A DNA stretch of 64,000 nucleotides from Lachnospiraceae bacterium. GTDB lineage: Bacteria; Bacillota; Clostridia; Lachnospirales; Lachnospiraceae. The stretch lies in contig JAAUZV010000012.1 of the NCBI GenBank assembly GCA_014804425.1, forward strand, positions 44,826-108,825, in the 5' to 3' direction. The notes beneath the pieces were generated by a model. The model saw only the letters and a program-made list of their open reading frames with translations. It had not been told where the DNA came from and ran no database searches. The position numbers and the translations under genes are program-made. Shown piece by piece: positions 1 through 64,000 of this stretch (the stretch's first letter is position 1; every line of letters starts with the position of its first letter).

Positions 1-246
1 GGTAAGGCAGTATGTAGAATTGAGAAAGAAAACGCATTTAATGATTATGTAATAGATGCTTTATACGATTTTGTAAAAGTATATAATCGTTCAAAACATG
101 AGGTAAATCAAGATGAAGCTAAGGATAGAATGTTTAATGCAGAAGATGCCGTAGTATCGTATTTTGCAACTAGATTATTGGGAGTACTTATATTGCAAAA
201 AATTAATGTGACAGAGAGTTTTAAAAAATATGAAATTTGTGAGTAA
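1..246 (+). CDS. Partial hypothetical protein (3' end only)
   Basis: The window opens inside a plus-strand reading frame with 81 remaining codons, ending at TAA 244-246 (C-terminus FKKYEICE). I do not recognise the family. The visible part is charged and probably helical, with no motif or membrane segment. It is AT-richer than the genes that follow, as is the next 200 bases, which hints at accessory DNA. The start lies outside the window, so neither length nor function can be judged. Confidence 0.5.
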   Translation, partial: GKAVCRIEKENAFNDYVIDALYDFVKVYNRSKHEVNQDEAKDRMFNAEDAVVSYFATRLLGVLILQKINVTESFKKYEICE

Positions 247-275
247 TATGGAGATATAGTACTGTGTATGATTGA

Positions 276-422
276 CTGCTTAGTGTGAAAAAGATTGCGC
301 AACAACGCAATTTGACAGGATATGTGGTAAAAGCAGTTACATTTGATATTGGTGAGATTTTGGCAGGATATGACAAGTCATTGAAATGGTACAAGTTATA
401 TTGTCAAGAATTTAAAAAATAG
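276..422 (+). pseudogene. Short reading-frame remnant in AT-rich spacer
   Basis: A frame open from after TGA 273-275 to TAG 420-422 contains KKIAQQRNLTGYVVKAVTFD and ends in LYCQEFKK. Only a GTG at 285 could start it, and it has no convincing ribosome site. It reads like real protein sequence, so it may be the end of a decayed gene related to the partial frame at 1-246. Apart from this, 247-516 shows nothing else I can support. Confidence 0.25.
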
Positions 423-516
423 GGAATGGGTATGGTTGTAATCTTTTTGAAATAATATAATAATACATTTAGGTAATACCTGCCCCGACTGCCTTGGAAT
501 CGTTCCAGTCCCATAG

Positions 517-1152
517 TCACCGGATTAAGGCAGTCCTCCTCCTTCCTGTCCGGTCATATTTACGCTGCAATTTCTTTGAGAGTTTTTGTCTGTTTTTTGT
601 CCTTGTTTTACGAATCGCTCGTTTCTCTGAAATAAAAATATAATAGCCGTTTTCCTCGATTACCTTAACACCGCCAAATACAGATTGCAGCTTATTCTTA
701 TACCATTGATACCTCTTTGTGACCATAACCATACTGCCGCCATACTTCAAATGATGAAAGCCGTTTTCAATGAAATTTTTGGGCACATGGAAGTCCGCAT
801 GATAAGGCGGATTTGATAAGATCAGATCAAAATCCCGTTCGACAATATTACTCAGTCCGTCGCTTTGAACGATATGGATAGCTCCCAGATCATGATAGAG
901 GGCATTCTTTTTTGCCAGTTCAATTGCAATGGGATTATTATCAACCATTGTAACATTCTCGGCTCCTGAAAAATGTGCGGCATAGATTCCGATCACACCA
1001 TATCCGCAGCCTAAATCCAATATTTTCTGTCCCGGTTGAAATTCTGTTTTTGACAACATCGTTAAGGTTCCCTTGTCAACAAAATTCGGCGAAAATAAGG
1101 AGCTTTCGGTATGCATTTTAAGACGGATTCCATTGATCGTACACTCTATCAT
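517..1152 (-). CDS. Class I SAM methyltransferase, RsmC-like (MTS domain)
   Basis: Predicted S-adenosylmethionine-dependent methyltransferase of the small-domain (MTS) type used by rRNA guanine-N2 methylases such as RsmC. Visible motifs are the SAM-binding loop LDLGCGYGVIG, the acidic VDNNP after beta-2, and the catalytic NPPY in LILSNPPYHADF. The tail is very basic (KTRTKNRQKLSKKLQRKYDR), fitting RNA binding. At about 210 residues it lacks the N-terminal duplicate domain of E. coli RsmC. An upstream TTG at 1179 is possible, but the ATG at 1152 overlaps the stop of the kinase gene as ATGA, so I prefer coupled translation from there. Next to a kinase and UvrA-like pumps, a resistance-type rRNA methylase is conceivable but unproven. 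Confidence 0.8.
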   Translation of the reverse strand: MIECTINGIRLKMHTESSLFSPNFVDKGTLTMLSKTEFQPGQKILDLGCGYGVIGIYAAHFSGAENVTMVDNNPIAIELAKKNALYHDLGAIHIVQSDGLSNIVERDFDLILSNPPYHADFHVPKNFIENGFHHLKYGGSMVMVTKRYQWYKNKLQSVFGGVKVIEENGYYIFISEKRAIRKTRTKNRQKLSKKLQRKYDRTGRRRTALIR

Positions 1153-2318
1153 ATCGCGCGCTGAATATCGCTTTCGCAATTTTGGATAAAACGGAATACC
1201 TCATATGCATCATTTGCGTGTTTTGTGTCATTCATGCCGATGAAATACGCGACAAATAAGACTTCGATACATTCCATCACGCAGGGGATTGCCGTTTTTT
1301 CTTTTTCAGAAAGAGGAAGGATACTTTCGTAACCTGCGATCACGGATCTGATGTTTTCAATCCACTCAATTTTGGTAAAGGAGTCCTCCGTTTCTTCGGC
1401 TAATAGTCCCGTCAAAAAATAACAAATATCAAAAATCCTAATGTTTCTTTGGCTCAAATCGAAATCAATATAACCGGACAATTGACCTTCAAAGAATAAG
1501 AAATTGCCAAAATGAACATCCCGATGAATTAATTGTTTCGGCAGGAAATCATATACGCTTTCCAACAAATCCACTGTTTTTGAATATTCTTCTTCATATA
1601 GGATCTTCCACTTGTTATTTGCTAAATTTTCCCGTATCCATCCTTTCATCTCTTTTAGCAGGCTGTTATCCCAAAATTCCAATTCTTTTTCGCATTTCAT
1701 AAATGCCGTATGTAACTGTGCAATGGCACAGCCCATTTTCTGAGCCATTGTCCGATCTTTCAAATCGGTAATATTACTTCCACGTAATTTTTTTGACAGG
1801 AGGAAATAATGGTTTTGATGCGAAGCATACTTTTCACCCGTTTTTGTATGAACGATCGTTACGACCGGAATATCGCAATCCGATAATATTTCCGATATTT
1901 TGATATTCCTTTCCAACTGTTTTTTATCCTCATACATTTTTATGACATAAGAATGATTCACTTCCCATGCTGAGGGATATATTTGTTCTAAATGTTTGTT
2001 TTCCATTTCCCATAAGGGCAGAATCTGTTCGATCATCTCTTTCATTTTCTGATATTTCACCTTTCCTTGTGCAATGATCCTTCTGATACTTGCTGCCGAC
2101 AAATGATAGATAGTTCCAAGCTGTCCGTTCGTTCTTCCCTCAAGATGCTTCAGATAGATATACTGGTTGCGTTTCTCTAATTCGATCTTATAGTCGGTCA
2201 GCCGCTTTACCTCACAATCATTTCCTTTTGGGATATATAAATAACCGCCCTGATAATATTTTTGAATCATGGAAAGCAATTCTTCAGGCAAAACATCATT
2301 TGCATTTACATATTTCAT
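1149..2318 (-). CDS. CD3324-type regulator domain fused to an aminoglycoside phosphotransferase-fold kinase
   Basis: Two domains are joined. Residues 1 to about 80 (MKYVNANDVLPEELLSMIQK onward, ending in an LSAASIRRIIAQGK recognition-helix-like stretch) resemble CD3324/Mor-like helix-turn-helix proteins. From about residue 110 the chain is a protein-kinase-like phosphotransferase (APH/choline kinase superfamily), with catalytic loop HRDVHFGNFLF and metal-binding IDFD. Such enzymes phosphorylate small molecules such as aminoglycosides, macrolides or choline; the substrate here is unknown. The ATG at 2318 is chosen over the one at 2327 because family members start at MKY and it sits 10 nt after GGAG. 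Its stop overlaps the methyltransferase start. It diverges from the UvrA-like genes. Confidence 0.8.
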   Translation of the reverse strand: MKYVNANDVLPEELLSMIQKYYQGGYLYIPKGNDCEVKRLTDYKIELEKRNQYIYLKHLEGRTNGQLGTIYHLSAASIRRIIAQGKVKYQKMKEMIEQILPLWEMENKHLEQIYPSAWEVNHSYVIKMYEDKKQLERNIKISEILSDCDIPVVTIVHTKTGEKYASHQNHYFLLSKKLRGSNITDLKDRTMAQKMGCAIAQLHTAFMKCEKELEFWDNSLLKEMKGWIRENLANNKWKILYEEEYSKTVDLLESVYDFLPKQLIHRDVHFGNFLFFEGQLSGYIDFDLSQRNIRIFDICYFLTGLLAEETEDSFTKIEWIENIRSVIAGYESILPLSEKEKTAIPCVMECIEVLFVAYFIGMNDTKHANDAYEVFRFIQNCESDIQRAI

Positions 2319-2550
2319 TAGCGTCATTCACTCCGTAAGTATATTTATTTTATTATAACAGAGGATTCCTGCTTATCGGTGATCATATTCATTTCTGTAA
2401 AAAACATGAGCACCGATCATTATTCCTGCGGTATACTGCATGGTATGGAAAGCAGGCAGATAGGAGACAGAAATCTTGAGATTCTAAATGAAATCGCTTA
2501 TAATCTAATCAAAGAGTTTGATAGAATGGAAAGGGACCATAAAAGACGCT

Positions 2551-4992
2551 ATGGATCGGATTCTAATAAAAAATGCACATTTTCATAATCTGAAAAACAT
2601 CGATATTGAGATCCCCAAAAATAAAGTCGTAACGGTTGCAGGGGTAAGCGGTTCCGGTAAGACCACCATTGTGTATGATATTCTGTATCAAAAAAGTGTT
2701 ATGAGATATCTTCATTATCGGGACATGATCACTGATAATCTTGAGGAAGATACGTGTGATGATATCATCGGGTTAGGCCCTGTCATTGCAGTAAGGCAGG
2801 ATATGATACGGCAAGCGAATCCGAAATCTGTCATAGGGACGAGGATGAACATGCTCGATGACTTAAAGAAACTTTATTTGCTGGAGGGGCAGATTCGTTG
2901 TCCTGCGTGTGGAAATGAGATCGGAAATACAAATATATGCCCGATATGCGGTGCTTCTGTTACGATGGTACATGAGCGGCAGCTGTCTTTTAATTCGCCG
3001 GAGGGTATGTGCTTAGAATGCCGGGGGAGAGGGCATAAAACCGAAATTCACATGGAACATATCATACCGGACTCGGAGGAATCGCTTTTTCAGATTTGTA
3101 AGCGTATCAAGATTCCTCTTTTGTTAAAATCGCTTACCCGTTTTACGGATTATTATGGTTTTGTGCCTGATACAACAAGATTCTCGGATTTGGACCGCAA
3201 AATGCGCAACCAGTTTTTATATGGATTTGAGAATCCGAAAATGGCTTATGGAACTTATTGGGGAGTCATACCGGCAGTGGAAAATGCGTATCGGAAAGGA
3301 ACGTTAATTCCCAATATTGCGAATGAGGTAAGATGCCCGGCGTGTCAGGGATACAAGCTTGGAGATGCAGGGCGCAGTTTGAAATTAATGGGCTTACATA
3401 TCTGTGAGATGCAGGAATTGCCGGTCAGCGAGTTGAGAATGCGTTTGCATCAGGCATTAGAAGAACAAAGATTTTCGAGCGAGGGCATGCATTTTGCGAA
3501 GCGCTTAGTTTCGAAAATGGACAAGATGATTGATTTCGGACTTGGGTATTTATCCCTGTTTCGGGAAATACCATCTCTCAGCGGGGGCGAATTGCATAAA
3601 CTTTTTTTGATGCAGCGTATGGATCAAAAATCAGATTCCATGATATATGTTTTTGATGAACCTACCTCGGGGCTGCATAAGATCGAGAGAGAACAATTCA
3701 TATCCCGGTTGTTTGATTTAAAAAATGCGGAAAACAGCGTGATCGTTGTTGAACATGATATGGATATGATGCAGGCGTCAGAGTATATGATCGAGGTAGG
3801 CCCCGGCGCAGGGGAAGAGGGGGGACGCATCATCTATTCAGGTACCTATCAGGATATGTTATGCAATAAAAATTCTGTATTGGCAAACTATCTGACAGGG
3901 GAAGATCTGTTCAAGAAGAAAACAGATCGGTTCATTGATGAAACCACGGCAAAGCTTGTATTAAATGATATATCTACGAATAATTTGCGACATATTGATG
4001 TAGAAATACCACTTAACAGGATGATAGGAGTTGCGGGGGTTTCAGGGAGCGGAAAAAGTTCTCTGATTTCCGGAACCTTGGTTCCGATATTAAAGTTTTA
4101 TTTTGGAGCTGCCGCTAAGGATGATTCTGAAGAGCATACAGAGAGCGCCGAAGACGCTGCCATGATAGAACAGGAAGAAGAATATGTAGAACAAACATGG
4201 AAGCGTGTGAGTGGTTTACAGCATCTGAATGGATTTGTTGAAGTGAATCAAAAGCCTATTTCGATGAACAGTCGGTCTAATCTGCTTACTTATTTGAATC
4301 TTTGGGACACGGTCAGAAGCCTTTATGCTGAGCAGGCATCAAAAGAAGGGAGAGCGGTTTCTGCTTCGTATTTTTCCTTTAATTCCAAAGGGGCATGTGA
4401 AAAGTGCAAAGGCTTAGGAGTGATCGAAAAAAGGAATGCAGGATTCATATACAGGGAGACATGTAATCGGTGTAACGGAAAACGGTATCAGCAGGACGTG
4501 CTCCAAGTGAGATACAGGGAGAAGAGTATTGCGGAGGTCCTTGATCTGTCTGTCCAAGAAGCGGGGGATTTCTTTGGCGGGCATGAGAAGCTGAGAAAAA
4601 GCTTTGAATTGCTCCAAAAAATCGGATTGGGATATATGAAACTCGGACAGCCCGTTTCTACGCTGAGCGGCGGCGAGTGCCAGCGATTGAAATTGATGAA
4701 GCAATTTCTCAAGAAAAAGAAAGGGCATATATTATACATTCTGGATGAACCGACCGCCGGTTTGGGTATTCCTGACAAAGAACGATTATTCACATTATTG
4801 GATTCGATGGTTGAGGAAGGAAATTCGGTCATTGTCATAGAACACGATTTGCAAGTGTTATCATATTGTGACTGGATCATTGAACTCGGACCGGGAAGCG
4901 GAAGTGACGGAGGTACCGTACTGATGACCGGCTCTCCGGCGGAATTGAAAAAATCGAATCAATCGATGATAGGTCAATACCTAACAAGATAG
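2551..4992 (+). CDS. UvrA-like ABC ATPase (UvrA2/drug-resistance type), first of a pair
   Basis: Tandem ABC ATPase of the UvrA superfamily, about 813 residues, shorter than repair UvrA (about 940). First nucleotide-binding half: Walker A GVSGSGKTT (residues 31-39), zinc module CPACGNE...CPICGAS, signature SLSGGELHKL, Walker B YVFDEPTSGL, H-loop VVEHD. Second half: GVSGSGKSS, zinc module CEKCKGLG...CNRCNGKRY, STLSGGECQRLKL, ILDEPTAGL, VIEHD. Stand-alone relatives such as DrrC and UvrA2 protect DNA against, or release, intercalating drugs. A TTG at 2518 would lengthen it, but the ATG at 2551 begins the conserved MDRILIKNAHFHNLKN start. It is followed 13 nt later by a serine hydrolase and then a second UvrA-like gene, so a paired complex is plausible. 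Confidence 0.85.
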   Translation: MDRILIKNAHFHNLKNIDIEIPKNKVVTVAGVSGSGKTTIVYDILYQKSVMRYLHYRDMITDNLEEDTCDDIIGLGPVIAVRQDMIRQANPKSVIGTRMNMLDDLKKLYLLEGQIRCPACGNEIGNTNICPICGASVTMVHERQLSFNSPEGMCLECRGRGHKTEIHMEHIIPDSEESLFQICKRIKIPLLLKSLTRFTDYYGFVPDTTRFSDLDRKMRNQFLYGFENPKMAYGTYWGVIPAVENAYRKGTLIPNIANEVRCPACQGYKLGDAGRSLKLMGLHICEMQELPVSELRMRLHQALEEQRFSSEGMHFAKRLVSKMDKMIDFGLGYLSLFREIPSLSGGELHKLFLMQRMDQKSDSMIYVFDEPTSGLHKIEREQFISRLFDLKNAENSVIVVEHDMDMMQASEYMIEVGPGAGEEGGRIIYSGTYQDMLCNKNSVLANYLTGEDLFKKKTDRFIDETTAKLVLNDISTNNLRHIDVEIPLNRMIGVAGVSGSGKSSLISGTLVPILKFYFGAAAKDDSEEHTESAEDAAMIEQEEEYVEQTWKRVSGLQHLNGFVEVNQKPISMNSRSNLLTYLNLWDTVRSLYAEQASKEGRAVSASYFSFNSKGACEKCKGLGVIEKRNAGFIYRETCNRCNGKRYQQDVLQVRYREKSIAEVLDLSVQEAGDFFGGHEKLRKSFELLQKIGLGYMKLGQPVSTLSGGECQRLKLMKQFLKKKKGHILYILDEPTAGLGIPDKERLFTLLDSMVEEGNSVIVIEHDLQVLSYCDWIIELGPGSGSDGGTVLMTGSPAELKKSNQSMIGQYLTR

Positions 4993-5005
4993 ATAAGGAG
5001 TTGAA

Positions 5006-6028
5006 ATGGAGCAAACAAAAAATGATTTCCCGATGAAACAGTGGATAGAGCGATCACCTCAGGAAGCAGGGATAAAGAATGCTGTTATATCTGATTTTCA
5101 TAGAGAACTTGAACGCAGAGGGAAAGGTGTTTATGCATCCTTAATGATCAAAAAAGGTTATATCATATATGAGAATTATTGGAATGGATTTGACCGGAAT
5201 ACCCCGGGAAATGTATATTCTGTAACAAAGAGCTTTGTGTCAACCCTCATAGGAATCGCGATAGATCAGAAATATTTGAATATCGGGGATCTGGTGGCTG
5301 ATCATTATGAAGAATTTTGCGCAGGCCCTGCGGAATGGTATAAGGAGAGTATTACGATCGAAAACCTTTTGACGATGTCATCCGGCATTTTTTGTCCGAC
5401 AAATGCGGGCTTTAATCATAGGATGAGCATAAGTCAGGATGAACTGAATATGCTGCTGAGGCTGCCGGTAGATAGAGGGAAAATTGGTAAATTCTCATAT
5501 AATGATGCGAATTATCACTTATTGTCGCGGATTTTATCTAAGGCAACAGGGATGGGTCCGATGGAATTTGCGCAAAAAGTACTATTCAATGAGCTAAACA
5601 TCACCGGCGCTGAAAACGGGGAGTCTTATCCCAAATGGGAAGCAGACGCCCAGAATATCAATTATGGCGGCTTCGGTCTATGGTTATGTGCAAGGGATAT
5701 GGCTAAATTGGGATATTTGTTTATGAATGACGGCTGTTGGGGAGAGAAGCGATTGCTATCAAAAGAGTGGGTATCGCAATCGATATCTCCTCAAATAAGG
5801 ACGACACAAAAAGATGTTTATTACGGATATGGCTGGTGGAATCGGGAAATAAATGGAATTTCTGTTTTTTATGCGCTTGGTTCCGGCGGGCAATCTATTT
5901 TGTGTGTACCTTCATTGGATTTGCTCATCGTGTTTCTGTGTAACAGAAATTCTATGGCATTTCGAGAAGTGGATTGTTTGTGGGAAAACTTGGTTTTGGA
6001 TTTAAGCAGGGGAGCAGAGGGGATATGA
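5006..6028 (+). CDS. Serine hydrolase of the beta-lactamase/penicillin-binding fold
   Basis: Beta-lactamase-family (class C/esterase EstB-like) serine hydrolase of 340 residues. The catalytic S-x-x-K is SVTK in NVYSVTKSFVSTLIG, with Tyr-x-Asn at FSYNDANYH. No signal peptide is visible at the N-terminus (MEQTKNDFPMKQW), so it probably acts in the cytoplasm and may hydrolyse a small ester or amide instead of peptidoglycan. AAGGAG lies 6 nt before the ATG. Its stop overlaps the start of the second UvrA-like gene (ATGA), so the three genes form one tightly coupled unit. An enzyme that modifies the ligand recognised by the flanking ATPases is a reasonable but untested idea. Confidence 0.8.
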   Translation: MEQTKNDFPMKQWIERSPQEAGIKNAVISDFHRELERRGKGVYASLMIKKGYIIYENYWNGFDRNTPGNVYSVTKSFVSTLIGIAIDQKYLNIGDLVADHYEEFCAGPAEWYKESITIENLLTMSSGIFCPTNAGFNHRMSISQDELNMLLRLPVDRGKIGKFSYNDANYHLLSRILSKATGMGPMEFAQKVLFNELNITGAENGESYPKWEADAQNINYGGFGLWLCARDMAKLGYLFMNDGCWGEKRLLSKEWVSQSISPQIRTTQKDVYYGYGWWNREINGISVFYALGSGGQSILCVPSLDLLIVFLCNRNSMAFREVDCLWENLVLDLSRGAEGI

Positions 6029-8250
6029 AATTTATCCAAATAAAAAATGCAAGTTTGCATAATTTGAATGAGGTATGCGTCGATATTCCCAAAAATCAGC
6101 TTGTTGTTGTCACGGGAGTAAGCGGCTCAGGAAAAACGAGCTTGATCTGTGATATTTTAGATGAGGCCGGAAGCAGTGATTATTTAGAAAATATCGGACT
6201 GCTGCAAGACGTTCCGTTTCATCATTGTTCTGAAAGCATAAGTGGATTAAGCCCCACAGTCGCTTTACGAAAAAGAAATGAAGGCATATGGAACCCGAGG
6301 TCATTGGTAGGAACAAAAACCAGAATATTACATTATCTCAGATTATTATATGTCACAGACGGAGAGATACCGTGTAATAACTGTGGCCGCATCAACAGGC
6401 TGAGTAAGACGCAGTGTATTTGCGGAGCCGAGATACCCTCAATTGGCAGCAGGGAGCTATCCCCGAATTCGTCCGCTGGAAAATGTGCGGAATGCGAAGG
6501 AACGGGATATATATTGGATGTAGATTTGGATATGATCTATGACAATCCCGATAAAACAATGGAAGAATTATGCGGTATGATTCCGGGCTGTACTCCCCTG
6601 AAAAACCAGCTTTCTTTTTTTGCAGAAGCGCTGAAGACAGATTTAACGCTGTCTTTTGAAAAACAACCGCTGCATGTGCAGGATGCATTTTGTAACGGGC
6701 TTCATAGCGCTAAAAGTAATTTCCGGGGAATCGGACCGTATTTGAAAAAGCTGTATGCGGAAGGGAAATATCATGGTACGAAAATTCATAAACGTATTTG
6801 CCCGGAGTGCAGCGGAGACAGACTTTGCCCAAAGGGGCGCAGTATACGGATCAAGAATATCACGCTGCCGGAAGCGTCGCAAATGTCAATTGATGAAATA
6901 AAAGTATTTATTTTGTCTATCCTTAACGATGCAGCCACAACGGATGCCGGAAAAAGCATCTGCAAGATCGTCGTTTCTTATTTAGATGATCTCATTCATG
7001 TGGGGCTTGGTTATCTGAACTTGTACCGGACAATTCCCAGCCTGAGCGGAGGTGAATTTCAGCGCTTAAAACTGGCATCATTGCTTGGAAACACGATGGA
7101 GGATATGATCATTATCGCAGATGAGCCCTTAACAGGTCTGCATCCGGCGGAAAAGAGGAACATATTAGAGCAGATGCGCTTCCTTTGTGATAAGGGAAAT
7201 AGTGTGATTCTCATTGAGCATAATTTGGAAGCTCTGAAAATCGCGGATCACATTATTGATTTTGGGGTTTATGGAGGGATACGTGGCGGAAATATCATCT
7301 ATACCGGTGATTATGAAGGACTGCTGAATTGTGAGGAATCTATTACCGCCCGGTACATACGAAAAGGAAATATGACGCTTTTGGGCGGTGATATTGGCAA
7401 GGATAACTTGATCATCCAAAACGCCTGTGCGAATAACTTAAAGGGAATTGATGTGGAGATTCCCTTGCATTCTTTGGTTGGTATCACAGGTGTTTCCGGC
7501 AGTGGTAAGAGTTCACTGATCGCGGGTACACTCGTTCCGTTATTGAAAAGCTATTTTGAGGATTCTTATTCTGCCTTGGATGAATCGGATGATGAAGATA
7601 TTCTTTATGATAAAGATAAGAATGCAGCGTTGTCCGGGATAAACAATCTTGATGGCTATACCTATGTATCTCAATCTCCGATAGGAAGGAATCATCAGTC
7701 AATTGTTGCGACCTATGTCGGTATCATGAAACAGATACAGGCCTTATTTGCAAAGCAGGAAAGCGCAGGAGAAGCAAAATACAAGGGAAAGAGTCTGTCG
7801 CAGATACTCGATATGACAGTGGAGGAAGGACTCTTATTTTTTGACTGTGAAAAAAAGATTCGAAAAATATTATCTGATCTAAAGGATCTGGGATTAGATT
7901 ATTTGACGTTAGGGCAGCCGACACAAACGTTGAGTGGCGGGGAAGGGCAGCGGTTAAAGCTTTGCAGGAGCCTTGCGGGGAATAAGAAAAATAGTTTATA
8001 TCTATTTGATGAGCCATCCATTGGGTTAAGCTTATACGATATCGATCATTTGATACAAATTTTTCATAAGTTATTACAGCATGGGCATTCCGTTATCGTC
8101 ATCGAACATGATGTGAATATTCTGTCGAATTGCAATTGGCTGATAGAGCTGGGGCCGGGGGCGGATAAGCTGGGAGGGTCTGTGATCGCGGAAGGAACAC
8201 CGGAGGATATCAAAAAGAATAAACATTCTAAAATAGCAGAATTTTTATGA
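6025..8250 (+). CDS. UvrA-like ABC ATPase, second of a pair, lacking the second zinc module
   Basis: A 741-residue UvrA-superfamily ATPase. First half: Walker A GVSGSGKTS, zinc-type cysteines CNNCGR...CICGAE, CAECEGTG and CPECSGDRL, signature SLSGGEFQRLKL, Walker B IIADEPLTGL, H-loop LIEHN. Second half: GVSGSGKSS, TLSGGEGQRLKL, YLFDEPSIGL, VIEHD. Between the second Walker A and signature there are no Cys-x-x-Cys pairs (AKQESAGEAKYKGKSLSQIL), although the partner at 2551-4992 keeps them. UvrA uses that zinc hairpin to read DNA, so this subunit may have lost the contact. The ATG at 6025 is chosen because it begins the conserved MKFIQIKNASLHNLNE, has AGAGGGG upstream and overlaps the hydrolase stop. 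Confidence 0.85.
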   Translation: MKFIQIKNASLHNLNEVCVDIPKNQLVVVTGVSGSGKTSLICDILDEAGSSDYLENIGLLQDVPFHHCSESISGLSPTVALRKRNEGIWNPRSLVGTKTRILHYLRLLYVTDGEIPCNNCGRINRLSKTQCICGAEIPSIGSRELSPNSSAGKCAECEGTGYILDVDLDMIYDNPDKTMEELCGMIPGCTPLKNQLSFFAEALKTDLTLSFEKQPLHVQDAFCNGLHSAKSNFRGIGPYLKKLYAEGKYHGTKIHKRICPECSGDRLCPKGRSIRIKNITLPEASQMSIDEIKVFILSILNDAATTDAGKSICKIVVSYLDDLIHVGLGYLNLYRTIPSLSGGEFQRLKLASLLGNTMEDMIIIADEPLTGLHPAEKRNILEQMRFLCDKGNSVILIEHNLEALKIADHIIDFGVYGGIRGGNIIYTGDYEGLLNCEESITARYIRKGNMTLLGGDIGKDNLIIQNACANNLKGIDVEIPLHSLVGITGVSGSGKSSLIAGTLVPLLKSYFEDSYSALDESDDEDILYDKDKNAALSGINNLDGYTYVSQSPIGRNHQSIVATYVGIMKQIQALFAKQESAGEAKYKGKSLSQILDMTVEEGLLFFDCEKKIRKILSDLKDLGLDYLTLGQPTQTLSGGEGQRLKLCRSLAGNKKNSLYLFDEPSIGLSLYDIDHLIQIFHKLLQHGHSVIVIEHDVNILSNCNWLIELGPGADKLGGSVIAEGTPEDIKKNKHSKIAEFL

Positions 8251-8289
8251 GATTTCTGTTTTTTATAACTAAGAATATAAGAGAGCCTT

Positions 8290-8373
8290 TTATTGAATCA
8301 CCAGTTTCATACTGCGGTATCTTGTCTCCGTTTCCCGAAAACCAAGAGACTGATACAGCGGATAGCCGTCCAC
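8290..8373 (-). pseudogene. C-terminal remnant of a GNAT acetyltransferase
   Basis: On the minus strand, 27 codons before TAA read YPLYQSLGFRETETRYRSMK followed by LVIQ. The Y-x-x-x-G-F pattern is the usual last strand of GNAT N-acetyltransferases. Upstream the frame soon hits a stop and runs into the end of the next gene, so only the tail survives. It is too short to be functional and marks a deletion scar between the UvrA-like operon and the ABM gene. Confidence 0.55.
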
Positions 8374-8380
8374 TTTTATC

Positions 8381-8713
8381 CTACTCTCTTATAAAATGCC
8401 TGTCTTTTTCCGGTATTCCGGTATCATCAGATAAGTACCGCTCCACCTTCATATGCAGATCATATTTTGTCCTGAGCGCTGTGATCTTCTCCATCATCGG
8501 AGAGGCGTGGTGCAGATCCAGCGCTTGTTGGTTTTCCCAACAGTCAATCAGCAATACGGTTTCTGAATCCGACATGGGGATAAAATAATCATACCGCAAA
8601 TTTCCTTCCTCGCTGCGAATCGCCGCCGCAGTTCCGCTGCTTTCCATTTCTGCCGCAAACTTTCGCGCAGCTCCGTCTGTTCCGGTATAATAGATATTTA
8701 TCACAATGCTCAT
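8381..8713 (-). CDS. Antibiotic-biosynthesis-monooxygenase (ABM) domain protein
   Basis: A 110-residue single-domain protein of the dimeric alpha/beta-barrel ABM superfamily, to which YgiN-type quinol monooxygenases belong. It shows the typical pattern: a first strand SIVINIYYTG, a mid-section RYDYFIPMSD, then VLLIDCWENQQALDLHHASP, where the ELW-x-s-x-x-A-x-x-x-H-like segment is characteristic. It is probably a soluble small-molecule oxidoreductase or an orphan stress protein; the substrate cannot be told. GGAGGAA lies 8 nt before the ATG at 8713. A TTG 15 nt upstream lies within the ribosome site and is rejected. Confidence 0.75.
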   Translation of the reverse strand: MSIVINIYYTGTDGAARKFAAEMESSGTAAAIRSEEGNLRYDYFIPMSDSETVLLIDCWENQQALDLHHASPMMEKITALRTKYDLHMKVERYLSDDTGIPEKDRHFIRE

Positions 8714-8790
8714 AGGCGTTTCCTCCAAATCTTTTGATCAGAGATCGTGTCGGGCTTAGGACCTATTTTCCTTTCGCCTCCGCTGGTCTG

Positions 8791-9375
8791 TCATTCTAAA
8801 TATAAGTTTTTGCCAAATTCATATGCCTCGCTCAAATGATTCGTTTGATCGATCTGAGCCTTACCGTTTGTATCGCCGCAGCCGCCGGCCAGAAGCATAC
8901 CCTTATCATGAAAACCAATATAGTGGATCAGCGTAAACTGATAATAGGACACGGCCTGTTCAAACGTCCAAAAGAAATCGTCGGCAGAAGTCATGAGCAA
9001 AGCACAGTCCTTAATCGGATACTTTTCATATCTTCCGAGCGGCGGGTTCGGATCTTCCTCCGCAATGCAATAAAATCGTTCGATAAACGCCTTCAGCTTT
9101 GCCGAGATCGTCCAGAAATATAATGGTGATGCAAAAACAATGCAGTCAGCACTTTTTATTTTAGGAACAATGTCAGGAAATGCATCCTTCTGAATACAGG
9201 GTTTTCCGTAGCGGCAGGCATTACAGCCCAGACAGCCGTTTACAGTGTTTTCCAAAAGTGAAATTTTTTCTGCGGTATGGCCGGCGGCTTCCGCACCCTT
9301 CCTGAAATGATCGACAAGCTGTGCGGTATTCCCCTTCGGTCTGCCGCCTCCCTGTATTATGAGTATCTTTTTCAT
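8791..9375 (-). CDS. NAD(P)H-dependent FMN reductase / iron-sulfur-flavoprotein-like protein
   Basis: Flavodoxin-fold oxidoreductase of 194 residues. It begins KKILIIQGGGRPKGNT, the phosphate-binding loop for FMN, and has the FASPLYFW segment of NADPH-dependent FMN reductases. A cysteine group CLGCNACRYGKPC lies at the usual position for iron-sulfur flavoproteins, although one ligand is less standard. It probably transfers electrons to a small acceptor in the cytoplasm. The ATG at 9375 follows GGGGGAG. A good sigma-A promoter precedes it, and it diverges from bcp with about 230 bp shared between the two starts. Confidence 0.8.
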   Translation of the reverse strand: MKKILIIQGGGRPKGNTAQLVDHFRKGAEAAGHTAEKISLLENTVNGCLGCNACRYGKPCIQKDAFPDIVPKIKSADCIVFASPLYFWTISAKLKAFIERFYCIAEEDPNPPLGRYEKYPIKDCALLMTSADDFFWTFEQAVSYYQFTLIHYIGFHDKGMLLAGGCGDTNGKAQIDQTNHLSEAYEFGKNLYLE

Positions 9376-9430
9376 GGCGTCTCCCCCATCATTCGGTCCG
9401 TCAAACAAGACAGCGCCTTCTTTGCTTCAA

Positions 9431-9459
9431 AGTATAGCAAAAAAGTGCAGCTTCTTCAA
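9431..9459 (-). promoter_or_regulatory. Sigma-A promoter for the flavoprotein gene
   Basis: Read on the minus strand: -35 TTGAAG (9459-9454), 17-nt spacer, -10 TATACT (9436-9431), 56 nt upstream of the ATG at 9375. Confidence 0.6.
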
Positions 9460-9484
9460 TCAATTATTAGATTCCGTTGTTCAG

Positions 9485-9513
9485 TTGAAAAGGGAATTGC
9501 AAAATGATAAAAT
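9485..9513 (+). promoter_or_regulatory. Sigma-A promoter for bcp-yaaA-GNAT
   Basis: -35 TTGAAA (9485-9490), exactly 17 nt, then -10 TAAAAT (9508-9513), about 90 nt before the bcp ATG. It faces away from the flavoprotein promoter only 26 bp away, so the two could share a redox or peroxide regulator. No clear operator palindrome was seen. Confidence 0.6.
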
Positions 9514-9603
9514 GTTACCGAAAGACGTCATGACGCTGGCATGGGAAGCGGAAGGTAACAGCCGCGTCCTGAAAAAAACGAAGACGCAAAAGGAGAGAAA
9601 ACG

Positions 9604-10056
9604 ATGTTAGAAACAGGAATAAAAGCGCCGGATTTTGAACTGCCGGATCAAAACGGAACCACGCATAAATTATCAGATTATGCGGGAAAGAAAGTGATCT
9701 TATATTTTTATCCGAAAGACAATACACCGGGATGTACAAAGCAGGCATGCGGCTTTTCGGAAAGGTACCCACAGTTTCTGGAGAAGGGTGCGGTCGTTTT
9801 GGGCGTCAGCAAGGATACGGTTGCGTCCCATAAGAAGTTTGAGGAGAAATACGGACTTGCATTTACGCTTTTGGCAGACCCGGAGCGCAAGGTCATTGAG
9901 GCTTATGATGTCTGGAAAGAAAAAAAGAATTATGGCAAGGTGTCCATGGGCGTGGTTCGGACAACTTATCTGATCGATGAGAAAGGAATCATCATCAAAG
10001 CCAATGATAAGGTGAAAGCTGCGGACGATCCCGAGAAAATGCTGGGTGAGGTGTAA
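9604..10056 (+). CDS. bcp: Thioredoxin-dependent thiol peroxidase (peroxiredoxin Bcp/PrxQ)
   Basis: Peroxiredoxin that reduces hydrogen peroxide and organic peroxides using thioredoxin. The thioredoxin-like fold is clear: PDFELPDQNGTTHKLSDYAG, then the active site YPKDNTPGCTKQACGF, with the peroxidatic Cys in PGCT and the resolving Cys five residues on (C-x4-C), the PrxQ arrangement. The downstream VRTTYLIDEKG is also conserved. At 150 residues it has normal length. AAAGGAGA precedes the ATG. Its TAA overlaps the yaaA ATG by one base (TAATG), so the two are co-translated, making a peroxide-defence operon. Confidence 0.95.
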   Translation: MLETGIKAPDFELPDQNGTTHKLSDYAGKKVILYFYPKDNTPGCTKQACGFSERYPQFLEKGAVVLGVSKDTVASHKKFEEKYGLAFTLLADPERKVIEAYDVWKEKKNYGKVSMGVVRTTYLIDEKGIIIKANDKVKAADDPEKMLGEV

Positions 10057-10853
10057 TGAAGATCGTATTGTCACCGGCCAAGAAAATGAAGGACGATTTA
10101 GACAGTCTGGCGCCGTTAGGATTGCCGGAGTTCGTTGATCAGGCGGAGGAAATTCTTTTTTGGCTAAAAAATAAGTCCCGGGAGGAATTAAAGAATCTCT
10201 GGAAATGCAATGATAAAATAGCCGAACAGAATTTTGAACGGATAGCGCATATGGATTTGAAAAGAAGGCTGACTCCGGCAGTGCTGGCCTATGAGGGGCT
10301 CGCTTATCAATATATGGCGCCCTCCGTATTTGAGGACGGCCAGTATGATTACGTGCAGGAGCACTTGCGGATATTGTCAGCATTTTATGGTGTGCTGAAA
10401 CCGATGGACGGTGTGACGCCATACCGGCTGGAGATGCAGGCAAAAGCTGCTATTGGCGGGTATCAGGATCTTTATGAATTATGGGGAAGCAGATTATATG
10501 AAGCTGTCCGGGATGACAGCGGGGTTATCATTAATCTTGCATCTAAGGAATATTCAAAATGTATCGAAAAATACCTCTCGGAAAACGACAGATATATCAC
10601 GATCACCTTTTGCGAAAGATCCGGCGGTAAGCTTGTGACAAAAGGGACTTATGCCAAGATGGCAAGGGGCGAAATGGTACGGTTTATGGCAGAGGAGAAC
10701 ATCGAGGAGCCGACAGAAATACGAAAATATAACAGGCTGGGGTACCTATTCAGGGAGGATTTATCCACGGAGACCGAATATGTTTTTGAAAGGGTAAAGG
10801 CAAGTGCGTACCCGGATGGAAAGGAGCAGCGTGTTGGAAGGAAAGTTATTTGA
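10056..10853 (+). CDS. yaaA: Peroxide stress protein YaaA (UPF0246/DUF328)
   Basis: YaaA family protein, 265 residues. It begins MKIVLSPAKKM and contains the family segments PAVLAYEGLAYQYM, LRILSAFYGVLKPMDGVTPY, YRLEMQ, INLASKEYSK and ARGEMVRFM. In E. coli YaaA is induced by peroxide and lowers free iron and DNA damage. Here it directly follows a thiol peroxidase and shares a base with it, which supports the same role. Its 3' end overlaps the start region of the GNAT gene, so the three are probably one transcript. Confidence 0.95.
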   Translation: MKIVLSPAKKMKDDLDSLAPLGLPEFVDQAEEILFWLKNKSREELKNLWKCNDKIAEQNFERIAHMDLKRRLTPAVLAYEGLAYQYMAPSVFEDGQYDYVQEHLRILSAFYGVLKPMDGVTPYRLEMQAKAAIGGYQDLYELWGSRLYEAVRDDSGVIINLASKEYSKCIEKYLSENDRYITITFCERSGGKLVTKGTYAKMARGEMVRFMAEENIEEPTEIRKYNRLGYLFREDLSTETEYVFERVKASAYPDGKEQRVGRKVI

Positions 10854-11379
10854 TGAACATCCTATTGCGGATAAGGAAATATTAGAAAAATTTGAATTCA
10901 GAGATATAAAACCCGAAGAGGCGGAGCAGGCGGTGACGATCGAGCAGATTTGCTTTCCGCCCCATGAGGCGTGCTCGGAACAGCATATGAAGGAGCGAAT
11001 GAGAAAGGCCCCGGACTTGTTTTTGGCGGCAGTGGATAAAGAAACAGGAAGAATCGCGGGATTTCTAAACGGAATTGCGACAAATGAGGATTCCTTCAGG
11101 GATGCATTTTTTACGGATGCCGAACTGCATGACCCTAATGGCAAAAATATTATGCTGGTGGGCTTGGATGTGCTGCCCGAATATCGAAGGCAGGGGCTTG
11201 GCAGAGCGCTTGTATTTCAATATCTGCAAAGGGAGCGGGAAAAAGGGCGTAACATGCTGGTGCTTACCTGTCTGGAATCAAAGGTCGAGATGTATCTGAA
11301 GTTTGGCTTTCAGGATGACGGAATCGCAAATTCAACATGGGGCGGGGAAGAATGGCACGAGATGAGCCATGCGATATAG
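10831..11379 (+). CDS. GNAT family N-acetyltransferase (arylalkylamine/AANAT-like)
   Basis: Acetyl-CoA-dependent N-acetyltransferase, about 182 residues. The acetyl-CoA loop is clear in VGLDVLPEYRRQGLGRALVF, and the last strand carries KFGFQDDG. The N-terminal EQICFPPHEACSEQHMKERM is the pattern of AANAT-like bacterial GNATs. The acceptor is unknown. Possible starts run from GTG 10804 through ATG 10816 to GTG 10831 and TTG 10834. AAAGGAG at 10820-10826 fits the last two, so I chose GTG 10831, which still overlaps yaaA by 23 nt. Confidence 0.8.
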   Translation: MLEGKLFDEHPIADKEILEKFEFRDIKPEEAEQAVTIEQICFPPHEACSEQHMKERMRKAPDLFLAAVDKETGRIAGFLNGIATNEDSFRDAFFTDAELHDPNGKNIMLVGLDVLPEYRRQGLGRALVFQYLQREREKGRNMLVLTCLESKVEMYLKFGFQDDGIANSTWGGEEWHEMSHAI

Positions 11380-11458
11380 GATGGAATGATCAAGGCATGG
11401 GAAAATGACAATCTGCAGGAATAGGCGGATTGCCCCTCATTTGATTACATTATGACAC

Positions 11459-11487
11459 TTGACAGGCAGAGAAAACTTAAATACAAT
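11459..11487 (+). promoter_or_regulatory. Sigma-A promoter of the toxin-antitoxin pair
   Basis: TTGACA (11459-11464), 17-nt spacer, TACAAT (11482-11487); five of six -10 bases and all -35 bases match consensus. It lies 74 nt upstream of the antitoxin ATG. The rest of 11380-11560 holds no gene. Confidence 0.7.
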
Positions 11488-11560
11488 TATCTTAACGCAA
11501 AGAAACCAAGAAACAAAGAATATTATTTTTTGATTTACATATGATAAGGAGGGCATGGAA

Positions 11561-11941
11561 ATGCCGGCAGCAATGGTGAAAGGCAGTGTTCCTATGGAAA
11601 TGAAAAAAGTGAGCATCTCTGCAAAAAGGCAGATAACAATCCCACAGAAGTTTTTTACAATGTTGGGGTTTGATACGGAAGCGGAATGTATGGTACGCGG
11701 GAATGAACTGGTTATCCGTCCTGCGAAAACAAATACAGGTGGGGAATTTGCAGAACAGATACTGGCAGATCTGATTGAGCAGGGATATAGTGGCAATGAG
11801 CTGCTTCAACATTTTAAACAAGCACAAAGCCGAGTGCGTCCGGCTGTAGAGGAGATGATCGGGGAAGCAGGGCGGGCCGCTGTTTCAGAATCCGAATATG
11901 AGTCCTATGAGGATGTTTTTGGCGGGGAGGAGAAAGAGTGA
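11561..11941 (+). CDS. AbrB/SpoVT-domain antitoxin
   Basis: Predicted DNA-binding antitoxin of a type II toxin-antitoxin pair, 126 residues. A swapped-hairpin AbrB domain lies near the N-terminus (MKKVSISAKRQITIPQKFF, then MVRGNELVIRPAK). The acidic C-terminal half (SESEYESYEDVFGGEEKE) probably wraps and neutralises the toxin. AAGGAGGG at 11546-11553 fits the ATG at 11561; the ATG at 11555 is too close. It overlaps the toxin gene by 4 nt. Antitoxins of this type usually repress their own promoter, and a good promoter lies just upstream. Confidence 0.8.
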   Translation: MPAAMVKGSVPMEMKKVSISAKRQITIPQKFFTMLGFDTEAECMVRGNELVIRPAKTNTGGEFAEQILADLIEQGYSGNELLQHFKQAQSRVRPAVEEMIGEAGRAAVSESEYESYEDVFGGEEKE

Positions 11942-12234
11942 CAGAGGTACGTTTTCTTCCTCCTGCAGCAAAATTCATAAAAAAATTGAAAGACAAAAAG
12001 CTGAAAAGGTTGTATCAGGAGGCAGTTGATAAAATCCGGGAAGATTATATGGTTGGCGAAGCCAAGACGGGAGATCTGTCCGGCGTGTATGGTTATGACA
12101 TTTATTATAATAAGACAAATTATGAATTGGCATATACAGTGGAATATCTGGAGGATGTTGTAGTGGTTGTGATCATGGCCGGAACAAGGGAAAACTTTTA
12201 CGACCAACTCAAGCAGTATATGAGGAATGTATAG
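11938..12234 (+). CDS. RelE/ParE-superfamily toxin
   Basis: A 98-residue protein with the RelE-type layout: VRFLPPAAKFIKKLKDKKLK at the start, a helix LYQEAVDKIREDYMVGEAKTG, the turn GDLSGVYGYDIYYNKTNYEL and a final strand VVVVVIMAGTRENFYDQL in which the R and Y could serve in mRNA cleavage. It is probably a ribosome-dependent mRNA interferase. It starts at GTG 11938 inside the antitoxin stop (GTGA), the tight coupling expected of such pairs. AbrB-type antitoxins more often pair with MazF or PIN toxins, so an AbrB/RelE combination is somewhat unusual. Confidence 0.8.
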   Translation: MTEVRFLPPAAKFIKKLKDKKLKRLYQEAVDKIREDYMVGEAKTGDLSGVYGYDIYYNKTNYELAYTVEYLEDVVVVVIMAGTRENFYDQLKQYMRNV

Positions 12235-12286
12235 GTAAGCGGGCATGATAAGCTGCATTGATAAAATGGAGTCAATGCGAAACCGT

Positions 12287-13009
12287 TTACTTATTTATCT
12301 CTCCCAAAGGAATGACATTGATATAATCATTCATGCTCCTGAATTTTTGATAGTATAATCGATCAACCGTTAAATCTATTTCAAATTCATTCTGATTAAG
12401 CTGATAAACGGCATCTTCTAGAATTCTGGCAGACCGCTTATCAAATCCGTTGATATGGTAGTACGCCAGCGTAATATGCGGCGTAAAGGGATAATTTAAT
12501 ATTTTTACCTGATCAAAAACGGAATATAACTGCATCAAACGGAGGTAATCGGCCTCATCAGCCGGATACAGCCCCAATACCAAACTGGTGTCAACCATAT
12601 TAAAGATATATTTACTTTTCATTTTTATGACGGCATTGCCGTGTTTTTGTATTTCGCCTATTTTTTCGATCACCTTGAGTTCGTTCTCAAACAATTCCTC
12701 CGCCACGTCTCGTAAAACCGGGGAATTGCTGAGATCATGCAAAGTCACGTGAAATGTATTCGGGACCAATCTTTCACAAAAGCATTCCGGGGCAGCCTCA
12801 TATAATAAATCCACATACTCAGCTAATTGATCTTTTATCCTTTTATCTAACGCAAAGACGACGGTATCTCCGTAAAAGCTTCGAAACGTATTGTCGGTAT
12901 CAACTTTTTGGGAAAGGGAGGGATTACCTTTAAAGTAATCGCTTCCATAATTTATGTCCTTTTTTTCAAAAGAATCTATTCTGTTTAAGAATTCCTGATA
13001 TGTTTCCAT
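12287..13009 (-). CDS. 2H phosphoesterase (2'-5' RNA ligase / LigT-like)
   Basis: Two-histidine phosphoesterase of about 240 residues. The two H-x-T/S motifs are HVTLHDL in the first half and HITLAYYHING in the second, the hallmark of LigT-type cyclic phosphodiesterases. The substrate is unknown: 2'-5' RNA, cyclic nucleotides or ADP-ribose phosphates are possible. The second ATG (13009) is chosen because AAGGCGG lies 9 nt before it. A copy of its codons for FLNRIDSFEK is found again at 14465-14509, on the far side of the Rpn gene. Confidence 0.8.
   Translation of the reverse strand: METYQEFLNRIDSFEKKDINYGSDYFKGNPSLSQKVDTDNTFRSFYGDTVVFALDKRIKDQLAEYVDLLYEAAPECFCERLVPNTFHVTLHDLSNSPVLRDVAEELFENELKVIEKIGEIQKHGNAVIKMKSKYIFNMVDTSLVLGLYPADEADYLRLMQLYSVFDQVKILNYPFTPHITLAYYHINGFDKRSARILEDAVYQLNQNEFEIDLTVDRLYYQKFRSMNDYINVIPLGEINK
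12946..12993. repeat. Direct repeat copy A flanking the Rpn gene
   Basis: This 48-bp segment inside the 5' end of the 2H phosphoesterase gene is repeated at 14464-14511 in the same orientation with about six mismatches, 1518 bp away. Confidence 0.75.
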
Positions 13010-13118
13010 AAAGAGCATCCGCCTTCGTAAAATTTTGTTGCAACAATCTGATTATATCATCGTCAGTGGCGCGGGGCAATGTGAAATGAGAGAAGTTACT
13101 GGAAATATGCACAATGGG

Positions 13119-13148
13119 TTGACTTTAAAATATAACCTTTGCTATAAT
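13119..13148 (+). promoter_or_regulatory. Strong promoter with long leader for the Rpn nuclease gene
   Basis: TTGACT (13119-13124), 18-nt spacer, perfect TATAAT (13143-13148). The predicted transcript carries a leader of about 290 nt before the Rpn ATG, containing four hairpins. Confidence 0.65.
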
Positions 13149-13263
13149 CAAGCCAAAGCATATATTCTTTGGCGAATCTGTTTTGGCGTTCCTATTCCTG
13201 TAATGCCAATCCATGTCAAGCGGCATCAAGCCGTTTCTTAAGGGAACTCTCCCTATGATTCCA

Positions 13264-13371
13264 AGAGAATTTCTAAAAGAAATTCTCTGAAAGAATGCGC
13301 AGCATTCTAAAAGAACACAAGGTGTTCTTTTGTAATCTATGCTTTATCCCAACCAAATTAGCAAAGCATAG
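13264..13371 (+). repeat. Array of four hairpins in the Rpn leader
   Basis: Four inverted repeats follow each other: AGAGAATTT/AAATTCTCT (13264-13288), AGAATGC/GCATTCT (13292-13308), AAAAGAACAC/GTGTTCTTTT (13309-13331) and CTATGCTTT/AAAGCATAG (13337-13371). The third has a short T run and could attenuate transcription. The AGAA...TTCT style recurs at 61999-62102. Confidence 0.7.
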
Positions 13372-13445
13372 TGCACTGAATGATAGGTAAGAGGGTTTTG
13401 CCTTTGGCCCCTGTTTTCGCGCACTATGGGAACAGGAGGAAACGA

Positions 13446-14342
13446 ATGAGACAACGAAGGAAACTGGAAGAACTGAACCTTGTGGATGACTTTCTGGTCA
13501 ACAGTCTGACAATTCATAAGGTATACGGAGAGCCTGCGGCGCGCTGCATTTTGGAATGTATTTTAGGCAGAAAGATCGGAAAACTTAAGATTATCCCGCA
13601 GCATTTTGTGCCGGGAGAGGACACGGACGAGCATGGCATTCGCATAGACGTGTATCTTGATGAAGTAGACGGAGAACTTTTTGACCTAGAACCCGACAAC
13701 AACAGCGGGGATGAGGACGTTGCCGCCCTGCCGAAGCGGGTGCGTTTTTATCATGCAAAGCTCGACGCAGGAAGCCTGAAGCTCGGCGAGGAATACGGCA
13801 GTCTACGAAATGTTTTTGTGATCTTTATCACGACCTATGATCCATTCGGGCTTGACCGGATGGTCTACACGGTCAAAAACGCTTGTATAGAAGTTCCGGA
13901 ATTGCCATATGAGGACGGAGCGAGAACCATTTTTCTTTATACGAAAGGGACAGTCGGGAATCCGCCGGAGAGCTTACGGGAACTTCTTTATTACATGGAG
14001 CATACGTCAAAGGAAAATGCAAGAACAGAGAATTTGCAAAGACTGCATAAAATGGTAATGGCAGTCAAACGTGACGGAAAGGTGGGGCTGACCTATATGA
14101 AAAGCTTTGAGATTGAACAGAAGATACGGCGGGAAGGCATAAATGAAGGAAAAACTGTTGGAAAAGCAGAAGGAAAAGCAGAAGACATCCTTGATCTTCT
14201 TAGCGAATTAGGCGATGTCCCCCTGTCCGTGCAGGACAAGATCACTTCGCAAAAGGATATGCACATTCTGAGCACGTGGCTGAAACTGGCGGCAAAAGCG
14301 GAAAACATACAGGATTTTACACAAAAAGCCTTTACAACCTAA
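13446..14342 (+). CDS. Rpn-family PD-(D/E)XK nuclease / recombination-promoting protein
   Basis: A 298-residue member of the Rpn (YhgA-like 'transposase', PD-(D/E)XK nuclease) family. The N-terminal core shows DDFLVNSLTIHKVYGEPAAR, then IRIDVYLDEVDGELFDLEPD, holding the acidic catalytic strand, and a long helical C-terminus with low-complexity GKTVGKAEGKAEDIL, as is usual in this family. E. coli Rpn proteins cut DNA and promote RecA-independent recombination. The ATG at 13446 has AGGAGG 7 nt upstream. Direct repeats at 12946-12993 and 14464-14511 bracket the gene, and a strong intrinsic terminator follows it. Confidence 0.85.
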   Translation: MRQRRKLEELNLVDDFLVNSLTIHKVYGEPAARCILECILGRKIGKLKIIPQHFVPGEDTDEHGIRIDVYLDEVDGELFDLEPDNNSGDEDVAALPKRVRFYHAKLDAGSLKLGEEYGSLRNVFVIFITTYDPFGLDRMVYTVKNACIEVPELPYEDGARTIFLYTKGTVGNPPESLRELLYYMEHTSKENARTENLQRLHKMVMAVKRDGKVGLTYMKSFEIEQKIRREGINEGKTVGKAEGKAEDILDLLSELGDVPLSVQDKITSQKDMHILSTWLKLAAKAENIQDFTQKAFTT

Positions 14343-14365
14343 CTGTATGATTGTTGCGATTTGGA

Positions 14366-14400
14366 GTTCCCTTGAAAGTCTTCAAGGGAACTCTTTTATT
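14366..14400 (+). terminator. Intrinsic terminator after the Rpn gene
   Basis: A 10-bp perfect stem GTTCCCTTGA/TCAAGGGAAC (14366-14391) followed by TCTTTTATTT. The 60-bp block around it (14345-14404) is about 90% identical to the block after the recombinase gene at 32395-32454. Confidence 0.85.
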
Positions 14401-14464
14401 TATGTATGGATCCTTTTGCAGTGCGCTTTTTACACATTGCAAGGTTCGGGTAATCCTTTCAGGC

Positions 14465-14509
14465 ATTATTTATGTCATTTTTTTCAAAAGAATCAATTCT
14501 GTTTAAGAA
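14465..14509 (-). pseudogene. Short copy of the 2H phosphoesterase N-terminus (direct repeat copy B)
   Basis: The minus strand reads FLNRIDSFEKNDINN, nearly the same as FLNRIDSFEKKDINYG of the intact gene at 12287-13009. Only these 15 codons remain. This is the second arm of the direct repeat that brackets the Rpn gene. Confidence 0.65.
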
Positions 14510-14528
14510 CTTTCTGAACCCCAAGCCT

Positions 14529-16928
14529 CTAAAAGTAATATTCTTCCAAATATGCATATACCTCCGGCATCACGAATCCTTTTATTTCTTCATACCGTTT
14601 TTCGTTCATCAACTTCCGTACCCGCGATGCACTGATGACGCTGCCGTCATGCTCTCGGCGTGGAATTTCGATAAATTCTATCCCGTGCGCCGGCAAAACT
14701 TTACTCATCGCCTGATTGTACTGCCTTGTATAGGCGTCGATCGGCTCCTCACCGGCAAAACGGACGCTGATATTCAGTTCCTTTGCGATCACTTCCGAAA
14801 ACAGATCAAGGTCGTCCGTGGCATCAAACACAATGTCGGGATTGTCATCCTTTTCAAAGTAGCCTGGCAGGGTGACTGCGGATATGATATATTTCCCACT
14901 CGGAATGACCGTCACCTTATCAAGATCTGCCGTACCCAAACGCACCATCGCGATCCTGTCCTTAAATTTAAAGAACGATTTATCTTCCTCAACCACGAAG
15001 ATGAGGAGTCTGTCCACCTGTGCGCATGCCTGTTCAATGAGATAGCGGTGCCCGAGTGTAAACGGGTTACAATTCATAACAATAGCGCCTGTACGCTTTG
15101 CTGACCTATCTATATGTTGCGACAGGGACCTTAGCCAATTCAGCAACTGCACCGGAATCGCCTTGGAATGTTTTCTTTGTAATCCAAAACATACGATATT
15201 TCCCGCATTTTCATTTTCAAGCTTCTCTGACGTAAGCAACTGTTTTTTATTCAAGATGTCATATATGTAATCTGTAATCCGTTTTGTCAAATAACTGTCT
15301 ACGTGATTGAGGCTGTCCAAAACATGACTCATCAGATTCGGACAGTTTTGGTATACCTCCGCAAGGCTGTGTACCTCAAGGCCCGCCTTACGATAAATAG
15401 AAGGATCAAATGCATAAAAAATCACAATATCTCCGCTGCGGAACATCGCTTCTCGCGCTATTAAGTGGCGCGATTCAAAATGCGTTCCCATATTTCTGAT
15501 ATAATAATGCCCGTCTATTTTTCTTCTCAATAGGCTGCCAATTGTATTCTCATCCCTCACATAAGCTCCAAACATGAGGCATGGTCCAAGTAACCATAGC
15601 GTATATTGATAGTTTAAAGGATTACCGATCGTGGAACGTTCACCTGAATATACATTCATATATTTTCCAGTCATATCAACAATCTGGGGATATCCGTTTA
15701 TGATGGTGAATTTTCTCGACTTAAATTCATCTAAAAAATCCGGCGCTTCATGGGCTGATTTCAAGAATTGACGGATGATCTCAAAATATTCGGATCGTCC
15801 CTTCAAATATGCCTCCTCAAGCCGCCTCCAATTTTGTTTATCAAACTGCTTAATATTTTCCCATTCCATATCAATATTTGATAGGATCAGCGTCTTTATC
15901 TTGTTTTTATGTAGCTGCGGAATCAGATTATACACGATATCATAATCTGATGATCGTGCCTCTATTCTTGAGGAAAAGCGATCCGATGATGTATATCGCT
16001 CGAATAGAGGCCACTCTTTACTAATTACGGGGATCGTATGGCCGCCTAATAAAACACATGGATTTTTCAGGATACAGCAGGATACGCATAAGACCTCTGG
16101 TATTTCCGTTATTTCTCCCATATACTCATAACAATTTTGGTTCGGTCTCCAAACAAAATGATTTTTGAGTATCGTGATCGAGTGTTCTTGTTTGATTGCA
16201 GCTTTAAAATACTCGTTTTCTTCTTCTAAGAATGCAATCGATTCGTAATGATAAAGATAGTCGCAGTATTTTTCGTGTACATTTTCTTTGCCTGTTCTGC
16301 ATACAGGAGAATAAGGAATATTTTGTTTTTTATATACGAGCTCTCTGATGCGAAATGTTTCCGGAATACAATCATAGACCACATTTGCACTTAAAAATTC
16401 TTCAAATCGGTCTGGCGAAATGAAGTCCCTTTCATCTACGATCATGAGTGATCCGTTTGTATCTAATGCAATCTGATCTGCGGTATTTTTTTGCGTTTCG
16501 TTAATAAAACGGGTAATCACAACACTTCGTGCATGGATTTCTGATGGAATGAATTCTTTGTATAAGCGAAGTATTATGTCACAGGAAATGATTTCTGTAT
16601 CGTTTTCCGTGAATGTTTTTCGATATTCTTTTAGGATGTGATTTTCATCATCCAGCACGGGCACTGCATAGATACCGGGATTTTGATCCAATATTTCTTC
16701 AGCGCGCGTTTCGTCGTCAACGCTTACATAAGTATAATGTTCCTGAATGAGCGGTGTATTACGCAGGCAATAACGCCTAAAGTTTCCAAGCGTTATAATA
16801 CCAAACAGTTTTCCGTCACAGCATACATAAACAACCTGACGTGAGTCTATTAAAAAATGCGATATTAAAAAATCTTCACAAAGAGCAGACTCTTCGATAA
16901 TACATGGTTTTTCAGATAAATAAATCAT
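14529..16928 (-). CDS. Large CBS-domain protein with C-terminal citrate-lyase-ligase-like nucleotidyltransferase
   Basis: A 799-residue multidomain protein. The N-terminus (to about 105) resembles a CBS pair (VYVCCDGKLFGIITLGNFRR, then AVPVLDDENHIL). The middle 450 residues are not recognised. The C-terminal 200 residues match the adenylyltransferase half of [citrate lyase] ligase: AIVMNCNPFTLGHRYLIEQA with the T/HxGH-type nucleotide site, VEEDKSFFKFKDR, DIVFDATDDL and the ISASRVRKLM signature. No citrate lyase genes are nearby. As the last gene of the left glycan operon it may activate a sugar or acid as a nucleotide conjugate. Its start overlaps the upstream gene by 4 nt. Confidence 0.7.
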   Translation of the reverse strand: MIYLSEKPCIIEESALCEDFLISHFLIDSRQVVYVCCDGKLFGIITLGNFRRYCLRNTPLIQEHYTYVSVDDETRAEEILDQNPGIYAVPVLDDENHILKEYRKTFTENDTEIISCDIILRLYKEFIPSEIHARSVVITRFINETQKNTADQIALDTNGSLMIVDERDFISPDRFEEFLSANVVYDCIPETFRIRELVYKKQNIPYSPVCRTGKENVHEKYCDYLYHYESIAFLEEENEYFKAAIKQEHSITILKNHFVWRPNQNCYEYMGEITEIPEVLCVSCCILKNPCVLLGGHTIPVISKEWPLFERYTSSDRFSSRIEARSSDYDIVYNLIPQLHKNKIKTLILSNIDMEWENIKQFDKQNWRRLEEAYLKGRSEYFEIIRQFLKSAHEAPDFLDEFKSRKFTIINGYPQIVDMTGKYMNVYSGERSTIGNPLNYQYTLWLLGPCLMFGAYVRDENTIGSLLRRKIDGHYYIRNMGTHFESRHLIAREAMFRSGDIVIFYAFDPSIYRKAGLEVHSLAEVYQNCPNLMSHVLDSLNHVDSYLTKRITDYIYDILNKKQLLTSEKLENENAGNIVCFGLQRKHSKAIPVQLLNWLRSLSQHIDRSAKRTGAIVMNCNPFTLGHRYLIEQACAQVDRLLIFVVEEDKSFFKFKDRIAMVRLGTADLDKVTVIPSGKYIISAVTLPGYFEKDDNPDIVFDATDDLDLFSEVIAKELNISVRFAGEEPIDAYTRQYNQAMSKVLPAHGIEFIEIPRREHDGSVISASRVRKLMNEKRYEEIKGFVMPEVYAYLEEYYF

Positions 16929-17395
16929 TTCTTCGACTCCTTATGTGTATCATTGTTTATTGCTTTACCATTAATCTTTTTAGCCGGAACGCCTGCATAT
17001 ACACATCCTTTTTCCGTGCTGGTTAGGACGACAGAACCCGCTCCTATAATGGTATTCTGTTTAAGCACGATTCCACCAAAAAGGCAGCTATTTCCATATA
17101 TCACGCACCCTCGCTGTATTACAGGGTAATTTTTTCCGGCGCCCCTTCCGATAATGACGTTGGCATGTATAATAACATCTGCATCTATTCTGACACCAGA
17201 ACCAATTACAATGCCGATAGGGTGCGGAAATAGTACGCTTTTATCGATTGTCGCGGCAGAAGAGATATCATTTCCTGTTTTTCTCATTCCGATCCACTGC
17301 AATGCATATGACAATTTTTTCATATGATGTCTATAGAAATAGTTCCCCAATCGATAGTATTTTAGTGTAGCATTAGATCGGTATCTATCATTCAT
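16925..17395 (-). CDS. Serine-acetyltransferase-like hexapeptide (LbH) O-acetyltransferase
   Basis: A left-handed beta-helix acyltransferase of 156 residues, similar to CysE-type enzymes found in glycan clusters. The hexapeptide core runs IDKSVLFPHPIGIVIGSGVR through IIGRGAGKNYPVI and closes with AGSVVLTSTEKGCVYAGVPA. A likely catalytic His lies in FPHPIG. It probably acetylates a sugar of the left-operon glycan using acetyl-CoA. The ATG at 17395 has GGAGG 6 nt upstream. It overlaps the PIG-L gene by 8 nt and the CBS/nucleotidyltransferase gene by 4 nt. Confidence 0.8.
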   Translation of the reverse strand: MNDRYRSNATLKYYRLGNYFYRHHMKKLSYALQWIGMRKTGNDISSAATIDKSVLFPHPIGIVIGSGVRIDADVIIHANVIIGRGAGKNYPVIQRGCVIYGNSCLFGGIVLKQNTIIGAGSVVLTSTEKGCVYAGVPAKKINGKAINNDTHKESKK

Positions 17396-19220
17396 GATAT
17401 GCCTCCAATTCGGTAAAGCCAATTCTCTTCCCACAACGCTCAAGGATTTTTATTTTTAATGAATTCGTCCTAATACCTAATTTTACGTCACAATAGGGAA
17501 CGTCCCCGCAAAACAGATCAAAAGTCTGTCTGTATTGATTATTCGCCGTTATCAGAATCTTTTTTACATACATTTCTCCGCGATTTCTGTAAAAACGTAA
17601 AACGCCGATATCTACGGATTCAGAAAAAAGGATGGAAATTTCTTTGTTCCGGTCCGATTCGTTCGGGATCCATTCGCCGTCGTTAAACTCATACGGTGCA
17701 GTATTCAGCTTTTTCACGTCGGTAAGCATGAAATCATTCAAAAAGTCGGCATTTCCGGAAGATGCCGTAATTTTAGCGCCTAGCATCAGATTATCCGTTC
17801 TTCTTTGCCAGAAAACGCAGTCTTTCTTGATAAAGCAAGGGATATTTCGATACATTCTTCTATACATGATCAGCGCGCAAATTGCCGGATTATGATAAAC
17901 GTTTCTATTTAATAATTCCTTATCGGTTTTAATTCGAATCCGGTCGTTCCAACATAGACAGGGATTTTCTAATTCCGTCATATATTGCATAGGGTAGTAA
18001 GCGTCTTTTCGGGAGGGCTTATGTGTATACGGTAACCGGCGTCTAAAGAAATCAGGTTTTTGGTATGCACCAGTACTATAGACAAATCCCTTGTAAACGA
18101 CGGGACGGTAATCATTGTTTTTCTTTAATAACGTTCCCATAGCTTCTTCAAACAGTAAAGAGTATGCCGTATGATCAGGATGTTTATCAAAATCATTTGT
18201 GATAATGAATTCGGGTAAAATACTTGAAATAACGTCACAGATATCAATAATGACGTTTTCTCTTGTATATGCAGCAGGTTTGCCTGTTTTCAGAGTGCGC
18301 CAGTCTTTGATGTAACGGGATCCATACGTATGCGTATTCCCGTTTATTGATGTCGACACGGTATCTGCAACGTTATAAATATGCTGCTGCTTCCACTTTG
18401 TACTATACCCCAGGCAAAAAATGCGCTCCCTTTTTACGCCCAGATAACCTAGGACATGCAAGGCCTCTTTGTGCCGTTCTACGGCATAATCTATTCCTTT
18501 TGTATCATTGTTGCAATAAAAGCAAATATAGACCCGCACATGATCTAGAACGGCTTTCCTTATCATATTGCATGTCAAGAATACCTCATCGTCTCCGTGC
18601 GGAACCATGATTAATAACTTGGTATCCTTTTCACATAAGGCTTTTACCACCAGATGGAATTCTTTTTTGCAGACAATGTTTCCGTTTAGCCTCATCTGCG
18701 CGGTTAAGGACACGGCGTTATCTTTTGTGCCCCTTGTCACGATATTTCCGCAAATATGCTTTTTGTCGCTGCTCAACCATACTATGTCTATTCCATAGGA
18801 AGATTTTTTCATGAGAGTGAGATCGCTGATCACGTTTTTTCTGTCTTTATTTGCCCCAAGAATTTTTTGATATGTAATTTCATCAAGGCTTGATTGAATC
18901 CGCTCATTTAACGTCAGCGCCTTATAGCCAAAACATAATGGGATCGTTAACTGAAACTTCATTATCTCATCAGAAAAATATGATTTTCCGACTGAAAGTG
19001 TGGCAATAAAATGAATCTTTTTGATATCTGCCGCATTATGATTAAAATGAATTTTTCCACGATCATCAATCAGAGCGGGGGTTTTGGATTTCCAAGTAAT
19101 ATAAATTCCGTTTCTGAATACAGGTAGCTTATAGTCGCAAGATATCGTTTTCCCCAGACTAAAAAGAATCAGCCAGATTGCTGTGGACATCATTTTGCAA
19201 TAACTTTTTATTTTGCGCAC
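17388..19220 (-). CDS. PIG-L/LmbE-family deacetylase with C-terminal discoidin-like domain
   Basis: A 610-residue protein. The middle (about 200-400) is a PIG-L zinc deacetylase: IMVPHGDDEVF (the PHxDD metal motif) and the third ligand in FDKHPDHTAYS. Such enzymes remove N-acetyl from GlcNAc-type sugars. The N-terminal 200 residues are beta-rich after a hydrophobic stretch (STAIWLILFSLGKTIS) that could be a weak signal or anchor. The C-terminal 130 residues (ITASSGNADF through RIGFTELEAYHE) look like an F5/8-type C sugar-binding domain. It starts at GTG 19220, 8 nt after GGAGG. It probably deacetylates an amino sugar in the left-operon glycan. Confidence 0.8.
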   Translation of the reverse strand: MRKIKSYCKMMSTAIWLILFSLGKTISCDYKLPVFRNGIYITWKSKTPALIDDRGKIHFNHNAADIKKIHFIATLSVGKSYFSDEIMKFQLTIPLCFGYKALTLNERIQSSLDEITYQKILGANKDRKNVISDLTLMKKSSYGIDIVWLSSDKKHICGNIVTRGTKDNAVSLTAQMRLNGNIVCKKEFHLVVKALCEKDTKLLIMVPHGDDEVFLTCNMIRKAVLDHVRVYICFYCNNDTKGIDYAVERHKEALHVLGYLGVKRERIFCLGYSTKWKQQHIYNVADTVSTSINGNTHTYGSRYIKDWRTLKTGKPAAYTRENVIIDICDVISSILPEFIITNDFDKHPDHTAYSLLFEEAMGTLLKKNNDYRPVVYKGFVYSTGAYQKPDFFRRRLPYTHKPSRKDAYYPMQYMTELENPCLCWNDRIRIKTDKELLNRNVYHNPAICALIMYRRMYRNIPCFIKKDCVFWQRRTDNLMLGAKITASSGNADFLNDFMLTDVKKLNTAPYEFNDGEWIPNESDRNKEISILFSESVDIGVLRFYRNRGEMYVKKILITANNQYRQTFDLFCGDVPYCDVKLGIRTNSLKIKILERCGKRIGFTELEAYHE

Positions 19221-19223
19221 GTA

Positions 19224-19931
19224 CTAATCCTCCAACAAAAAAATCGTATCGCCTTCCAATAAACCATATTTATTTCTACCGCTATTTTTATAACTGATTC
19301 TTTTTACTTTCATTCCGCTCAATTTTTCCAGCCGCTCTTTTACATCCCTTCCGTAAAACCTCTTATAAACAGACTGACCTATATGCTTTCCGGATGGAAA
19401 GATCATTGTTTGATCTAAACCGATTCCAATCGGAACGGAAAGAATCATTTTTCCGTTTGGTTTTAATACCCGCTTCATTTCGCGGATTGCCTGTTCGTCA
19501 TCCACATATTGTAAGACGTAATTGCAGATAATCCAATCAAAACTGGCATTCTTAAAACAGATATTTTCGATATCTACAATACGATCGGCCCGTCCCTTCA
19601 GGATGTCACCTGAAATATATTTGCATCTAGGATTCTTTTTTATTTTATCGCGTATTCCGCTTTCAGGCGCAAAATGGAGTATTGCCAGTTTTTGCTCATA
19701 AATGGGCGTATACTTTTGAATGCAGAGATCCATAAAACGGGTACGGTCTTTATTTCCGCACACAGGGCAGATGACATGATCACGATATCCGCCGCCAATC
19801 ACCTTTGCCTGTTCAAAAAACTCTTCTTTGCCGCCATCAGGCTTCATGTGATTCACCCATGAATCACATATATTGCAATAATATCTGATACCGAAATACT
19901 TCATCTTTTTTACGGTCTTATCGAATTTCAT
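19224..19931 (-). CDS. SAM-dependent methyltransferase with N-terminal zinc ribbon
   Basis: A 235-residue class I methyltransferase. It opens with paired cysteines YYCNICDSW and ICPVCGNKDRTR, a zinc ribbon common in glycan-cluster methylases. The SAM-dependent domain follows: LHFAPESGI in place of the usual glycine loop, CKYISGDI, then ASFDWIICNYVLQYVDDEQA and MKRVLKPNGKMILSVPI. The late motifs are canonical, so it is probably active. It is predicted to O-methylate a sugar or the attached glycan. It sits in line with the left glycan operon, with 13 nt to the preceding gene. Confidence 0.8.
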   Translation of the reverse strand: MKFDKTVKKMKYFGIRYYCNICDSWVNHMKPDGGKEEFFEQAKVIGGGYRDHVICPVCGNKDRTRFMDLCIQKYTPIYEQKLAILHFAPESGIRDKIKKNPRCKYISGDILKGRADRIVDIENICFKNASFDWIICNYVLQYVDDEQAIREMKRVLKPNGKMILSVPIGIGLDQTMIFPSGKHIGQSVYKRFYGRDVKERLEKLSGMKVKRISYKNSGRNKYGLLEGDTIFLLED

Positions 19932-19944
19932 AATATCCCCTTAT

Positions 19945-20979
19945 CTAACAATTTTCAAAATCGTCTAACATTGTATAAATTATTGTTTGTATTTTCTTAG
20001 GACTATTTTGCATAATCTCTTTCAAAATCGGATCCTGCTCCAGTTCGTTTTTGAACTGGGAATAATAATTTCTGCAAAGCGGGGTATGCATATATTTATG
20101 ATAGCTTGCATCTGCCTTTGTTTTGTCACGCCACATGCCGAAATGCAGCCCGTGGTGGGGTCTGAAATTGTGTGATCGCATATCGCTGCAGAATAGGATT
20201 TCTGTTTTGTCATCTGCCTGTTTGGGCAACCGTAAACGAGACTTCTTAATGAGATGGTATAAAAATGTCTCGTCCGAATAAGATGCATAGTATTTCATTA
20301 TTAATTTATATATTTTATTAATAATATGATTCTTATAGTAAACATTGAAAAACTTATCAGCCTGCTTTTTTATGGCGGGATAATAATCACGGGTATTAAC
20401 AAAATGTAAGCCGGTGATACGTTTATGATAGAAAAACTTGTTATATAGCTTATGCAGCTTTGTGATCGGAATAAATAATCCAAGTTGTTTCAGCACTTTT
20501 TGATGTTTACAGATCCATTTGGGCAAAGGTGGCTCACTATATGCTCTGACGATATTGCTGAATACCGACTTTTGGGCGGTCATATGTAATATATGCTGTT
20601 CATGCAGCGGAACATCTTCTTTACATATATAAATATCAATATCCCCAATATAAACATATTGATAATTTTCAAAAACATCATCGTACATTAGCCATCTATA
20701 TGCTTTCATCACCGGACGGGGAAGCGTCTGCGCAATCTTATCAACAAGGCACACCCGGTATTTTTCTCCGTACCCGGGAATTAATTTCAACAGCTTTAAT
20801 GTTTCTTTTCGCAATTTTCTGTCAACATAAACAATTGCATCGTAATCGGGGTAATGTTTATAAAGCGAATAAAATTGAAATGGGATATAGCCTTGATAAT
20901 CATATCCGAACACGAACGTCGCGATAAGCAATGTTTTTGGGGGAGCTGCATTATAAGATTTCTTCGGGGCACGCATCAT
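19945..20979 (-). CDS. Putative GT-A glycosyltransferase (GT8-like)
   Basis: A 344-residue protein typical of glycan clusters. After a strand LLIATFVFGYDYQGYIPFQF it has DYDAIVYVDRKL and then YQYVYIGDIDIYIC, where the D-I-D is the metal- and nucleotide-sugar-binding DxD of GT8-like enzymes. Histidine-rich segments near the end (RSHNFRPHHGLHFG) fit a late metal ligand. No membrane segment is present. The donor and acceptor cannot be told. AAAGGA precedes the ATG, and it lies 15 nt from the next gene in the operon. Confidence 0.6.
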   Translation of the reverse strand: MMRAPKKSYNAAPPKTLLIATFVFGYDYQGYIPFQFYSLYKHYPDYDAIVYVDRKLRKETLKLLKLIPGYGEKYRVCLVDKIAQTLPRPVMKAYRWLMYDDVFENYQYVYIGDIDIYICKEDVPLHEQHILHMTAQKSVFSNIVRAYSEPPLPKWICKHQKVLKQLGLFIPITKLHKLYNKFFYHKRITGLHFVNTRDYYPAIKKQADKFFNVYYKNHIINKIYKLIMKYYASYSDETFLYHLIKKSRLRLPKQADDKTEILFCSDMRSHNFRPHHGLHFGMWRDKTKADASYHKYMHTPLCRNYYSQFKNELEQDPILKEIMQNSPKKIQTIIYTMLDDFENC

Positions 20980-20994
20980 ATAGAGTCCTTTCTG

Positions 20995-22170
20995 TTAATC
21001 TTTCAAAATGATATTCCATTTTTTTATTACTTTGTCAAAGCAAAACATTTCCGCACGATTCAAGGATGCCTTTCGGTATTTTTGATACAAATCTTCATTC
21101 GTCAGGATTGCCAGCATCGCTTCTCCCAATAAAGTCTCTTCTTCACAGAGTGGAGATTTTTCATTTAATTGATCCATTGGCATATCAGGGGTCAATATTC
21201 CGTATCTGCAGAGCATCATGGTATTGGCTTTGCCCATTCCTTTAGGTTTTCCTACAATTTCTCCGCAGGATCCCGGTGAATCTGTCGTGATGACAGGCGT
21301 CCCGCATCCCATGGCCTCAACCATGGCATTGCTAAATCCTTCCGTTTTAGATGCGATAACATATGCCCGCGCATGGCTAAAATACCATGTTGGCTCATCT
21401 GTAAATCCCAGAAATAGTACATGATCCTGTACAGCACATTTGCGGCATAGATGTTTCAAATAGCGCAGTTGGGGTCCTTTTCCCAGAATAATCAGCGTTG
21501 CGTCAGGTTCTTTTTGATGCGCATAAGAAAACGCCCGGATAATTCGTTCCTGCTGTTTTATAAAGAAAAGTCTGCCTGCGCATATTAGGACTTTATCCCC
21601 GTATTCCCATTCTCTGCCGTCGTTTACGTTCGTTATCCCATTTGATATATTGGGGATCTTGATCAGGCGGGAACCCGGAATCCCATATCGGGACCTCATT
21701 TCATGATACCCATCATCACTGAGAACAATTACTTTATCTGCTTTCTTATAAAAAAAGCTTACTATATTTTTTTTATAATAAAAACTTTTGGGATATAAAG
21801 TTTCATATGCCGATAACGTATGACATACTCTTGTTATAACGAGTTCGCGCCCTTTTGATAAAACATTCAGATAGTTTGCATCTTCCATAAAACTGACCGC
21901 CGCATCAATTTTATACTTAAATTTAAGCACTCTGATTTTTAGGGAAGATAACAGCAGTCTGATCATTTTTTGCGTATGGCTTCGACCTGCGTTCAAATCA
22001 ATATCTGCATATATGATTTTCCCTTTCACCGCATAGTCCTGCGTTATTTGGCGGTTCAATATAAAATAATAAACGGTATCACCCTGATCTACGTAATAAT
22101 TACCGACTATCTGCGCAATCCGTTCTGCGCCACCGCCGGTGAGCGATGATATGATAATTGCTATATTCAT
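20995..22170 (-). CDS. GT4-family glycosyltransferase
   Basis: A GT-B fold transferase of 391 residues. The N-terminal glycine loop is SSLTGGGAERIAQIVG, and the retaining-enzyme donor site carries EGFSNAMVEAMGCGTP (the E-x7-E motif). The linker KVLICAGRLFFIKQQERIIRA is typical of GT4 (RfaB/EpsD-like) enzymes. Cytoplasmic, and probably adds one sugar to the left-operon glycan. It starts 8 nt after the stop of the upstream GT4 gene. Confidence 0.88.
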   Translation of the reverse strand: MNIAIIISSLTGGGAERIAQIVGNYYVDQGDTVYYFILNRQITQDYAVKGKIIYADIDLNAGRSHTQKMIRLLLSSLKIRVLKFKYKIDAAVSFMEDANYLNVLSKGRELVITRVCHTLSAYETLYPKSFYYKKNIVSFFYKKADKVIVLSDDGYHEMRSRYGIPGSRLIKIPNISNGITNVNDGREWEYGDKVLICAGRLFFIKQQERIIRAFSYAHQKEPDATLIILGKGPQLRYLKHLCRKCAVQDHVLFLGFTDEPTWYFSHARAYVIASKTEGFSNAMVEAMGCGTPVITTDSPGSCGEIVGKPKGMGKANTMMLCRYGILTPDMPMDQLNEKSPLCEEETLLGEAMLAILTNEDLYQKYRKASLNRAEMFCFDKVIKKWNIILKD

Positions 22171-22178
22171 TTTAGTGT

Positions 22179-23369
22179 TTACGCCTTCCTATTACGATAT
22201 TCCATACGAATAACCTGCTCATACAATTGCAGCATCTTAGGCACCACATACTGCGGCCGGAGGCGCAGGATTGTTTTGTGCGCCATGGCAGCAACCCGTT
22301 CCAGTTCCGCATCATCCGCATGTAAGACCTTTTCTGCAACGCGCAGCAGATCATCCCCGTTTCCGGGCAGCGACAAGTACCCCGACACATCATCACTGAT
22401 CAATTGATCCAGACTGGAATTCCACGTGCCGATCACCACTTTTCCGTGATACATTGCCTCCTGACAGCTGTTCGGCAGATTGTCCGTCAAAGAGGGCAGT
22501 ACGAGCGCATAAGAGTGTTTTATAACGGGAAGCAGCTTTTCATGTGAAAGATTCCCGAGATAAATGATCCTGTCACGATTCGGCCGCGCTTTATTCCTCA
22601 AAATCTGTAATGTATTTACTCCGTTAAAAAAAGCCGGAATGCCCGCAAAGACAAAATACAATTCCTTATGACTGCTTAACAGTCTGCCTATCATGTCCGC
22701 GATCGTCAATATGCCTTTATTGGTTGACATTCTTCCGAAATAAAAAAGATATTGTTTCCCTTTGAGCTGTTTGTCATATATGGAAGTATCCCACTGATCC
22801 GGCTCGCAGTCTTCCCAGAACGGCGTCTCGATCACATGAATTTTTCTCTGAATGTCTTTCTGCAATTGGTCTGCGACGATATTGCTGGGCGAAATCACCG
22901 CATTCATCCTACGAGCCGCAAGCCGTTCCATTAAAGAAATCACATTGACCTGGTGTTTTGTATGATTAGCGGTAAGCTGTACTTTACAGTAGGAGGACAT
23001 TCTCATAACCGCCGGGATTTTTCCGCTGTGTAAAATTCCGACGCCAAACCATCCGGTATACTGGATCATATCAACGGTTTTTTCCTTACATATTTTAGAA
23101 ATCCTTCGCTGAAGACAATAATCCCTCAAGACGGCATTTACACCATAATGAATCCATGCCCCTTTTCCCGGTATGGAAACGGTTTTAACGGAACATATTT
23201 CTACGCCGTCATAATCCCATAGCCGATTTTCAACATCAGCAGCGACAATAGAAGCGTGGTGTTCTGTCTGTGTATTCAGATACCGACACATTTTATATAA
23301 ATATCTGGGCATGCCGGTAAGTGGTTCTCCATGACTTTCAAATGCTCCGGTAACAAATAAAATATTCAT
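22179..23369 (-). CDS. GT4-family glycosyltransferase
   Basis: A 396-residue GT-B enzyme. Features are NILFVTGAFESHGEPLTGMP at the N-terminus, the inter-domain YLFYFGRMSTNKGILTIADM and the donor-site motif TDNLPNSCQEAMYHGKVV, in which the first acid of the E-x7-E motif is Asp. This variant is common in GT4 enzymes and recurs in the right-operon protein at 45457-46674 (VDNLPNTVLEAMAFGK), suggesting a related donor. GGAGGAATGC precedes the ATG. Confidence 0.88.
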   Translation of the reverse strand: MNILFVTGAFESHGEPLTGMPRYLYKMCRYLNTQTEHHASIVAADVENRLWDYDGVEICSVKTVSIPGKGAWIHYGVNAVLRDYCLQRRISKICKEKTVDMIQYTGWFGVGILHSGKIPAVMRMSSYCKVQLTANHTKHQVNVISLMERLAARRMNAVISPSNIVADQLQKDIQRKIHVIETPFWEDCEPDQWDTSIYDKQLKGKQYLFYFGRMSTNKGILTIADMIGRLLSSHKELYFVFAGIPAFFNGVNTLQILRNKARPNRDRIIYLGNLSHEKLLPVIKHSYALVLPSLTDNLPNSCQEAMYHGKVVIGTWNSSLDQLISDDVSGYLSLPGNGDDLLRVAEKVLHADDAELERVAAMAHKTILRLRPQYVVPKMLQLYEQVIRMEYRNRKA

Positions 23370-23383
23370 GCATTCCTCCGCGT

Positions 23384-24562
23384 TTATTTCTCTATTGAGA
23401 TCAGCTCCTTCAAGGTGTTGATATTTCCCTGATTGTAATGTGCAACAAAACGAACCGCTTCCACGGAAAGTCTCATGGCGGCCTCGTCGTTGTTTACGAT
23501 TTCTACGACCTGTTTCGCAAAGTCCTGTTCATTTTTTGCCACGATCAATGCGTCTTTCTGCGCAAGGATTCCTCTTGCGCCTTTTGGCGTCGTGACAAGC
23601 GGTTTCGCATATGCCAGCGCCTCTATCGTTTTGATATTTAATCCCGTTCCCTGCGTCGTCGGGTTGACGATCACTCTGGAAATTTGATAAATTTCTTCTA
23701 CGTCAGCAACAACCCCTAACTTTTTGTACCGGCTGCTGTCGGGTATTTCTTTACAGACAGTTCCTGCGATCAGGAATTGAATCTCCGGATCAAGACGAAG
23801 GATCGTCGGCAAGATTTTTTGAATAAACCATTCACATGCCAGAACGTTCATTCGATAGGAGGAGCCAAGGAAAGAGATATTTTTATTCTTTACGAAATAG
23901 GGCTCGGCGGTCTCAATGCTGTCCCCGATCGTGAATACCCTTTTTTGCGCATTTGTCAGTCGCCTAAAATAGTGTTCTTCTTCTTTTTGGATCGCGATGA
24001 TCACATCCGCCCGCTCCAGCGCCCGTTTTTCTTCTTTCTCACTGATATAAAAAAACGGGAGAGAAGAGTGTGGGTCCAAAAACAGTTTATGACGGTCGGC
24101 CATCTTATCGTGCGTATCAATTATTTTTACGACATGATCAGGAAGCTGCAAAAATATCGGGGAATAAAACAGATATTCGCACATCACGGCATCCACATGT
24201 ATTTTTTTCGCCAGCGCACTGACATATTCCGCGAGACCGGCCGGATATAAATCATCTGCCAAATATTTGATGATTATTTTTTTATCCAATCTTAGAAATT
24301 TCAAAGTTTTCCGCAGATAGCCGCAAAATAAAATGCGGGGATTTATTTTGTGCTTCGCTTGATTGTATACAAACAGTCCTTTTCCGAACAGCCGTTTCAT
24401 GGGCATGATGTTCTCTTTGCTGCCTGGCGCAACCCATAGATAAGATACCTCTACTCCCTGTGTCCGAAAATTGTTTATCAAATTCAGGATACGTCTTTTA
24501 CTGCCGCTGATCGTCGGAAACAGATTGATTCCTGAAACGATTAAAATAGACTTCATTTTCAT
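23384..24562 (-). CDS. GT4-family glycosyltransferase
   Basis: A 392-residue GT-B enzyme with ILIVSGINLFPTISGSKRRI at the start, a conserved NISFLGSSYRMNVLACEWFI donor-domain entry and the motif GTGLNIKTIEALAYAKPLV, an E-x7-E variant seen in GT4 enzymes that begin by binding a long acceptor. Cytoplasmic, with no membrane helix. Two in-frame ATGs lie 6 nt apart, both behind AAAGGC; the first is used here. It belongs to the left glycan operon. Confidence 0.87.
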   Translation of the reverse strand: MKMKSILIVSGINLFPTISGSKRRILNLINNFRTQGVEVSYLWVAPGSKENIMPMKRLFGKGLFVYNQAKHKINPRILFCGYLRKTLKFLRLDKKIIIKYLADDLYPAGLAEYVSALAKKIHVDAVMCEYLFYSPIFLQLPDHVVKIIDTHDKMADRHKLFLDPHSSLPFFYISEKEEKRALERADVIIAIQKEEEHYFRRLTNAQKRVFTIGDSIETAEPYFVKNKNISFLGSSYRMNVLACEWFIQKILPTILRLDPEIQFLIAGTVCKEIPDSSRYKKLGVVADVEEIYQISRVIVNPTTQGTGLNIKTIEALAYAKPLVTTPKGARGILAQKDALIVAKNEQDFAKQVVEIVNNDEAAMRLSVEAVRFVAHYNQGNINTLKELISIEK

Positions 24563-24581
24563 GCTGCCTTTCTAAAGGTTT

Positions 24582-25871
24582 TCAAACATTCTCTGTAATT
24601 GCGCTATAATACCGTTCCTTCGGATTGTCCTCTCCATACAGAAACCGCCTGACCTTTCGCAGCTGTTCCATATATGCGTCAGGATCATTTTGCATATTCT
24701 TTAACAGCGCATCCATACCTTGCCTGCTGTCTGCTTTCCCCCATGAGATGCCTTTGCAGACGTCCCCATCCACATCTTCGTCCCTGATATACCGGAATGC
24801 CGGAATACCGCAATAAACGGCATCACCAAATGTTGTGCTGTTGCCGCATAAAAGAAAATCTACATCCTCGAATAATTCATTTAACCGTGTTCGGTTATCA
24901 TAGGTTTTTTTACAATAGTTCGGATTAACGCAGGACGTATAATTTGTCACTTTATCTGATGGATGTACTTTCAAAATGTAAGTAGCGTTATATTTATCAG
25001 CCAGAAAATCTGCAATTTCGATCAAAGATTTATTTTTCTGCCAATCTTTTTTTGTTAATACAATGGCAAGACAAACGATAAATCGACTAATCTGAATGTG
25101 TTTTTTGTCCACATATATGGGTGATGTACTTTTGACAAGTGTATTAATGTTGCCAACCAGTATGATCCTGTTTTCAGCGATACCGCATTGTACTGCAGTT
25201 TGTTTGGAGTATTCTCCCCACAGCAATAAATATCTTGCATTAGAGCATTTGTAATCAATATAATCATATGTACCGTTTACAATCCCGTGCTCGAGTGTGT
25301 ACGTGGTGTAGGATTTCTGATTACATTTTTGAACTAAAATACTGTCGATTTCTAATACATCGAAAAAGAATATCAGCTTCCTGACAGAGGGATAGCGTTT
25401 AATGATCTGAAACATTTCTTCTGCATACGCCGCAGACCGGCACAATCGCCGGCACAGCCCGTTTTTTATGTAATCAGGGCATGCCAAATGTTTCATTTGC
25501 ATACGCCAGATTGGGAGCAGCAAAATGTACGGATTCCATTTTGGTCTAGCTGTCCGGTTCTCGCTTGCAGTGATCACAACCTTATTCTGAAACAGGCTTT
25601 CAACTGCTTGAAACTGCGTCAAATGATCTTTTCTGCTTAGGTGGGAGTGTGAATAGAGAAACGCGCATTCAGGATTCTCCCCCCGCTTCTTTATGGAAAA
25701 GCTCTCTGTCATGCACAGCCCGATATTACGAACGCTTTCCTTTGTCCATTTAGAAACATGCCACAATGCGGTAGACAGAACATCCCCCACCTTGATTCCT
25801 TCTAAACCCACAAACGAGATCTTGTTCAATTGACTGATAAGCTTTTGCTTTCTTTTCGGCTCAAGTTCCAT
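24582..25871 (-). CDS. Putative GT-B surface-glycan transferase (capsule-transferase-like)
   Basis: About 430 residues. The C-terminal half carries the YILKVHPSDK and DFLLCGNSTTFGDAVYCGIP pair found in capsule and CDP-glycerol-type GT-B transferases, and the middle has TLEHGIVNGTYDY. A protein of similar style, with VKLHPSE and TSSTTLIEATAF, is encoded in the right operon at 43998-45419, so each operon carries one. The substrate is unknown. A TTG at 25898 with AAGGAGA upstream is an alternative start; I used the ATG at 25871. Confidence 0.65.
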   Translation of the reverse strand: MELEPKRKQKLISQLNKISFVGLEGIKVGDVLSTALWHVSKWTKESVRNIGLCMTESFSIKKRGENPECAFLYSHSHLSRKDHLTQFQAVESLFQNKVVITASENRTARPKWNPYILLLPIWRMQMKHLACPDYIKNGLCRRLCRSAAYAEEMFQIIKRYPSVRKLIFFFDVLEIDSILVQKCNQKSYTTYTLEHGIVNGTYDYIDYKCSNARYLLLWGEYSKQTAVQCGIAENRIILVGNINTLVKSTSPIYVDKKHIQISRFIVCLAIVLTKKDWQKNKSLIEIADFLADKYNATYILKVHPSDKVTNYTSCVNPNYCKKTYDNRTRLNELFEDVDFLLCGNSTTFGDAVYCGIPAFRYIRDEDVDGDVCKGISWGKADSRQGMDALLKNMQNDPDAYMEQLRKVRRFLYGEDNPKERYYSAITENV

Positions 25872-25930
25872 GCTCTTTATTACCTCATGATGCGTCAAAA
25901 TTTTCTGCCGTCTCCTTGATTTCCAAGAGC

Positions 25931-27004
25931 TTAGTGAAAGAACGGCTTAAGCACCTTTACAAAATGCTCTAATTCATAAATGCTCAGATCATTCAGCATA
26001 TCCGGATTGTTTTTCCGATATTCTTCAATCAGGTTCGGAATCTGACGAATATTTGTATATCCGATTCCCTTGATCCGATTATTCTCCAAAATTTCTATCG
26101 GAGCGATTGGGATACAGCCGACGAATATGCCGTCCAATAACACTCCGCTTGTTCTGTTCCCATATATTTTGGTATTGTAATTTACGACAACAAATTTAGA
26201 CTCTGCCAACAATCTCCAATAGTCATCATCCTGTAAATAACAATCGGTAACGTTTACTTTACCACTTCTATTAATGTGGGCTACTTGCGACGGCGTCAGA
26301 CAATTATCCCGTATTCTTCCCTTGACCACCAGCGGAATTCCGATATTATTCTTACAAAACAGCTTAATCACGCTCGTCACATTTTTCCCGGGAGTGATCA
26401 GCCCAACGGAAGCCACCCGGTCTGATTTGGGTACCTCATATAATTTCTTTTCCGCCTCTGTTCTAAAATAATCCGGCAGATAGACCGATTTCTTACCCTG
26501 CGTACAAGTCGGATTTGTTGTAATACATAAATCCAGCCGGTTTACCCCCTTTTTTATTTGCCGTTTCCTGTGTTTGCCCAAATACTCCGCATCACGCAAG
26601 TACCAATCCCAATTCATATAGGTTGTAGCGATCAGCTTTCTCTTCATCGGCAAAACTGCCAGCATACTTAAAATAATTTCATTTACGAAAATATACCAGA
26701 CATATTTTCCTCTTGCGCGAAAATAGGTGAAAAGGTAATTTGTCGTCAGTTGTATCTTCATTCCTAATGCAGCTTCAACATTCGCCTTATCCGTTACATG
26801 GCAGGGCAGATATTGCTTGTTCTTACAGCAAATATCTTTTAATGTTTCCCTGCCTGCGATCACTTCTATTTTTTCCGGCGGATAACCGAGATGAAGCAGA
26901 ATCTGTATGGTCTGCTCAATTTGCTTTTTCAGATGTCCTATCGTATTTCCGTTTTTATCTAACAAATTATTCAGACATATAATACTGACTTCCAAATCCG
27001 GCAT
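25931..27004 (-). CDS. Putative GT-B glycosyltransferase, divergent
   Basis: A 357-residue protein that resembles GT4 enzymes only in outline. The donor domain shows DRVASVGLITPGKNVTSVIK and IPLVVKGRI, then YNTKIYGNRTSGVLLDGIFV, where the usual E-x7-E is not obvious. There is no transmembrane segment. I infer a glycosyltransferase because of its fold-like strands and its position within a run of glycosyltransferase genes. The ATG at 27004 follows GGAGGGAAGAAC. A gap of about 95 nt with no gene separates it from the upstream gene. Confidence 0.55.
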   Translation of the reverse strand: MPDLEVSIICLNNLLDKNGNTIGHLKKQIEQTIQILLHLGYPPEKIEVIAGRETLKDICCKNKQYLPCHVTDKANVEAALGMKIQLTTNYLFTYFRARGKYVWYIFVNEIILSMLAVLPMKRKLIATTYMNWDWYLRDAEYLGKHRKRQIKKGVNRLDLCITTNPTCTQGKKSVYLPDYFRTEAEKKLYEVPKSDRVASVGLITPGKNVTSVIKLFCKNNIGIPLVVKGRIRDNCLTPSQVAHINRSGKVNVTDCYLQDDDYWRLLAESKFVVVNYNTKIYGNRTSGVLLDGIFVGCIPIAPIEILENNRIKGIGYTNIRQIPNLIEEYRKNNPDMLNDLSIYELEHFVKVLKPFFH

Positions 27005-27098
27005 GTTCTTCCCTCCCGCACAGAAGTGTGCCACCCTGTCACATCAATCATCGGATTTTCTGATTTTTCACTTATCAAAAAGCATATTTTCCCTTATC

Positions 27099-28259
27099 TC
27101 ATGATAATCCCTTAAGGATCCTGCAAAATATTTCCGCCGCCCGCCGCCATGTAAATTTCATTGCAAACCGATAGTTCTTTTCCATAAAATCAGTATCCGC
27201 CGCCTGCCTGTCTGTTTCCATGAGTCCTTCGCAAATGCTTTTTGGAGAAAATGGATCTGCCAGTATCGCGTGCCCCTCACCGATCTCTTTCATGGAAGAG
27301 CAGTCAGATGTCACCACCGGAATTCTGCTCGCCATCGCCTCTATGACCGGTATGCCGAATCCCTCATATTCGGAAACGAACAGCAGTGCCTTTGCGTTTT
27401 TGTATAACGCGAGCTTTTCTTCATCCGTGATATAGCCCAAAAACAGTACCTTTTCCCTTAATCGCTGATCAGCATCCACATACTTTTTCAGATTACTGTA
27501 TTCATGACTCTTGCTTCCGGCGATGTAAAAGTAAACATCTTCTTTTCCGGTTTCCTTGAGGTATTTTTCAAAGCCCTTTATGGCATTCAGCAGATTTTTA
27601 TTCTTGCGCATTGCACCGATATAAAGATAGTAGTTTCGTGAAAAATCAATGCCGGATTCCGGCACAAAATGCCTGGTAATGTCAAAAACCGGACTGTCTT
27701 TCAGAAAACATTCATCAAGTCCGTTATAAATGACCTTTATCCGCTCGGGACGGATATGTAAATAATGGATAATATCCATCTTTGTTGTCTTCGAAACAGT
27801 CAGAATGATGTCTGCCTTTTTTGCTGACGCAAACATCTTTTGATGTTTCTGCAGGTCTTCTTTGGTGTAATATTGCGGGTAGCGCATGGACATCATATCG
27901 TGGATCCATGCAATCCGTTTGTATGGCAGAAGATGCCGGTACCACGGAAACGACTCAAAACAGGTCGGATAATATCCCTGTGCCAGCTCTACCGGGGGAG
28001 CACCCCATGCTTCCGGCCAGATAAACCGGCGCTCATAAACAAGATGCTGCTTGATCCATGCATTCTTTTTCGGTATGAGATATTTTCTGACAGAAATATC
28101 ATTTTTTCTGACTGAAATGACAAAGGGAATCCCCTGGTCATGGAGGGCTTTCGACAACTGCTCCTGACAATATCCGACGCCCGTCTTGTTTTCAGCAAAC
28201 ATAAGGGAAAACCCTGTGACCAATATCGGTTTTTGGTTCCTTTTAGCTGATTCCACCAT
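27099..28259 (-). CDS. GT4-family glycosyltransferase (mannosyltransferase-like)
   Basis: A 386-residue GT-B enzyme with clear GT4 signatures: ENKTGVGYCQEQLSKALHDQ near the start, the H-D pair in IAWIHDMMSMRYPQYY, the inter-domain YLYIGAMRKNKNLLNAI and the donor motif SEYEGFGIPVIEAMASRIPV. Very similar motifs (YEGFGMPVVEAW, IHDVIPALF) occur in the right-operon gene at 35850-37166, so these are probably paralogues adding similar sugars in the two programmes. The ATG at 28259 follows GAGG and overlaps the upstream gene by 17 nt. Confidence 0.9.
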   Translation of the reverse strand: MVESAKRNQKPILVTGFSLMFAENKTGVGYCQEQLSKALHDQGIPFVISVRKNDISVRKYLIPKKNAWIKQHLVYERRFIWPEAWGAPPVELAQGYYPTCFESFPWYRHLLPYKRIAWIHDMMSMRYPQYYTKEDLQKHQKMFASAKKADIILTVSKTTKMDIIHYLHIRPERIKVIYNGLDECFLKDSPVFDITRHFVPESGIDFSRNYYLYIGAMRKNKNLLNAIKGFEKYLKETGKEDVYFYIAGSKSHEYSNLKKYVDADQRLREKVLFLGYITDEEKLALYKNAKALLFVSEYEGFGIPVIEAMASRIPVVTSDCSSMKEIGEGHAILADPFSPKSICEGLMETDRQAADTDFMEKNYRFAMKFTWRRAAEIFCRILKGLS

Positions 28260-29325
28260 CAATTACCTCGTCAAACTGATCGAATGATTTCTTCCATGTA
28301 AATTTGCGGACACATCGCATTCCGGCATATGCCATGCGGATTCTTTGGTCTGATTCTGACAGCAGTTTGATTACTGCGCCGGCAAGTGCTTCCGTGTCCT
28401 TCACGTTCCTGACAAGCGCTGTCTGTCCGTCCATGGCAAAATCCCTGATCCCGCCGTTATCCGTCGTCACAACAGCGCACCCGCACGCCATTGCTTCCAT
28501 AGGGGGCAGCCCCCATCCTTCACAAGTGCTTGTGCATAGAAATACAGATGAACGGTTATAGATTTCTTTTACCAGTACTTCCTGCTTGGGGTTTTCATAA
28601 TATTCCATCCACTTTGGTATGCTGCCCGTTCTCCTGTCAACGCCGAACAGTTTTACTTTCAGCTCCGGAATCTGCTCCCTGACCTTTTTTAAGACTGCCA
28701 GCCCGGTCTTGGAATCCTTAAAGTTACTGTCATGGCTGTAGAGCATGCTGACCGTGCAATCCCTGTCCTCTATATCCCGGTATACCCGGAACTTGTGGCA
28801 GTTAATTGCATTAGGGATATAAGTCATCCTGCTGCAGTTCATCTTCCTGCCAATATCTAACAGCCACTTGGATATGACGATCTTTTCCATGTCGTAATGC
28901 CACGTTTCATCGACATCCTGTTTCCTTCCGCTCCAAGTCTCATAATGTTGGATAAGATATACTTTTTTTCCGGCATGCCGGAGCGTATCTAATACTACTG
29001 CCGTTTTCCACATCGTTGCGATTGTCACATCCGCATCCGGAATCGTCCGGCGATTGAGATCAAATACATATCTGCAATGCACCGCCTTGTGAAAGCGAAA
29101 CCAGTTCTTCTCTCCCGACGCCAGTTTTAGAAGATCGCGCGCGTACTGTACGATGTGTTCCGGCTTTTTCTGAAAATCGCTGCATACCTCATGGATGACC
29201 GTTACACGGTACCCGTTAGCGGCAAGATGGTTTGCATAAATATACGCAATCTTAAAACCGCCTACCGGGCGCAGGCCGAAATTCGGCAACAATATATTAA
29301 CTCGCCTTTGCTTTTGGTCAGCCAT
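28243..29325 (-). CDS. GT4-family glycosyltransferase
   Basis: A 360-residue GT-B enzyme. The N-terminus NILLPNFGLRPVGGFKIAYI carries the glycine loop, the middle has YLIQHYETWSG (typical of rhamnosyl- and related transferases), and the donor motif is CEGWGLPPMEAMACGCAVV. GGAG precedes the ATG at 29325. Its stop overlaps the start of the following GT4 gene, so both are translated together within the left operon. Confidence 0.88.
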   Translation of the reverse strand: MADQKQRRVNILLPNFGLRPVGGFKIAYIYANHLAANGYRVTVIHEVCSDFQKKPEHIVQYARDLLKLASGEKNWFRFHKAVHCRYVFDLNRRTIPDADVTIATMWKTAVVLDTLRHAGKKVYLIQHYETWSGRKQDVDETWHYDMEKIVISKWLLDIGRKMNCSRMTYIPNAINCHKFRVYRDIEDRDCTVSMLYSHDSNFKDSKTGLAVLKKVREQIPELKVKLFGVDRRTGSIPKWMEYYENPKQEVLVKEIYNRSSVFLCTSTCEGWGLPPMEAMACGCAVVTTDNGGIRDFAMDGQTALVRNVKDTEALAGAVIKLLSESDQRIRMAYAGMRCVRKFTWKKSFDQFDEVIDGGIS

Positions 29326-29370
29326 AGCTACTCCAATCCCATCCTGCGGAATATAAAATAAACCCCATTC

Positions 29371-30372
29371 CTACCACTCCAGCCCCATTCCGCGGAACAT
29401 AAAATACAGATAAAATCCGTTATTATGTACGACTGCATCCCGAATGCGTCTGTCCTTATCTATCACCCGGATCTTCGACTTGTCCGGTACCTGCTTACAG
29501 ACGAAACGGAGCATCCCCGCCTTCTGCCAGATATGATACGGACACTTCTTCTGATTCATATATGTGAACACGTTCTGTATCCAATCCATCAGCCGCAGAT
29601 AATAGCAGTCCTTCTGATAACGCTCCACATCCAGCTTTTCCAGAAGCTTCCATTCCCGCTTCATGTTCGTGACCATACTCGCGATCAGGTTGACATTGAA
29701 CTTTCCTGTCGTACTATGTTCTTCCCGCTGAATCCAGTAATAATAAATTCTGGGATTCAGGACAATGCAGGAGGCATTCTCATAACAGCCATAATTAAAC
29801 CATGCATCCTCCTGGCCGAACTTCATACACTCCGGGAAACGGATCTGATGCCCCATCACCATGCTTCTGCGATATAACCCGCTCCAGACCGCGACATAAC
29901 TTGCGACAAGCGCGAAGTACTCCTTTGCGATCCCTTCCCCTTTCAGCACGGCAAATTTCGTCAGGCGGTCCGAGGTCTTGATCTGCCGCCCGTTTTCCTT
30001 GTACGCGATCTTCAGCCGCTTGAACCTTATCACATCCGCGTCATATTCTTTTGCAAGTGCATAATTATCCCGGATGAGATCCGGAAGATATTTATCGTCA
30101 TTGTCGCAGAACGCCAGATACTCTCCGCACGCTGCCCTTACCCCCGCATTCCTTGCAGAGGATATCCCCCCGTTGCTTTTATGGATCACGCGGACCCGCC
30201 CATCTCGTTTGGCGTAGTCATCACAAATACCGGCACAGCCATCCGTCGAACCGTCATCCACCAATATCAGTTCAAAATTTTTGTGCGTCTGTGCGAGCAC
30301 GCTTTCGATCGCGGACGGCAAATGCTCTCTGGAGTTGTAGACCGGCATGATCACGGAAACATCTGGCTGCAT
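29371..30372 (-). CDS. GT2-family glycosyltransferase
   Basis: An inverting GT-A enzyme of 333 residues. It begins DVSVIMPVYNSREHLPSAIE, has the nucleotide-binding LVDDGSTDGCAGICDDYAKR, the G-G-ISSARNAG segment, and FCDNDDKY as the DxD site. Several ATGs lie upstream in frame, but AGAGGAGGG is placed for the last one (30372), which directly precedes the conserved domain. It is the second gene of the left operon after licD, with a gap of about 115 nt. Confidence 0.9.
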   Translation of the reverse strand: MQPDVSVIMPVYNSREHLPSAIESVLAQTHKNFELILVDDGSTDGCAGICDDYAKRDGRVRVIHKSNGGISSARNAGVRAACGEYLAFCDNDDKYLPDLIRDNYALAKEYDADVIRFKRLKIAYKENGRQIKTSDRLTKFAVLKGEGIAKEYFALVASYVAVWSGLYRRSMVMGHQIRFPECMKFGQEDAWFNYGCYENASCIVLNPRIYYYWIQREEHSTTGKFNVNLIASMVTNMKREWKLLEKLDVERYQKDCYYLRLMDWIQNVFTYMNQKKCPYHIWQKAGMLRFVCKQVPDKSKIRVIDKDRRIRDAVVHNNGFYLYFMFRGMGLEW

Positions 30373-30486
30373 TCCCATCCCTCCTCTGTCACATTGCATG
30401 GGATTCTCTGATCCTGTTCTGCATGGCATTGATTGTGCCCGACAATAAAATCCATTTGAAAAGCCCTTCGGTTGCATCGGCAGGTC

Positions 30487-31278
30487 TTACCGATACCACG
30501 CCTTTGCCATATGATCGTTATGCCGCTTCGATGCAGGCGGCGGTGTCATATAATCGCCGTATAAATGTCTCAGGTAACGGTCATACCCCAACGGCGCCGC
30601 AAATTTTCTTCCTTCAAACATAAGCGTCACTGTCTGCACAAGTTCCTTTTTGGGCATAATCTCTTTCAGGTGATAACCCATGACCGAGCAGCCCGCATAC
30701 CTTGGTGATGCCGTGTACTGCCTCTTTGCACGGTGTTCCAGTATCCGCGAGACTGCGCGCATGCATCCGCGGTTCCAGGCGATAAGGAGGCGGTTCTTCT
30801 CATCCGCCGTGCTGATGTTGTAATGCCGCTGAAAATGTTCCCGCAGTCTCTTTTGTATATGATAATGACGGACTACTGCCTGTTTATCATCCGGAAGATC
30901 ATCCAACGGGAATAGGTCTACGCAGACCCCGTCTGAGGAAAATGGGATGCAGCCGCTCTGCCGCAGATAAGTCCTCGTATCGACCACCTTTGCGAACGGG
31001 TAGTAATATTCCCTGTCGTTATGTATGCAGAGTGCGCGATATGGACTTTGGTCTGCATTGACAAGCCGGATCAATTTTTCATAATCTTTACGCAACAGCA
31101 TCATATCGGCATCATCATCCCAGGGGATAAAGCCGCCATGCCGAACGGCTCCAAGCAGCGTCCCACCGGACAACATACAGTTCAGATCATGCTTTTTTGA
31201 CAGTTCGTCCAAATACACCATGATGTCAAAAATGATCTTTCGGTATTCTTCAGCGGTACTGATCGGCTTCATTTTCAT
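30487..31278 (-). CDS. licD: LicD-family phosphotransferase, first gene of the left glycan operon
   Basis: LicD proteins transfer phosphocholine or a similar phospho-group from a nucleotide carrier to sugars. Here CMLSGGTLLGAVRHGGFIPW and the metal-binding WDDDADMMLLRKDYEKL are unmistakable, followed by FPLDDLPDD; 263 residues is normal. No choline-uptake or CTP:phosphocholine genes are seen nearby. The ATG at 31278 (a second lies at 31272) follows AAAGG. The gene begins only 32 nt from the left inverted repeat of the invertible element, so in the present orientation it faces the recombinase's upstream region and has no visible promoter. The symbol is a family name. Confidence 0.88.
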   Translation of the reverse strand: MKMKPISTAEEYRKIIFDIMVYLDELSKKHDLNCMLSGGTLLGAVRHGGFIPWDDDADMMLLRKDYEKLIRLVNADQSPYRALCIHNDREYYYPFAKVVDTRTYLRQSGCIPFSSDGVCVDLFPLDDLPDDKQAVVRHYHIQKRLREHFQRHYNISTADEKNRLLIAWNRGCMRAVSRILEHRAKRQYTASPRYAGCSVMGYHLKEIMPKKELVQTVTLMFEGRKFAAPLGYDRYLRHLYGDYMTPPPASKRHNDHMAKAWYR

Positions 31279-31310
31279 TCAGACCTTTCGCTTGATAAGC
31301 AATAAGATAC

Positions 31311-31340
31311 ATTTTTCCTAAAGTTATTATCTTTAGGAAA
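31311..31340. repeat. Left inverted repeat / recombination site
   Basis: A 30-bp sequence whose exact reverse complement is at 32545-32574 (30 of 30). Internally it is arm TTTCCTAAAG, spacer TTATTAT, inverted arm CTTTAGGAAA. That is the two-arm, 7-bp-spacer shape used by tyrosine recombinases. The spacer is not self-complementary and so gives the site a direction. Confidence 0.95.
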
Positions 31341-31437
31341 ATTCCGAAATGGCAATTTTGAACAGGCTCCGATATACTGCTCATAAGTCAAGCGCCCCAA
31401 GGATCGGGAATAAAATTGAATTTGGAGGTTACATAGG

Positions 31438-32400
31438 ATGAATCAAATGACACTGGAAGAATGGATGATTTTATGGTTGGAGGATCACAGACCGTTTATC
31501 AAAGAATCAACTTACGGAAACTACTCGACGATTATTCATAACTACATCATTCCGCAGCTTGGAAAAAAACGGTTGTGGGAATTGGATGAGCAATGTTTAC
31601 AGGAATTTACACTTTATCTGCTCTCAGACGGGAGCAAGCGGCACAGTGGCGGCCTTTCAGAAAAAACGGTACATGATGTTTGGAATGTGCTAAAAGAATC
31701 ACTTCGCAAGGCGCATCGACAGAAGAAGATTGACAGCTCCGATTTTAAGGTATCTTTCCCGTCATCTCGCACCAAGAAAAACGTAACGGTGTTATCGGAT
31801 CATGATTTTGATTTGTTGTCGGAATATCTTTTCCGCCATAGTGATTCCCGAAATTTGGGAATATTGCTCGCACTGTATACAGGTATGCGGATTGGCGAGA
31901 TTTGCGCCTTAAAATGGGAAAATATTAATTTGGAGGAACGTTTGATTCATGTTCAATATACTTTGCAGCGCATATATATTAAAAATCAAAACAATCAGAA
32001 TGTTTCTTATGTTACGATGACATCCCCCAAATCTCTTGCCTCTATCCGAAGTATTCCGCTCACCATGAACTTAGCAGAGTATTTGAGTTGTTACTATAAA
32101 CGAAACAGGATTTGTGCGGATGATTACCTGCTAACCTGTTCTTCGCAGTATATCGAACCGAGAAGCTATGAGAATTATTATAAGAAGATTCTAAAACACG
32201 TCGGCATTTCGGCTATCCGCTTTCATGCACTCCGGCACACTTTTGCGACACGCCTGATCGCGCATGGTGCGGATTATAAGATTGTCAGTGAGCTTCTCGG
32301 TCATCGATCCGTTACAACGACACTACATTTGTATGTTCATCCGCAGCTTACACAAAAAAGGAGATGCGTGGAGCTGTTGGCAAATTCTGAAAGAGTATGA
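31438..32400 (+). CDS. Tyrosine recombinase (site-specific DNA invertase)
   Basis: A 320-residue phage-integrase-family recombinase. The N-terminal SAM-like DNA-binding domain (TLEEWMILWLEDHRPFIKES) is followed by the catalytic domain with Arg in LYTGMRIGEICALKW, the H-x-x-R box in RFHALRHTFATRLIAHGADY, His in LLGHRSVTTT and the nucleophile Tyr in LHLYVHPQL. All catalytic residues are present. It lies wholly inside the inverted repeats that it presumably recombines, like self-contained phase-variation switches. GGAGG lies 12 nt before the ATG. Only a weak promoter (TTGAAC about 80 nt upstream) is seen. A strong terminator follows, isolating it from the outward promoter. Confidence 0.95.
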   Translation: MNQMTLEEWMILWLEDHRPFIKESTYGNYSTIIHNYIIPQLGKKRLWELDEQCLQEFTLYLLSDGSKRHSGGLSEKTVHDVWNVLKESLRKAHRQKKIDSSDFKVSFPSSRTKKNVTVLSDHDFDLLSEYLFRHSDSRNLGILLALYTGMRIGEICALKWENINLEERLIHVQYTLQRIYIKNQNNQNVSYVTMTSPKSLASIRSIPLTMNLAEYLSCYYKRNRICADDYLLTCSSQYIEPRSYENYYKKILKHVGISAIRFHALRHTFATRLIAHGADYKIVSELLGHRSVTTTLHLYVHPQLTQKRRCVELLANSERV

Positions 32401-32415
32401 TTGTTGCGTTTCGGA

Positions 32416-32450
32416 GTTCCCTTGAAGGTTCTCAAGGGAACTTTTTTATT
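32416..32450 (+). terminator. Intrinsic terminator after the recombinase gene
   Basis: Perfect 10-bp stem GTTCCCTTGA/TCAAGGGAAC (32416-32441), 6-nt loop, then six T residues. It stops recombinase transcription before the invertible promoter, so glycan expression would depend on that promoter alone. It lies in a 60-bp block repeated after the Rpn gene. Confidence 0.9.
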
Positions 32451-32492
32451 TATGGAATTTAATGGTGATTCTCAAAAAACATGAAAAAATAT

Positions 32493-32519
32493 TAAAAAGC
32501 GAGTGAAAGTAGTCGATAT
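32493..32519 (+). promoter_or_regulatory. Sigma-28 (SigD/FliA)-type promoter inside the invertible element
   Basis: TAAA (32493-32496), 15-nt spacer, GTCGATAT (32512-32519), against the flagellar consensus TAAA-N15-GCCGATAT. Spacing and 11 of 12 fixed bases agree. The flgM promoter at 62144-62170 has the same deviation (GTCGATAA). It points out of the element through the right repeat into the right glycan operon. Confidence 0.75.
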
Positions 32520-32531
32520 ATGATGTATAAT
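32503..32531 (+). promoter_or_regulatory. Overlapping sigma-A-like promoter inside the invertible element
   Basis: GTGAAA (32503-32508), 17-nt spacer, perfect TATAAT (32526-32531). It overlaps the sigma-28 elements and points the same way, so basal vegetative expression may exist alongside flagellar control. The -35 is only four of six. Confidence 0.55.
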
Positions 32532-32544
32532 GTGTAAAGAGTCA

Positions 32545-32574
32545 TTTCCTAAAGATAATAACTTTAGGAAAAAT
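32545..32574. repeat. Right inverted repeat / recombination site
   Basis: Exact reverse complement of 31311-31340, with spacer ATAATAA in the opposite sense. It is transcribed in the leader of the right operon, where the arms could form a 10-bp hairpin with a 7-nt loop. Confidence 0.95.
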
Positions 32575-32595
32575 TATCGTCCGGGGGATGTGTCA

Positions 32596-33756
32596 ATGAC
32601 GATATGCGAAAAACCGATTTCCTATCATCAGCTCATGCGCATGATACGGGACGAACAGCAGACCGGAAAAGGAATTGATTTCCTTGCGGTGGCAATGACG
32701 TCGTGGCATGTCATGGGGATTTTGTCCGTACTGCTCCGGTTGTATGACACAGGGAAAATCTCAAGGGGCATCATTGTCATCCAGCGCTATTACGAACTCG
32801 GATGGGCAGTTTCCGAGGATCTGTTTTCCCTCCTGAATGACAGGGATATTCAGGTTGTCAGACTGATGGATCTGCCGAAGCTTTCCCAGGAAGATTTCCT
32901 GCATTGGGCGGCAGGCACACCCAAAAAGCGGACGGGCAATGAATGTTATTGTATCGTTCCGCAGGTTCCGATGCCGCTGATTGCCCGCGATCTGGAAAAA
33001 CTTTTCCCAAAGCGGGGTGTTATCCATATCATTGTTGACGAGGGACTCGGTACTTATACACGTTCCGTATGGGGCTTCGTACATTTATGCACAGCCGACC
33101 TGCATGACTGGGGCGAGCGTTTCAATGTCGCTGCAGAATGGACACAGCGTTATGCCGCTAAGGCCGTCCTGTCCTGCGCGCACCGTCTGATCGACTGCAA
33201 CCTATTCCGCAGGCTGCCCATGCACATACGGATCAATGTGCCTACCGTATCGGCGTACCGCAGGATGTACCGCGCCATGGGGGCAGGGATTGATTTTTCG
33301 GAATATGCCCATTACGCAAATGCGATCATCATCAGCGGGCAACCATATACGAGCAGCGGTGTCATGTATGAGAACGAGGATATCACTGCTTTGCGGAAGG
33401 TCTGCGCTCATTGCAGGGAAAAGGGGCTTCCGGTTATCATCAAGCCGCATCCGCGCGAGATGCACAGAGAACGTTATCAGCCATTGCTTGACATGGGATG
33501 TCAGTTAGAGCCGAACCAACAGTATCCGATGGAGCTGATCTTGGCGAATCTGAAAGAGAAACCGTTAGGGATCGTCGGGATGACCAGTACGCCGCTGATC
33601 ACCGCAAAGCTGTTTTGGGACATACCGACTTACTCCGTTGCAGGATTGTTGCGTCCCGAAAATATGCGGAAGGATCTTCGGAAAGAAATGGACAGCTTCC
33701 GACGAAAATTTCAGAGATATGTGAAGATGATAAAGGAACCCGCGGAGGTAGATTGA
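32596..33756 (+). CDS. Putative sialyl/polysialyltransferase-like GT-B enzyme, first gene of the right glycan operon
   Basis: A 386-residue protein. IIVDEGLGTYTRS and LPVIIKPHPREMHRER are the D/E-E/D-G and HP motifs of bacterial sialyltransferase-like families (GT52/polysialyltransferase), followed by GIVGMTSTPLITAKLF in place of the usual Ser-Ser/Thr motif. No sialic-acid synthesis genes are seen, so the donor may be another acidic sugar. An ATG at 32530 extends the frame back through the right inverted repeat, but it overlaps the -10 box and would precede the transcript start, so I chose the ATG at 32596 behind GGGGGA. It begins 21 nt after the invertible element. Confidence 0.65.
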   Translation: MTICEKPISYHQLMRMIRDEQQTGKGIDFLAVAMTSWHVMGILSVLLRLYDTGKISRGIIVIQRYYELGWAVSEDLFSLLNDRDIQVVRLMDLPKLSQEDFLHWAAGTPKKRTGNECYCIVPQVPMPLIARDLEKLFPKRGVIHIIVDEGLGTYTRSVWGFVHLCTADLHDWGERFNVAAEWTQRYAAKAVLSCAHRLIDCNLFRRLPMHIRINVPTVSAYRRMYRAMGAGIDFSEYAHYANAIIISGQPYTSSGVMYENEDITALRKVCAHCREKGLPVIIKPHPREMHRERYQPLLDMGCQLEPNQQYPMELILANLKEKPLGIVGMTSTPLITAKLFWDIPTYSVAGLLRPENMRKDLRKEMDSFRRKFQRYVKMIKEPAEVD

Positions 33757-33796
33757 AAAATCGCGGACTATTGGCGGCATGGAGGATTTGTATAAG

Positions 33797-34816
33797 ATGA
33801 AAGCAGACGCACCCGTCAAAATTTCGGTCATTATGCCGGTATATAACCGCGCGCAGACGTTACCCAAAGCGGTCCGCAGCGTACTCAGCCAGACACTGCG
33901 TGAAATAGAGCTTTTGTGCATTAATGACGGTTCCACGGACAATACGGTCATGGTGCTCAAAGAGTTAGCCCAAAAGGACTCGCGCATCAAGGTTCTCTCG
34001 CAGAGAAACGCGGGCGCCGGTCCGGCAAGAAATTACGGTCTGAAAAGAGCAAAAGGAGAGTTTGTTGCTTTTTTGGATTCGGACGACTGGTATGCGTCGG
34101 ATGATGTGCTGGCAAAATTGTATGAGAAAGCCGTCGAGCATCATGTAAAGATCTGTCTCGGCGGGAGCAGATGTGCGAAACGCGGAAAACTTCAGCCGCT
34201 GGAAGGACCCGGGAAAATATTTTTTACAAAAGAGGCGCTGATCTCCTATCAGGACTATCAGTTTACGCACGGATACTGCAGGGGGATTTATGAACGGCGT
34301 ATGCTGATGGATCATCAGATCTGCTTTCCGCCGTATCGGCGTTTTGAGGATCCTCCGTTTTTTGTGAGCGCCATGATCTGTGCCGGCCGCTTTTATGCAC
34401 TGACGGATATTGTGCTCATTTATGATGAGAGCCGTCATTATCAGAAGATTAACTGGGATGAGCGGACAGTCACAGATATCTTGAAAGGCATCCGGGATGT
34501 GCTCCGCATGGCCGAGGAGCATGCCTATGTTGGTCTGCAGAAGGATTTTATTGAACGCATCCGGCGCGGAGACTGGTCGGAAATATTTGCGGAAAATCTG
34601 CGCAGAAACTGGACTGAGGCGAGGTCCGTCATGGAGGAAGCAAATGGCCGTTTTTTAGAAGGTGCCATGCGTCAGTACCGGCTTCCTGATAACGAGAAAC
34701 CGTTTGACTTAATATTAAAAGATAGTTATTCAAACAACCACGGGTTCCTAAAAAGAACGGTGCCGCGCGTGTGGAAAGCATTGGAGTCTACAATAAACAG
34801 GGGGAAAGCAATATGA
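33797..34816 (+). CDS. GT2-family glycosyltransferase
   Basis: An inverting GT-A enzyme of about 339 residues with KISVIMPVYNRAQTLPKAVR, LLCINDGSTDNTVMVLKELA, NAGAGPARNYGLKRAKGEF and the DxD site FLDSDDWY. The C-terminal third is helical. An ATG at 33779 lies in frame, but GGAGG (33782-33786) sits 11 nt before the ATG at 33797, which I prefer. Its stop overlaps the next gene (ATGA). Related in style to the left-operon GT2 at 29371-30372. Confidence 0.9.
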   Translation: MKADAPVKISVIMPVYNRAQTLPKAVRSVLSQTLREIELLCINDGSTDNTVMVLKELAQKDSRIKVLSQRNAGAGPARNYGLKRAKGEFVAFLDSDDWYASDDVLAKLYEKAVEHHVKICLGGSRCAKRGKLQPLEGPGKIFFTKEALISYQDYQFTHGYCRGIYERRMLMDHQICFPPYRRFEDPPFFVSAMICAGRFYALTDIVLIYDESRHYQKINWDERTVTDILKGIRDVLRMAEEHAYVGLQKDFIERIRRGDWSEIFAENLRRNWTEARSVMEEANGRFLEGAMRQYRLPDNEKPFDLILKDSYSNNHGFLKRTVPRVWKALESTINRGKAI

Positions 34817-35838
34817 AAACGGGAATCGCTTTTTATCCGTTTGGACGATTCGACGACAAGAATTGCTATATCAAAAGTACAAAAAAAATATTATCCGAAA
34901 AGCACCGCCTCTCTGCCTATGTGCACGGTACCGGTGCAATCAGCGCCGTCCGGCGGAACCGTTATCTTTTTTTGAACTGGTTCGAATATTATCTGACTTT
35001 AACAGACAAACTGATCCTCCTGCTCGCGCGAGTGATGCGAAGGAAAATCATCTGGACGTTCCACGACGCACTGCCGCACGAGGATGAAACCAAAAAAGCA
35101 GAAAGAAACCTCTATTTCATGTGCCGAATCTCCACAAGCATCATTCTGTTATCACGTGAAAGCAAGACAGAACTCGCCCGGATTGCCAAAAACAGATCCG
35201 ACGTTTTGAAAAAAGCAGTTTACATCCCGCATATCAATTATTGTGAGGATTATCTCCCGGGGAAGGACACGATAGAGCGAACCGCGGACAGTCCTTTTAC
35301 TTTTTTGTATTTCGGCAATATCCGTCCCTATAAAAATTTAGAGCTGCTGATTCGCACGTTCCGCAGTTTTAAAGGCACGAATGCATTTTTGATCATTGCC
35401 GGAAGCCCCATGAACGCAAAGTACGCAAAAAAAATAAAAAGTCTTTGCGGCGATGATCCGCAGATTCATCTGGATTTTCGGTATATTCCGGATAAAGAAG
35501 TCTATGATTATATGCAGAAAGCAGACGCTGTGGTGCTGCCCCATGATAAGCGCAGCGGTATGAATTCGGGCGCTATGATCGCCGCGTTTTCCTGCCGGAA
35601 GCCCGTTATAATTTCGGACATTGCCATGGCGCGGGATTACGCAGATAAGGCATATGTATACCAATATCATTACCATTCCGCAAAAGACCACGGCGCAAAA
35701 CTTTCAGAGGCGATGCATCATGCATATTCAGCCGGAAGAGACAAAAATCTTGCGCTTGGGGAAGACGCTTATCAGGATGTCATGTTTTATAACAGTAAGG
35801 AAGTAATACGAAAAAGATTACAAGAGCTATTGCCATAG
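34813..35838 (+). CDS. GT4-like glycosyltransferase
   Basis: A 341-residue GT-B protein. WTFHDALPHEDETKKAERN resembles the acceptor-side motif of GT4 enzymes, PFTFLYFGNIRPYKNLELLI is the usual inter-domain segment, and the donor site reads HDKRSGMNSGAMIAAFSCRK, a variant without the first Glu of the E-x7-E motif. It may therefore use another residue or be altered in activity. The ATG at 34813 overlaps the previous stop by 4 nt and begins MKTGIAFYPFGRF. Confidence 0.75.
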   Translation: MKTGIAFYPFGRFDDKNCYIKSTKKILSEKHRLSAYVHGTGAISAVRRNRYLFLNWFEYYLTLTDKLILLLARVMRRKIIWTFHDALPHEDETKKAERNLYFMCRISTSIILLSRESKTELARIAKNRSDVLKKAVYIPHINYCEDYLPGKDTIERTADSPFTFLYFGNIRPYKNLELLIRTFRSFKGTNAFLIIAGSPMNAKYAKKIKSLCGDDPQIHLDFRYIPDKEVYDYMQKADAVVLPHDKRSGMNSGAMIAAFSCRKPVIISDIAMARDYADKAYVYQYHYHSAKDHGAKLSEAMHHAYSAGRDKNLALGEDAYQDVMFYNSKEVIRKRLQELLP

Positions 35839-35849
35839 GGAGAATTTCT

Positions 35850-37166
35850 ATGAACATTGGATTGAGCGGACATGCGCTGATTAGCTTCAGACAAACCGGT
35901 ATTGCCCATTATGCATTAAGCTTGTACAAGGAATTGTTCTGTATCGACACCCAAGACCGCTTTTTCATATTCAATTTATCAAACGAGCCATTAAAAGAAC
36001 AATACTTTTCTGAGTTCGAGAATGTGATTGAATACCGGGTCGGAACACGATTAGAAAAAAATAAGGATTATTATACCACGCATAAAAAGGCCTTTGAACA
36101 ATCCATAAAAAAATTCCTTCATACATATGAAATAGATGTTTTTTATATTCCTGGCCCTATTGACCACACTCTGCCGCCATATGACAGGACATATTTTGGA
36201 AGTGTGCCGGTCGTGGCGACCATACATGACGTGATCCCTGCATTGTTCAAACAGCAGGAATTATTTGCACGCGACGGGGCGAATGGCTGTCTGGAATATT
36301 ATAAACGCCTGCTGGCGACAAGGCATATGGATCGTCTGCTGGCAATATCGGCAACGACAAAAAAAGACTACGCAAAGCTGATGCATATTTCTCATCAGAA
36401 AATCGTTCTTGTTTATGAATCTGTTTACCAGAAATATCAAAAAAAGAATGTTGATGAACACACAAAACGGGAACTTCAGAAAAAATACGCGATCAGATCC
36501 AGATTACTGCTCTATGTTGGTGGTAATGCATGGCGAAAAAATGCAGAGCGCCTGATTGAGGCACTCGCATTAGTTCCCCCAAATATACGACAGAATGCCA
36601 CATTGATCTTTGTCGGTAAGACCGCAAAAACAACAGAACAACGTTGGCAAAAATTGATAGAAGAAAACGGACTATGCGATCATGCCAAAATAGCAGGATA
36701 TGTTACATATGATGAGTTAAATAATCTCTATAATATGGCGGATTGGATGGTATTTCCTTCTATTTACGAAGGCTTCGGCATGCCTGTTGTAGAAGCATGG
36801 AAATGCGACGTTCCGGTTATGACATCAAATAACTCCAGTCTTGGTGAAATCGGTAAAAATGCGGCAGTCCTTGTGAACCCCTTTTCAAAAGAGGATATCG
36901 CACGGGGATTAACTGAAATTCTGACCATGAGTGATGCCAAGCGAAAACATTATATTTCAAGCGGACAGCGGCGGGCGACGCATTTTGAAGGCGAGCCGAT
37001 CGCACGGAAAATTCTGCAGCTTCTTCATGAAGAAGCGTACAAAAGCAGTAAAAAGAAAACATGCTGCATGTTCTTTCGACGACTGACTGGAAAGATGGAT
37101 GAAGTATACTGCCGGGTTTACACATGGTATGCCACGTGGCGCTACGGTAGGCCGTCATCACACTGA
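35850..37166 (+). CDS. GT4-family glycosyltransferase (mannosyltransferase-like)
   Basis: A 438-residue GT-B enzyme with GLSGHALISFRQTGIAHYAL at the start, the H-D pair VVATIHDVIPALFKQQ, the inter-domain LLLYVGGNAWRKNAERLIEA and the donor motif IYEGFGMPVVEAWKCDVPV. It has a basic C-terminal extension of about 40 residues (KKTCCMFFRRLTGKMDEVYC). Closest in motif wording to the left-operon gene at 27099-28259. AGGGAG precedes the ATG, 11 nt after the previous stop. Confidence 0.9.
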   Translation: MNIGLSGHALISFRQTGIAHYALSLYKELFCIDTQDRFFIFNLSNEPLKEQYFSEFENVIEYRVGTRLEKNKDYYTTHKKAFEQSIKKFLHTYEIDVFYIPGPIDHTLPPYDRTYFGSVPVVATIHDVIPALFKQQELFARDGANGCLEYYKRLLATRHMDRLLAISATTKKDYAKLMHISHQKIVLVYESVYQKYQKKNVDEHTKRELQKKYAIRSRLLLYVGGNAWRKNAERLIEALALVPPNIRQNATLIFVGKTAKTTEQRWQKLIEENGLCDHAKIAGYVTYDELNNLYNMADWMVFPSIYEGFGMPVVEAWKCDVPVMTSNNSSLGEIGKNAAVLVNPFSKEDIARGLTEILTMSDAKRKHYISSGQRRATHFEGEPIARKILQLLHEEAYKSSKKKTCCMFFRRLTGKMDEVYCRVYTWYATWRYGRPSSH

Positions 37167-37204
37167 TAGAATAATTCCTGTTGAAAAGGAGTGCGTCCTC
37201 CAAA

Positions 37205-38281
37205 ATGAGCGAATACATTTTAAGCTTCTGCATCCCTGTTTATAATCATGCGTCTATGACCTGCCGCATTGTAACGAATATTCTTCAATGTAAAGACAAA
37301 CGCATTCAGGTCGTGGTCTCCGATGACGGTTCCACTGACAATACGGTGGACCGTTTACGGGAAATAAACGATGAACGGTTGAAAATCGTCTCATCCTCCT
37401 GCAATAGCGGTGCCCAGCGAAACTGGTATCGTACGCTTATGCAGGGAGACGGGAAATGGCTTTATTTGCTGATCGGGCGCGATACAGTCAATCCATACAA
37501 TATAAGCGCCCTGCTAAAACTTTTAGAAGCATTGGAGAAAAAAAACGTTGGGTTTGTAAGAGAAAACCGCGCCTTAAAAAAAGGAGTACGAGTTTATTCT
37601 TCCGTTGAATCCCTAAAATTTTTGTTGGATTTCGCGCATCCGACGGGCTCCATTTTTCTGCGGGCTGCATTTCATACGCCTCCCGACAAAATGCACTATT
37701 ACGAGATTGCAGATGTATACCCTGAAAACTATGTAAAAAGGGATATTATCCGGAATTATTTATGTGCGGAAACAGCACCCGTGATCTTTACCGGCAAAAC
37801 CATTGTGCCCTTAAAAACGGTGCGTTCTTTGTATGAACAAAAACAAAAACCCGACTTCCCGTTTTATCATCCCAAAAGAAGTACCGGACAAGTTTTAGAG
37901 ATCATTGACATGATCGAAGCGCCCGGTATGTTTCAGCTTTCTCAGGATGTGCTGGATGATCTGTTTCTATATAAATGGAAATTTTTATTGTACAATATTA
38001 CTTTTTATCAAAGAATACGCTTTTTAAGTCCCGGATTTTTAGGACATTATGGGGAGAAAAAAAGAAAGGTCGGAAGAATCGAAATGATTAAAAATATGAT
38101 CATTGCTTACCAAGATGTCTCCGCCCATTTTGCTCCTATCAGTCCTTCCCGCAGGAAGAAAATGATAATGGCACTTCTGAAGCAGACCGTTCAAATTCTT
38201 TCCTGGTCCGATTCGAAAATCTTAAACAGCAAATGGTCCGGAATAGAAAGGAAAACGATGATCACTAAGGGTACCGTCTGA
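37205..38281 (+). CDS. GT2-family glycosyltransferase with altered DxD
   Basis: A 358-residue GT-A protein: ILSFCIPVYNHASMTCRIVT, VVVSDDGSTDNTVDRLREIN and NSGAQRNWYRTLMQGDGKW. Where GT2 enzymes normally carry D-x-D, this one reads LLIGRDTVNP, so metal binding may rely on a single Asp. The C-terminus is basic and helical. AAAGGAG lies 13 nt before the ATG at 37205; a TTG at 37181 lies upstream of that site and is rejected. Confidence 0.8.
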   Translation: MSEYILSFCIPVYNHASMTCRIVTNILQCKDKRIQVVVSDDGSTDNTVDRLREINDERLKIVSSSCNSGAQRNWYRTLMQGDGKWLYLLIGRDTVNPYNISALLKLLEALEKKNVGFVRENRALKKGVRVYSSVESLKFLLDFAHPTGSIFLRAAFHTPPDKMHYYEIADVYPENYVKRDIIRNYLCAETAPVIFTGKTIVPLKTVRSLYEQKQKPDFPFYHPKRSTGQVLEIIDMIEAPGMFQLSQDVLDDLFLYKWKFLLYNITFYQRIRFLSPGFLGHYGEKKRKVGRIEMIKNMIIAYQDVSAHFAPISPSRRKKMIMALLKQTVQILSWSDSKILNSKWSGIERKTMITKGTV

Positions 38282-38318
38282 AAAAGGTTGAAAAACAAGA
38301 TGTGCTAGGAGGAACAAA

Positions 38319-39428
38319 ATGAAACGGGCTGAAAAGCTGTTTATTATCCATACGGCAGATATGATGGGAGGAGGCAGTCAGAGTATTCGAAGGCTGATCG
38401 GCAATTTAAATGAGGAAGTGGATCTGCTGGTGCCCAAAGACGGTAGAGTAAGTAACAGCGCTTTGAAAAGGTTTTACGGTAAAAACGTAAAAAAGATTTA
38501 TCGTTTTTGCTTGCCGTTCAGACAAAGCACACACGGGCTTAAGTTGAAAATGGAAAAAGAAGATGTCAGAAAATGGGTGAGGCGTGAGAAAGGTTACCTA
38601 CTGGACAAGAAAAAAATATATAAACTGATTCGCATGAATCATTATCGGTTTGTTCATCTGAACTCATACATTTTATATCCCTTATTAACTTCGCAGTTTC
38701 CTATGTATATTCACATAAGGGAGGTTTTTGAAGGAGGAAACCTGACCAGGATGATCGTGCATCGCAAACTGCGGCAGGCACATGGAGTCATTTTTATAGA
38801 CCCTGTTGTTCGGGAGGCGATCGGTTCCTGTAATCAAAAAGAACTGGTGTTAAATAATCCGTTTAATCAGATTGGGGTAATGAGCGTTAACAAGGAAGAA
38901 GTATACAACAATTTTCATCTGCCGGAGGGTAGAACAATACTCGCTTTTGTGTCTGCTTGCTCTAATGAGATAAAAGGTCAGAATTATGTCATAGAGGAGT
39001 TTCTTCGGGCGGGCTGTACAAAGTCGGAGCTGCTGATCGTGGGATCTGAAGCTTCAAAAGAATACAAACATGTTCCCGGTATTCATTTTTTGGGACGCAT
39101 GGAAAACATGGAGCAGATTTATGCGATTTCGGATTTTGTGGTTCGCGGAGATGTAATGTTTGCAACCGGCAGGACGACTTATGAAGCATTGTATTCGGGA
39201 TGCTCCGTCATGATTCCGGGAAAAAGAGCGTCTGATAAAGAGAAATTTTTTGAGTATGAAAAATTTTGTGATCGGATACAGTTTTATGAACCGAGAAAAA
39301 AAGATGCTTTGGCGGACCTGATAAAAAGTGTGGACGGAAAGAAAAAAGAAAAGTGCTTGGGACTGAGCAATGAGACAGAGTATGTCAGGCAGTTTCTTCA
39401 ATTTGTCGAAGGAGGAGACAGAGAATGA
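38319..39428 (+). CDS. GT-B glycosyltransferase (GT4-like)
   Basis: A 369-residue protein. The N-terminus LFIIHTADMMGGGSQSIRRL has the G-G-G loop, IHIREVFEGG fits the acceptor side, TILAFVSACSNEIKGQNYVI opens the donor domain and the site reads FATGRTTYEALYSGCSVMIP with a single clear Glu. There are no membrane segments. AGGAGG precedes the ATG. The stop overlaps the oxidoreductase start by 4 nt, so glycan transfer and amino-sugar synthesis genes are coupled here. Confidence 0.78.
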   Translation: MKRAEKLFIIHTADMMGGGSQSIRRLIGNLNEEVDLLVPKDGRVSNSALKRFYGKNVKKIYRFCLPFRQSTHGLKLKMEKEDVRKWVRREKGYLLDKKKIYKLIRMNHYRFVHLNSYILYPLLTSQFPMYIHIREVFEGGNLTRMIVHRKLRQAHGVIFIDPVVREAIGSCNQKELVLNNPFNQIGVMSVNKEEVYNNFHLPEGRTILAFVSACSNEIKGQNYVIEEFLRAGCTKSELLIVGSEASKEYKHVPGIHFLGRMENMEQIYAISDFVVRGDVMFATGRTTYEALYSGCSVMIPGKRASDKEKFFEYEKFCDRIQFYEPRKKDALADLIKSVDGKKKEKCLGLSNETEYVRQFLQFVEGGDRE

Positions 39429-40498
39429 AATACGCATTGATTGGCTGCGGCCGCATTTCACCAAATCATGTTGCGGCAGCATTAAAAAACAAATTAGAGA
39501 TCGTTGCATTATGTGATTGTGTGGAAGAAAACGCAAAAGATAAAATCAGAAAATTCGAATTACCGGATACCGTTAAGATTTATACGGATTATCATGAAAT
39601 GCTCGCAAACGAACAACCGCAGCTTGTTGCCATCGCAACGGAAAGCGGGAAGCATGCGGCAATCGCTTTAGATTGCATCGATCACGGATGCAATCTCATT
39701 ATTGAAAAGCCGATCGCACTCTCTCTTTCTGATGCGGACAGGATCATCCTGAAGGCGCGCGAAAAAGGCGTCAAGGTGTGCGCATGCCACCAGAACCGTT
39801 TTAACAAATCCGTGCAGAAAATACGGGACGCTGTGGACAAGAAACGTTTCGGAAGAATGTTCTACGGGACAGCACATATCCGATGGAACAGAGATTACGA
39901 ATATTATGCGAGAGCGCCTTGGCGCGGGACTTGGGAGCAGGACGGCGGCGCCCTTATGAACCAGTGCATCCACAACATTGATCTGCTGCGCTGGATGATG
40001 GGCGACGAGATTGAGGAAGTCGTCGGCATGACGGACAGACTGGAGCATCCCTACATAGAAGCCGAGGATCTTGGCATCGCGTTGATCCGGTTTAAGAACG
40101 GCGCGTACGGAATTGTGGAAGGTACGACGGACATTTACCCGAAGAACTTAGAAGAAACTTTATATTTATTCGGCGAAAAAGGAACCGTAAAAGCAGGCGG
40201 ACAATCGGTTAATGTGATTGAGGAATGGCGTTTTTCCGATATGCTGGACGATCCGGAGGAGGTCAAACAGCAATTTCATGAGAATCCGCCGAATGTATAC
40301 GGCTTCGGACACACTCCGCTCTATGCCGATGTGATCGAGGCGATCAAAAATGACAGAGCGCCCTATGTGGATGCGGAGGCAGGAAAACGGGCACTGGAAC
40401 TGGTACTGGCAATCTACAAATCGGCGGCGTCGGGAAGCATTGTAAAACTGCCGCTTAACGAATGTGGGACAACGGATTTCTCTGGCAGACGCTGGTAG
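39425..40498 (+). CDS. Gfo/Idh/MocA oxidoreductase, probable UDP-amino-sugar 3-dehydrogenase (WlbA-like), cassette 1
   Basis: A 357-residue NAD-dependent oxidoreductase. The N-terminal Rossmann loop is ALIGCGRISPNHVAAALKN, and the E-K-P signature is LIIEKPIALSLSDAD. The substrate half has ACHQNRFNKSVQKIRDAV, GALMNQCIHNIDLLRWMMGD (catalytic H-N-I-D) and YGIVEGTTDIYPKN, wording typical of WlbA/WbpB enzymes that oxidise C-3 of UDP-GlcNAc or its uronic acid. With the acyltransferase and aminotransferase at 42263-43935 it forms the expected three-step set for a 3-acetamido sugar. Confidence 0.82.
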   Translation: MKYALIGCGRISPNHVAAALKNKLEIVALCDCVEENAKDKIRKFELPDTVKIYTDYHEMLANEQPQLVAIATESGKHAAIALDCIDHGCNLIIEKPIALSLSDADRIILKAREKGVKVCACHQNRFNKSVQKIRDAVDKKRFGRMFYGTAHIRWNRDYEYYARAPWRGTWEQDGGALMNQCIHNIDLLRWMMGDEIEEVVGMTDRLEHPYIEAEDLGIALIRFKNGAYGIVEGTTDIYPKNLEETLYLFGEKGTVKAGGQSVNVIEEWRFSDMLDDPEEVKQQFHENPPNVYGFGHTPLYADVIEAIKNDRAPYVDAEAGKRALELVLAIYKSAASGSIVKLPLNECGTTDFSGRRW

Positions 40499-40525
40499 AA
40501 AGCCGACCGTCGCAGGAGTCTGATC

Positions 40526-41275
40526 ATGAAGTTTACATATGAATCCTATACCGATTTGATAAAAAAGATACAAAAGAGCGGATATCAATTTACAGGGTAT
40601 CAAGAGTGGCAGAAAGCGGAAAAGACTGTGATTCTCAGGCATGATGTGGATATGTGTCTTGAAAAAGCAGTGAGAATGTCAGAGCTTGAAAAGGAACTGA
40701 TTGGCGGCGGTGGCGTATATTTTGTCCTGCTGACTTCAGATTTTTATAACGTACACTCTAAATGGTCAAAACGGTGTATTCACGAAATCATACAAAATGG
40801 AGGAACGATCGGACTGCATTTTGATGAGGCACAGTATGAGGCTTCCGATAAAGAGGAACTTAAGACATTTATCATAAAAGAATTGGATTCACTGTCGGAT
40901 ATCATAGGTATGAAAGTGGATGCAGTATCTATGCACAGACCATCAGAAAAAATTCTGTCTGCTGAGATCGATATTCCGGGTGTGATCAATTCCTATGCTT
41001 CCTGCTATTTTAAGCAGATGAAATATCTCTCGGATTCCAGGAGGCATTGGCGTGAGGACGTTGATAAAATTGTTTCCGCGGCGGAGTATCCGCACCTGCA
41101 TATTCTGACACATCCGTTTTGGTATATGGACGGAGAGGAAAAGAGCCTGCATCATACACTGAAAGAGGCGGTGCTTGGTGCCTCTGTGAAATATTACGAT
41201 CACTTAAACGATAATTTCAGAGATTTGGGAGTAGAGCTGCCAAGGACGGAAATAGAAACCATAATCGGAAAATAA
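40526..41275 (+). CDS. Polysaccharide-deacetylase-like protein, copy 1
   Basis: A 249-residue protein whose motifs mimic NodB-type deacetylases: VILRHDVDMCLEKA (the H-D start), GTIGLHFDEAQYE, VSMHRPSEKIL and HILTHPFWYM. The His and Asp positions could form a metal site. It has no signal peptide, so it works in the cytoplasm, perhaps on a nucleotide sugar or a newly made glycan. A clear paralogue is at 54294-55037, and in both places the next gene is LpxD-like. GGAG precedes the ATG. Confidence 0.65.
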   Translation: MKFTYESYTDLIKKIQKSGYQFTGYQEWQKAEKTVILRHDVDMCLEKAVRMSELEKELIGGGGVYFVLLTSDFYNVHSKWSKRCIHEIIQNGGTIGLHFDEAQYEASDKEELKTFIIKELDSLSDIIGMKVDAVSMHRPSEKILSAEIDIPGVINSYASCYFKQMKYLSDSRRHWREDVDKIVSAAEYPHLHILTHPFWYMDGEEKSLHHTLKEAVLGASVKYYDHLNDNFRDLGVELPRTEIETIIGK

Positions 41276-41293
41276 GCGGGGCAATCGTGAGAA

Positions 41294-42208
41294 ATGAAAA
41301 GGCTTACGGCAAAAACAATCTATGAATATCTAAAAGACTTTGATCCGGATTTGCAGATGGAGGGTGACAGTGATACAGAAGTGAGAGGAATCTCCTCCGT
41401 CAATCATTATAAAGAGGGCTGTCTGACCTGGGTAAAAGGGCAGGATAAAGCAGATTTAGTAAAAAAGAAGATAACGGCTGTCGTATGTACATCTGATATT
41501 GCGATTGGCGCGCAGGTAAAATTCATAACCGATAATCCTAAGAACATCTTTTTTGTGGCGGCGGATTATCTGTCAGAATCGGAATATATCCCTGCTATTG
41601 CTGAAACGGCGGAATTGGGAAGTCAGATAAAACTGGGCGCGGAGGTCTCTGTCGGAACCGGGACCTGTATAGGCGATGGCGTACAGATCGGAGACGGAAC
41701 GATCATTGAGGCAAATGTAACAATCGGCGATCATGTAATCATCGGAGCGCATTGTCATATCAAAGCGGGCGCAGTCATTGGCGGCAGAGGCTTTGGGTAT
41801 TCCAAAAACAATGGAACGTATCGCCCGGTGCGCCATTTTGGAAGTGTTGTCATTGGAAATAATGTGGATGTTGGAAGCAATACATGCATTGACAGGGGAA
41901 CGCTGGATGACACCATCATTCATGATGGCGTAAAAATCGATAATCTGTGCCATATTGCCCACAATGTAGTCATCGAAGAGAACACGCTCGTGATCGCAAA
42001 CAGCACGATCTGTGGAAGCGTACATATCGGAAAAAATGCATACATTGCGCCTCACAGTGTCATTATGAATCAGCTTGAGGTAGGCGATGGCGCCGTGATA
42101 GGAATGGCGGCAGTGGTTACAAAGGATGTAAAAGCGGGTACGGTAAATACCGGATGCCCTTCAAAGACTGTTCGGATGCGGCGCGAGGATGAATGGGTGA
42201 AATATTGA
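41294..42208 (+). CDS. LpxD-like hexapeptide N-acyltransferase, copy 1
   Basis: A 304-residue left-handed beta-helix acyltransferase closely shaped like LpxD. An N-terminal uridine-binding-like domain (VRGISSVNHYKEGCLTWVKG) is followed by a helix of hexapeptides, with GAVIGGRGFGYSKNNGTYRP, then FGSVVIGNNVDVGSNTCIDR, and the catalytic-His segment KIDNLCHIAHNVVI. LpxD acylates UDP-3-acyl-glucosamine in lipid A, but no other lipid A gene is present. Here it probably N-acylates an amino sugar of the right-operon glycan. GTGAG precedes the ATG. Confidence 0.78.
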   Translation: MKRLTAKTIYEYLKDFDPDLQMEGDSDTEVRGISSVNHYKEGCLTWVKGQDKADLVKKKITAVVCTSDIAIGAQVKFITDNPKNIFFVAADYLSESEYIPAIAETAELGSQIKLGAEVSVGTGTCIGDGVQIGDGTIIEANVTIGDHVIIGAHCHIKAGAVIGGRGFGYSKNNGTYRPVRHFGSVVIGNNVDVGSNTCIDRGTLDDTIIHDGVKIDNLCHIAHNVVIEENTLVIANSTICGSVHIGKNAYIAPHSVIMNQLEVGDGAVIGMAAVVTKDVKAGTVNTGCPSKTVRMRREDEWVKY

Positions 42209-42262
42209 TAAGAAGCGCGCTTGAATCATGAGAAAAACAGGCATGGGAGAGAATAAACGGTT

Positions 42263-42829
42263 ATGGATTATCAGATACATGAAAGCAGTATCGTTGACGA
42301 AAACGTGCAGGTCGGTGCAGGCACAAAGATATGGTACTTTTGCCATATCCAGTCCGGTGCAAGAATCGGGAAGAACTGTTCTCTTGGGCAGAACGTAAAC
42401 ATTTCCAACAACGTTACGATCGGGAACGGCGTCAAGATACAGAATAATGTGTCCGTCTACGAAGGTGTCGAACTGGAAGACGAGGTATTCTGCGGACCGT
42501 CATGTGTATTTACCAATGACTTGACGCCGCGTGCAGGACATCCAAAAGGGCGTGAGAACTATAAACGGACCCTTGTCAAAAAAGGAGCGAGCATCGGCGC
42601 CAATGCAACGATCGTATGCGGACATACGATCGGCAGCTTCGCGATGATCGCGGCGGGCGCGGTTGTTACCAAAGATGTGCCCGACTATGCACTGATGACA
42701 GGGATCCCTGCCAGACAGACCGGATGGGTATGCGAATGCGGACAGGTTCTGACATCTGACTATACCTGTCCTGACTGTGGAAAAATTTATTGCATGGAAG
42801 AGGAGTCGCTATGGAATTCAGAGACTTAA
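42263..42829 (+). CDS. UDP-amino-sugar N-acetyltransferase (WlbB/WbpD-like), cassette 1
   Basis: A hexapeptide acetyltransferase of 188 residues. GAGTKIWYFCHIQSGARIGK, NNVSVYEGVELEDEVFCGPS, VFTNDLTPRA and [20 protein letters not shown] are the wording of WlbB/WbpD enzymes, which acetylate the 3-amino group of UDP-2-acetamido-3-amino sugars. The C-terminus carries a zinc-ribbon-like CECGQVLTSDYTCPDCGK, absent in the shortest relatives. It overlaps the aminotransferase gene by 19 nt. A near-parallel enzyme is at 50561-51106. Confidence 0.85.
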   Translation: MDYQIHESSIVDENVQVGAGTKIWYFCHIQSGARIGKNCSLGQNVNISNNVTIGNGVKIQNNVSVYEGVELEDEVFCGPSCVFTNDLTPRAGHPKGRENYKRTLVKKGASIGANATIVCGHTIGSFAMIAAGAVVTKDVPDYALMTGIPARQTGWVCECGQVLTSDYTCPDCGKIYCMEEESLWNSET

Positions 42830-43935
42830 AAGCGCAATATCAACATCATAAGGAAGAAATCGACGACGCGATCCGCCGGGTGCTCTCTAACGGCGGTTTT
42901 ATTGGAGGAGCGCCTGTTAGGGAGCTCGAAGAGAAGCTGGCAGAATATGTGGGTGTAAAGCATTGTATTACCTGTGCAAACGGAACAGATGCGCTCCAGC
43001 TTGCATTAATGGCATGGGGAATCGGACCGGGTGATGCCGTCTTTGTTCCTGACTTTACGTTCTTTTCCAGCGCGGAGGTCGTTCCGGTTGTCGGCGCGAC
43101 GCCGGTATTCGTGGACATCGACGCGGATACCTACAATATGAGCCCGGACAGTCTGGAAAAAGCGATCCAATATGTACATAACTCTACAGACTTACGACCG
43201 CGGGCAATCGTTGCCGTAGATCTGTTCGGACAACCGGCGGACTATGACCGGATACGAAAAATCGCACAGCAATACCATTTATTCCTGCTGGAAGATGCTG
43301 CGCAGGGATTCGGCGGAAGCATCAGAGGTAAAAGAGCATGCGCCTTCGGCGATATTTCAACGACATCCTTCTTCCCTGCAAAGCCGCTTGGCTGCTATGG
43401 GGACGGCGGTGCAATTTTTACCGATCACGATGAATGGGCGGCACTGCTCCGCTCATACTGTGTTCATGGAAAAGGTGCGGATAAATATGATAACGTGCGC
43501 ATCGGTATGAATTCCAGACTGGATACCATACAGGCGGCGGTACTGCTTAAAAAGCTGGCGTTCTTTGATGAGGAAACAGAGAAGTGTAACCGTGTGGCTG
43601 CCGAGTATAGCAGGCTGCTGCAAGGGCATGTCAAAACGCCGGTTGCAGCACCGGAAATGTATTCCGGCTGGGCGCAGTATACGATCCGGTTAGAGGATGA
43701 ACAGCATCGGGAAGATGCCATGCAGCGGTTAAAGGATGCGGGCATACCGACAGCCGTTTACTATAAGAAGCCCCTTCATAAGCAGGAAGCATTAAAGGAC
43801 TATGCGGTTTCGGAGCTTGATTATCATGTGACCGAGCAAACCTGCCTGAGTTGTTTGTCATTGCCGATGCATGCGTATTTAGAGACGGGAGAAATCGAAA
43901 AGATTTGTGAGACGATCAAATCGGTTACTCCTTGA
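42811..43935 (+). CDS. DegT/DnrJ/EryC1 aminotransferase (WlbC/WbpE-like), cassette 1
   Basis: A 374-residue PLP-dependent sugar aminotransferase. The fold markers are MEFRDLKAQYQHHKEEIDDA, CITCANGTDALQLALMAWGI, VEDFT-type PDFTFFSSAEVV, LLEDAAQGFGG and the PLP lysine in TTSFFPAKPLGCYGDGG. WbpE/WlbC members put an amino group on C-3 of the keto sugar made by the WlbA-like enzyme. The ATG at 42811 follows GAGGAG. The set 39425, 42263 and 42811 covers oxidation, amination and acetylation. Confidence 0.88.
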   Translation: MEFRDLKAQYQHHKEEIDDAIRRVLSNGGFIGGAPVRELEEKLAEYVGVKHCITCANGTDALQLALMAWGIGPGDAVFVPDFTFFSSAEVVPVVGATPVFVDIDADTYNMSPDSLEKAIQYVHNSTDLRPRAIVAVDLFGQPADYDRIRKIAQQYHLFLLEDAAQGFGGSIRGKRACAFGDISTTSFFPAKPLGCYGDGGAIFTDHDEWAALLRSYCVHGKGADKYDNVRIGMNSRLDTIQAAVLLKKLAFFDEETEKCNRVAAEYSRLLQGHVKTPVAAPEMYSGWAQYTIRLEDEQHREDAMQRLKDAGIPTAVYYKKPLHKQEALKDYAVSELDYHVTEQTCLSCLSLPMHAYLETGEIEKICETIKSVTP

Positions 43936-43997
43936 TGAGGAATGGAAGAAAGGGAAGGCGTTTATAAGCACTTTTGATATAAGCGCAGGGGATGAAC

Positions 43998-45419
43998 ATG
44001 CAGATATCAGATATGTTCGATTGCTTTTTACAATATGAAGAGGAGCATGAACTGTTTGAGAGAAAAGAAATCGCAGGAATCCGCTATTGGTACTATTTGC
44101 GTTATCCTATATGGCAGGCAATGATGCAAATGAGCGGCTGGGGGATCAATATTACCGGGAAGACAGGCAAAAAAGCGGCGGAACGTACGTTAGAGCGGAT
44201 AGAACGAAACACGATTCGAAATCCGATGCTGAGCATGCAGAAAGAGGTATTGATATTTAATAGCCCGAGGAGGGTGAAATACGGCAGCTATTACCAATGC
44301 ATCTATACGGATGAATGGTTACAAGATTTGAAGCGGAGCTATTGCGTATGCGAGAGCGCTTATCAAGGACAACATTTTAAGCCTGTTAGAACAAAGCACT
44401 TAAAATACATAGACTGCAAGGTGAAAGCCGTACAAAAGCAGAAGATTGATGTCAGAGAGGAGTTTTCTTCGCTGCTTTCGGAATTAGAGAACGGTTTAGG
44501 GGTTCATTTTGACAATCAGACGAAAAAGTCATTGCTGGTGAGCTTTGACAGTATCATCAATCATCGCGCGGGAATCATGGCGTATTATGACCGGTTGCTT
44601 CATAGGATTAATCCGAAAATCATCTTTCTTGTGAATGGATATGATTTTGAGCACATTCTGATGGTGGAGACAGCAAAAAAAAGAGGAATCCCAACGGTTG
44701 AGCTGGAGCATGGTGCCATGGAAGGGCATTTGGCATATAACTTTTTGCGAAAGCGGGAACTGCCCGGCTTTCCGGATTATATTTTTACATTCGGAAAACA
44801 TGATGCGGAGGTGCCTCAGCTTCCGATTGACAGCGCAAACGTGGTCCCCGTCGGGTCCGCGCAGCTCGAGCGGGAGATCCTGTTTTATCAGAACGCATTC
44901 AAGAATAAGACGAAAAAGAAAAAGATAATTACATTTTGGTCTAACGGGTCGGAGGAATTGATCGACTGCGCGCTGAAATTGTCAGAACGATTGGACTTAT
45001 CCGTTTACAAGGTTGTAGTAAAGCTGCATCCGAGTGAATACCGGAACTGGAATAAGCTTTATCCGAAATTAGGCCATGGAAATGTACAAATCGAAGACGG
45101 ATCAAAACATAATGTTTATTATTGGCTGGCAGTTTCTGACTGGGTGATCGGAACGTCTTCCACAACACTGATCGAAGCCACTGCATTTGATACAAATATC
45201 CTCATACTGAAAGCAAGTAAATATTATCAGATGAAGGGCGTTGTAGAAAAAGGGTTTGGGAAGTATGCCGCAGATGATAAAGAAATATATGACATGATCA
45301 TGAGCGGGAAAAGCACCCGGAATCAGGATGTGGACCCGGAGATGTTTTTTGCAAGAAATGTAAAAGAGAATATCTACAAGGCAATTGACCAAATGATAGA
45401 GAACAAGCAGAGAAAGTGA
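43998..45419 (+). CDS. Putative GT-B surface-glycan transferase (capsule-transferase-like)
   Basis: A 473-residue protein. The N-terminal half is unfamiliar (YWYYLRYPIWQAMMQMSGWG). The C-terminal half has TVELEHGAMEGH, then VVKLHPSEYRNWNKLYPKLG and VIGTSSTTLIEATAFDTNIL, the pair of motifs in capsule and teichoic-acid GT-B transferases. It matches in style the left-operon protein at 24582-25871 (TLEHGIVNG, KVHPSD). ATGs lie at 43992 and 43998; AGGGG spacing suits the second. Confidence 0.65.
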   Translation: MQISDMFDCFLQYEEEHELFERKEIAGIRYWYYLRYPIWQAMMQMSGWGINITGKTGKKAAERTLERIERNTIRNPMLSMQKEVLIFNSPRRVKYGSYYQCIYTDEWLQDLKRSYCVCESAYQGQHFKPVRTKHLKYIDCKVKAVQKQKIDVREEFSSLLSELENGLGVHFDNQTKKSLLVSFDSIINHRAGIMAYYDRLLHRINPKIIFLVNGYDFEHILMVETAKKRGIPTVELEHGAMEGHLAYNFLRKRELPGFPDYIFTFGKHDAEVPQLPIDSANVVPVGSAQLEREILFYQNAFKNKTKKKKIITFWSNGSEELIDCALKLSERLDLSVYKVVVKLHPSEYRNWNKLYPKLGHGNVQIEDGSKHNVYYWLAVSDWVIGTSSTTLIEATAFDTNILILKASKYYQMKGVVEKGFGKYAADDKEIYDMIMSGKSTRNQDVDPEMFFARNVKENIYKAIDQMIENKQRK

Positions 45420-45456
45420 GGGCGTTGGTCGTATACGATCAACTGCGGAGATCATC

Positions 45457-46674
45457 ATGCATATTGTTTTTTTAACAAATCTGTTTCCGAGCGGCAGGAA
45501 TGTATCCGGACCGGCGCGCTATATAGCGAATATAGCGGAAGCTTTCGTAAAAAAGGGTCACAGTGTTACGGTCATTACAGAATCGTTTGACGGTAAGCAG
45601 AGCGACTTGAACGGCGTGCGGATCTGCAAGGTAAAGGTCGGCGGTATGATAAGAAGCCCGCGGATCAAAAATACCACTTTCGGAAAAGCATATCATAATC
45701 TTGTTCGAAGCTTCTGCTACTATAAGCAGGTTCGCGCGCTGGCAAAGAGAAAGCATATTGATATTGTGCAGAGTGTCAGCGGGTATGCATTGGCGTTGGT
45801 ACGCATGCGAAAGATTCCTTATATTATTCGTGTGTCTGAATTTGCACCCTTATGGAGAAAATCCAATGAAGAGAATTTTGACTTTGAGGCGTCCCTGAAG
45901 CCTAAGCCGGATGAGAGGCTGTCTTTTATGGCTATGAAGGGTGCGGATGCGCTGGTCGCGCCAAGCAGGCTGTTGGCGGGGCTGCTCAAAGAGAAACTCG
46001 GGGTGGAGGCTAAGGTCGTGGAAAGCCCTGTCATGCCGGATCGTCATGAGCGCGTACTTTCTGAAAAGAATCTTACGCCCGGAATGTATTGGCTGACCTT
46101 CGGCAAAATCATTATGAGAAAAGAGATCCATCTCATAGCGGCGATCGCAGATCAGATGTTGGGTGAATATCCTGACATGAAATGGGTCATGGTTGGCAAA
46201 GATAATGGATTGATCTATCAGGGGAAAGCAATGAATGCCGGTACGCTTTTCCGAAAGCTGATCAAAGAACATAAGGATCGCTTTGTGTATCTGGGAGAGA
46301 TTACGGACAAAGACAGATTGTTTTCGCTTGTTCAAAACGCGAATGCGTGCATCCTGCCGACGCGGGTGGACAATCTGCCGAATACGGTCTTGGAGGCTAT
46401 GGCGTTCGGTAAGATTGTCATAAGTACTACGGGACCGCATGGAACCAGCGTCGAACAATTGATCACGGACGGGGAAAACGGATTTTTAGCAGAGATTGAT
46501 GATGCCGATTCTTTGGCGGAAAAAATGCGGGAAATGATGCGATTGGACGAGACAGGGCGCATGTTAATAGAGAGAAAGGCATACGACAGGGTAAGTGGAT
46601 TGAGCCCGGAGAAGGTGTGTGATGTCATGTTGAAAATATATCGAAAAACAATTGAGGAAAAAGGATTAAATTAA
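45457..46674 (+). CDS. GT4-family glycosyltransferase
   Basis: A 405-residue GT-B enzyme: HIVFLTNLFPSGRNVSGPAR at the start, LTFGKIIMRKEIHLIAAIAD as the inter-domain segment and donor motif RVDNLPNTVLEAMAFGKIVI with Asp as the first acid. The middle includes IIRVSEFAPLWRKSNEENFD. The donor motif is almost the same as in the left-operon GT4 at 22179-23369. GGAG precedes the ATG. Confidence 0.9.
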   Translation: MHIVFLTNLFPSGRNVSGPARYIANIAEAFVKKGHSVTVITESFDGKQSDLNGVRICKVKVGGMIRSPRIKNTTFGKAYHNLVRSFCYYKQVRALAKRKHIDIVQSVSGYALALVRMRKIPYIIRVSEFAPLWRKSNEENFDFEASLKPKPDERLSFMAMKGADALVAPSRLLAGLLKEKLGVEAKVVESPVMPDRHERVLSEKNLTPGMYWLTFGKIIMRKEIHLIAAIADQMLGEYPDMKWVMVGKDNGLIYQGKAMNAGTLFRKLIKEHKDRFVYLGEITDKDRLFSLVQNANACILPTRVDNLPNTVLEAMAFGKIVISTTGPHGTSVEQLITDGENGFLAEIDDADSLAEKMREMMRLDETGRMLIERKAYDRVSGLSPEKVCDVMLKIYRKTIEEKGLN

Positions 46675-46695
46675 CGGAAAGGTGTGGGTATTTAA

Positions 46696-46986
46696 ATGTA
46701 TTATCTGGCATTGGCAAGCAGTATGAATTATATGATTGATTACATAAAGACACAACAATTACATAAGAAACGAATATGTTTGTTGGGGAGTGCGGACAAG
46801 GCATGCCGTCTGTTTCTATTTATTGCGAAGCGTAAAGGAGTGACATGTGACTGGTGTAGAGGCATTAAGGATGTCGTGAACGATGATCATACATTTTGGG
46901 TAGTCGTTGATCGGAATCCCTATAAGTGCATACAGACGATCAGTCCGAGCGGATCCATTCCTAATTTTATAGCAATTATGATGTGA
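46696..46986 (+). CDS. Small hypothetical protein
   Basis: A 96-residue protein I do not recognise. KRICLLGSADKACRLFLFIA looks like the first strand and loop of a Rossmann-type nucleotide fold, and HTFWVVVDRNPYKCIQTI like a later strand, so it may be a reduced relative of the Rossmann half of the protein at 48274-49416. AAAGGTG lies 11 nt before the ATG, 21 nt after the previous stop and 9 nt before the next gene, so it is probably translated. Confidence 0.55.
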   Translation: MYYLALASSMNYMIDYIKTQQLHKKRICLLGSADKACRLFLFIAKRKGVTCDWCRGIKDVVNDDHTFWVVVDRNPYKCIQTISPSGSIPNFIAIMM

Positions 46987-46995
46987 GGGAAAAAA

Positions 46996-48258
46996 ATGAG
47001 ACTATTAATGATTGATATAAATGGTGAACATCCTAATGTGATGTGGAGAAATTTCAAGAATGCACTTTCTTTTGAATTTGATATAAAGTGCTACGGACCG
47101 GGATTTGTGTCAACCACAGAGTTGGAAAAGGGTTTGCACAAATTTATAGAAAAAAATAATGGGTTTGATATCATTGTTGTTACATCCTATCTTTTTAGAG
47201 CTGCAATCGGTTCTGAAACGGGGGACTTGCGAGGAACTTATGGGGATTTCTCATATTTGTTATCACAGTATAATCTTGCAGAGTGCATCCGTTTTAGCGC
47301 ATCCATTCTGCATGAATTAGATGAAATAAGAGATATAGCCAGGATCATACTGGTTCAGGGCGATGTGGTCACAATGCCGAAAGCATTGGCAACAGCTTAC
47401 AGAAAAAAGTTTGATGCAGGTTATTATTATTTGGGTTGGGGATTTATTCATGAGTACTCCAAAGACCGGGCGTTCAGAAAAAACAAGCTGACAAATCAAC
47501 ATAAAAGCATTTGTCAGGAATATCATAATAAGATTATTTCATTACCCATATGTGCAATTAATGAGAATAATCTTTGCTATACGGAATTAGCAGCAAGGCC
47601 CTTTGACTGGATCGTTCCGGGAAATATTAAAGGGTATCATCAGAGAGAAATTGCTCAAAAAATTCTTATTGAACAAGGTGTAAAGCTTTGGAATGAGGAC
47701 AAGGAGCGGTCTGAATTAACATATAATCACTTAAAGTTAAAAAATATTATGAATATCCAATTTGATACGTTATATGATCGGGTTGTGAGTATCATAATGA
47801 TGATAATGAGGAATCCAAAACATCGGTATCATATTCATATGCCATTATCGCCCAAAGCCATTGGCGGATATCGTGAGAATTACTTAGATGCATTAAAAAT
47901 GACAAAGTATGCATATGTAGACGGTGGTCCGGGACACGTGGTAGTAGGAAAATATATGGAAGTTCCGGCGGCAGGTACCGTCATGATTGGGGAAACGGCA
48001 TGTGGTTTGAGGGACATGGGGTTTGTTCCGGGAGTACATATGATAGAAGTCTCTGCAGATGGATTAAAGAAAATGATCCCGGAAATAGAACATGATATTG
48101 ATCATATGCAGGAAATAGCGGACAATGCCAAACGGCTAGTGGTGGAAAAGCATACTTATCGAAAACGGGCGGAAGCCTTTAGGCGGGCATGTGAGAAAAT
48201 ACGAGAAGGTGAATTTGTCGGTTCACATTGGGAAAACGGGGATTTCATTTTAGAATAA
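46996..48258 (+). CDS. Putative glycosyltransferase (GT1_2-like C-terminal domain)
   Basis: A 420-residue protein. The C-terminal region VVVGKYMEVPAAGTVMIGET, followed by GLRDMGFVPGVHMIEV and a helix with EIADNAKRLVVEKHTYRKRA, is the layout of glycosyl transferases that end in a GT1_2 domain (spore-coat or maltose-O-transferase style). The N-terminal half (LLMIDINGEHPNVMWRNFKN) is a plausible GT-B acceptor domain. The sequence is AT-richer than the genes before it, and this shift continues to 56.6 kb. Confidence 0.6.
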   Translation: MRLLMIDINGEHPNVMWRNFKNALSFEFDIKCYGPGFVSTTELEKGLHKFIEKNNGFDIIVVTSYLFRAAIGSETGDLRGTYGDFSYLLSQYNLAECIRFSASILHELDEIRDIARIILVQGDVVTMPKALATAYRKKFDAGYYYLGWGFIHEYSKDRAFRKNKLTNQHKSICQEYHNKIISLPICAINENNLCYTELAARPFDWIVPGNIKGYHQREIAQKILIEQGVKLWNEDKERSELTYNHLKLKNIMNIQFDTLYDRVVSIIMMIMRNPKHRYHIHMPLSPKAIGGYRENYLDALKMTKYAYVDGGPGHVVVGKYMEVPAAGTVMIGETACGLRDMGFVPGVHMIEVSADGLKKMIPEIEHDIDHMQEIADNAKRLVVEKHTYRKRAEAFRRACEKIREGEFVGSHWENGDFILE

Positions 48259-48273
48259 GGGGGGAAGGAATAA

Positions 48274-49416
48274 GTGAAGATTGTAATATACGGTATTGGA
48301 ACCGGAAGACTGCAAATTGAGCAAAACTTGAAAAAGGATTGTGAGATTGTAGCGTATACGGACGGATATTCGGATATTGAAACTTTTAACTTTAGACCTT
48401 TTGTGAAATGTGAAGAGCTGTCGGATATAGACTTTGATTATTTAGTTTTGGCAACTAGGGAAAAGCATAATAAAGAGATTATTCGAAATCTTGTGGATGA
48501 GTATCAGGTAGAGGAGACTAAAATTATAAATTATTACGGATGGATGGCTTCTCTGCAGCATGTTGATCAGGTTATGTCATCAGATGAAATGCCCTATGAG
48601 GGAATGATTTTAGGAATTTCTCATGCAAGGTATGGCATAAATCCACGTTATTTATCCAAAAGATTTTGTAATTTGGCGTTAGACAGTCAGGATTTGTACT
48701 ATAACAAGGAAACATTCAGATACTGTATCAGGCAGTATGGAGATAAACTAGATTTGCGATATGTCATTTTAGATATGTTTGATTATAATTACTTTAATTT
48801 TGACACATCGCGTTCGACTTCCTGCGGTCCTTACATTTTAGGGAGAGGAATTAAGGATGAGCACCATTTGGAGCAGAATAAAAACTATTCTGTGGAGGAA
48901 AAAGAACAAATACGTGATATGGTTGCCGGTTACAAAGAGAAGTTTGAAAGATTGTTGTCACTGGTGCAATTATCGGCAGGAGGAGGGTATCCGGGGCCGA
49001 CGGGAAAGCTGATACACACGATGCCCCAAAGTGAGGCGGAACAGTATCCGCCGCTTGAAAGGACGGGTTTGTGGGATTCTCGTTTTGAGGATACCATATT
49101 GGAAAATCTTTCTAATTTTGAAGAGCTTCTATCTTTAGCCTATGGGTACAATCCTGATATGAGGGTGATTTTACTTCAGATACCAAGATCGATTTGGCAT
49201 GAGGAACTGTTAAAACACCATAACTTGAAATGGAAAGAAGAATTTGAAAATGTGGTTCGGTCATTTCAAAGAAAGTATCCATTCGAATATTATGATCTGA
49301 AGCAGTTGGATTTCATTCGATTGGATCATAGATATTATTTTGATATAGAGCACTTAAATTATACGGGAGGGGCAGTATTTACATCATATTTGGAACAGCT
49401 CCTGTTTTCAAAATAG
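48274..49416 (+). CDS. Rossmann-domain protein fused to an SGNH-like acyl hydrolase/transferase
   Basis: A 380-residue protein with two parts. Residues 1-100 form a nucleotide-binding-like fold (KIVIYGIGTGRLQIEQNLKK, DFDYLVLATREKHNKEIIRN). The rest resembles SGNH/DltD-type enzymes: MILGISHARYGINPRYLS with Ser in G-x-S, and the late D-x-x-H of YYFDIEHLNYTGGAVF. Such domains attach or remove O-acyl groups on glycans. It starts at GTG 48274 behind a G-rich site. A gap of 46 nt follows. Confidence 0.6.
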   Translation: MKIVIYGIGTGRLQIEQNLKKDCEIVAYTDGYSDIETFNFRPFVKCEELSDIDFDYLVLATREKHNKEIIRNLVDEYQVEETKIINYYGWMASLQHVDQVMSSDEMPYEGMILGISHARYGINPRYLSKRFCNLALDSQDLYYNKETFRYCIRQYGDKLDLRYVILDMFDYNYFNFDTSRSTSCGPYILGRGIKDEHHLEQNKNYSVEEKEQIRDMVAGYKEKFERLLSLVQLSAGGGYPGPTGKLIHTMPQSEAEQYPPLERTGLWDSRFEDTILENLSNFEELLSLAYGYNPDMRVILLQIPRSIWHEELLKHHNLKWKEEFENVVRSFQRKYPFEYYDLKQLDFIRLDHRYYFDIEHLNYTGGAVFTSYLEQLLFSK

Positions 49417-49462
49417 GAGTTTTATTAATACATCAAATAAAATAATACTTGGAGGAAAAGAG

Positions 49463-50539
49463 ATGATTTCTATTGCAAAACCTAATGTGGGTGCGGAGGA
49501 AAAAGAGGCGGTTTGTAAAATTATCGACAGTGGTATGATTGCCTGTGGAAAGGTGACGGAAGCGTTTGAGGAGGAGTTTTCATCCTATATTGGGACAAAG
49601 CATGGGATAGCGACAACGTCGGGTACTACGGCGTTAGAAGTAGCGATCAAATCTTTGGGGATTGGGAAAGGTGACAAGGTTTTAACAACCGCATTTTCAT
49701 TTATTGCTACAGCAAACGCGATCTTATATTCGGGTGCAATCCCGGTATTTGTGGATATTGAAGAAGACAGTTATAATATTGACCCGGATTTAATAGAGGA
49801 AAAACTGCAGGAGCAGCCGGAAATTAAAGCAGTGTTAATTGTTCATTTATTTGGGCTTCCGTGCCAAATGGATAGGATTAAGGAAATCGTAGATCGTCAT
49901 CATGTTATGCTGATTGAAGACTGCGCCCAGGCACACGGCGCCTTTTTTCAAGAGAAAAAGGTAGGTAGTTTTGGAGATGCGGCAGCATTTAGCTTTTATC
50001 CGACTAAAAATATGACGACTGGGGAAGGCGGAATTGTTTTGACAAATCATGATGACGTTGCGAAAAAAGCGCGGCTTCTCATTAATCACGGCATGGAAAT
50101 ACGCTATCATCATAAAGAGATCGGATACAACTATAGAATGACGAATATGGCGGCTGCCATGGGGCAGGTACAGCTCAGCAAACTGGAGAAATTTAATGAA
50201 AGACGGAGAGCCAATGCTGACAGATACATATGCGGGATTCATAACACAAAAATCATTATGCCGGAAATGTCGGAAGGACACGTTTTTCATCAGTTTACGA
50301 TTCGCGTCAAAGATGGGCTCAGAGATCGCTTTACAGCATTTTTGGAAGAGAATGGAGTTGGTTATGGCGTTTTTTATCCGTTATCCATGCCTGAACAGGA
50401 GTGCTATAAACAGTATGGGTTTGAGACGCATTTTCCTATCGTAGATTGTATCAAACAGGAAGTGGTGTCTATTCCGGTTCATCCGTTACTGACGGATGAG
50501 GAAGTTGATATGATTATTTCGGTAATCAATCGATTTTAA
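49463..50539 (+). CDS. DegT/DnrJ/EryC1 aminotransferase, cassette 2
   Basis: A 358-residue PLP sugar aminotransferase. It begins ISIAKPNVGAEEKEAVCKII, has GIATTSGTTALEVAIKSLGI, FSFIATANAILYSGAIPVFV, LIEDCAQAHGA and the PLP lysine in AFSFYPTKNMTTGEGGIVLT. This is the PseC/WbpE-type group that aminates UDP-keto sugars. GGAGG precedes the ATG. It is followed by an acetyltransferase and an oxidoreductase, repeating the enzyme set at 39425-43935 in a different order. Confidence 0.9.
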   Translation: MISIAKPNVGAEEKEAVCKIIDSGMIACGKVTEAFEEEFSSYIGTKHGIATTSGTTALEVAIKSLGIGKGDKVLTTAFSFIATANAILYSGAIPVFVDIEEDSYNIDPDLIEEKLQEQPEIKAVLIVHLFGLPCQMDRIKEIVDRHHVMLIEDCAQAHGAFFQEKKVGSFGDAAAFSFYPTKNMTTGEGGIVLTNHDDVAKKARLLINHGMEIRYHHKEIGYNYRMTNMAAAMGQVQLSKLEKFNERRRANADRYICGIHNTKIIMPEMSEGHVFHQFTIRVKDGLRDRFTAFLEENGVGYGVFYPLSMPEQECYKQYGFETHFPIVDCIKQEVVSIPVHPLLTDEEVDMIISVINRF

Positions 50540-50560
50540 AAAAGTAGGAGGGGAACTGAT

Positions 50561-51106
50561 TTGAATCATACTGTGTATATTCATCCGTCAGCAGTCGTGG
50601 CAGATCATGTTAAGATAGGAGACGGAACGAAAATTTGGGTGAACAGTCAGATTAGAGAAAATGTTGAGATTGGAGAACATTGCATCATAAGCAAGGATAC
50701 TTATATTGATCATACGGTAAAAATCGGCAGCCGGGTAAAAATTCAAAATGGCGTTTCGGTATATGCGGGTGTTACTGTAGAAGATGATGTTTTTATCGGT
50801 CCGAATGTGGCGTTCACAAATGATATGTATCCAAGGGCTTTTAATGAAGATTGGACAATAACCGATACATTTGTGAGGAAAGGGGCTTCAATCGGAGCGA
50901 ATGCGACGATTCGCTGTGGCATTGTAATAGGAGAATATGCCATGATCGGTGCGGGGAGCGTAGTTACGAAGGATGTGGAGCCCTATGCATTATGGGTAGG
51001 CAATCCGGCGAGGAGGATCGGATATGTCTGCAGATGCGGAAGAAAACTTGATAACCAGAAGAAATGCCCGGCTTGCGGAAAGACGGGCAGGGAGGTGCAG
51101 GAATGA
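50561..51106 (+). CDS. UDP-amino-sugar N-acetyltransferase (WlbB/WbpD-like), cassette 2
   Basis: A hexapeptide acetyltransferase of 181 residues: [70 protein letters not shown] and [20 protein letters not shown]. The C-terminal zinc-ribbon-like [18 protein letters not shown] repeats that of the cassette 1 enzyme. It starts at TTG 50561, 7 nt after AGGAGGGG; no ATG is available nearby. It overlaps the oxidoreductase gene by 4 nt. Confidence 0.87.
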
Positions 51107-52083
51107 AATTAGCATTGGTAGGATATGGATATTGGGGGCCTAATATTGCCAAAAATTTGAAAGCATCCAATAAAGTAGAATTCGTGGGGATCTGTGAATT
51201 AAATGCGGAACGATTGGCGAGAGCAAAGAGTGTTTATGAGAATTCTATTGTGTATACAGACGATTATAGGGATTTCCTAAAAGATCCGTCAGTTGATGCA
51301 ATCGTTGTTGCGACACCGACCAAAGCCAGCTTTACAATTGTCATGGATGCACTGGATGCAGGGAAGCATGTTTTTGTAGAAAAGCCGATTGCAGTCAGCG
51401 AAGCGAATGCGATTGCGATTAAGAAAAAAGCGGACGAAAATAAGCGGATTGTACACTGTGATCATATCATGCTTTATCACCCTGTAATTCGTTATGTTAA
51501 AACGATGATGGATCAGGGCGAGTTGGGAGATTTGTTATATGTGGATATCTCTAGAATTAATTTGGGACCGCTCCATAAAGATGTAAATGCCTTGCTGGAT
51601 TTGGCGGTGCATGATATTGCTGTGATAGATTATTTGTCTGGCGGAGAAGATATTAAAAGATTGGAAGCAATGGGACATACCTGTTTCGGACAACAGGAGG
51701 CTTTAACCTATTTGACGATACAATATGAGAGTTTTATTGCACATATCAAATCAAGTTGGATTTCGCCGGTTAAAGAGAGGAAGACCGTCATTGCCGGAAC
51801 GAAAAAAATGGTGGTTTTTGATGATGTAAAATCAGAAAAACTGACGGTTTATGATAGGGGGTTTGACCCCCAAATGACAGAAGAATATGGATCTTACGAA
51901 TATCATGTCAGAAGTGGAGATATTTACATTCCTCATATACCGCAGGAGGATGCATTACGCAACAGCATAGAACATTTTGTAGACTGCGTAAAGGAGCAAA
52001 AGGAGTCTTTATCCGGCCCGGTATCTTCCATCCGCGTCATGAAAGTATTAGATATGGCATTAGAAAAGCTGAAGGAGAGCTAA
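51103..52083 (+). CDS. Gfo/Idh/MocA oxidoreductase, cassette 2
   Basis: A 326-residue NAD-dependent sugar oxidoreductase: [20 protein letters not shown] (Rossmann loop), [14 protein letters not shown] (E-K-P), [20 protein letters not shown] and [18 protein letters not shown] (catalytic H-D). Cassette 1's version has HNID in this place, so the two may act on different sugars. The ATG at 51103 follows GGGAGGTG and overlaps the previous stop (ATGA). Confidence 0.87.
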
Positions 52084-52087
52084 TTAC

Positions 52088-53323
52088 ATGGAAGAGTATG
52101 GCAAAAGAATTATACCACTGACACGGCCGTATTTTGGACAGGAAGAATATCAAAACGTGGAACAAGTGTTGAAATCCGGTTGGGTTGCACAGGGATTAAG
52201 AGTTGCGGAGTTTGAACAATTGATCGCGGCGCATGAAGAAAGTTCTTATGCTATAGCGGTATCAAGCTGCACAACAGCGCTGCACTTGGCATTGTTAGCG
52301 CATGGAATTGGCCCGGGTATGGATGTAATAGCACCTTCGTTTACTTTTGTTGCAACGGCAAATGCGATTGAATATACGGGTGCAACAGCAGTTCTTGCGG
52401 ATATTCGTCCAAATACCTTTAATATTGATCCTGATAGTATCCGTGCAATCATTCATAAATGTTATCATTGGGATCAGAAAAGGGAAATATTGGTTCATAA
52501 TGAGACGAGAAATCAATTAAAGGCACTTATGCCGGTGCATCAGTTCGGGTTATGTGCCGATATGCCTGAAATTATGAATCTTGCAGAAAAGTATCACTTA
52601 GCGGTTATTGAGGATGCGGCATGTGCTCTTGGGGCGAGGATAGAGGGAGTTCATCAGGGAAAATTCGGAAATATCAGATGTGTCAGCTTTCATCCGAGGA
52701 AATGCATTACCACAGGTGAGGGGGGAATGCTCTTAACGGACAGTGAAGAATTCGGCAAAAAACTAAAGGCATTGCGTAGCCATTGTGCGACACAGTCTGA
52801 GGTTAGTAGGCATACGAAACATATGGGATTTTTAATGCCGGAATATCCTGAAGTTGGGTATAATTACCGTATGTCTGATATACAAGCAGCAGTCGGATGC
52901 GCGCAGGCAAAAAAGTTGGATGATATACTGGAAAAAAGAAAAAAAGCAGCAAAGAATTATGACGAGTTGCTGACGGGGTTTGGATGGTTGAAGATACCGG
53001 TGGTTCCTGAGGGATATCATCATACGTATCAGTCGTATGTGTGTATGATGGATTTTTCCGGACTATCAATAGAGAAAATGAATGAAAAAAGAAATAGAAT
53101 CATGACTTTTTTGGAGGAAAGAGGCATTCAGACGCGACAAGGTACACATGCTGTTCATATGTTGGGATATTATAAGGGAAAGTATGGCTATAAAGATGAA
53201 GATCTGATACATTCGTATCGGGCAGATAGGCTGTCCATAGCGTTGCCCTTGTATGCTGATATTAGTTTAGAAGATCAGAAATATGTGGTGGAAATGTTAG
53301 CGGAAGGAAATAGGAAAAGTTGA
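52088..53323 (+). CDS. DegT/DnrJ/EryC1 aminotransferase, second in cassette 2
   Basis: A 411-residue PLP sugar aminotransferase, longer than its neighbour. Markers: RIIPLTRPYFGQEEYQNVEQ, AVSSCTTALHLALLAHGIGP, SFTFVATANAIEYTGATAVL, VIEDAACALGA and the PLP lysine in CVSFHPRKCITTGEGGMLLT. It has an insertion around residues 125-150 (YHWDQKREILVHNETRNQLK). Having two aminotransferases with one dehydrogenase suggests a di-amino sugar or two separate products. AAGGAGAG lies 9 nt before the ATG. Confidence 0.9.
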   Translation: MEEYGKRIIPLTRPYFGQEEYQNVEQVLKSGWVAQGLRVAEFEQLIAAHEESSYAIAVSSCTTALHLALLAHGIGPGMDVIAPSFTFVATANAIEYTGATAVLADIRPNTFNIDPDSIRAIIHKCYHWDQKREILVHNETRNQLKALMPVHQFGLCADMPEIMNLAEKYHLAVIEDAACALGARIEGVHQGKFGNIRCVSFHPRKCITTGEGGMLLTDSEEFGKKLKALRSHCATQSEVSRHTKHMGFLMPEYPEVGYNYRMSDIQAAVGCAQAKKLDDILEKRKKAAKNYDELLTGFGWLKIPVVPEGYHHTYQSYVCMMDFSGLSIEKMNEKRNRIMTFLEERGIQTRQGTHAVHMLGYYKGKYGYKDEDLIHSYRADRLSIALPLYADISLEDQKYVVEMLAEGNRKS

Positions 53324-53333
53324 GGTTTATGCG

Positions 53334-54257
53334 ATGTTTGAAAAATTAAGTTTCCCAAATAGAATAACGGTCGAGTTGACGAATCGTTGTAATGTCTCAT
53401 GCACATTTTGCCCGAGACAATCGGTAGATATGGAATTAGGTGATATGGATTGGGAGTTATATCAAAAGATCATAGACGAGGCGGCTGAGCATCTTCCGGT
53501 GAAACTCGTTATCTTTTTCCGTGGAGAATCGTTATTATATGATAAATTTGATGAGGCAATCCGGTATGCGAAAGAGAAAGGACTCGGTCCGATTCAATTG
53601 TCTTCGAATGCATTGGCGTTGGACGAAAAAGCCGCGGATATGATTATAAAAAATAAGGTCGATTTTATCTCTTTCAGTCTTGATACCTTAGATCCAATCA
53701 TTTATAAAAAATCAAGATTGTATGGGGATTTAGAAAAAAGTGTGGCTAATGTAATCAGATTTTCTGAAAAATGCAGCGCATTGCGTAATGCGGGGGAATT
53801 TGCGCCGACAATACAGGTATCCACCATAGAGCTTCCCGAGTATTTAGAGGGAGAAGATGCATACATAGAGTTTTGGAAAAAATATGCCGATATTGTACGC
53901 GTTTATTATGAGCATGATGATAATGGTCATTTCGTAGATGAGGAAGTAAACAAGCAGCTTATTCCCAATTCACAGAGGCAGCCCTGCCGTAAGGTGTTTA
54001 CCGATTTCCTGATTTATTGGGATGGGAGGGTGGCCTTATGTAATTATGACTGGCGCGGTATGGCGTTCCATCAGAATGTGAAATACAGCACCATTCAGGA
54101 AATCTGGGATTCCAAAGAATTTGAAAATATCAGGAAGATGCACAGAGAAAACTTATTTGCGGACGATATTATGTGTAAGGACTGCGAGCATTGGAAAATC
54201 GACTATGTTGAGGGAGGTTTTTTAGGAAAAATGTTCCGCAAAGAAGAAACAGTATAG
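53334..54257 (+). CDS. Radical SAM protein with SPASM-like cluster domain
   Basis: A 307-residue radical SAM enzyme. The [4Fe-4S] site is CNVSCTFC near the start (VELTNRCNVSCTFCPRQ), with GESLLYDKFDEAIRYAKEKG as the SAM-binding region. The C-terminal SPASM-like part has CRKVFTDFLIYWDGRVALCN and CKDCEHW, holding extra clusters. Such enzymes in glycan clusters may carry out sugar dehydration, epimerisation or dehydrogenation, but peptide modification is the better-known role, so the substrate is open. GAGGT precedes the ATG. Confidence 0.82.
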   Translation: MFEKLSFPNRITVELTNRCNVSCTFCPRQSVDMELGDMDWELYQKIIDEAAEHLPVKLVIFFRGESLLYDKFDEAIRYAKEKGLGPIQLSSNALALDEKAADMIIKNKVDFISFSLDTLDPIIYKKSRLYGDLEKSVANVIRFSEKCSALRNAGEFAPTIQVSTIELPEYLEGEDAYIEFWKKYADIVRVYYEHDDNGHFVDEEVNKQLIPNSQRQPCRKVFTDFLIYWDGRVALCNYDWRGMAFHQNVKYSTIQEIWDSKEFENIRKMHRENLFADDIMCKDCEHWKIDYVEGGFLGKMFRKEETV

Positions 54258-54293
54258 TGTTAAAGTATAACGTTCGAAAGGGAAAAGGATACA

Positions 54294-55037
54294 ATGGATT
54301 ACTATTTTGAGGATTTTACAGAGACCAATTATGTAAAGATACTTCAACTGGCCAAATCCAAATGCCGATTCTGCGATTATGAAGAATTATTAGATGAAAG
54401 TCAACAAAATATCATTGTTTGGAGACATGATATAGACATGTCTGTGCACAGGGCGCTTAAGCTTGCTAATTTGGAGAGGGAGAACAATGTTTCAGCAGTA
54501 TATTTTGTTCACTTAAATAGTGCCTTTTACAATGTATTTGAAAAAGTAATCAGGGAGATGCTGAAAAAAATAGGAAGCATGCATGAAATTGGCATACATT
54601 TTGACTGCGGTATGTATGAAGGGACACCGACGAAAAGTAAGTTAGAAGAGGATTTGGATTACTATAAAACTATATTAGAGAAATTTTTGGAAGTAAGGAT
54701 TAAGAGTTTTTCTTTTCATAATCCGACAAAAGAAATCCTTGAGCTTTTTTCGGAAGAAAAGTATGCGGGTCTGTATAATGCATATGCAGAGAGAATCATG
54801 ACAAATGCTTCTTATTGTTCCGATTCAAATGGCTATTGGAGGTATCAGCGGCTGCAAGAATTTTTAAGTAATGAAAATCATTCACGAATGTGTGTCCTTA
54901 CACATCCGGTTTGGTGGGTTCCCAAGGTACTACCGCCCCGTGAGCGGATTCAACGGGCCATTGATGGGCGCAGCAATGCTGTTGCCAGAGCGTATGATGA
55001 GGAAATGAGGGCTTTGAACAGAAAGAATATTATATGA
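54294..55037 (+). CDS. Polysaccharide-deacetylase-like protein, copy 2
   Basis: A 247-residue paralogue of 40526-41275. Shared features are IVWRHDIDMSVHRALKLANL, HEIGIHFDCGMYEG, FSFHNPTKEILE and CVLTHPVWWVPKVL. The same His and Asp positions are kept, which supports a common metal-dependent activity on cytoplasmic substrates. As at the first copy, an LpxD-like gene comes next, so the two genes travel as a pair. AAAAGG precedes the ATG. Confidence 0.65.
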   Translation: MDYYFEDFTETNYVKILQLAKSKCRFCDYEELLDESQQNIIVWRHDIDMSVHRALKLANLERENNVSAVYFVHLNSAFYNVFEKVIREMLKKIGSMHEIGIHFDCGMYEGTPTKSKLEEDLDYYKTILEKFLEVRIKSFSFHNPTKEILELFSEEKYAGLYNAYAERIMTNASYCSDSNGYWRYQRLQEFLSNENHSRMCVLTHPVWWVPKVLPPRERIQRAIDGRSNAVARAYDEEMRALNRKNII

Positions 55038-55068
55038 ATTTTGCACGGTGGGATGGTAAGAGGTGCTC

Positions 55069-55962
55069 ATGAGAAAGATGTTTGAGATTGAAGTTGAGGA
55101 TGCCGAATCGGGGAGAAAGTGGGAGGTGTTTTATCCATCTTCTATAAATCAGCCGAAGGATCATTCGGTCATGTTTATAGGAGAACGCTATGCGGAAAAA
55201 ATCAAAGATTCGTTAAGCGTCAGTCAATGTATCATATTTTGGCCGGATAGCATTCCGGTTACGGAAAGGATAAGAGAGAATAATTTAGTTTATATCGGCC
55301 GAAATCCAAGACTGGAATATGCACGATTTTTTCGAAAGCATGGATTGAATAATCTGCCCCAAACACCGGAAGGAACCAGTGTGAATGGTAGTTTTTTGGC
55401 AAGAGACTGTGTTATTGGGGAAAATGTTACCATTATGCCGGGCGCTTATGTGGGAGAGGATGTAAGGATCGGCAATGATGTCTATATAGGATGCGGTGTG
55501 AAAATAACTGGCAGAGTTTCCATTGGTGATCATGTAACTGTGCGTGAAAATGTTTCGATTGGCGCAGATGGGCTTTCTATGGAACGTGAAGCAGATGGAA
55601 GGATGATTCCGATACCGCAGTTTGGAGGCGTTGTGATTAAAAACAATGTAATCATCGGAGCTAATTCGGTAATCGCAAGAGGAGCAATTGATGATACTGT
55701 AATAGAAGAAGGATGCATGATTGATAACGGTTGCTTTATATCACATAATACGAGACTTATGAAAAATGTTGCAGTTGTTGGCGAGAGTATTCTTTTTGGA
55801 AGTGTTTCTGTCGGAGAAAACAGTTTTATATCGGGAAATGTTACAATAAGAGACGGAGTAAAAATTGGAAGAGATGCATTGATCGGAATGGGTTCGGTAG
55901 TGACAAAAGATGTTGAGTCAAATTGTGCGGTGGCAGGTAATCCGGCGAGGGTGAGGTACTGA
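55069..55962 (+). CDS. LpxD-like hexapeptide acyltransferase, copy 2
   Basis: A 297-residue beta-helix acyltransferase. The N-terminal 100 residues are not of the usual LpxD type (FEIEVEDAESGRKWEVFYPS). The C-terminal helix reads FGGVVIKNNVIIGANSVIAR, IEEGCMIDNGCFISHNTRLM (catalytic-His segment) and ILFGSVSVGENSFISGNVTI. It is more diverged than copy 1. It is predicted to acylate an amino sugar. The start could be GTG 55063 or ATG 55069; AAGAGGTG suits the latter. Confidence 0.75.
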   Translation: MRKMFEIEVEDAESGRKWEVFYPSSINQPKDHSVMFIGERYAEKIKDSLSVSQCIIFWPDSIPVTERIRENNLVYIGRNPRLEYARFFRKHGLNNLPQTPEGTSVNGSFLARDCVIGENVTIMPGAYVGEDVRIGNDVYIGCGVKITGRVSIGDHVTVRENVSIGADGLSMEREADGRMIPIPQFGGVVIKNNVIIGANSVIARGAIDDTVIEEGCMIDNGCFISHNTRLMKNVAVVGESILFGSVSVGENSFISGNVTIRDGVKIGRDALIGMGSVVTKDVESNCAVAGNPARVRY

Positions 55963-56037
55963 GTTATATTGAAACGCGATATAAAAAGAAAGGAAGTTAT
56001 GGTGTTTTTGCTGCTATAAACATCATAAAAAATCAAG

Positions 56038-56601
56038 ATGATTAAATTTATAAAAAGATGGTATCGCAAATCACGAAAAAAAATGAAAGTAGAATGGAAC
56101 AGGGTCTTACCGTTTTCGGAATATGTTGTTGATCGATGGGAAAAAGCACAATTTTTAGGTTTTGGGGAAAAAACAAGTATTTATGATAGTTCCATTGTAA
56201 TGGGAGATGTGCGGGTGGGAAATAATACATGGATTGGTCCTTATACTATGCTGGATGGGTCAGGAGGAAGATTGGAGATTGGGAATCATTGTGATATTTC
56301 TACAGGGGTGCAAATTTATACGCATGATACTGTTAAAGAATGTGTCAGCGGTGGGGCGTATCCAAAGGAGACAGCTTCCGTAAGCATAGGTGATAACTGT
56401 TATATTGCACCATCTTGTATTATCAGTAAGGGTGTTGTTTTGGGTAAGAGTTGTATTGTTTGCGCGCAAAGCTTTGTTAATAAAAGCTTTGGTGATTATT
56501 CGATTGTTGCAGGGATTCCTGCAAAAAAAATAGGCGAGGTTGTAATTTCCGAGCTGGGTGATGTTACAATGAAGTATTATGAGGTGGCAGATAATAAATA
56601 A
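56038..56601 (+). CDS. Hexapeptide O-acetyltransferase (WbbJ/maa-like), last gene of the right glycan operon
   Basis: A 187-residue beta-helix acetyltransferase with a basic start (MIKFIKRWYRKSRKKMKVEW), the helix SIVMGDVRVGNNTWIGPYTM, the active-site-like GVQIYTHDTVKE with His, then IGDNCYIAPSCIISKGVVLG and SIVAGIPAKKIGE. Probably O-acetylates a sugar. No ribosome site is close to this ATG; an AAGGAAG about 45 nt upstream serves a six-codon mini-frame (ATG at 55999), so reinitiation is possible. A decayed gene copy follows directly. Confidence 0.82.
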   Translation: MIKFIKRWYRKSRKKMKVEWNRVLPFSEYVVDRWEKAQFLGFGEKTSIYDSSIVMGDVRVGNNTWIGPYTMLDGSGGRLEIGNHCDISTGVQIYTHDTVKECVSGGAYPKETASVSIGDNCYIAPSCIISKGVVLGKSCIVCAQSFVNKSFGDYSIVAGIPAKKIGEVVISELGDVTMKYYEVADNK

Positions 56602-56806
56602 GGAAGCGCGGGAGCAGACGTGGACTGCGGCGGAATTGCTTCTTCCGCAGGAAATCTTTTATTAGGAGCTGCGAAACAGGCTGGATGAATACGGTTATAA
56701 AGGTTCTAAAATGCAGGAAAATATGATGGTCCGGCTGGTAACTCATTTAATGAATTATTTTTGCACGCCTTACAAAGCGATCATTCGCAGACTTATCGAA
56801 CTTGTC
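56600..56806 (+). pseudogene. Decayed copy of the ImmA/IrrE gene
   Basis: This stretch matches parts of the intact metallopeptidase gene at 60099-60926. AAGGAAG...GAGCAGACGTGGAC joins directly to GCGGCGGAATTGCTTCTTCC, so about 100 bp coding for the HELGH zinc motif have been deleted. The match continues to the codons for the PYKAIIRR segment, and then stops. Several frame changes are present. It abuts the end of the glycan operon. Confidence 0.8.
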
Positions 56807-57154
56807 TACCTGTATTCCCATTTCGGGCAATATCGTTAATAAGCGGATCTCCTTAATCTGTGCAAAACCGGTTGACAAACGAAAGCATATTCTTTATGAT
56901 AAGGACATCAGAAAATTTCTTAAAACATGTGCGTTCGCACATTCAGACAGTTTCTGTCGGATTTTCTTACATGAGATTGAAATGAATAAGGCGGGAACTG
57001 GGACGAGATGATACGCATCTGTCCGTGGTAAATGTCAGCGAGGATATGGAACTGTACGCTTCCGTCCGGTGCCGATGCCGGTGCTGTGGGGAAGCATTTC
57101 GGATCGCGCAACATTTTGACATGGCAGTCCTGCCGGAAAACGGGAGGAAAAGCT
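56807..57154. other. Gene-free spacer with repeat remnant
   Basis: No convincing gene. Short open frames exist on both strands but lack ribosome sites and known motifs. The stretch 57017-57091 is a diverged copy of 58682-58752. The rest looks like degraded coding sequence. Confidence 0.5.
57017..57091. repeat. Direct repeat copy A flanking the second Rpn gene
   Basis: A segment containing CGTGGTAAATGTCAGCGA and GTCCGGTG that recurs in the same orientation at 58682-58752 with several mismatches and a 6-bp gap, about 1.66 kb away. Confidence 0.7.
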
Positions 57155-58174
57155 ATGCGAAAAACAGAAGAAAAAAACGGAAAGCCGGGAATTTCAAGGA
57201 AAGCAGGAAGATCAGGGAGGTCAGAAAGGTTTATACGGGGCATCCTTTCCGGGAAGAAAGGCGTGATCGGGATCGGCAGACGCAGGGTGCACCGCCAGGT
57301 GAAGGACAGGCTGTTCCGCTTCCTGTTTGAAAAGGACAGGGAAGCACTGCTGCAATTGTACAATACACTGAATGGGACAGCCTATCAGGATGCGTCTCAG
57401 CTGCAGGTCGTAACGATTGAAAGTGCGGTCTATATCGTAATGAAAAATGATCTCGCATTTGTGCTGGCAGGAACCTTGAATCTGTATGAGCACCAAAGTA
57501 CTTATAATCCGAACATGCCGCTGCGTTTCCTGATCTATCTGGCGCAGGAGTACCAAACGCTCGTGGAGCAGGCGCAGGAAAGCCTCTACGGAACGAAGCG
57601 GATCATGCTGCCGACGCCGCAATGCGTGGTGTTTTATAATGGAGAAAAAGAAATCCCGGAGGAGGAGATCTTACGGCTTTCGGATTCTTTTGAAGGCAGG
57701 AAAGAAGGTGCAGACGCTGATATCGAGCTGACAGTGCGGATGTTCAATATCAACCATGGCCATAATCAGGAACTGATGGGGAAGTGTCAGGTATTGAGGG
57801 AGTATGCCGCGTTTGTGGAACTGTCGAGACAATACCTGTCAGGTGGAATGGAGCCGAAGAAGGCGTTAGAGGCGGCAATCACGGACTGCATAGAACAGGA
57901 TATTTTAGCGGGATTTCTGAGAAAATACCGAGCGGAGGTGTTGGGGATGCTGTTGGAAGAATTTGATGTGAAGAAATATGAGAGATCGCTACGGGAGGAG
58001 GGACGAGAAGAAGGAAGGCAGGAAGGACGAGAAGAAGGAAGAGAAGAAGAGAGTGCGCGTTACAGTAAGCTGATCTGCGTTTTATTTGAACAGCATCGGG
58101 AGCAGGATGTAAAGCGTGCGGCGGAAGATCCGAAATACCGGAAATATCTATACGAGGAATTTGATATATCATAA
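57155..58174 (+). CDS. Rpn-family PD-(D/E)XK nuclease / recombination-promoting protein, second copy
   Basis: A 339-residue Rpn/YhgA-like protein. DRLFRFLFEKDREALLQLYN opens the nuclease domain, and LAFVLAGTLNLYEHQSTYNP carries the E-H-Q-S motif of the PD-(D/E)XK core, followed by LRFLIYLAQEYQ. The late part has the repetitive GREEGRQEGREEGREE typical of the family. It belongs to a different subfamily from the protein at 13446-14342, since the core wording differs. GGAGG lies 8 nt before the ATG at 57155. Direct repeats bracket the region. Confidence 0.85.
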   Translation: MRKTEEKNGKPGISRKAGRSGRSERFIRGILSGKKGVIGIGRRRVHRQVKDRLFRFLFEKDREALLQLYNTLNGTAYQDASQLQVVTIESAVYIVMKNDLAFVLAGTLNLYEHQSTYNPNMPLRFLIYLAQEYQTLVEQAQESLYGTKRIMLPTPQCVVFYNGEKEIPEEEILRLSDSFEGRKEGADADIELTVRMFNINHGHNQELMGKCQVLREYAAFVELSRQYLSGGMEPKKALEAAITDCIEQDILAGFLRKYRAEVLGMLLEEFDVKKYERSLREEGREEGRQEGREEGREEESARYSKLICVLFEQHREQDVKRAAEDPKYRKYLYEEFDIS

Positions 58175-58205
58175 ATAAAATTGCATAAAAGGGTCGGAGA
58201 AAGCA

Positions 58206-58532
58206 TCATCCCCGATGATTAATGTCTTTCATAAACGCGATCATACGGGCAATCTGCTCCTTGCTCATACGATTCATTTCGGACACGGCAGCAGCTATGT
58301 CAAATGGAAACGGCTCTCCCATATTAAAGAATTCCTGCGGCGTGATATGAAAATAGTTGCAGATGTCGAAAAACGTACTCATACTCGGAAGCGTTTTCTC
58401 ATTTTCAATTTTGTTAATATAACTTTCGCTAAGGCCGAGTGAAAGGCTCATATCACGAGCGGATACATCTTTATTCATTCGAAGCCGTGTGAGACGGTTG
58501 CAAAATTCTTTTCTGTAAGTATGGTTTTTCAT
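58206..58532 (-). CDS. XRE-family helix-turn-helix regulator
   Basis: A 108-residue repressor-like protein. The helix-turn-helix is FCNRLTRLRMNKDVSARDMS plus LSLGLSESYINKIENEKTLP, with LGLSESYINKIE as the recognition helix. The C-terminal EMNRMSKEQIARMIAFMKDI is a helix seen in short Clostridia XRE proteins. The ATG at 58532 is chosen because it starts the domain; longer starts add unlikely sequence. A -10 box TATAAT and a 7-bp-arm palindrome (58566-58586) lie upstream and may serve autoregulation. Confidence 0.8.
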   Translation of the reverse strand: MKNHTYRKEFCNRLTRLRMNKDVSARDMSLSLGLSESYINKIENEKTLPSMSTFFDICNYFHITPQEFFNMGEPFPFDIAAAVSEMNRMSKEQIARMIAFMKDINHRG

Positions 58533-58565
58533 ATAGTAATCTGTCTTTCTTTTATTTTGATTTTG

Positions 58566-58602
58566 GCAGAGAATATAAATCTCTGCTCTCTTTACTATTA
58601 TA
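58566..58602 (-). promoter_or_regulatory. -10 box and operator-like palindrome for the XRE gene
   Basis: On the minus strand TATAAT lies at 58602-58597 with a weak -35. Just downstream, GCAGAGA-N7-TCTCTGC (58566-58586) forms a perfect palindrome placed where a repressor would block transcription. Confidence 0.45.
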
Positions 58603-58632
58603 GGATATACAGACTTTAAATTCGGATACATG

Positions 58633-59003
58633 GACGCGGTATTTTAATCATAACGTATATAAATAGTATGCATAAAATACGTCTGGGTTCGTGGTAAATG
58701 TCAGCGAAGATATCGAGCTGTAGGCTTCTGTCCGGTGTCGGCGTTGTGGCCGGAGAATTTCACACACCTATATCAGCGATATCCCGCTTCTAGCAATACG
58801 ATACCGCTTTTGAACTGTGTTATAGCTTTCTTGATTACCCCTCAGTTATATGATAGCGCGTAAAATGCGTATCGCTAATTCAGAATAACTATACTGTTAA
58901 TTTCGGCATGGGTGTACCGTTCGATCGAAATTTGCAATCTAGCAGTGCAGTCTTATTTTCATATGAATCGTAACGAATAATTGAAATATTTTTCGGATAA
59001 TAC
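58633..59003. other. Intergenic region between XRE genes
   Basis: No gene seen. It contains the repeat copy 58682-58752, several short palindromic pieces such as TATATCAGCGATATC, and otherwise degraded-looking sequence. Confidence 0.5.
58682..58752. repeat. Direct repeat copy B flanking the second Rpn gene
   Basis: Same-orientation partner of 57017-57091. The interval between the copies holds the Rpn gene and an XRE gene. Confidence 0.7.
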
Positions 59004-59052
59004 TTGACATATGTGATTTATTATATAAAAGTAAGTTTGTTAGCTAACAAAC
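59004..59052 (+). promoter_or_regulatory. Promoter with 18-bp operator palindrome for the XRE gene at 59077
   Basis: TTGACA (59004-59009) with an AT-rich -10 region within TATATAAAAG (59022-59031). Directly after it, 59035-59052 reads GTTTGTTAGCTAACAAAC, a perfect 18-bp palindrome 24 nt before the ATG. Its position over the transcript start is ideal for autorepression. Confidence 0.65.
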
Positions 59053-59076
59053 AAATTTTTATAGAAAGGCTGCCTC

Positions 59077-59484
59077 ATGAAAGCGGAACAGACAACCGCC
59101 ATTTTAAATAAAATAAAGGAAGAAAACTATAGCTTTGGAAAATCTTTAAGATATGTCCGTAAAAGTAAGGGCGTCACCCTGCGCAGCGTCGCACACGCAG
59201 TAAACAAGACATCTACCTATATCAGCGATATAGAGCGAGGGAACAATAAAGCGCCCGAAACAGGTCTTTTGGAGAAACTTCTGGATGCGGTGTTTTTAGA
59301 TGAGTCGGCGGCAGAACTGAGAAATTATCTGTATGACCTGGCCGCGGAGGAACGTAAAGAGGTAGCGGGCGATATTGCCGAATATATTAGGAAGCAGGAA
59401 AAGCTTAGGACCGTGATCAGACTGGCAAAAAAGAAGGATGAGAGCGGTGAGATTTGGAAAGAATGCATAAAAATGCTGCAATGA
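59077..59484 (+). CDS. XRE-family helix-turn-helix regulator
   Basis: A 135-residue protein. SFGKSLRYVRKSKGVTLRSV and AHAVNKTSTYISDIERGNNK make a full XRE helix-turn-helix, followed by a helical, charged C-terminus (LRNYLYDLAAEERKEVAGDI). XRE proteins of this form often sit beside ImmA/IrrE peptidases, which cleave them to release repression; one is encoded 600 bp downstream. AGAAAGG precedes the ATG. It probably binds the palindrome at 59035-59052. A gap of about 215 bp without a gene follows. Confidence 0.85.
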   Translation: MKAEQTTAILNKIKEENYSFGKSLRYVRKSKGVTLRSVAHAVNKTSTYISDIERGNNKAPETGLLEKLLDAVFLDESAAELRNYLYDLAAEERKEVAGDIAEYIRKQEKLRTVIRLAKKKDESGEIWKECIKMLQ

Positions 59485-59699
59485 GCAACTTTCAAGATAT
59501 TGATGTGTTTGGATGGATTGCGGAAAATTTCGCCAAGACCTAGCGATTGAAAGAAATCGCGCCACATGATAAAAAGAAATTGCCGATAGCGTAGACGGAC
59601 AGCGAATAGATGGATGTGAAAAGCACATGATATTTTCAAGCATGTTGTTAACAAGTCATATCGGTGGAAGATTTGCCGCAGAGACGGCAGGAGGTCAAA

Positions 59700-60074
59700 A
59701 TGAGTGAAAGAAGCAGGGTGTTCGGCAATAATGTGCGGGTATACCTGAACAAAAGGGAAATGGAGCCGAAGCAATTGGCGGATCGGCTTGGATATTCCGA
59801 ACAGGAGCTTCGTCGGATCATGGATGCCAGATTATTCCTTACGACGGAAGAAAAGGAGCAGATTGCCGCGGAACTGGGTGTTACGGTAGAGGCTCTTTAT
59901 GAGGTTCAAGACGATCTGATTTATGAGAATGCCGGTTGTTACGAGTGCAGAGGCGGATTTTCAGAACCTTCCAACAAGAAGATCATTTTTGATTTGTTTG
60001 ATACGTATTGCGATATTCAGGAGGTATTGATCGAGGAAGGATTAAAGGAAGGGTTAGCAGAGTCATCCACATGA
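59700..60074 (+). CDS. Second XRE-like regulator, paired with the ImmA/IrrE peptidase
   Basis: A 124-residue protein with VFGNNVRVYLNKREMEPKQL and ADRLGYSEQELRRIMDARLF, a helix-turn-helix slightly off the XRE consensus. A C-terminal section with a Cys pair (GCYECRGGF) leads into an acidic helix ending EGLKEGLAESST. The ATG at 59700 follows AGGAGG. Its last codons are part of a 10-bp hairpin placed before the peptidase gene. It is probably the substrate or partner of that peptidase. Confidence 0.75.
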   Translation: MSERSRVFGNNVRVYLNKREMEPKQLADRLGYSEQELRRIMDARLFLTTEEKEQIAAELGVTVEALYEVQDDLIYENAGCYECRGGFSEPSNKKIIFDLFDTYCDIQEVLIEEGLKEGLAESST

Positions 60075-60088
60075 GTGGATGACTTTTT
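60061..60088 (+). promoter_or_regulatory. Hairpin at the regulator/peptidase junction
   Basis: AGTCATCCAC, loop ATGA, GTGGATGACT: a perfect 10-bp stem followed by T5. The loop contains the stop codon of the XRE-like gene, and the ribosome site of the peptidase gene lies 5 nt past the T run. It could attenuate transcription or couple translation. Confidence 0.55.
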
Positions 60089-60098
60089 GAGGTGCGGA

Positions 60099-60926
60099 AT
60101 GATAGGAAAAAATAAAGAAGTAGTAAACGCCATACAGGAGTTTGTATCCACAAAGAGGCAAGAAAATGATATTGTAAACAAAATTATCCGGGATGATGTG
60201 TTTGCAATATTGGAAAAGCAATGCGTGGTGTTATATTACCCACTCTCAGATGATAAGGTGGAGGGCTGCCATATTATAAAACCTCTGGGGAATGGCGTTG
60301 AGCAGTTTGTATTCATCAATACTACAAAGGAAGTACAGGAGCAGACGTGGACCGCTGCACATGAGCTCGGACATGTTTGGGAGGTGGACTCCTATGTGAA
60401 ACATATGCTGAACCGATATGATCTGAACTCCGAGGATTTGGTAAATCGGTTTGCGGCGGAATTGCTTCTTCCACAGGAAATCTTTCATGAGGAACTGCGG
60501 AAAAGACTGATTGAATACGGTTACAAAGGTCCTAAAATGCAGGAAGATATAATGGTCCGACTGGTAACGTATTTAATGAATTATTTTTGTACACCTTACA
60601 AAGCGATCATTCGTAGATTTATTGAGCTTGACTATATTGATGAGGATGCAGAAGAAACGTTTTTGAAAGGATTCGAAGGACAGAGGTCCCTTTATGATTG
60701 TTTGATAATCGAAAACCAGTATACCAGGCTGGGAACCGTAAATCGTGCGTGCTCCATAGAAGCGGTAGAACAGGATATTAATCTATTGGAGCAAAATGGA
60801 ATTTTTTCGGATAAAAAAATAGACCGCCTCAGGAAAATGTTTCGTTTAGAAAAAGCAAAAGCAAACTTGGGCGGATTATATACTTGGGGAATGGCGGATG
60901 GACAATCGGACAAAAGCGGTAATTGA
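60099..60926 (+). CDS. ImmA/IrrE-family zinc metallopeptidase
   Basis: A 275-residue zinc peptidase of the COG2856 family. The zinc motif is TWTAAHELGHVWEVD (H-E-x-x-H), followed by the family element NRFAAELLLPQEIF, whose Glu is the expected third ligand. ImmA-type enzymes cleave XRE repressors in response to DNA damage or stress, and two such regulators are encoded just upstream. The ATG at 60099 follows GAGGTG; a GTG at 60075 lies within the hairpin and is less likely. The 3' end overlaps the PIN-like gene by 29 nt. A decayed copy is at 56600-56806. Confidence 0.9.
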   Translation: MIGKNKEVVNAIQEFVSTKRQENDIVNKIIRDDVFAILEKQCVVLYYPLSDDKVEGCHIIKPLGNGVEQFVFINTTKEVQEQTWTAAHELGHVWEVDSYVKHMLNRYDLNSEDLVNRFAAELLLPQEIFHEELRKRLIEYGYKGPKMQEDIMVRLVTYLMNYFCTPYKAIIRRFIELDYIDEDAEETFLKGFEGQRSLYDCLIIENQYTRLGTVNRACSIEAVEQDINLLEQNGIFSDKKIDRLRKMFRLEKAKANLGGLYTWGMADGQSDKSGN

Positions 60927-61215
60927 TGCAGATTTTTTTCGCAATGCAACTGAATATGACCGGAGCACAGCTTTCTTTTTACGCATATTGGATGAGATGG
61001 AAATGAAGCCTGTCATGCATGAGTTTGTCGCGGAGACAGAACTGTGTCGAAACCGATATCTGAATCAATTGCTGCAGTCCGGCCGGATTGCGGTCGTCCG
61101 TTACGAGGATTATCTGCGTAATGATACAGATAAAGAGGAATATAAAGACTACTTTATGGATGTATATGAGCGGATTAACCTTTATAAATTTCCTGATAAT
61201 GAAGACATTTACTAA
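60898..61215 (+). CDS. PIN-like domain protein, N-terminal part cut by an in-frame stop
   Basis: A 105-codon frame with the first half of a PIN-type nuclease: AVIDADFFRNATEYDRSTAF, with the first catalytic Asp, then KPVMHEFVAETEL, with the middle Glu. It ends at TAA 61213-61215, after which the same frame continues without interruption into the second half (61216-61530). It overlaps the ImmA/IrrE gene, so the pair may be a functional unit. Either the gene is a recent pseudogene or the stop is read through. Confidence 0.6.
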   Translation: MDNRTKAVIDADFFRNATEYDRSTAFFLRILDEMEMKPVMHEFVAETELCRNRYLNQLLQSGRIAVVRYEDYLRNDTDKEEYKDYFMDVYERINLYKFPDNEDIY

Positions 61216-61530
61216 TATTCGGATAGGCAGGAAAGCCTTGGCGAGATTCGATCGCTTTACATGGCAATGAAAAAAGGATACCATTATTTTATGTCGGATG
61301 ATGGAGATTCCAAATCTTTGGCAAAGAATTTCTTTTCGGGTAAACATGCTATAGAGGTTAATTCGCTATATGACGTATTGGTCAAGTGCAAAGAAAGGGG
61401 CACGGACCTGACGTGGAAGGACATCAATCCGACCGTGTCGAATGCGATGAATAAACGACAGGATCGGATAAAGGATCTCAAGAACCTGTACATAACGAAA
61501 CGCGATCCTGACAGCGGGAATGACTTTTGA
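61216..61530 (+). pseudogene. PIN-like domain protein, C-terminal part after the stop codon
   Basis: The frame continues straight on from the TAA as YSDRQESLGEIRSLYMAMKK, then YHYFMSDDGDSKSLAKNFFS and AIEVNSLYDVLVK. That is the last acidic cluster and final strand of a PIN domain. An ATG at 61261 could restart translation but has no clear ribosome site. Together with 60898-61215 it makes one protein of 210 residues broken by a single codon. Confidence 0.65.
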
Positions 61531-61577
61531 TACGGTAAGCATTCTGATACTCTGCTCAAACCATTACGCATCTCCTG

Positions 61578-61606
61578 TTGAATTGTCCCCGCAAGTATTG
61601 TATAAT
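61578..61606 (+). promoter_or_regulatory. Sigma-A promoter before the small gene at 61707
   Basis: TTGAAT (61578-61583), 17-nt spacer, perfect TATAAT (61601-61606), about 100 nt before the ATG at 61707. Confidence 0.65.
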
Positions 61607-61706
61607 GAACATAAATATAAGGAAAACAAATCGCTGCGAAAGACTCTGCGACAGTTTTTGCGGATGTTTGATATGCATTTCATGCATACTAAGGGAGGTG
61701 TCAGAT

Positions 61707-61997
61707 ATGAAATGTATCAGAATGGAAATGGAAGCGGATGTAAAACAATATGAGCAGGGAAAAGGAATGGAGGACGGCTGCGAGCTTTGGGCGGATGTGG
61801 TGACAAAGGGCTGGATCGTGACGGATACACTTGTCAAGATCACACGGGAAGACGGCGCCATCGTGTGTCCTTACATCAAAAACCGCAGAGGACGGATCTT
61901 TATCAGTGAGGGAGATTACCTGATCTATGATAAGGATGGAACAAAGCATGTGTGCGGCGCGGACAAGGTATTCCAGCGCTATCGTCCGGCTGAATAA
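61707..61997 (+). CDS. Small hypothetical protein, phage-like C-terminal pattern
   Basis: A 96-residue protein starting MKCIRMEMEADVKQYEQGKG at an ATG 7 nt after GGGAGGTG. The end (EGDYLIYDKDGTKHVCGADK, then VFQRYRPAE) resembles the tail of common small phage proteins that finish with a G-D-Y-I-I...F-x-x-x-Y pattern. No function can be assigned. It has its own promoter and ends at a hairpin array, so it is separate from the flagellar operon. Confidence 0.65.
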   Translation: MKCIRMEMEADVKQYEQGKGMEDGCELWADVVTKGWIVTDTLVKITREDGAIVCPYIKNRRGRIFISEGDYLIYDKDGTKHVCGADKVFQRYRPAE

Positions 61998-61998
61998 A

Positions 61999-62102
61999 AA
62001 AGAACGCTGCGCGTTCTTTCGAAGAATTGCTTACGCAATTCTTCCGGGATTGAGAAAATTTCTGCTGTATTTAAGAATCCGCTTCCTGCGGATTCTTTTT
62101 TT
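61999..62102 (+). terminator. Hairpin array ending in an intrinsic terminator
   Basis: Three stems follow each other: AAAGAACGC/GCGTTCTTT (61999-62019), GAAGAATTGC/GCAATTCTTC (62021-62044) and AAGAATCCGC/GCGGATTCTT (62073-62097), the last followed by a T run. The last is a clear terminator that insulates flgM. The style matches the array at 13264-13371. Confidence 0.8.
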
Positions 62103-62143
62103 GGGTTTGTGACTCCTTTTTGTGTCAAAAATGGAAAAAACCC

Positions 62144-62170
62144 TAAAGTAAATTCAAAAAGCGTCGATAA
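62144..62170 (+). promoter_or_regulatory. Sigma-28 (SigD/FliA) promoter of flgM-flgN-flgK
   Basis: TAAA (62144-62147), exactly 15 nt, GTCGATAA (62163-62170). It matches the flagellar class III consensus except for T in place of the first C, and the same change is found in the invertible-element promoter. It lies 42 nt before the flgM ATG. Confidence 0.85.
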
Positions 62171-62211
62171 ATGTTATGAGAGCGAACGATCCATGGAAGG
62201 AGGAGACGACT

Positions 62212-62487
62212 ATGCGTATCGGAGGATTAACACAAGTACAGCAGGTATATAACGCACAGAAGAAGTCCGATGTAAAGAAAAAGGCGGGTACGAGCTTTGC
62301 CGATCAGGTGCAGATTTCCAGCATGGGAAAAGATTACCAGACTGCGAAAACGGCTGTTGCAAACAGTCCCGATGTTCGTGAGGATTTGGTGGCGTCCCTG
62401 AAGGAACGGATTCAGAATGGGACTTACGAGGTAAACAGCGGGGATTTTGCAGATAAATTGATAAAGGCATGCGGCGGAGTTCTGTAA
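62212..62487 (+). CDS. flgM: Anti-sigma-28 factor FlgM
   Basis: FlgM binds and holds sigma-28 until the hook is built, then is exported. The 91-residue protein starts MRIGGLTQVQQVYNAQKKSD, has DQVQISSMGKDYQTAKTAVA and ends in VREDLVASLKERIQNGTYEV plus FADKLIKACGG, the helix pair that contacts the sigma factor. AAGGAGGAG lies 8 nt before the ATG at 62212. It is driven by a sigma-28 promoter, giving feedback on its own target. It would also control the glycan switch if that promoter is sigma-28 dependent. Confidence 0.92.
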   Translation: MRIGGLTQVQQVYNAQKKSDVKKKAGTSFADQVQISSMGKDYQTAKTAVANSPDVREDLVASLKERIQNGTYEVNSGDFADKLIKACGGVL

Positions 62488-62567
62488 GAGAGCCTTTTGT
62501 ATAAGCACTCTTACAGAGACGAGGAGCCTTTGTTGATAAGCGCCTATGTGCGATCAGGAGGATTTCA

Positions 62568-63089
62568 GTGGCTAGCTTGATGGAAAATCTGATGGCTGTC
62601 TTGGACAGCGAGAATGCAGAATACGAGACGTTGCTGGAATTATCCAGAAGAAAGACTCCGGTTATTGTGGCAGGTAATCTGGAGGAATTAGAAAAAATCA
62701 CGGATGAGGAACAAAACGTGGTAGAACGCATCAACCGACTCGATAAAAAGCGGGTCGAGGTGACTGCGGACATCGCCAACGTCATGAACAAGGATGTTGC
62801 CAGCTTGAAATTAACCAACATAATAGAGCTGCTTGAAAAAAGACCGGCAGAGCAGAATAAGCTCGCGGATATTTATGACCGCCTGCAAAAGACGGTACGC
62901 GAGATGGTACGGATCAACGAGCATAACAGGGATTTGATCATGGATTCTCTGGAGATGGTGGATTTTGAACTCCAACTTATGCAGTCGATGCGGTCGGCAC
63001 CCGAAACAGCAGATTATACCAGTAATGCGCAGAGCGCGGGCATGGCATATGGCGGCAGGGTGAGTGCATCTTTTGATGCCAAGCAGTAG
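62568..63089 (+). CDS. flgN: FlgN-family flagellar chaperone
   Basis: FlgN escorts FlgK and FlgL to the export apparatus. The 173-residue protein is almost wholly helical and coiled-coil: MENLMAVLDSENAEYETLLE, NLEELEKITDEEQNVVERIN, then IYDRLQKTVREMVRINEHNR and LIMDSLEMVDFELQLMQSMR, the FlgN pattern. It starts at GTG 62568, 6 nt after AGGAGG. It lies between flgM and flgK, the usual order in Firmicutes. Confidence 0.85.
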   Translation: MASLMENLMAVLDSENAEYETLLELSRRKTPVIVAGNLEELEKITDEEQNVVERINRLDKKRVEVTADIANVMNKDVASLKLTNIIELLEKRPAEQNKLADIYDRLQKTVREMVRINEHNRDLIMDSLEMVDFELQLMQSMRSAPETADYTSNAQSAGMAYGGRVSASFDAKQ

Positions 63090-63113
63090 TTCAGAGCGAA
63101 GGCGGGATTTTTT

Positions 63114-64000
63114 ATGTCATTAATGAGCGCATTATCAGTAGGCCGTTTAGGTTTACAGACAAGTCAAAATGCATTAAATACAGTAGCGCATAACGTATCC
63201 AATGCGGATACGAAGGGGTATACCCGGCAGCAGGTGCAGCTTGGGGATAACGTATATAATACGATCAAATATAACTTTTCTGGGGTGTCCAGTCAACAGA
63301 TCGGACTGGGCGTTATGTACACTCAGACCAGACAGGTGCGGGATGACTTTCTTGATAAGCTATACCGCAAGGAGTCCGGCCGGAGCGCTTTCTATGAAGT
63401 TTCTTATGAAACCCTGTATCAAATTGAGAATATTTTTGGCGAGCCGGGCGAGAACCCGTTTCAGGCTGCAGTTGACAGACTGTGGGAAGCGGTGGAGGAA
63501 CTGTCTAAGGACCCGAGCAGCGCTGTGAATCAGGGACTTTTGATTCAGCGTTCAAGCCAGTTTATTGATGAGGCGAACATTGTTTACAAGGAACTGCGCG
63601 CCTATCAGGATAACTTAAACCAGCAAATATACGATAACGTCCAAACGATTAACAAGTACGGCAAAGCCATCTTTGACTTAAATGAGCAGATTCAGCGGAT
63701 CGAGGCGGCAGGGGTCGAGCACGCAAACGATTTGCGCGACCAGCGTAATTATTATCTCGACGAGCTGGCAAAAATGACGAACATGACCTATTCGGTGGAT
63801 GTATTCGGCAATTATAACGTAAGGATTGATGGAGAGAGCTTTGTTTCAAGGGGACAGTTCTATGAGATAGGGGTGTTCACCGAGGATAATGGTTTCTACA
63901 CGCCGTATTGGGTAAATCTTGCAGAAAAGACCATTGACCGGTATGGCAGGGAGACGCTGGATATCTCCCATGCGAAGGTTGTCGATACGAACAGACCGAT
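63114..64000 (+). CDS. flgK: Flagellar hook-associated protein 1 FlgK (5' part)
   Basis: FlgK joins the hook to the filament. The frame starts at ATG 63114 and runs off the window edge after about 295 codons. The N-terminus LMSALSVGRLGLQTSQNALN followed by VAHNVSNADTKGYTRQQVQL is the rod/hook family signature. Further on, NDLRDQRNYYLDELAKM and VFGNYNVRIDGESFVSRGQF are typical of FlgK. GGCGGG precedes the start. It is the export client of the adjacent flgN product. Confidence 0.93.
   Translation, partial: MSLMSALSVGRLGLQTSQNALNTVAHNVSNADTKGYTRQQVQLGDNVYNTIKYNFSGVSSQQIGLGVMYTQTRQVRDDFLDKLYRKESGRSAFYEVSYETLYQIENIFGEPGENPFQAAVDRLWEAVEELSKDPSSAVNQGLLIQRSSQFIDEANIVYKELRAYQDNLNQQIYDNVQTINKYGKAIFDLNEQIQRIEAAGVEHANDLRDQRNYYLDELAKMTNMTYSVDVFGNYNVRIDGESFVSRGQFYEIGVFTEDNGFYTPYWVNLAEKTIDRYGRETLDISHAKVVDTNRP

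Follow-up and report, generated by a model that had tools for sequence, protein, structure and literature searches.

The window, by which we mean the whole stretch of 64,000 nucleotides analyzed here, comes from a Lachnospiraceae bacterium and contains a segment of 1.26 kb placed between two large sets of sugar genes. The segment is bounded by an inverted repeat of 30 nt, whose arms (31311–31340, + strand, and 32545–32574, − strand) are 100% complementary and lie 1204 nt apart. The second-longest inverted pair in the same 3 kb has 21 nt at 76%. Each arm is a near-palindrome of the form TTTCCTAAAG-N7-CTTTAGGAAA, with TTATTAT as the central seven nucleotides, and the right arm is the same site in the other orientation. 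This form is as would be expected for a recombination site with two half-sites and a 7-bp spacer. Since the spacer TTATTAT is asymmetric, the site has a direction. A search of the 3.4-Mb genome, allowing up to two mismatches, finds the core of the site in two places only, which are the two arms.

The arms enclose an uninterrupted gene for a tyrosine recombinase of 320 amino acids (31438–32400, +), with matches to Phage_integrase (PF00589, E 1.7e-29) and to PF14659; none of the NCBIfam models compared with it scores above its cut-off. Its motifs TGMR, HALRH, LGH and LY are what we take to be the R-HxxR-H-Y pattern. This recombinase family is very large (5065 proteins at E 1e-20 or better), so most relatives are uninformative on this locus. 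Ten full-length relatives with 74–93% identity are found among the best 120 listed, and a homolog at E 1e-70 is present in only 6 of 397 evenly drawn genomes of the bacterial family, the window's own included.

A terminator-like stem-loop is found 3' of the recombinase (32413–32444, +). Over 60 nt, this stretch shares 90% identity with the right end of a PDDEXK_2 transposase element that is multicopy; it has the appearance of a remnant of this element. A PDDEXK_2 transposase element with hairpin-like ends is also present elsewhere in the window (13117–14404). We have compared five genomes of the genus, the window's own included, with one consensus assembly per species: all five contain pieces that match this element, 9 to 21 per genome. 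No Rfam family matches the window at gathering scores, so there is no listed riboswitch in the leader.

Two long divergent operons flank the segment. Operon A (14529–31278, −), with 14 genes, faces the recombinase side of the element in the window. It encodes LicD, glycosyltransferases, a methyltransferase, a PIG-L deacetylase, a hexapeptide transferase and a citrate-lyase-ligase-like protein. Operon B (32596–56601, +), with 24 genes, faces the promoter side. Its first gene is polysialyltransferase-like, and the others include genes for glycosyltransferases, sugar aminotransferases (DegT/PseC-like), GFO/IDH/MocA dehydrogenases, hexapeptide transferases and radical SAM proteins. The sugar aminotransferases of the operons are similar to PseC/LegC, below the curated cut-offs. 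Acetyltransferases are also encoded in the two operons, some genes have no family match, and a Maf-like gene is found in neither operon.

The licD gene starts at 31278 (−), 32 nt from the left arm. We have taken the first ATG of operon B at 32596, 21 nt from the right arm; the mechanical list of open reading frames starts this gene at 32530, inside the element. An initial annotation of this DNA had described a tyrosine recombinase with a terminator and an outward promoter inside a perfect 30-bp inverted repeat, whose ends were placed at 32 nt (licD) and 21 nt (right operon) from the neighbouring genes. The repeat is indeed exact, the PF00589 match and the stem-loop agree with the description, and both distances are correct with the right start at 32596. 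Its gene counts, 14 and 24, are also right if 14529–31278 and 32596–56601 are considered as the operons.

According to a crude hydropathy count, the 38 operon proteins have at most two predicted membrane helices each, and no flippase- or polymerase-like multi-spanning protein is found among them. The same count gives proteins with 7–13 helices in three control glycan loci, so it is able to see flippases. At most two helices per protein is as expected for flagellin glycosylation in the cytoplasm: a glycan made wholly in the cytoplasm fits this process, and flagellin glycosylation islands likewise show cytoplasmic assembly with no flippase or polymerase.

The outward promoter within the segment, TAAA-N15-GTCGATAT (32493–32519, +), is of the sigma-28 (SigD/FliA) type. 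The consensus for SigD of B. subtilis is TAAA-N13-16-GCCGATAW, as quoted in PMC3865298. The element box matches this consensus with one departure in the −10 box, the same departure that is found in the flgM promoter of its own genome. The latter, TAAA-N15-GTCGATAA (62144–62170, +), is our local comparison promoter. The genome also contains an N15 box before flagellin (L112 12132) and a form of the box with a 16-nt spacer before flaG (L112 7946). All five genus genomes have a sigma-28-type box directly before a flagellin gene, as well as a near-identical copy of the flgM-promoter sequence, with flgM itself identified in the window only.

Four genus genomes keep the site, and all of them have the element copy of the box. 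It is identical in the window and in the genomes G002 and G004. The promoter is also conserved in G003, which has no recombinase; in the alignment of the four, the −10 box is GTCGATAT in the first three and TCCGATAT in G003, and TATAAT follows it. The element promoter is predicted to be sigma-28/SigD-dependent. The motif alone is no proof, since the strict sigma-28 pattern also has hits in the reversed controls: 16 genome-wide hits against 6 in the control for the window's own genome (G000, 3.4 Mb), 16 against 7 for G001, 25 against 6 for G002, 14 against 2 for G003 and 19 against 13 for G004. It is position and conservation that carry weight. The relaxed box (complete −10, at least three of four −35 positions, N15) has 15 occurrences in the inspected loci, which amount to 473,708 strand-bases; the real boxes are among the 15.

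Other promoter-like matches are found in the element. A sigma-70-like match, GTGAAA-N17-TATAAT (32503–32531, +), overlaps the sigma-28-type box and is kept in all four genomes, with ATGAAA instead of GTGAAA as its −35 in G003; dual use of the overlapping boxes is possible. On the 5' side of the recombinase, a weak outward match, TTGCCA-N18-GATAAT (31326–31355, −), is present in the window and in G002, where it could leak outward; its first hexamer is not kept in G004. One more match is found in the leader of the recombinase (31349–31378), and it is partly lost in G004.

Late flagellar genes follow operon B, as in flagellin glycosylation islands. The window itself includes genes for the anti-sigma-28 factor FlgM (62176–62487, +; PF04316, E 4e-22) and for the flagellar export chaperone FlgN (62568–63089, +; PF05130, E 4e-23). 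Beyond the window, the same contig encodes FlgK, a Flagellin_N protein (presumably of FlgL type), FliW, FlaG, FliD, flagellin, a PF01973 protein (MptE-like, which we take to be of the Maf family) and a NeuB-family synthase. The full flagellin gene, at contig position 118290, is about 41 kb away from the element, and the flagellin, Maf/MptE-like and NeuB genes lie about 41–46 kb to its right. Similarly, one contig of G002 carries the polysialyltransferase gene, a flgM-type promoter and a flagellin gene. In C. difficile, the flagellar glycosylation genes come after those for late flagellar functions, and their expression is strongly reduced in a sigD mutant (PMC3865298, PMC7438776); according to the first of these papers, no SigD promoter of their own was found.

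The near-palindromic arms, the sigma-28-type box, the terminator as an apparent transposase remnant and the flagellar neighbourhood are additions to the initial annotation. Because of the sigma-28-type promoter and the flagellar neighbourhood, the likely biology moves from a surface polysaccharide to a flagellin glycan.

The recombinase is present in three of the five genus genomes: the window (100%), G002 (94% identity) and G004 (90%), with no stops. None is found in G001 and G003 at E 1e-30. In all three recombinase-bearing genomes, the element borders the same polysialyltransferase operon. The 5' end of the recombinase abuts licD in the window, and abuts the polysialyltransferase gene in G002 (locus L010) and in G004 (locus L011): both recombinase-bearing relatives are inverted with respect to the window. 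The blast blocks of these loci against the window overlap at the repeat by exactly 30 bp (L010) and 29 bp (L011), so the inversion breakpoints are the repeat itself. The segment is inverted between species. The core sites are perfect, while the adjoining DNA diverges by 7–13% between the genus genomes. A further claim of the initial annotation is supported, namely that the promoter element between the divergent glycan operons is invertible and carries its own recombinase: both orientations are found within the genus.

In both relatives it is the other operon that the promoter end faces, directly in L011 and on a separate contig (L104) in G002. The G002 locus is split because both contigs end in the transposase element, which appears to sit between the recombinase and the promoter, inside the segment. 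A near-full copy of this element appears to occupy the terminator stretch in G002, and a deletion derivative is found in G004. One shared gene (window 27099–28262, 68–79% identical DNA in parts) suggests that the left operon of the window is a variant of operon A.

G003 (L105 8599–10120) contains the sigma-28-type promoter and a single site before an operon-A-type cluster, with no recombinase, and the polysialyltransferase gene was not found in this genome. This locus looks like a locked one-operon derivative. Site, recombinase and polysialyltransferase were all not found in G001. We should also note a 380 amino acid protein with no Pfam or NCBIfam match, encoded between operon B and flgM (window 57032–58174): its homolog in G003 is directly upstream of the single site, reading towards it.

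In order to look for similar elements, we have examined the best 80 of the 219 recombinase relatives from genome contigs. An inverted repeat which encloses the recombinase is among the top three repeats in 17 of the 80 loci. Thirteen of these were examined further; the other four (L060, L061, L082 and L083) were set aside, their enclosing repeats being short, imperfect or remote. An outward sigma-28-like box 3' of the recombinase, defined by a complete degenerate −10, at least three of four −35 positions and a spacer of 14–16 nt, is found in five of the 80 loci: L011, L017, L020, L038 and L055. All five are repeat-enclosed and have a palindromic site with a spacer of 7 nt (8 nt in L017). L010 is cut off at a contig end, and the box is present in its other half, L104. 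The other eight of the thirteen elements examined further have no 3' box, with weak matches inside the gene in L071 and L088, and the sigma-28-like box is absent at L053, L067, L071, L085 and L087. The scan for the box also gave 13-nt inverted pairs in L012, L026 and L075, which were taken as chance. A sigma-28-like match is found on the 5' side in L012 and L080, and on the 3' side in L047, where it reads inward. The further family loci L108–L111 only present inverted pairs of 12–14 nt; the homologs in L108, L109 and L111 are near glycan-type genes, with no such repeats. This speaks against a recurrent arrangement, as does the low number of genomes of the bacterial family with a homolog (6 of 397).

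The combination of recombinase, palindromic sites with a 7–8-nt spacer and outward sigma-28-like box is found in four distant Clostridia loci (L017, L020, L038 and L055). Each has one −35 mismatch, and the box overlaps or closely follows the recombinase stop. L017 is flanked by operons that diverge from it and include genes for sugar aminotransferase, glycosyltransferase, pyruvyltransferase and cytidylyltransferase functions. The other three adjoin operons with ketoacyl-synthase-III-like and short-chain dehydrogenase genes, and the left side of L055 ends at a contig end. In L020, L038 and L055 the operons on both sides are paralogous, and the comparison of orientation by blastn is ambiguous. 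Flagellins are encoded in all four genomes. In L038 the element is preceded on its contig by a flagellar cluster, with a flagellin gene 30 kb away, followed by LicD-like and NeuB-like genes (the names of the non-flagellin genes there were read from N-terminal sequence). No flagellin is shown near the element in L017, L020 and L055.

A recombinase tree was made with 33 chosen rows: the window, 29 of the 80 loci and 3 further family loci. One clade (100/99) is made up of L017, L020, L038 and L055, and another (100/99) of the window, L010 and L011. The tree neither supports nor opposes a single origin of the sigma-28 type. The elements in L020 (7280–11045) and L038 (7983–11061) are enlarged to 3.1–3.8 kb. 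They have a gene of the AAA-ATPase/PDDEXK_9 type beside the recombinase within the repeats, recognized by Pfam in L020 and by similar DNA in L038.

In our opinion it is quite probable that the element in the window is a self-contained invertible promoter, likely driven by sigma-28, which selects between two operons predicted to glycosylate flagellin. As for recombination, transcription and the target of the glycan, we infer the following. The recombinase, probably expressed from its own leader, would act on the arms that enclose it: it would pair the two sites, exchange strands in the 7-bp spacer and invert the segment, and identical arms would be regenerated. RNA polymerase with sigma-28 would then read outward through one arm, into operon B in the orientation of the window and into operon A in the flipped orientation of G002 and G004. 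The operon beside the 5' side of the recombinase would be mostly silent, and the terminator 3' of the recombinase would keep recombinase transcripts out of the operon. Each cell would build one of two flagellin glycans, only while making flagella, and the population would keep both glycan types. Several observations speak against this explanation: the overlapping sigma-70-like match is conserved too, the strict sigma-28 pattern is also found at other places of the genomes, the Maf-like gene belongs to neither operon, the glycosylation genes of C. difficile were found to have no SigD promoter of their own (PMC3865298), recombinase homologs in L108, L109 and L111 lie near apparent glycan genes with no such repeats, and in G002 a transposase element appears to sit inside the segment.

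A different promoter and a different target would be required if a housekeeping sigma factor read the invertible promoter, and if the choice were between two non-flagellar surface glycans, such as capsule, teichoic-acid-like polymers or S-layer. Proteins of the LicD type also act on surface glycans, teichoic ones included. The overlapping GTGAAA/ATGAAA-N17-TATAAT match, conserved in 4/4 genomes, would agree with this explanation, and so would the Bacteroides capsule loci, which are switched by invertible promoters (PMC12355684). Nevertheless, we consider this explanation unlikely. The TAAA-N15-NYCGATAW box is kept in four genus genomes and recurs, with one −35 mismatch, in the distant elements L017, L020, L038 and L055. 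A flagellar cluster is found next door. The 38 genes include no flippase- or polymerase-like multi-spanning protein, which the helix count does detect in the control loci, so the capsule or teichoic-acid reading is ranked second.

It is still less probable that the segment is a relic, inverted during the divergence of the species and now fixed in each lineage with no live switch. Such a relic would agree with the orientations, which are known from one consensus assembly per species, and with G003, where the promoter and one site are kept without recombinase. On the other hand, the recombinase frame is open throughout in the three genomes that bear it (100, 94 and 90% identity, no stops), the core sites have remained perfect next to DNA that diverges by 7–13%, and the promoter is intact in both orientations. 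Finally, a mobile element (integrase cassette or transposon-like) inserted by chance between the operons, with the repeats as its ends, is hardly credible: the recombinase gene is bounded by repeats, and a transposase element and its remnants are found at the same spot in relatives, but we have rejected a mobile cassette because the sites are unique to this locus of the genome, the same polysialyltransferase operon is bordered in all three recombinase-bearing genomes, and the recurrence of similar site architecture and promoter type at unrelated loci fits a function at the locus.

Several known systems may be compared with the selector of flagellin glycans that we propose. The fljBA promoter of Salmonella is sigma-28 dependent. 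As in the window, the Hin/fljBA system has a recombinase gene and an outward flagellar promoter in a segment bounded by inverted sites, and the type of flagellar surface depends on the orientation of this segment (PMC9368917, PMC3535392 and PMC5903667). In the window, the class of the promoter is read from the sequence. The enzymes are different: Hin is a serine recombinase (PMC11868660), while that of the window is a tyrosine recombinase of the Phage_integrase family and not a member of the Hin family. In Salmonella, the target is one promoter-driven operon, which encodes one flagellin together with the repressor of the other. In the window two long divergent operons flank the element, they encode glycan enzymes and no flagellin gene would be switched: the predicted choice is one of glycan instead of flagellin. 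We class the element as Hin-like in layout, with an enzyme of another family and a two-way choice of modification operons.

The RecV switches of C. difficile (flg, cwpV) are also found in Clostridia, with a tyrosine recombinase and flagellar phase variation by inversion. In contrast to the window, the flg switch is a 154-bp segment without a recombinase gene, acts after transcription initiation, and turns flagella on or off with no two-way choice (PMC5386303). In Bacteroides, invertible promoters control surface glycan loci (PMC12355684). In B. fragilis, at least thirteen regions are served by one master serine recombinase, Mpi (PMC5903667), and the available portions of these two sources describe no flagellar promoter or enclosed recombinase for the capsule promoters. 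The fimbrial segment of Providencia stuartii is a putative invertible segment of 844 bp which encloses a recombinase ORF. It has 14-bp imperfect repeats in a fimbrial locus, and neither a two-operon choice nor a sigma-28 promoter is described in the part seen of the source (PMC5903667).

The initial annotation had considered the layout as new, which is too broad: Hin, the Providencia stuartii segment and several Bacteroidales loci also enclose a recombinase. As for the function we propose, none of the open-licence PMC papers among the matches listed describes flagellin glycosylation under the control of an invertible promoter.

We lean towards considering the element as one case of a convergent counterpart of Hin: a reusable tyrosine-recombinase cassette with its own sigma-28 promoter and palindromic sites with 7–8-bp spacers, placed between divergent operons, which toggles a sugar or another modification of flagellin in flagellated Clostridia, so that the coat would be switched without changing the flagellin protein. 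For host immunity, antibodies and phages that bind the flagellum, flagellin is one of the main targets, and many members of the Lachnospiraceae are gut commensals with flagella. If this explanation is true, these bacteria would gain antigenic variation from a self-contained choice between two flagellar glycans, coupled to the transcription of flagellar genes. Salmonella offers the classical case of such variation, in the protein itself; here it would be obtained with an unrelated enzyme. The signature may be scanned for in metagenomes: palindromic repeats with 7–8-bp spacers around a tyrosine recombinase and an outward TAAA-N15-NYCGATAT. Both orientations of the element may be counted directly from reads, and the G003 locus L105 offers natural material for a locked comparison.

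Homologous recombinases inside perfect inverted repeats are also found in Bacteroidales: L046 (9880–11209), L088 (5642–7089) and L021 (9889–11201). L046 and L088 are flanked on both sides by genes that we call SusC-like from their length and N-terminal sequence, and the contig of L021 ends at the right arm. Unlike the window, these SusC/SusD loci have no sigma-28-like box 3' of the recombinase, and they concern nutrient receptors, not glycan synthesis. The elements in L046 and L088 are possible two-way selectors of nutrient receptors. Recombinase homologs of Chryseobacterium (L022, L065, L074, L078 and similar loci) are also found beside inverted repeats, which in our view resemble conserved regions of hsdS; presumably, these loci are type I restriction shufflons.
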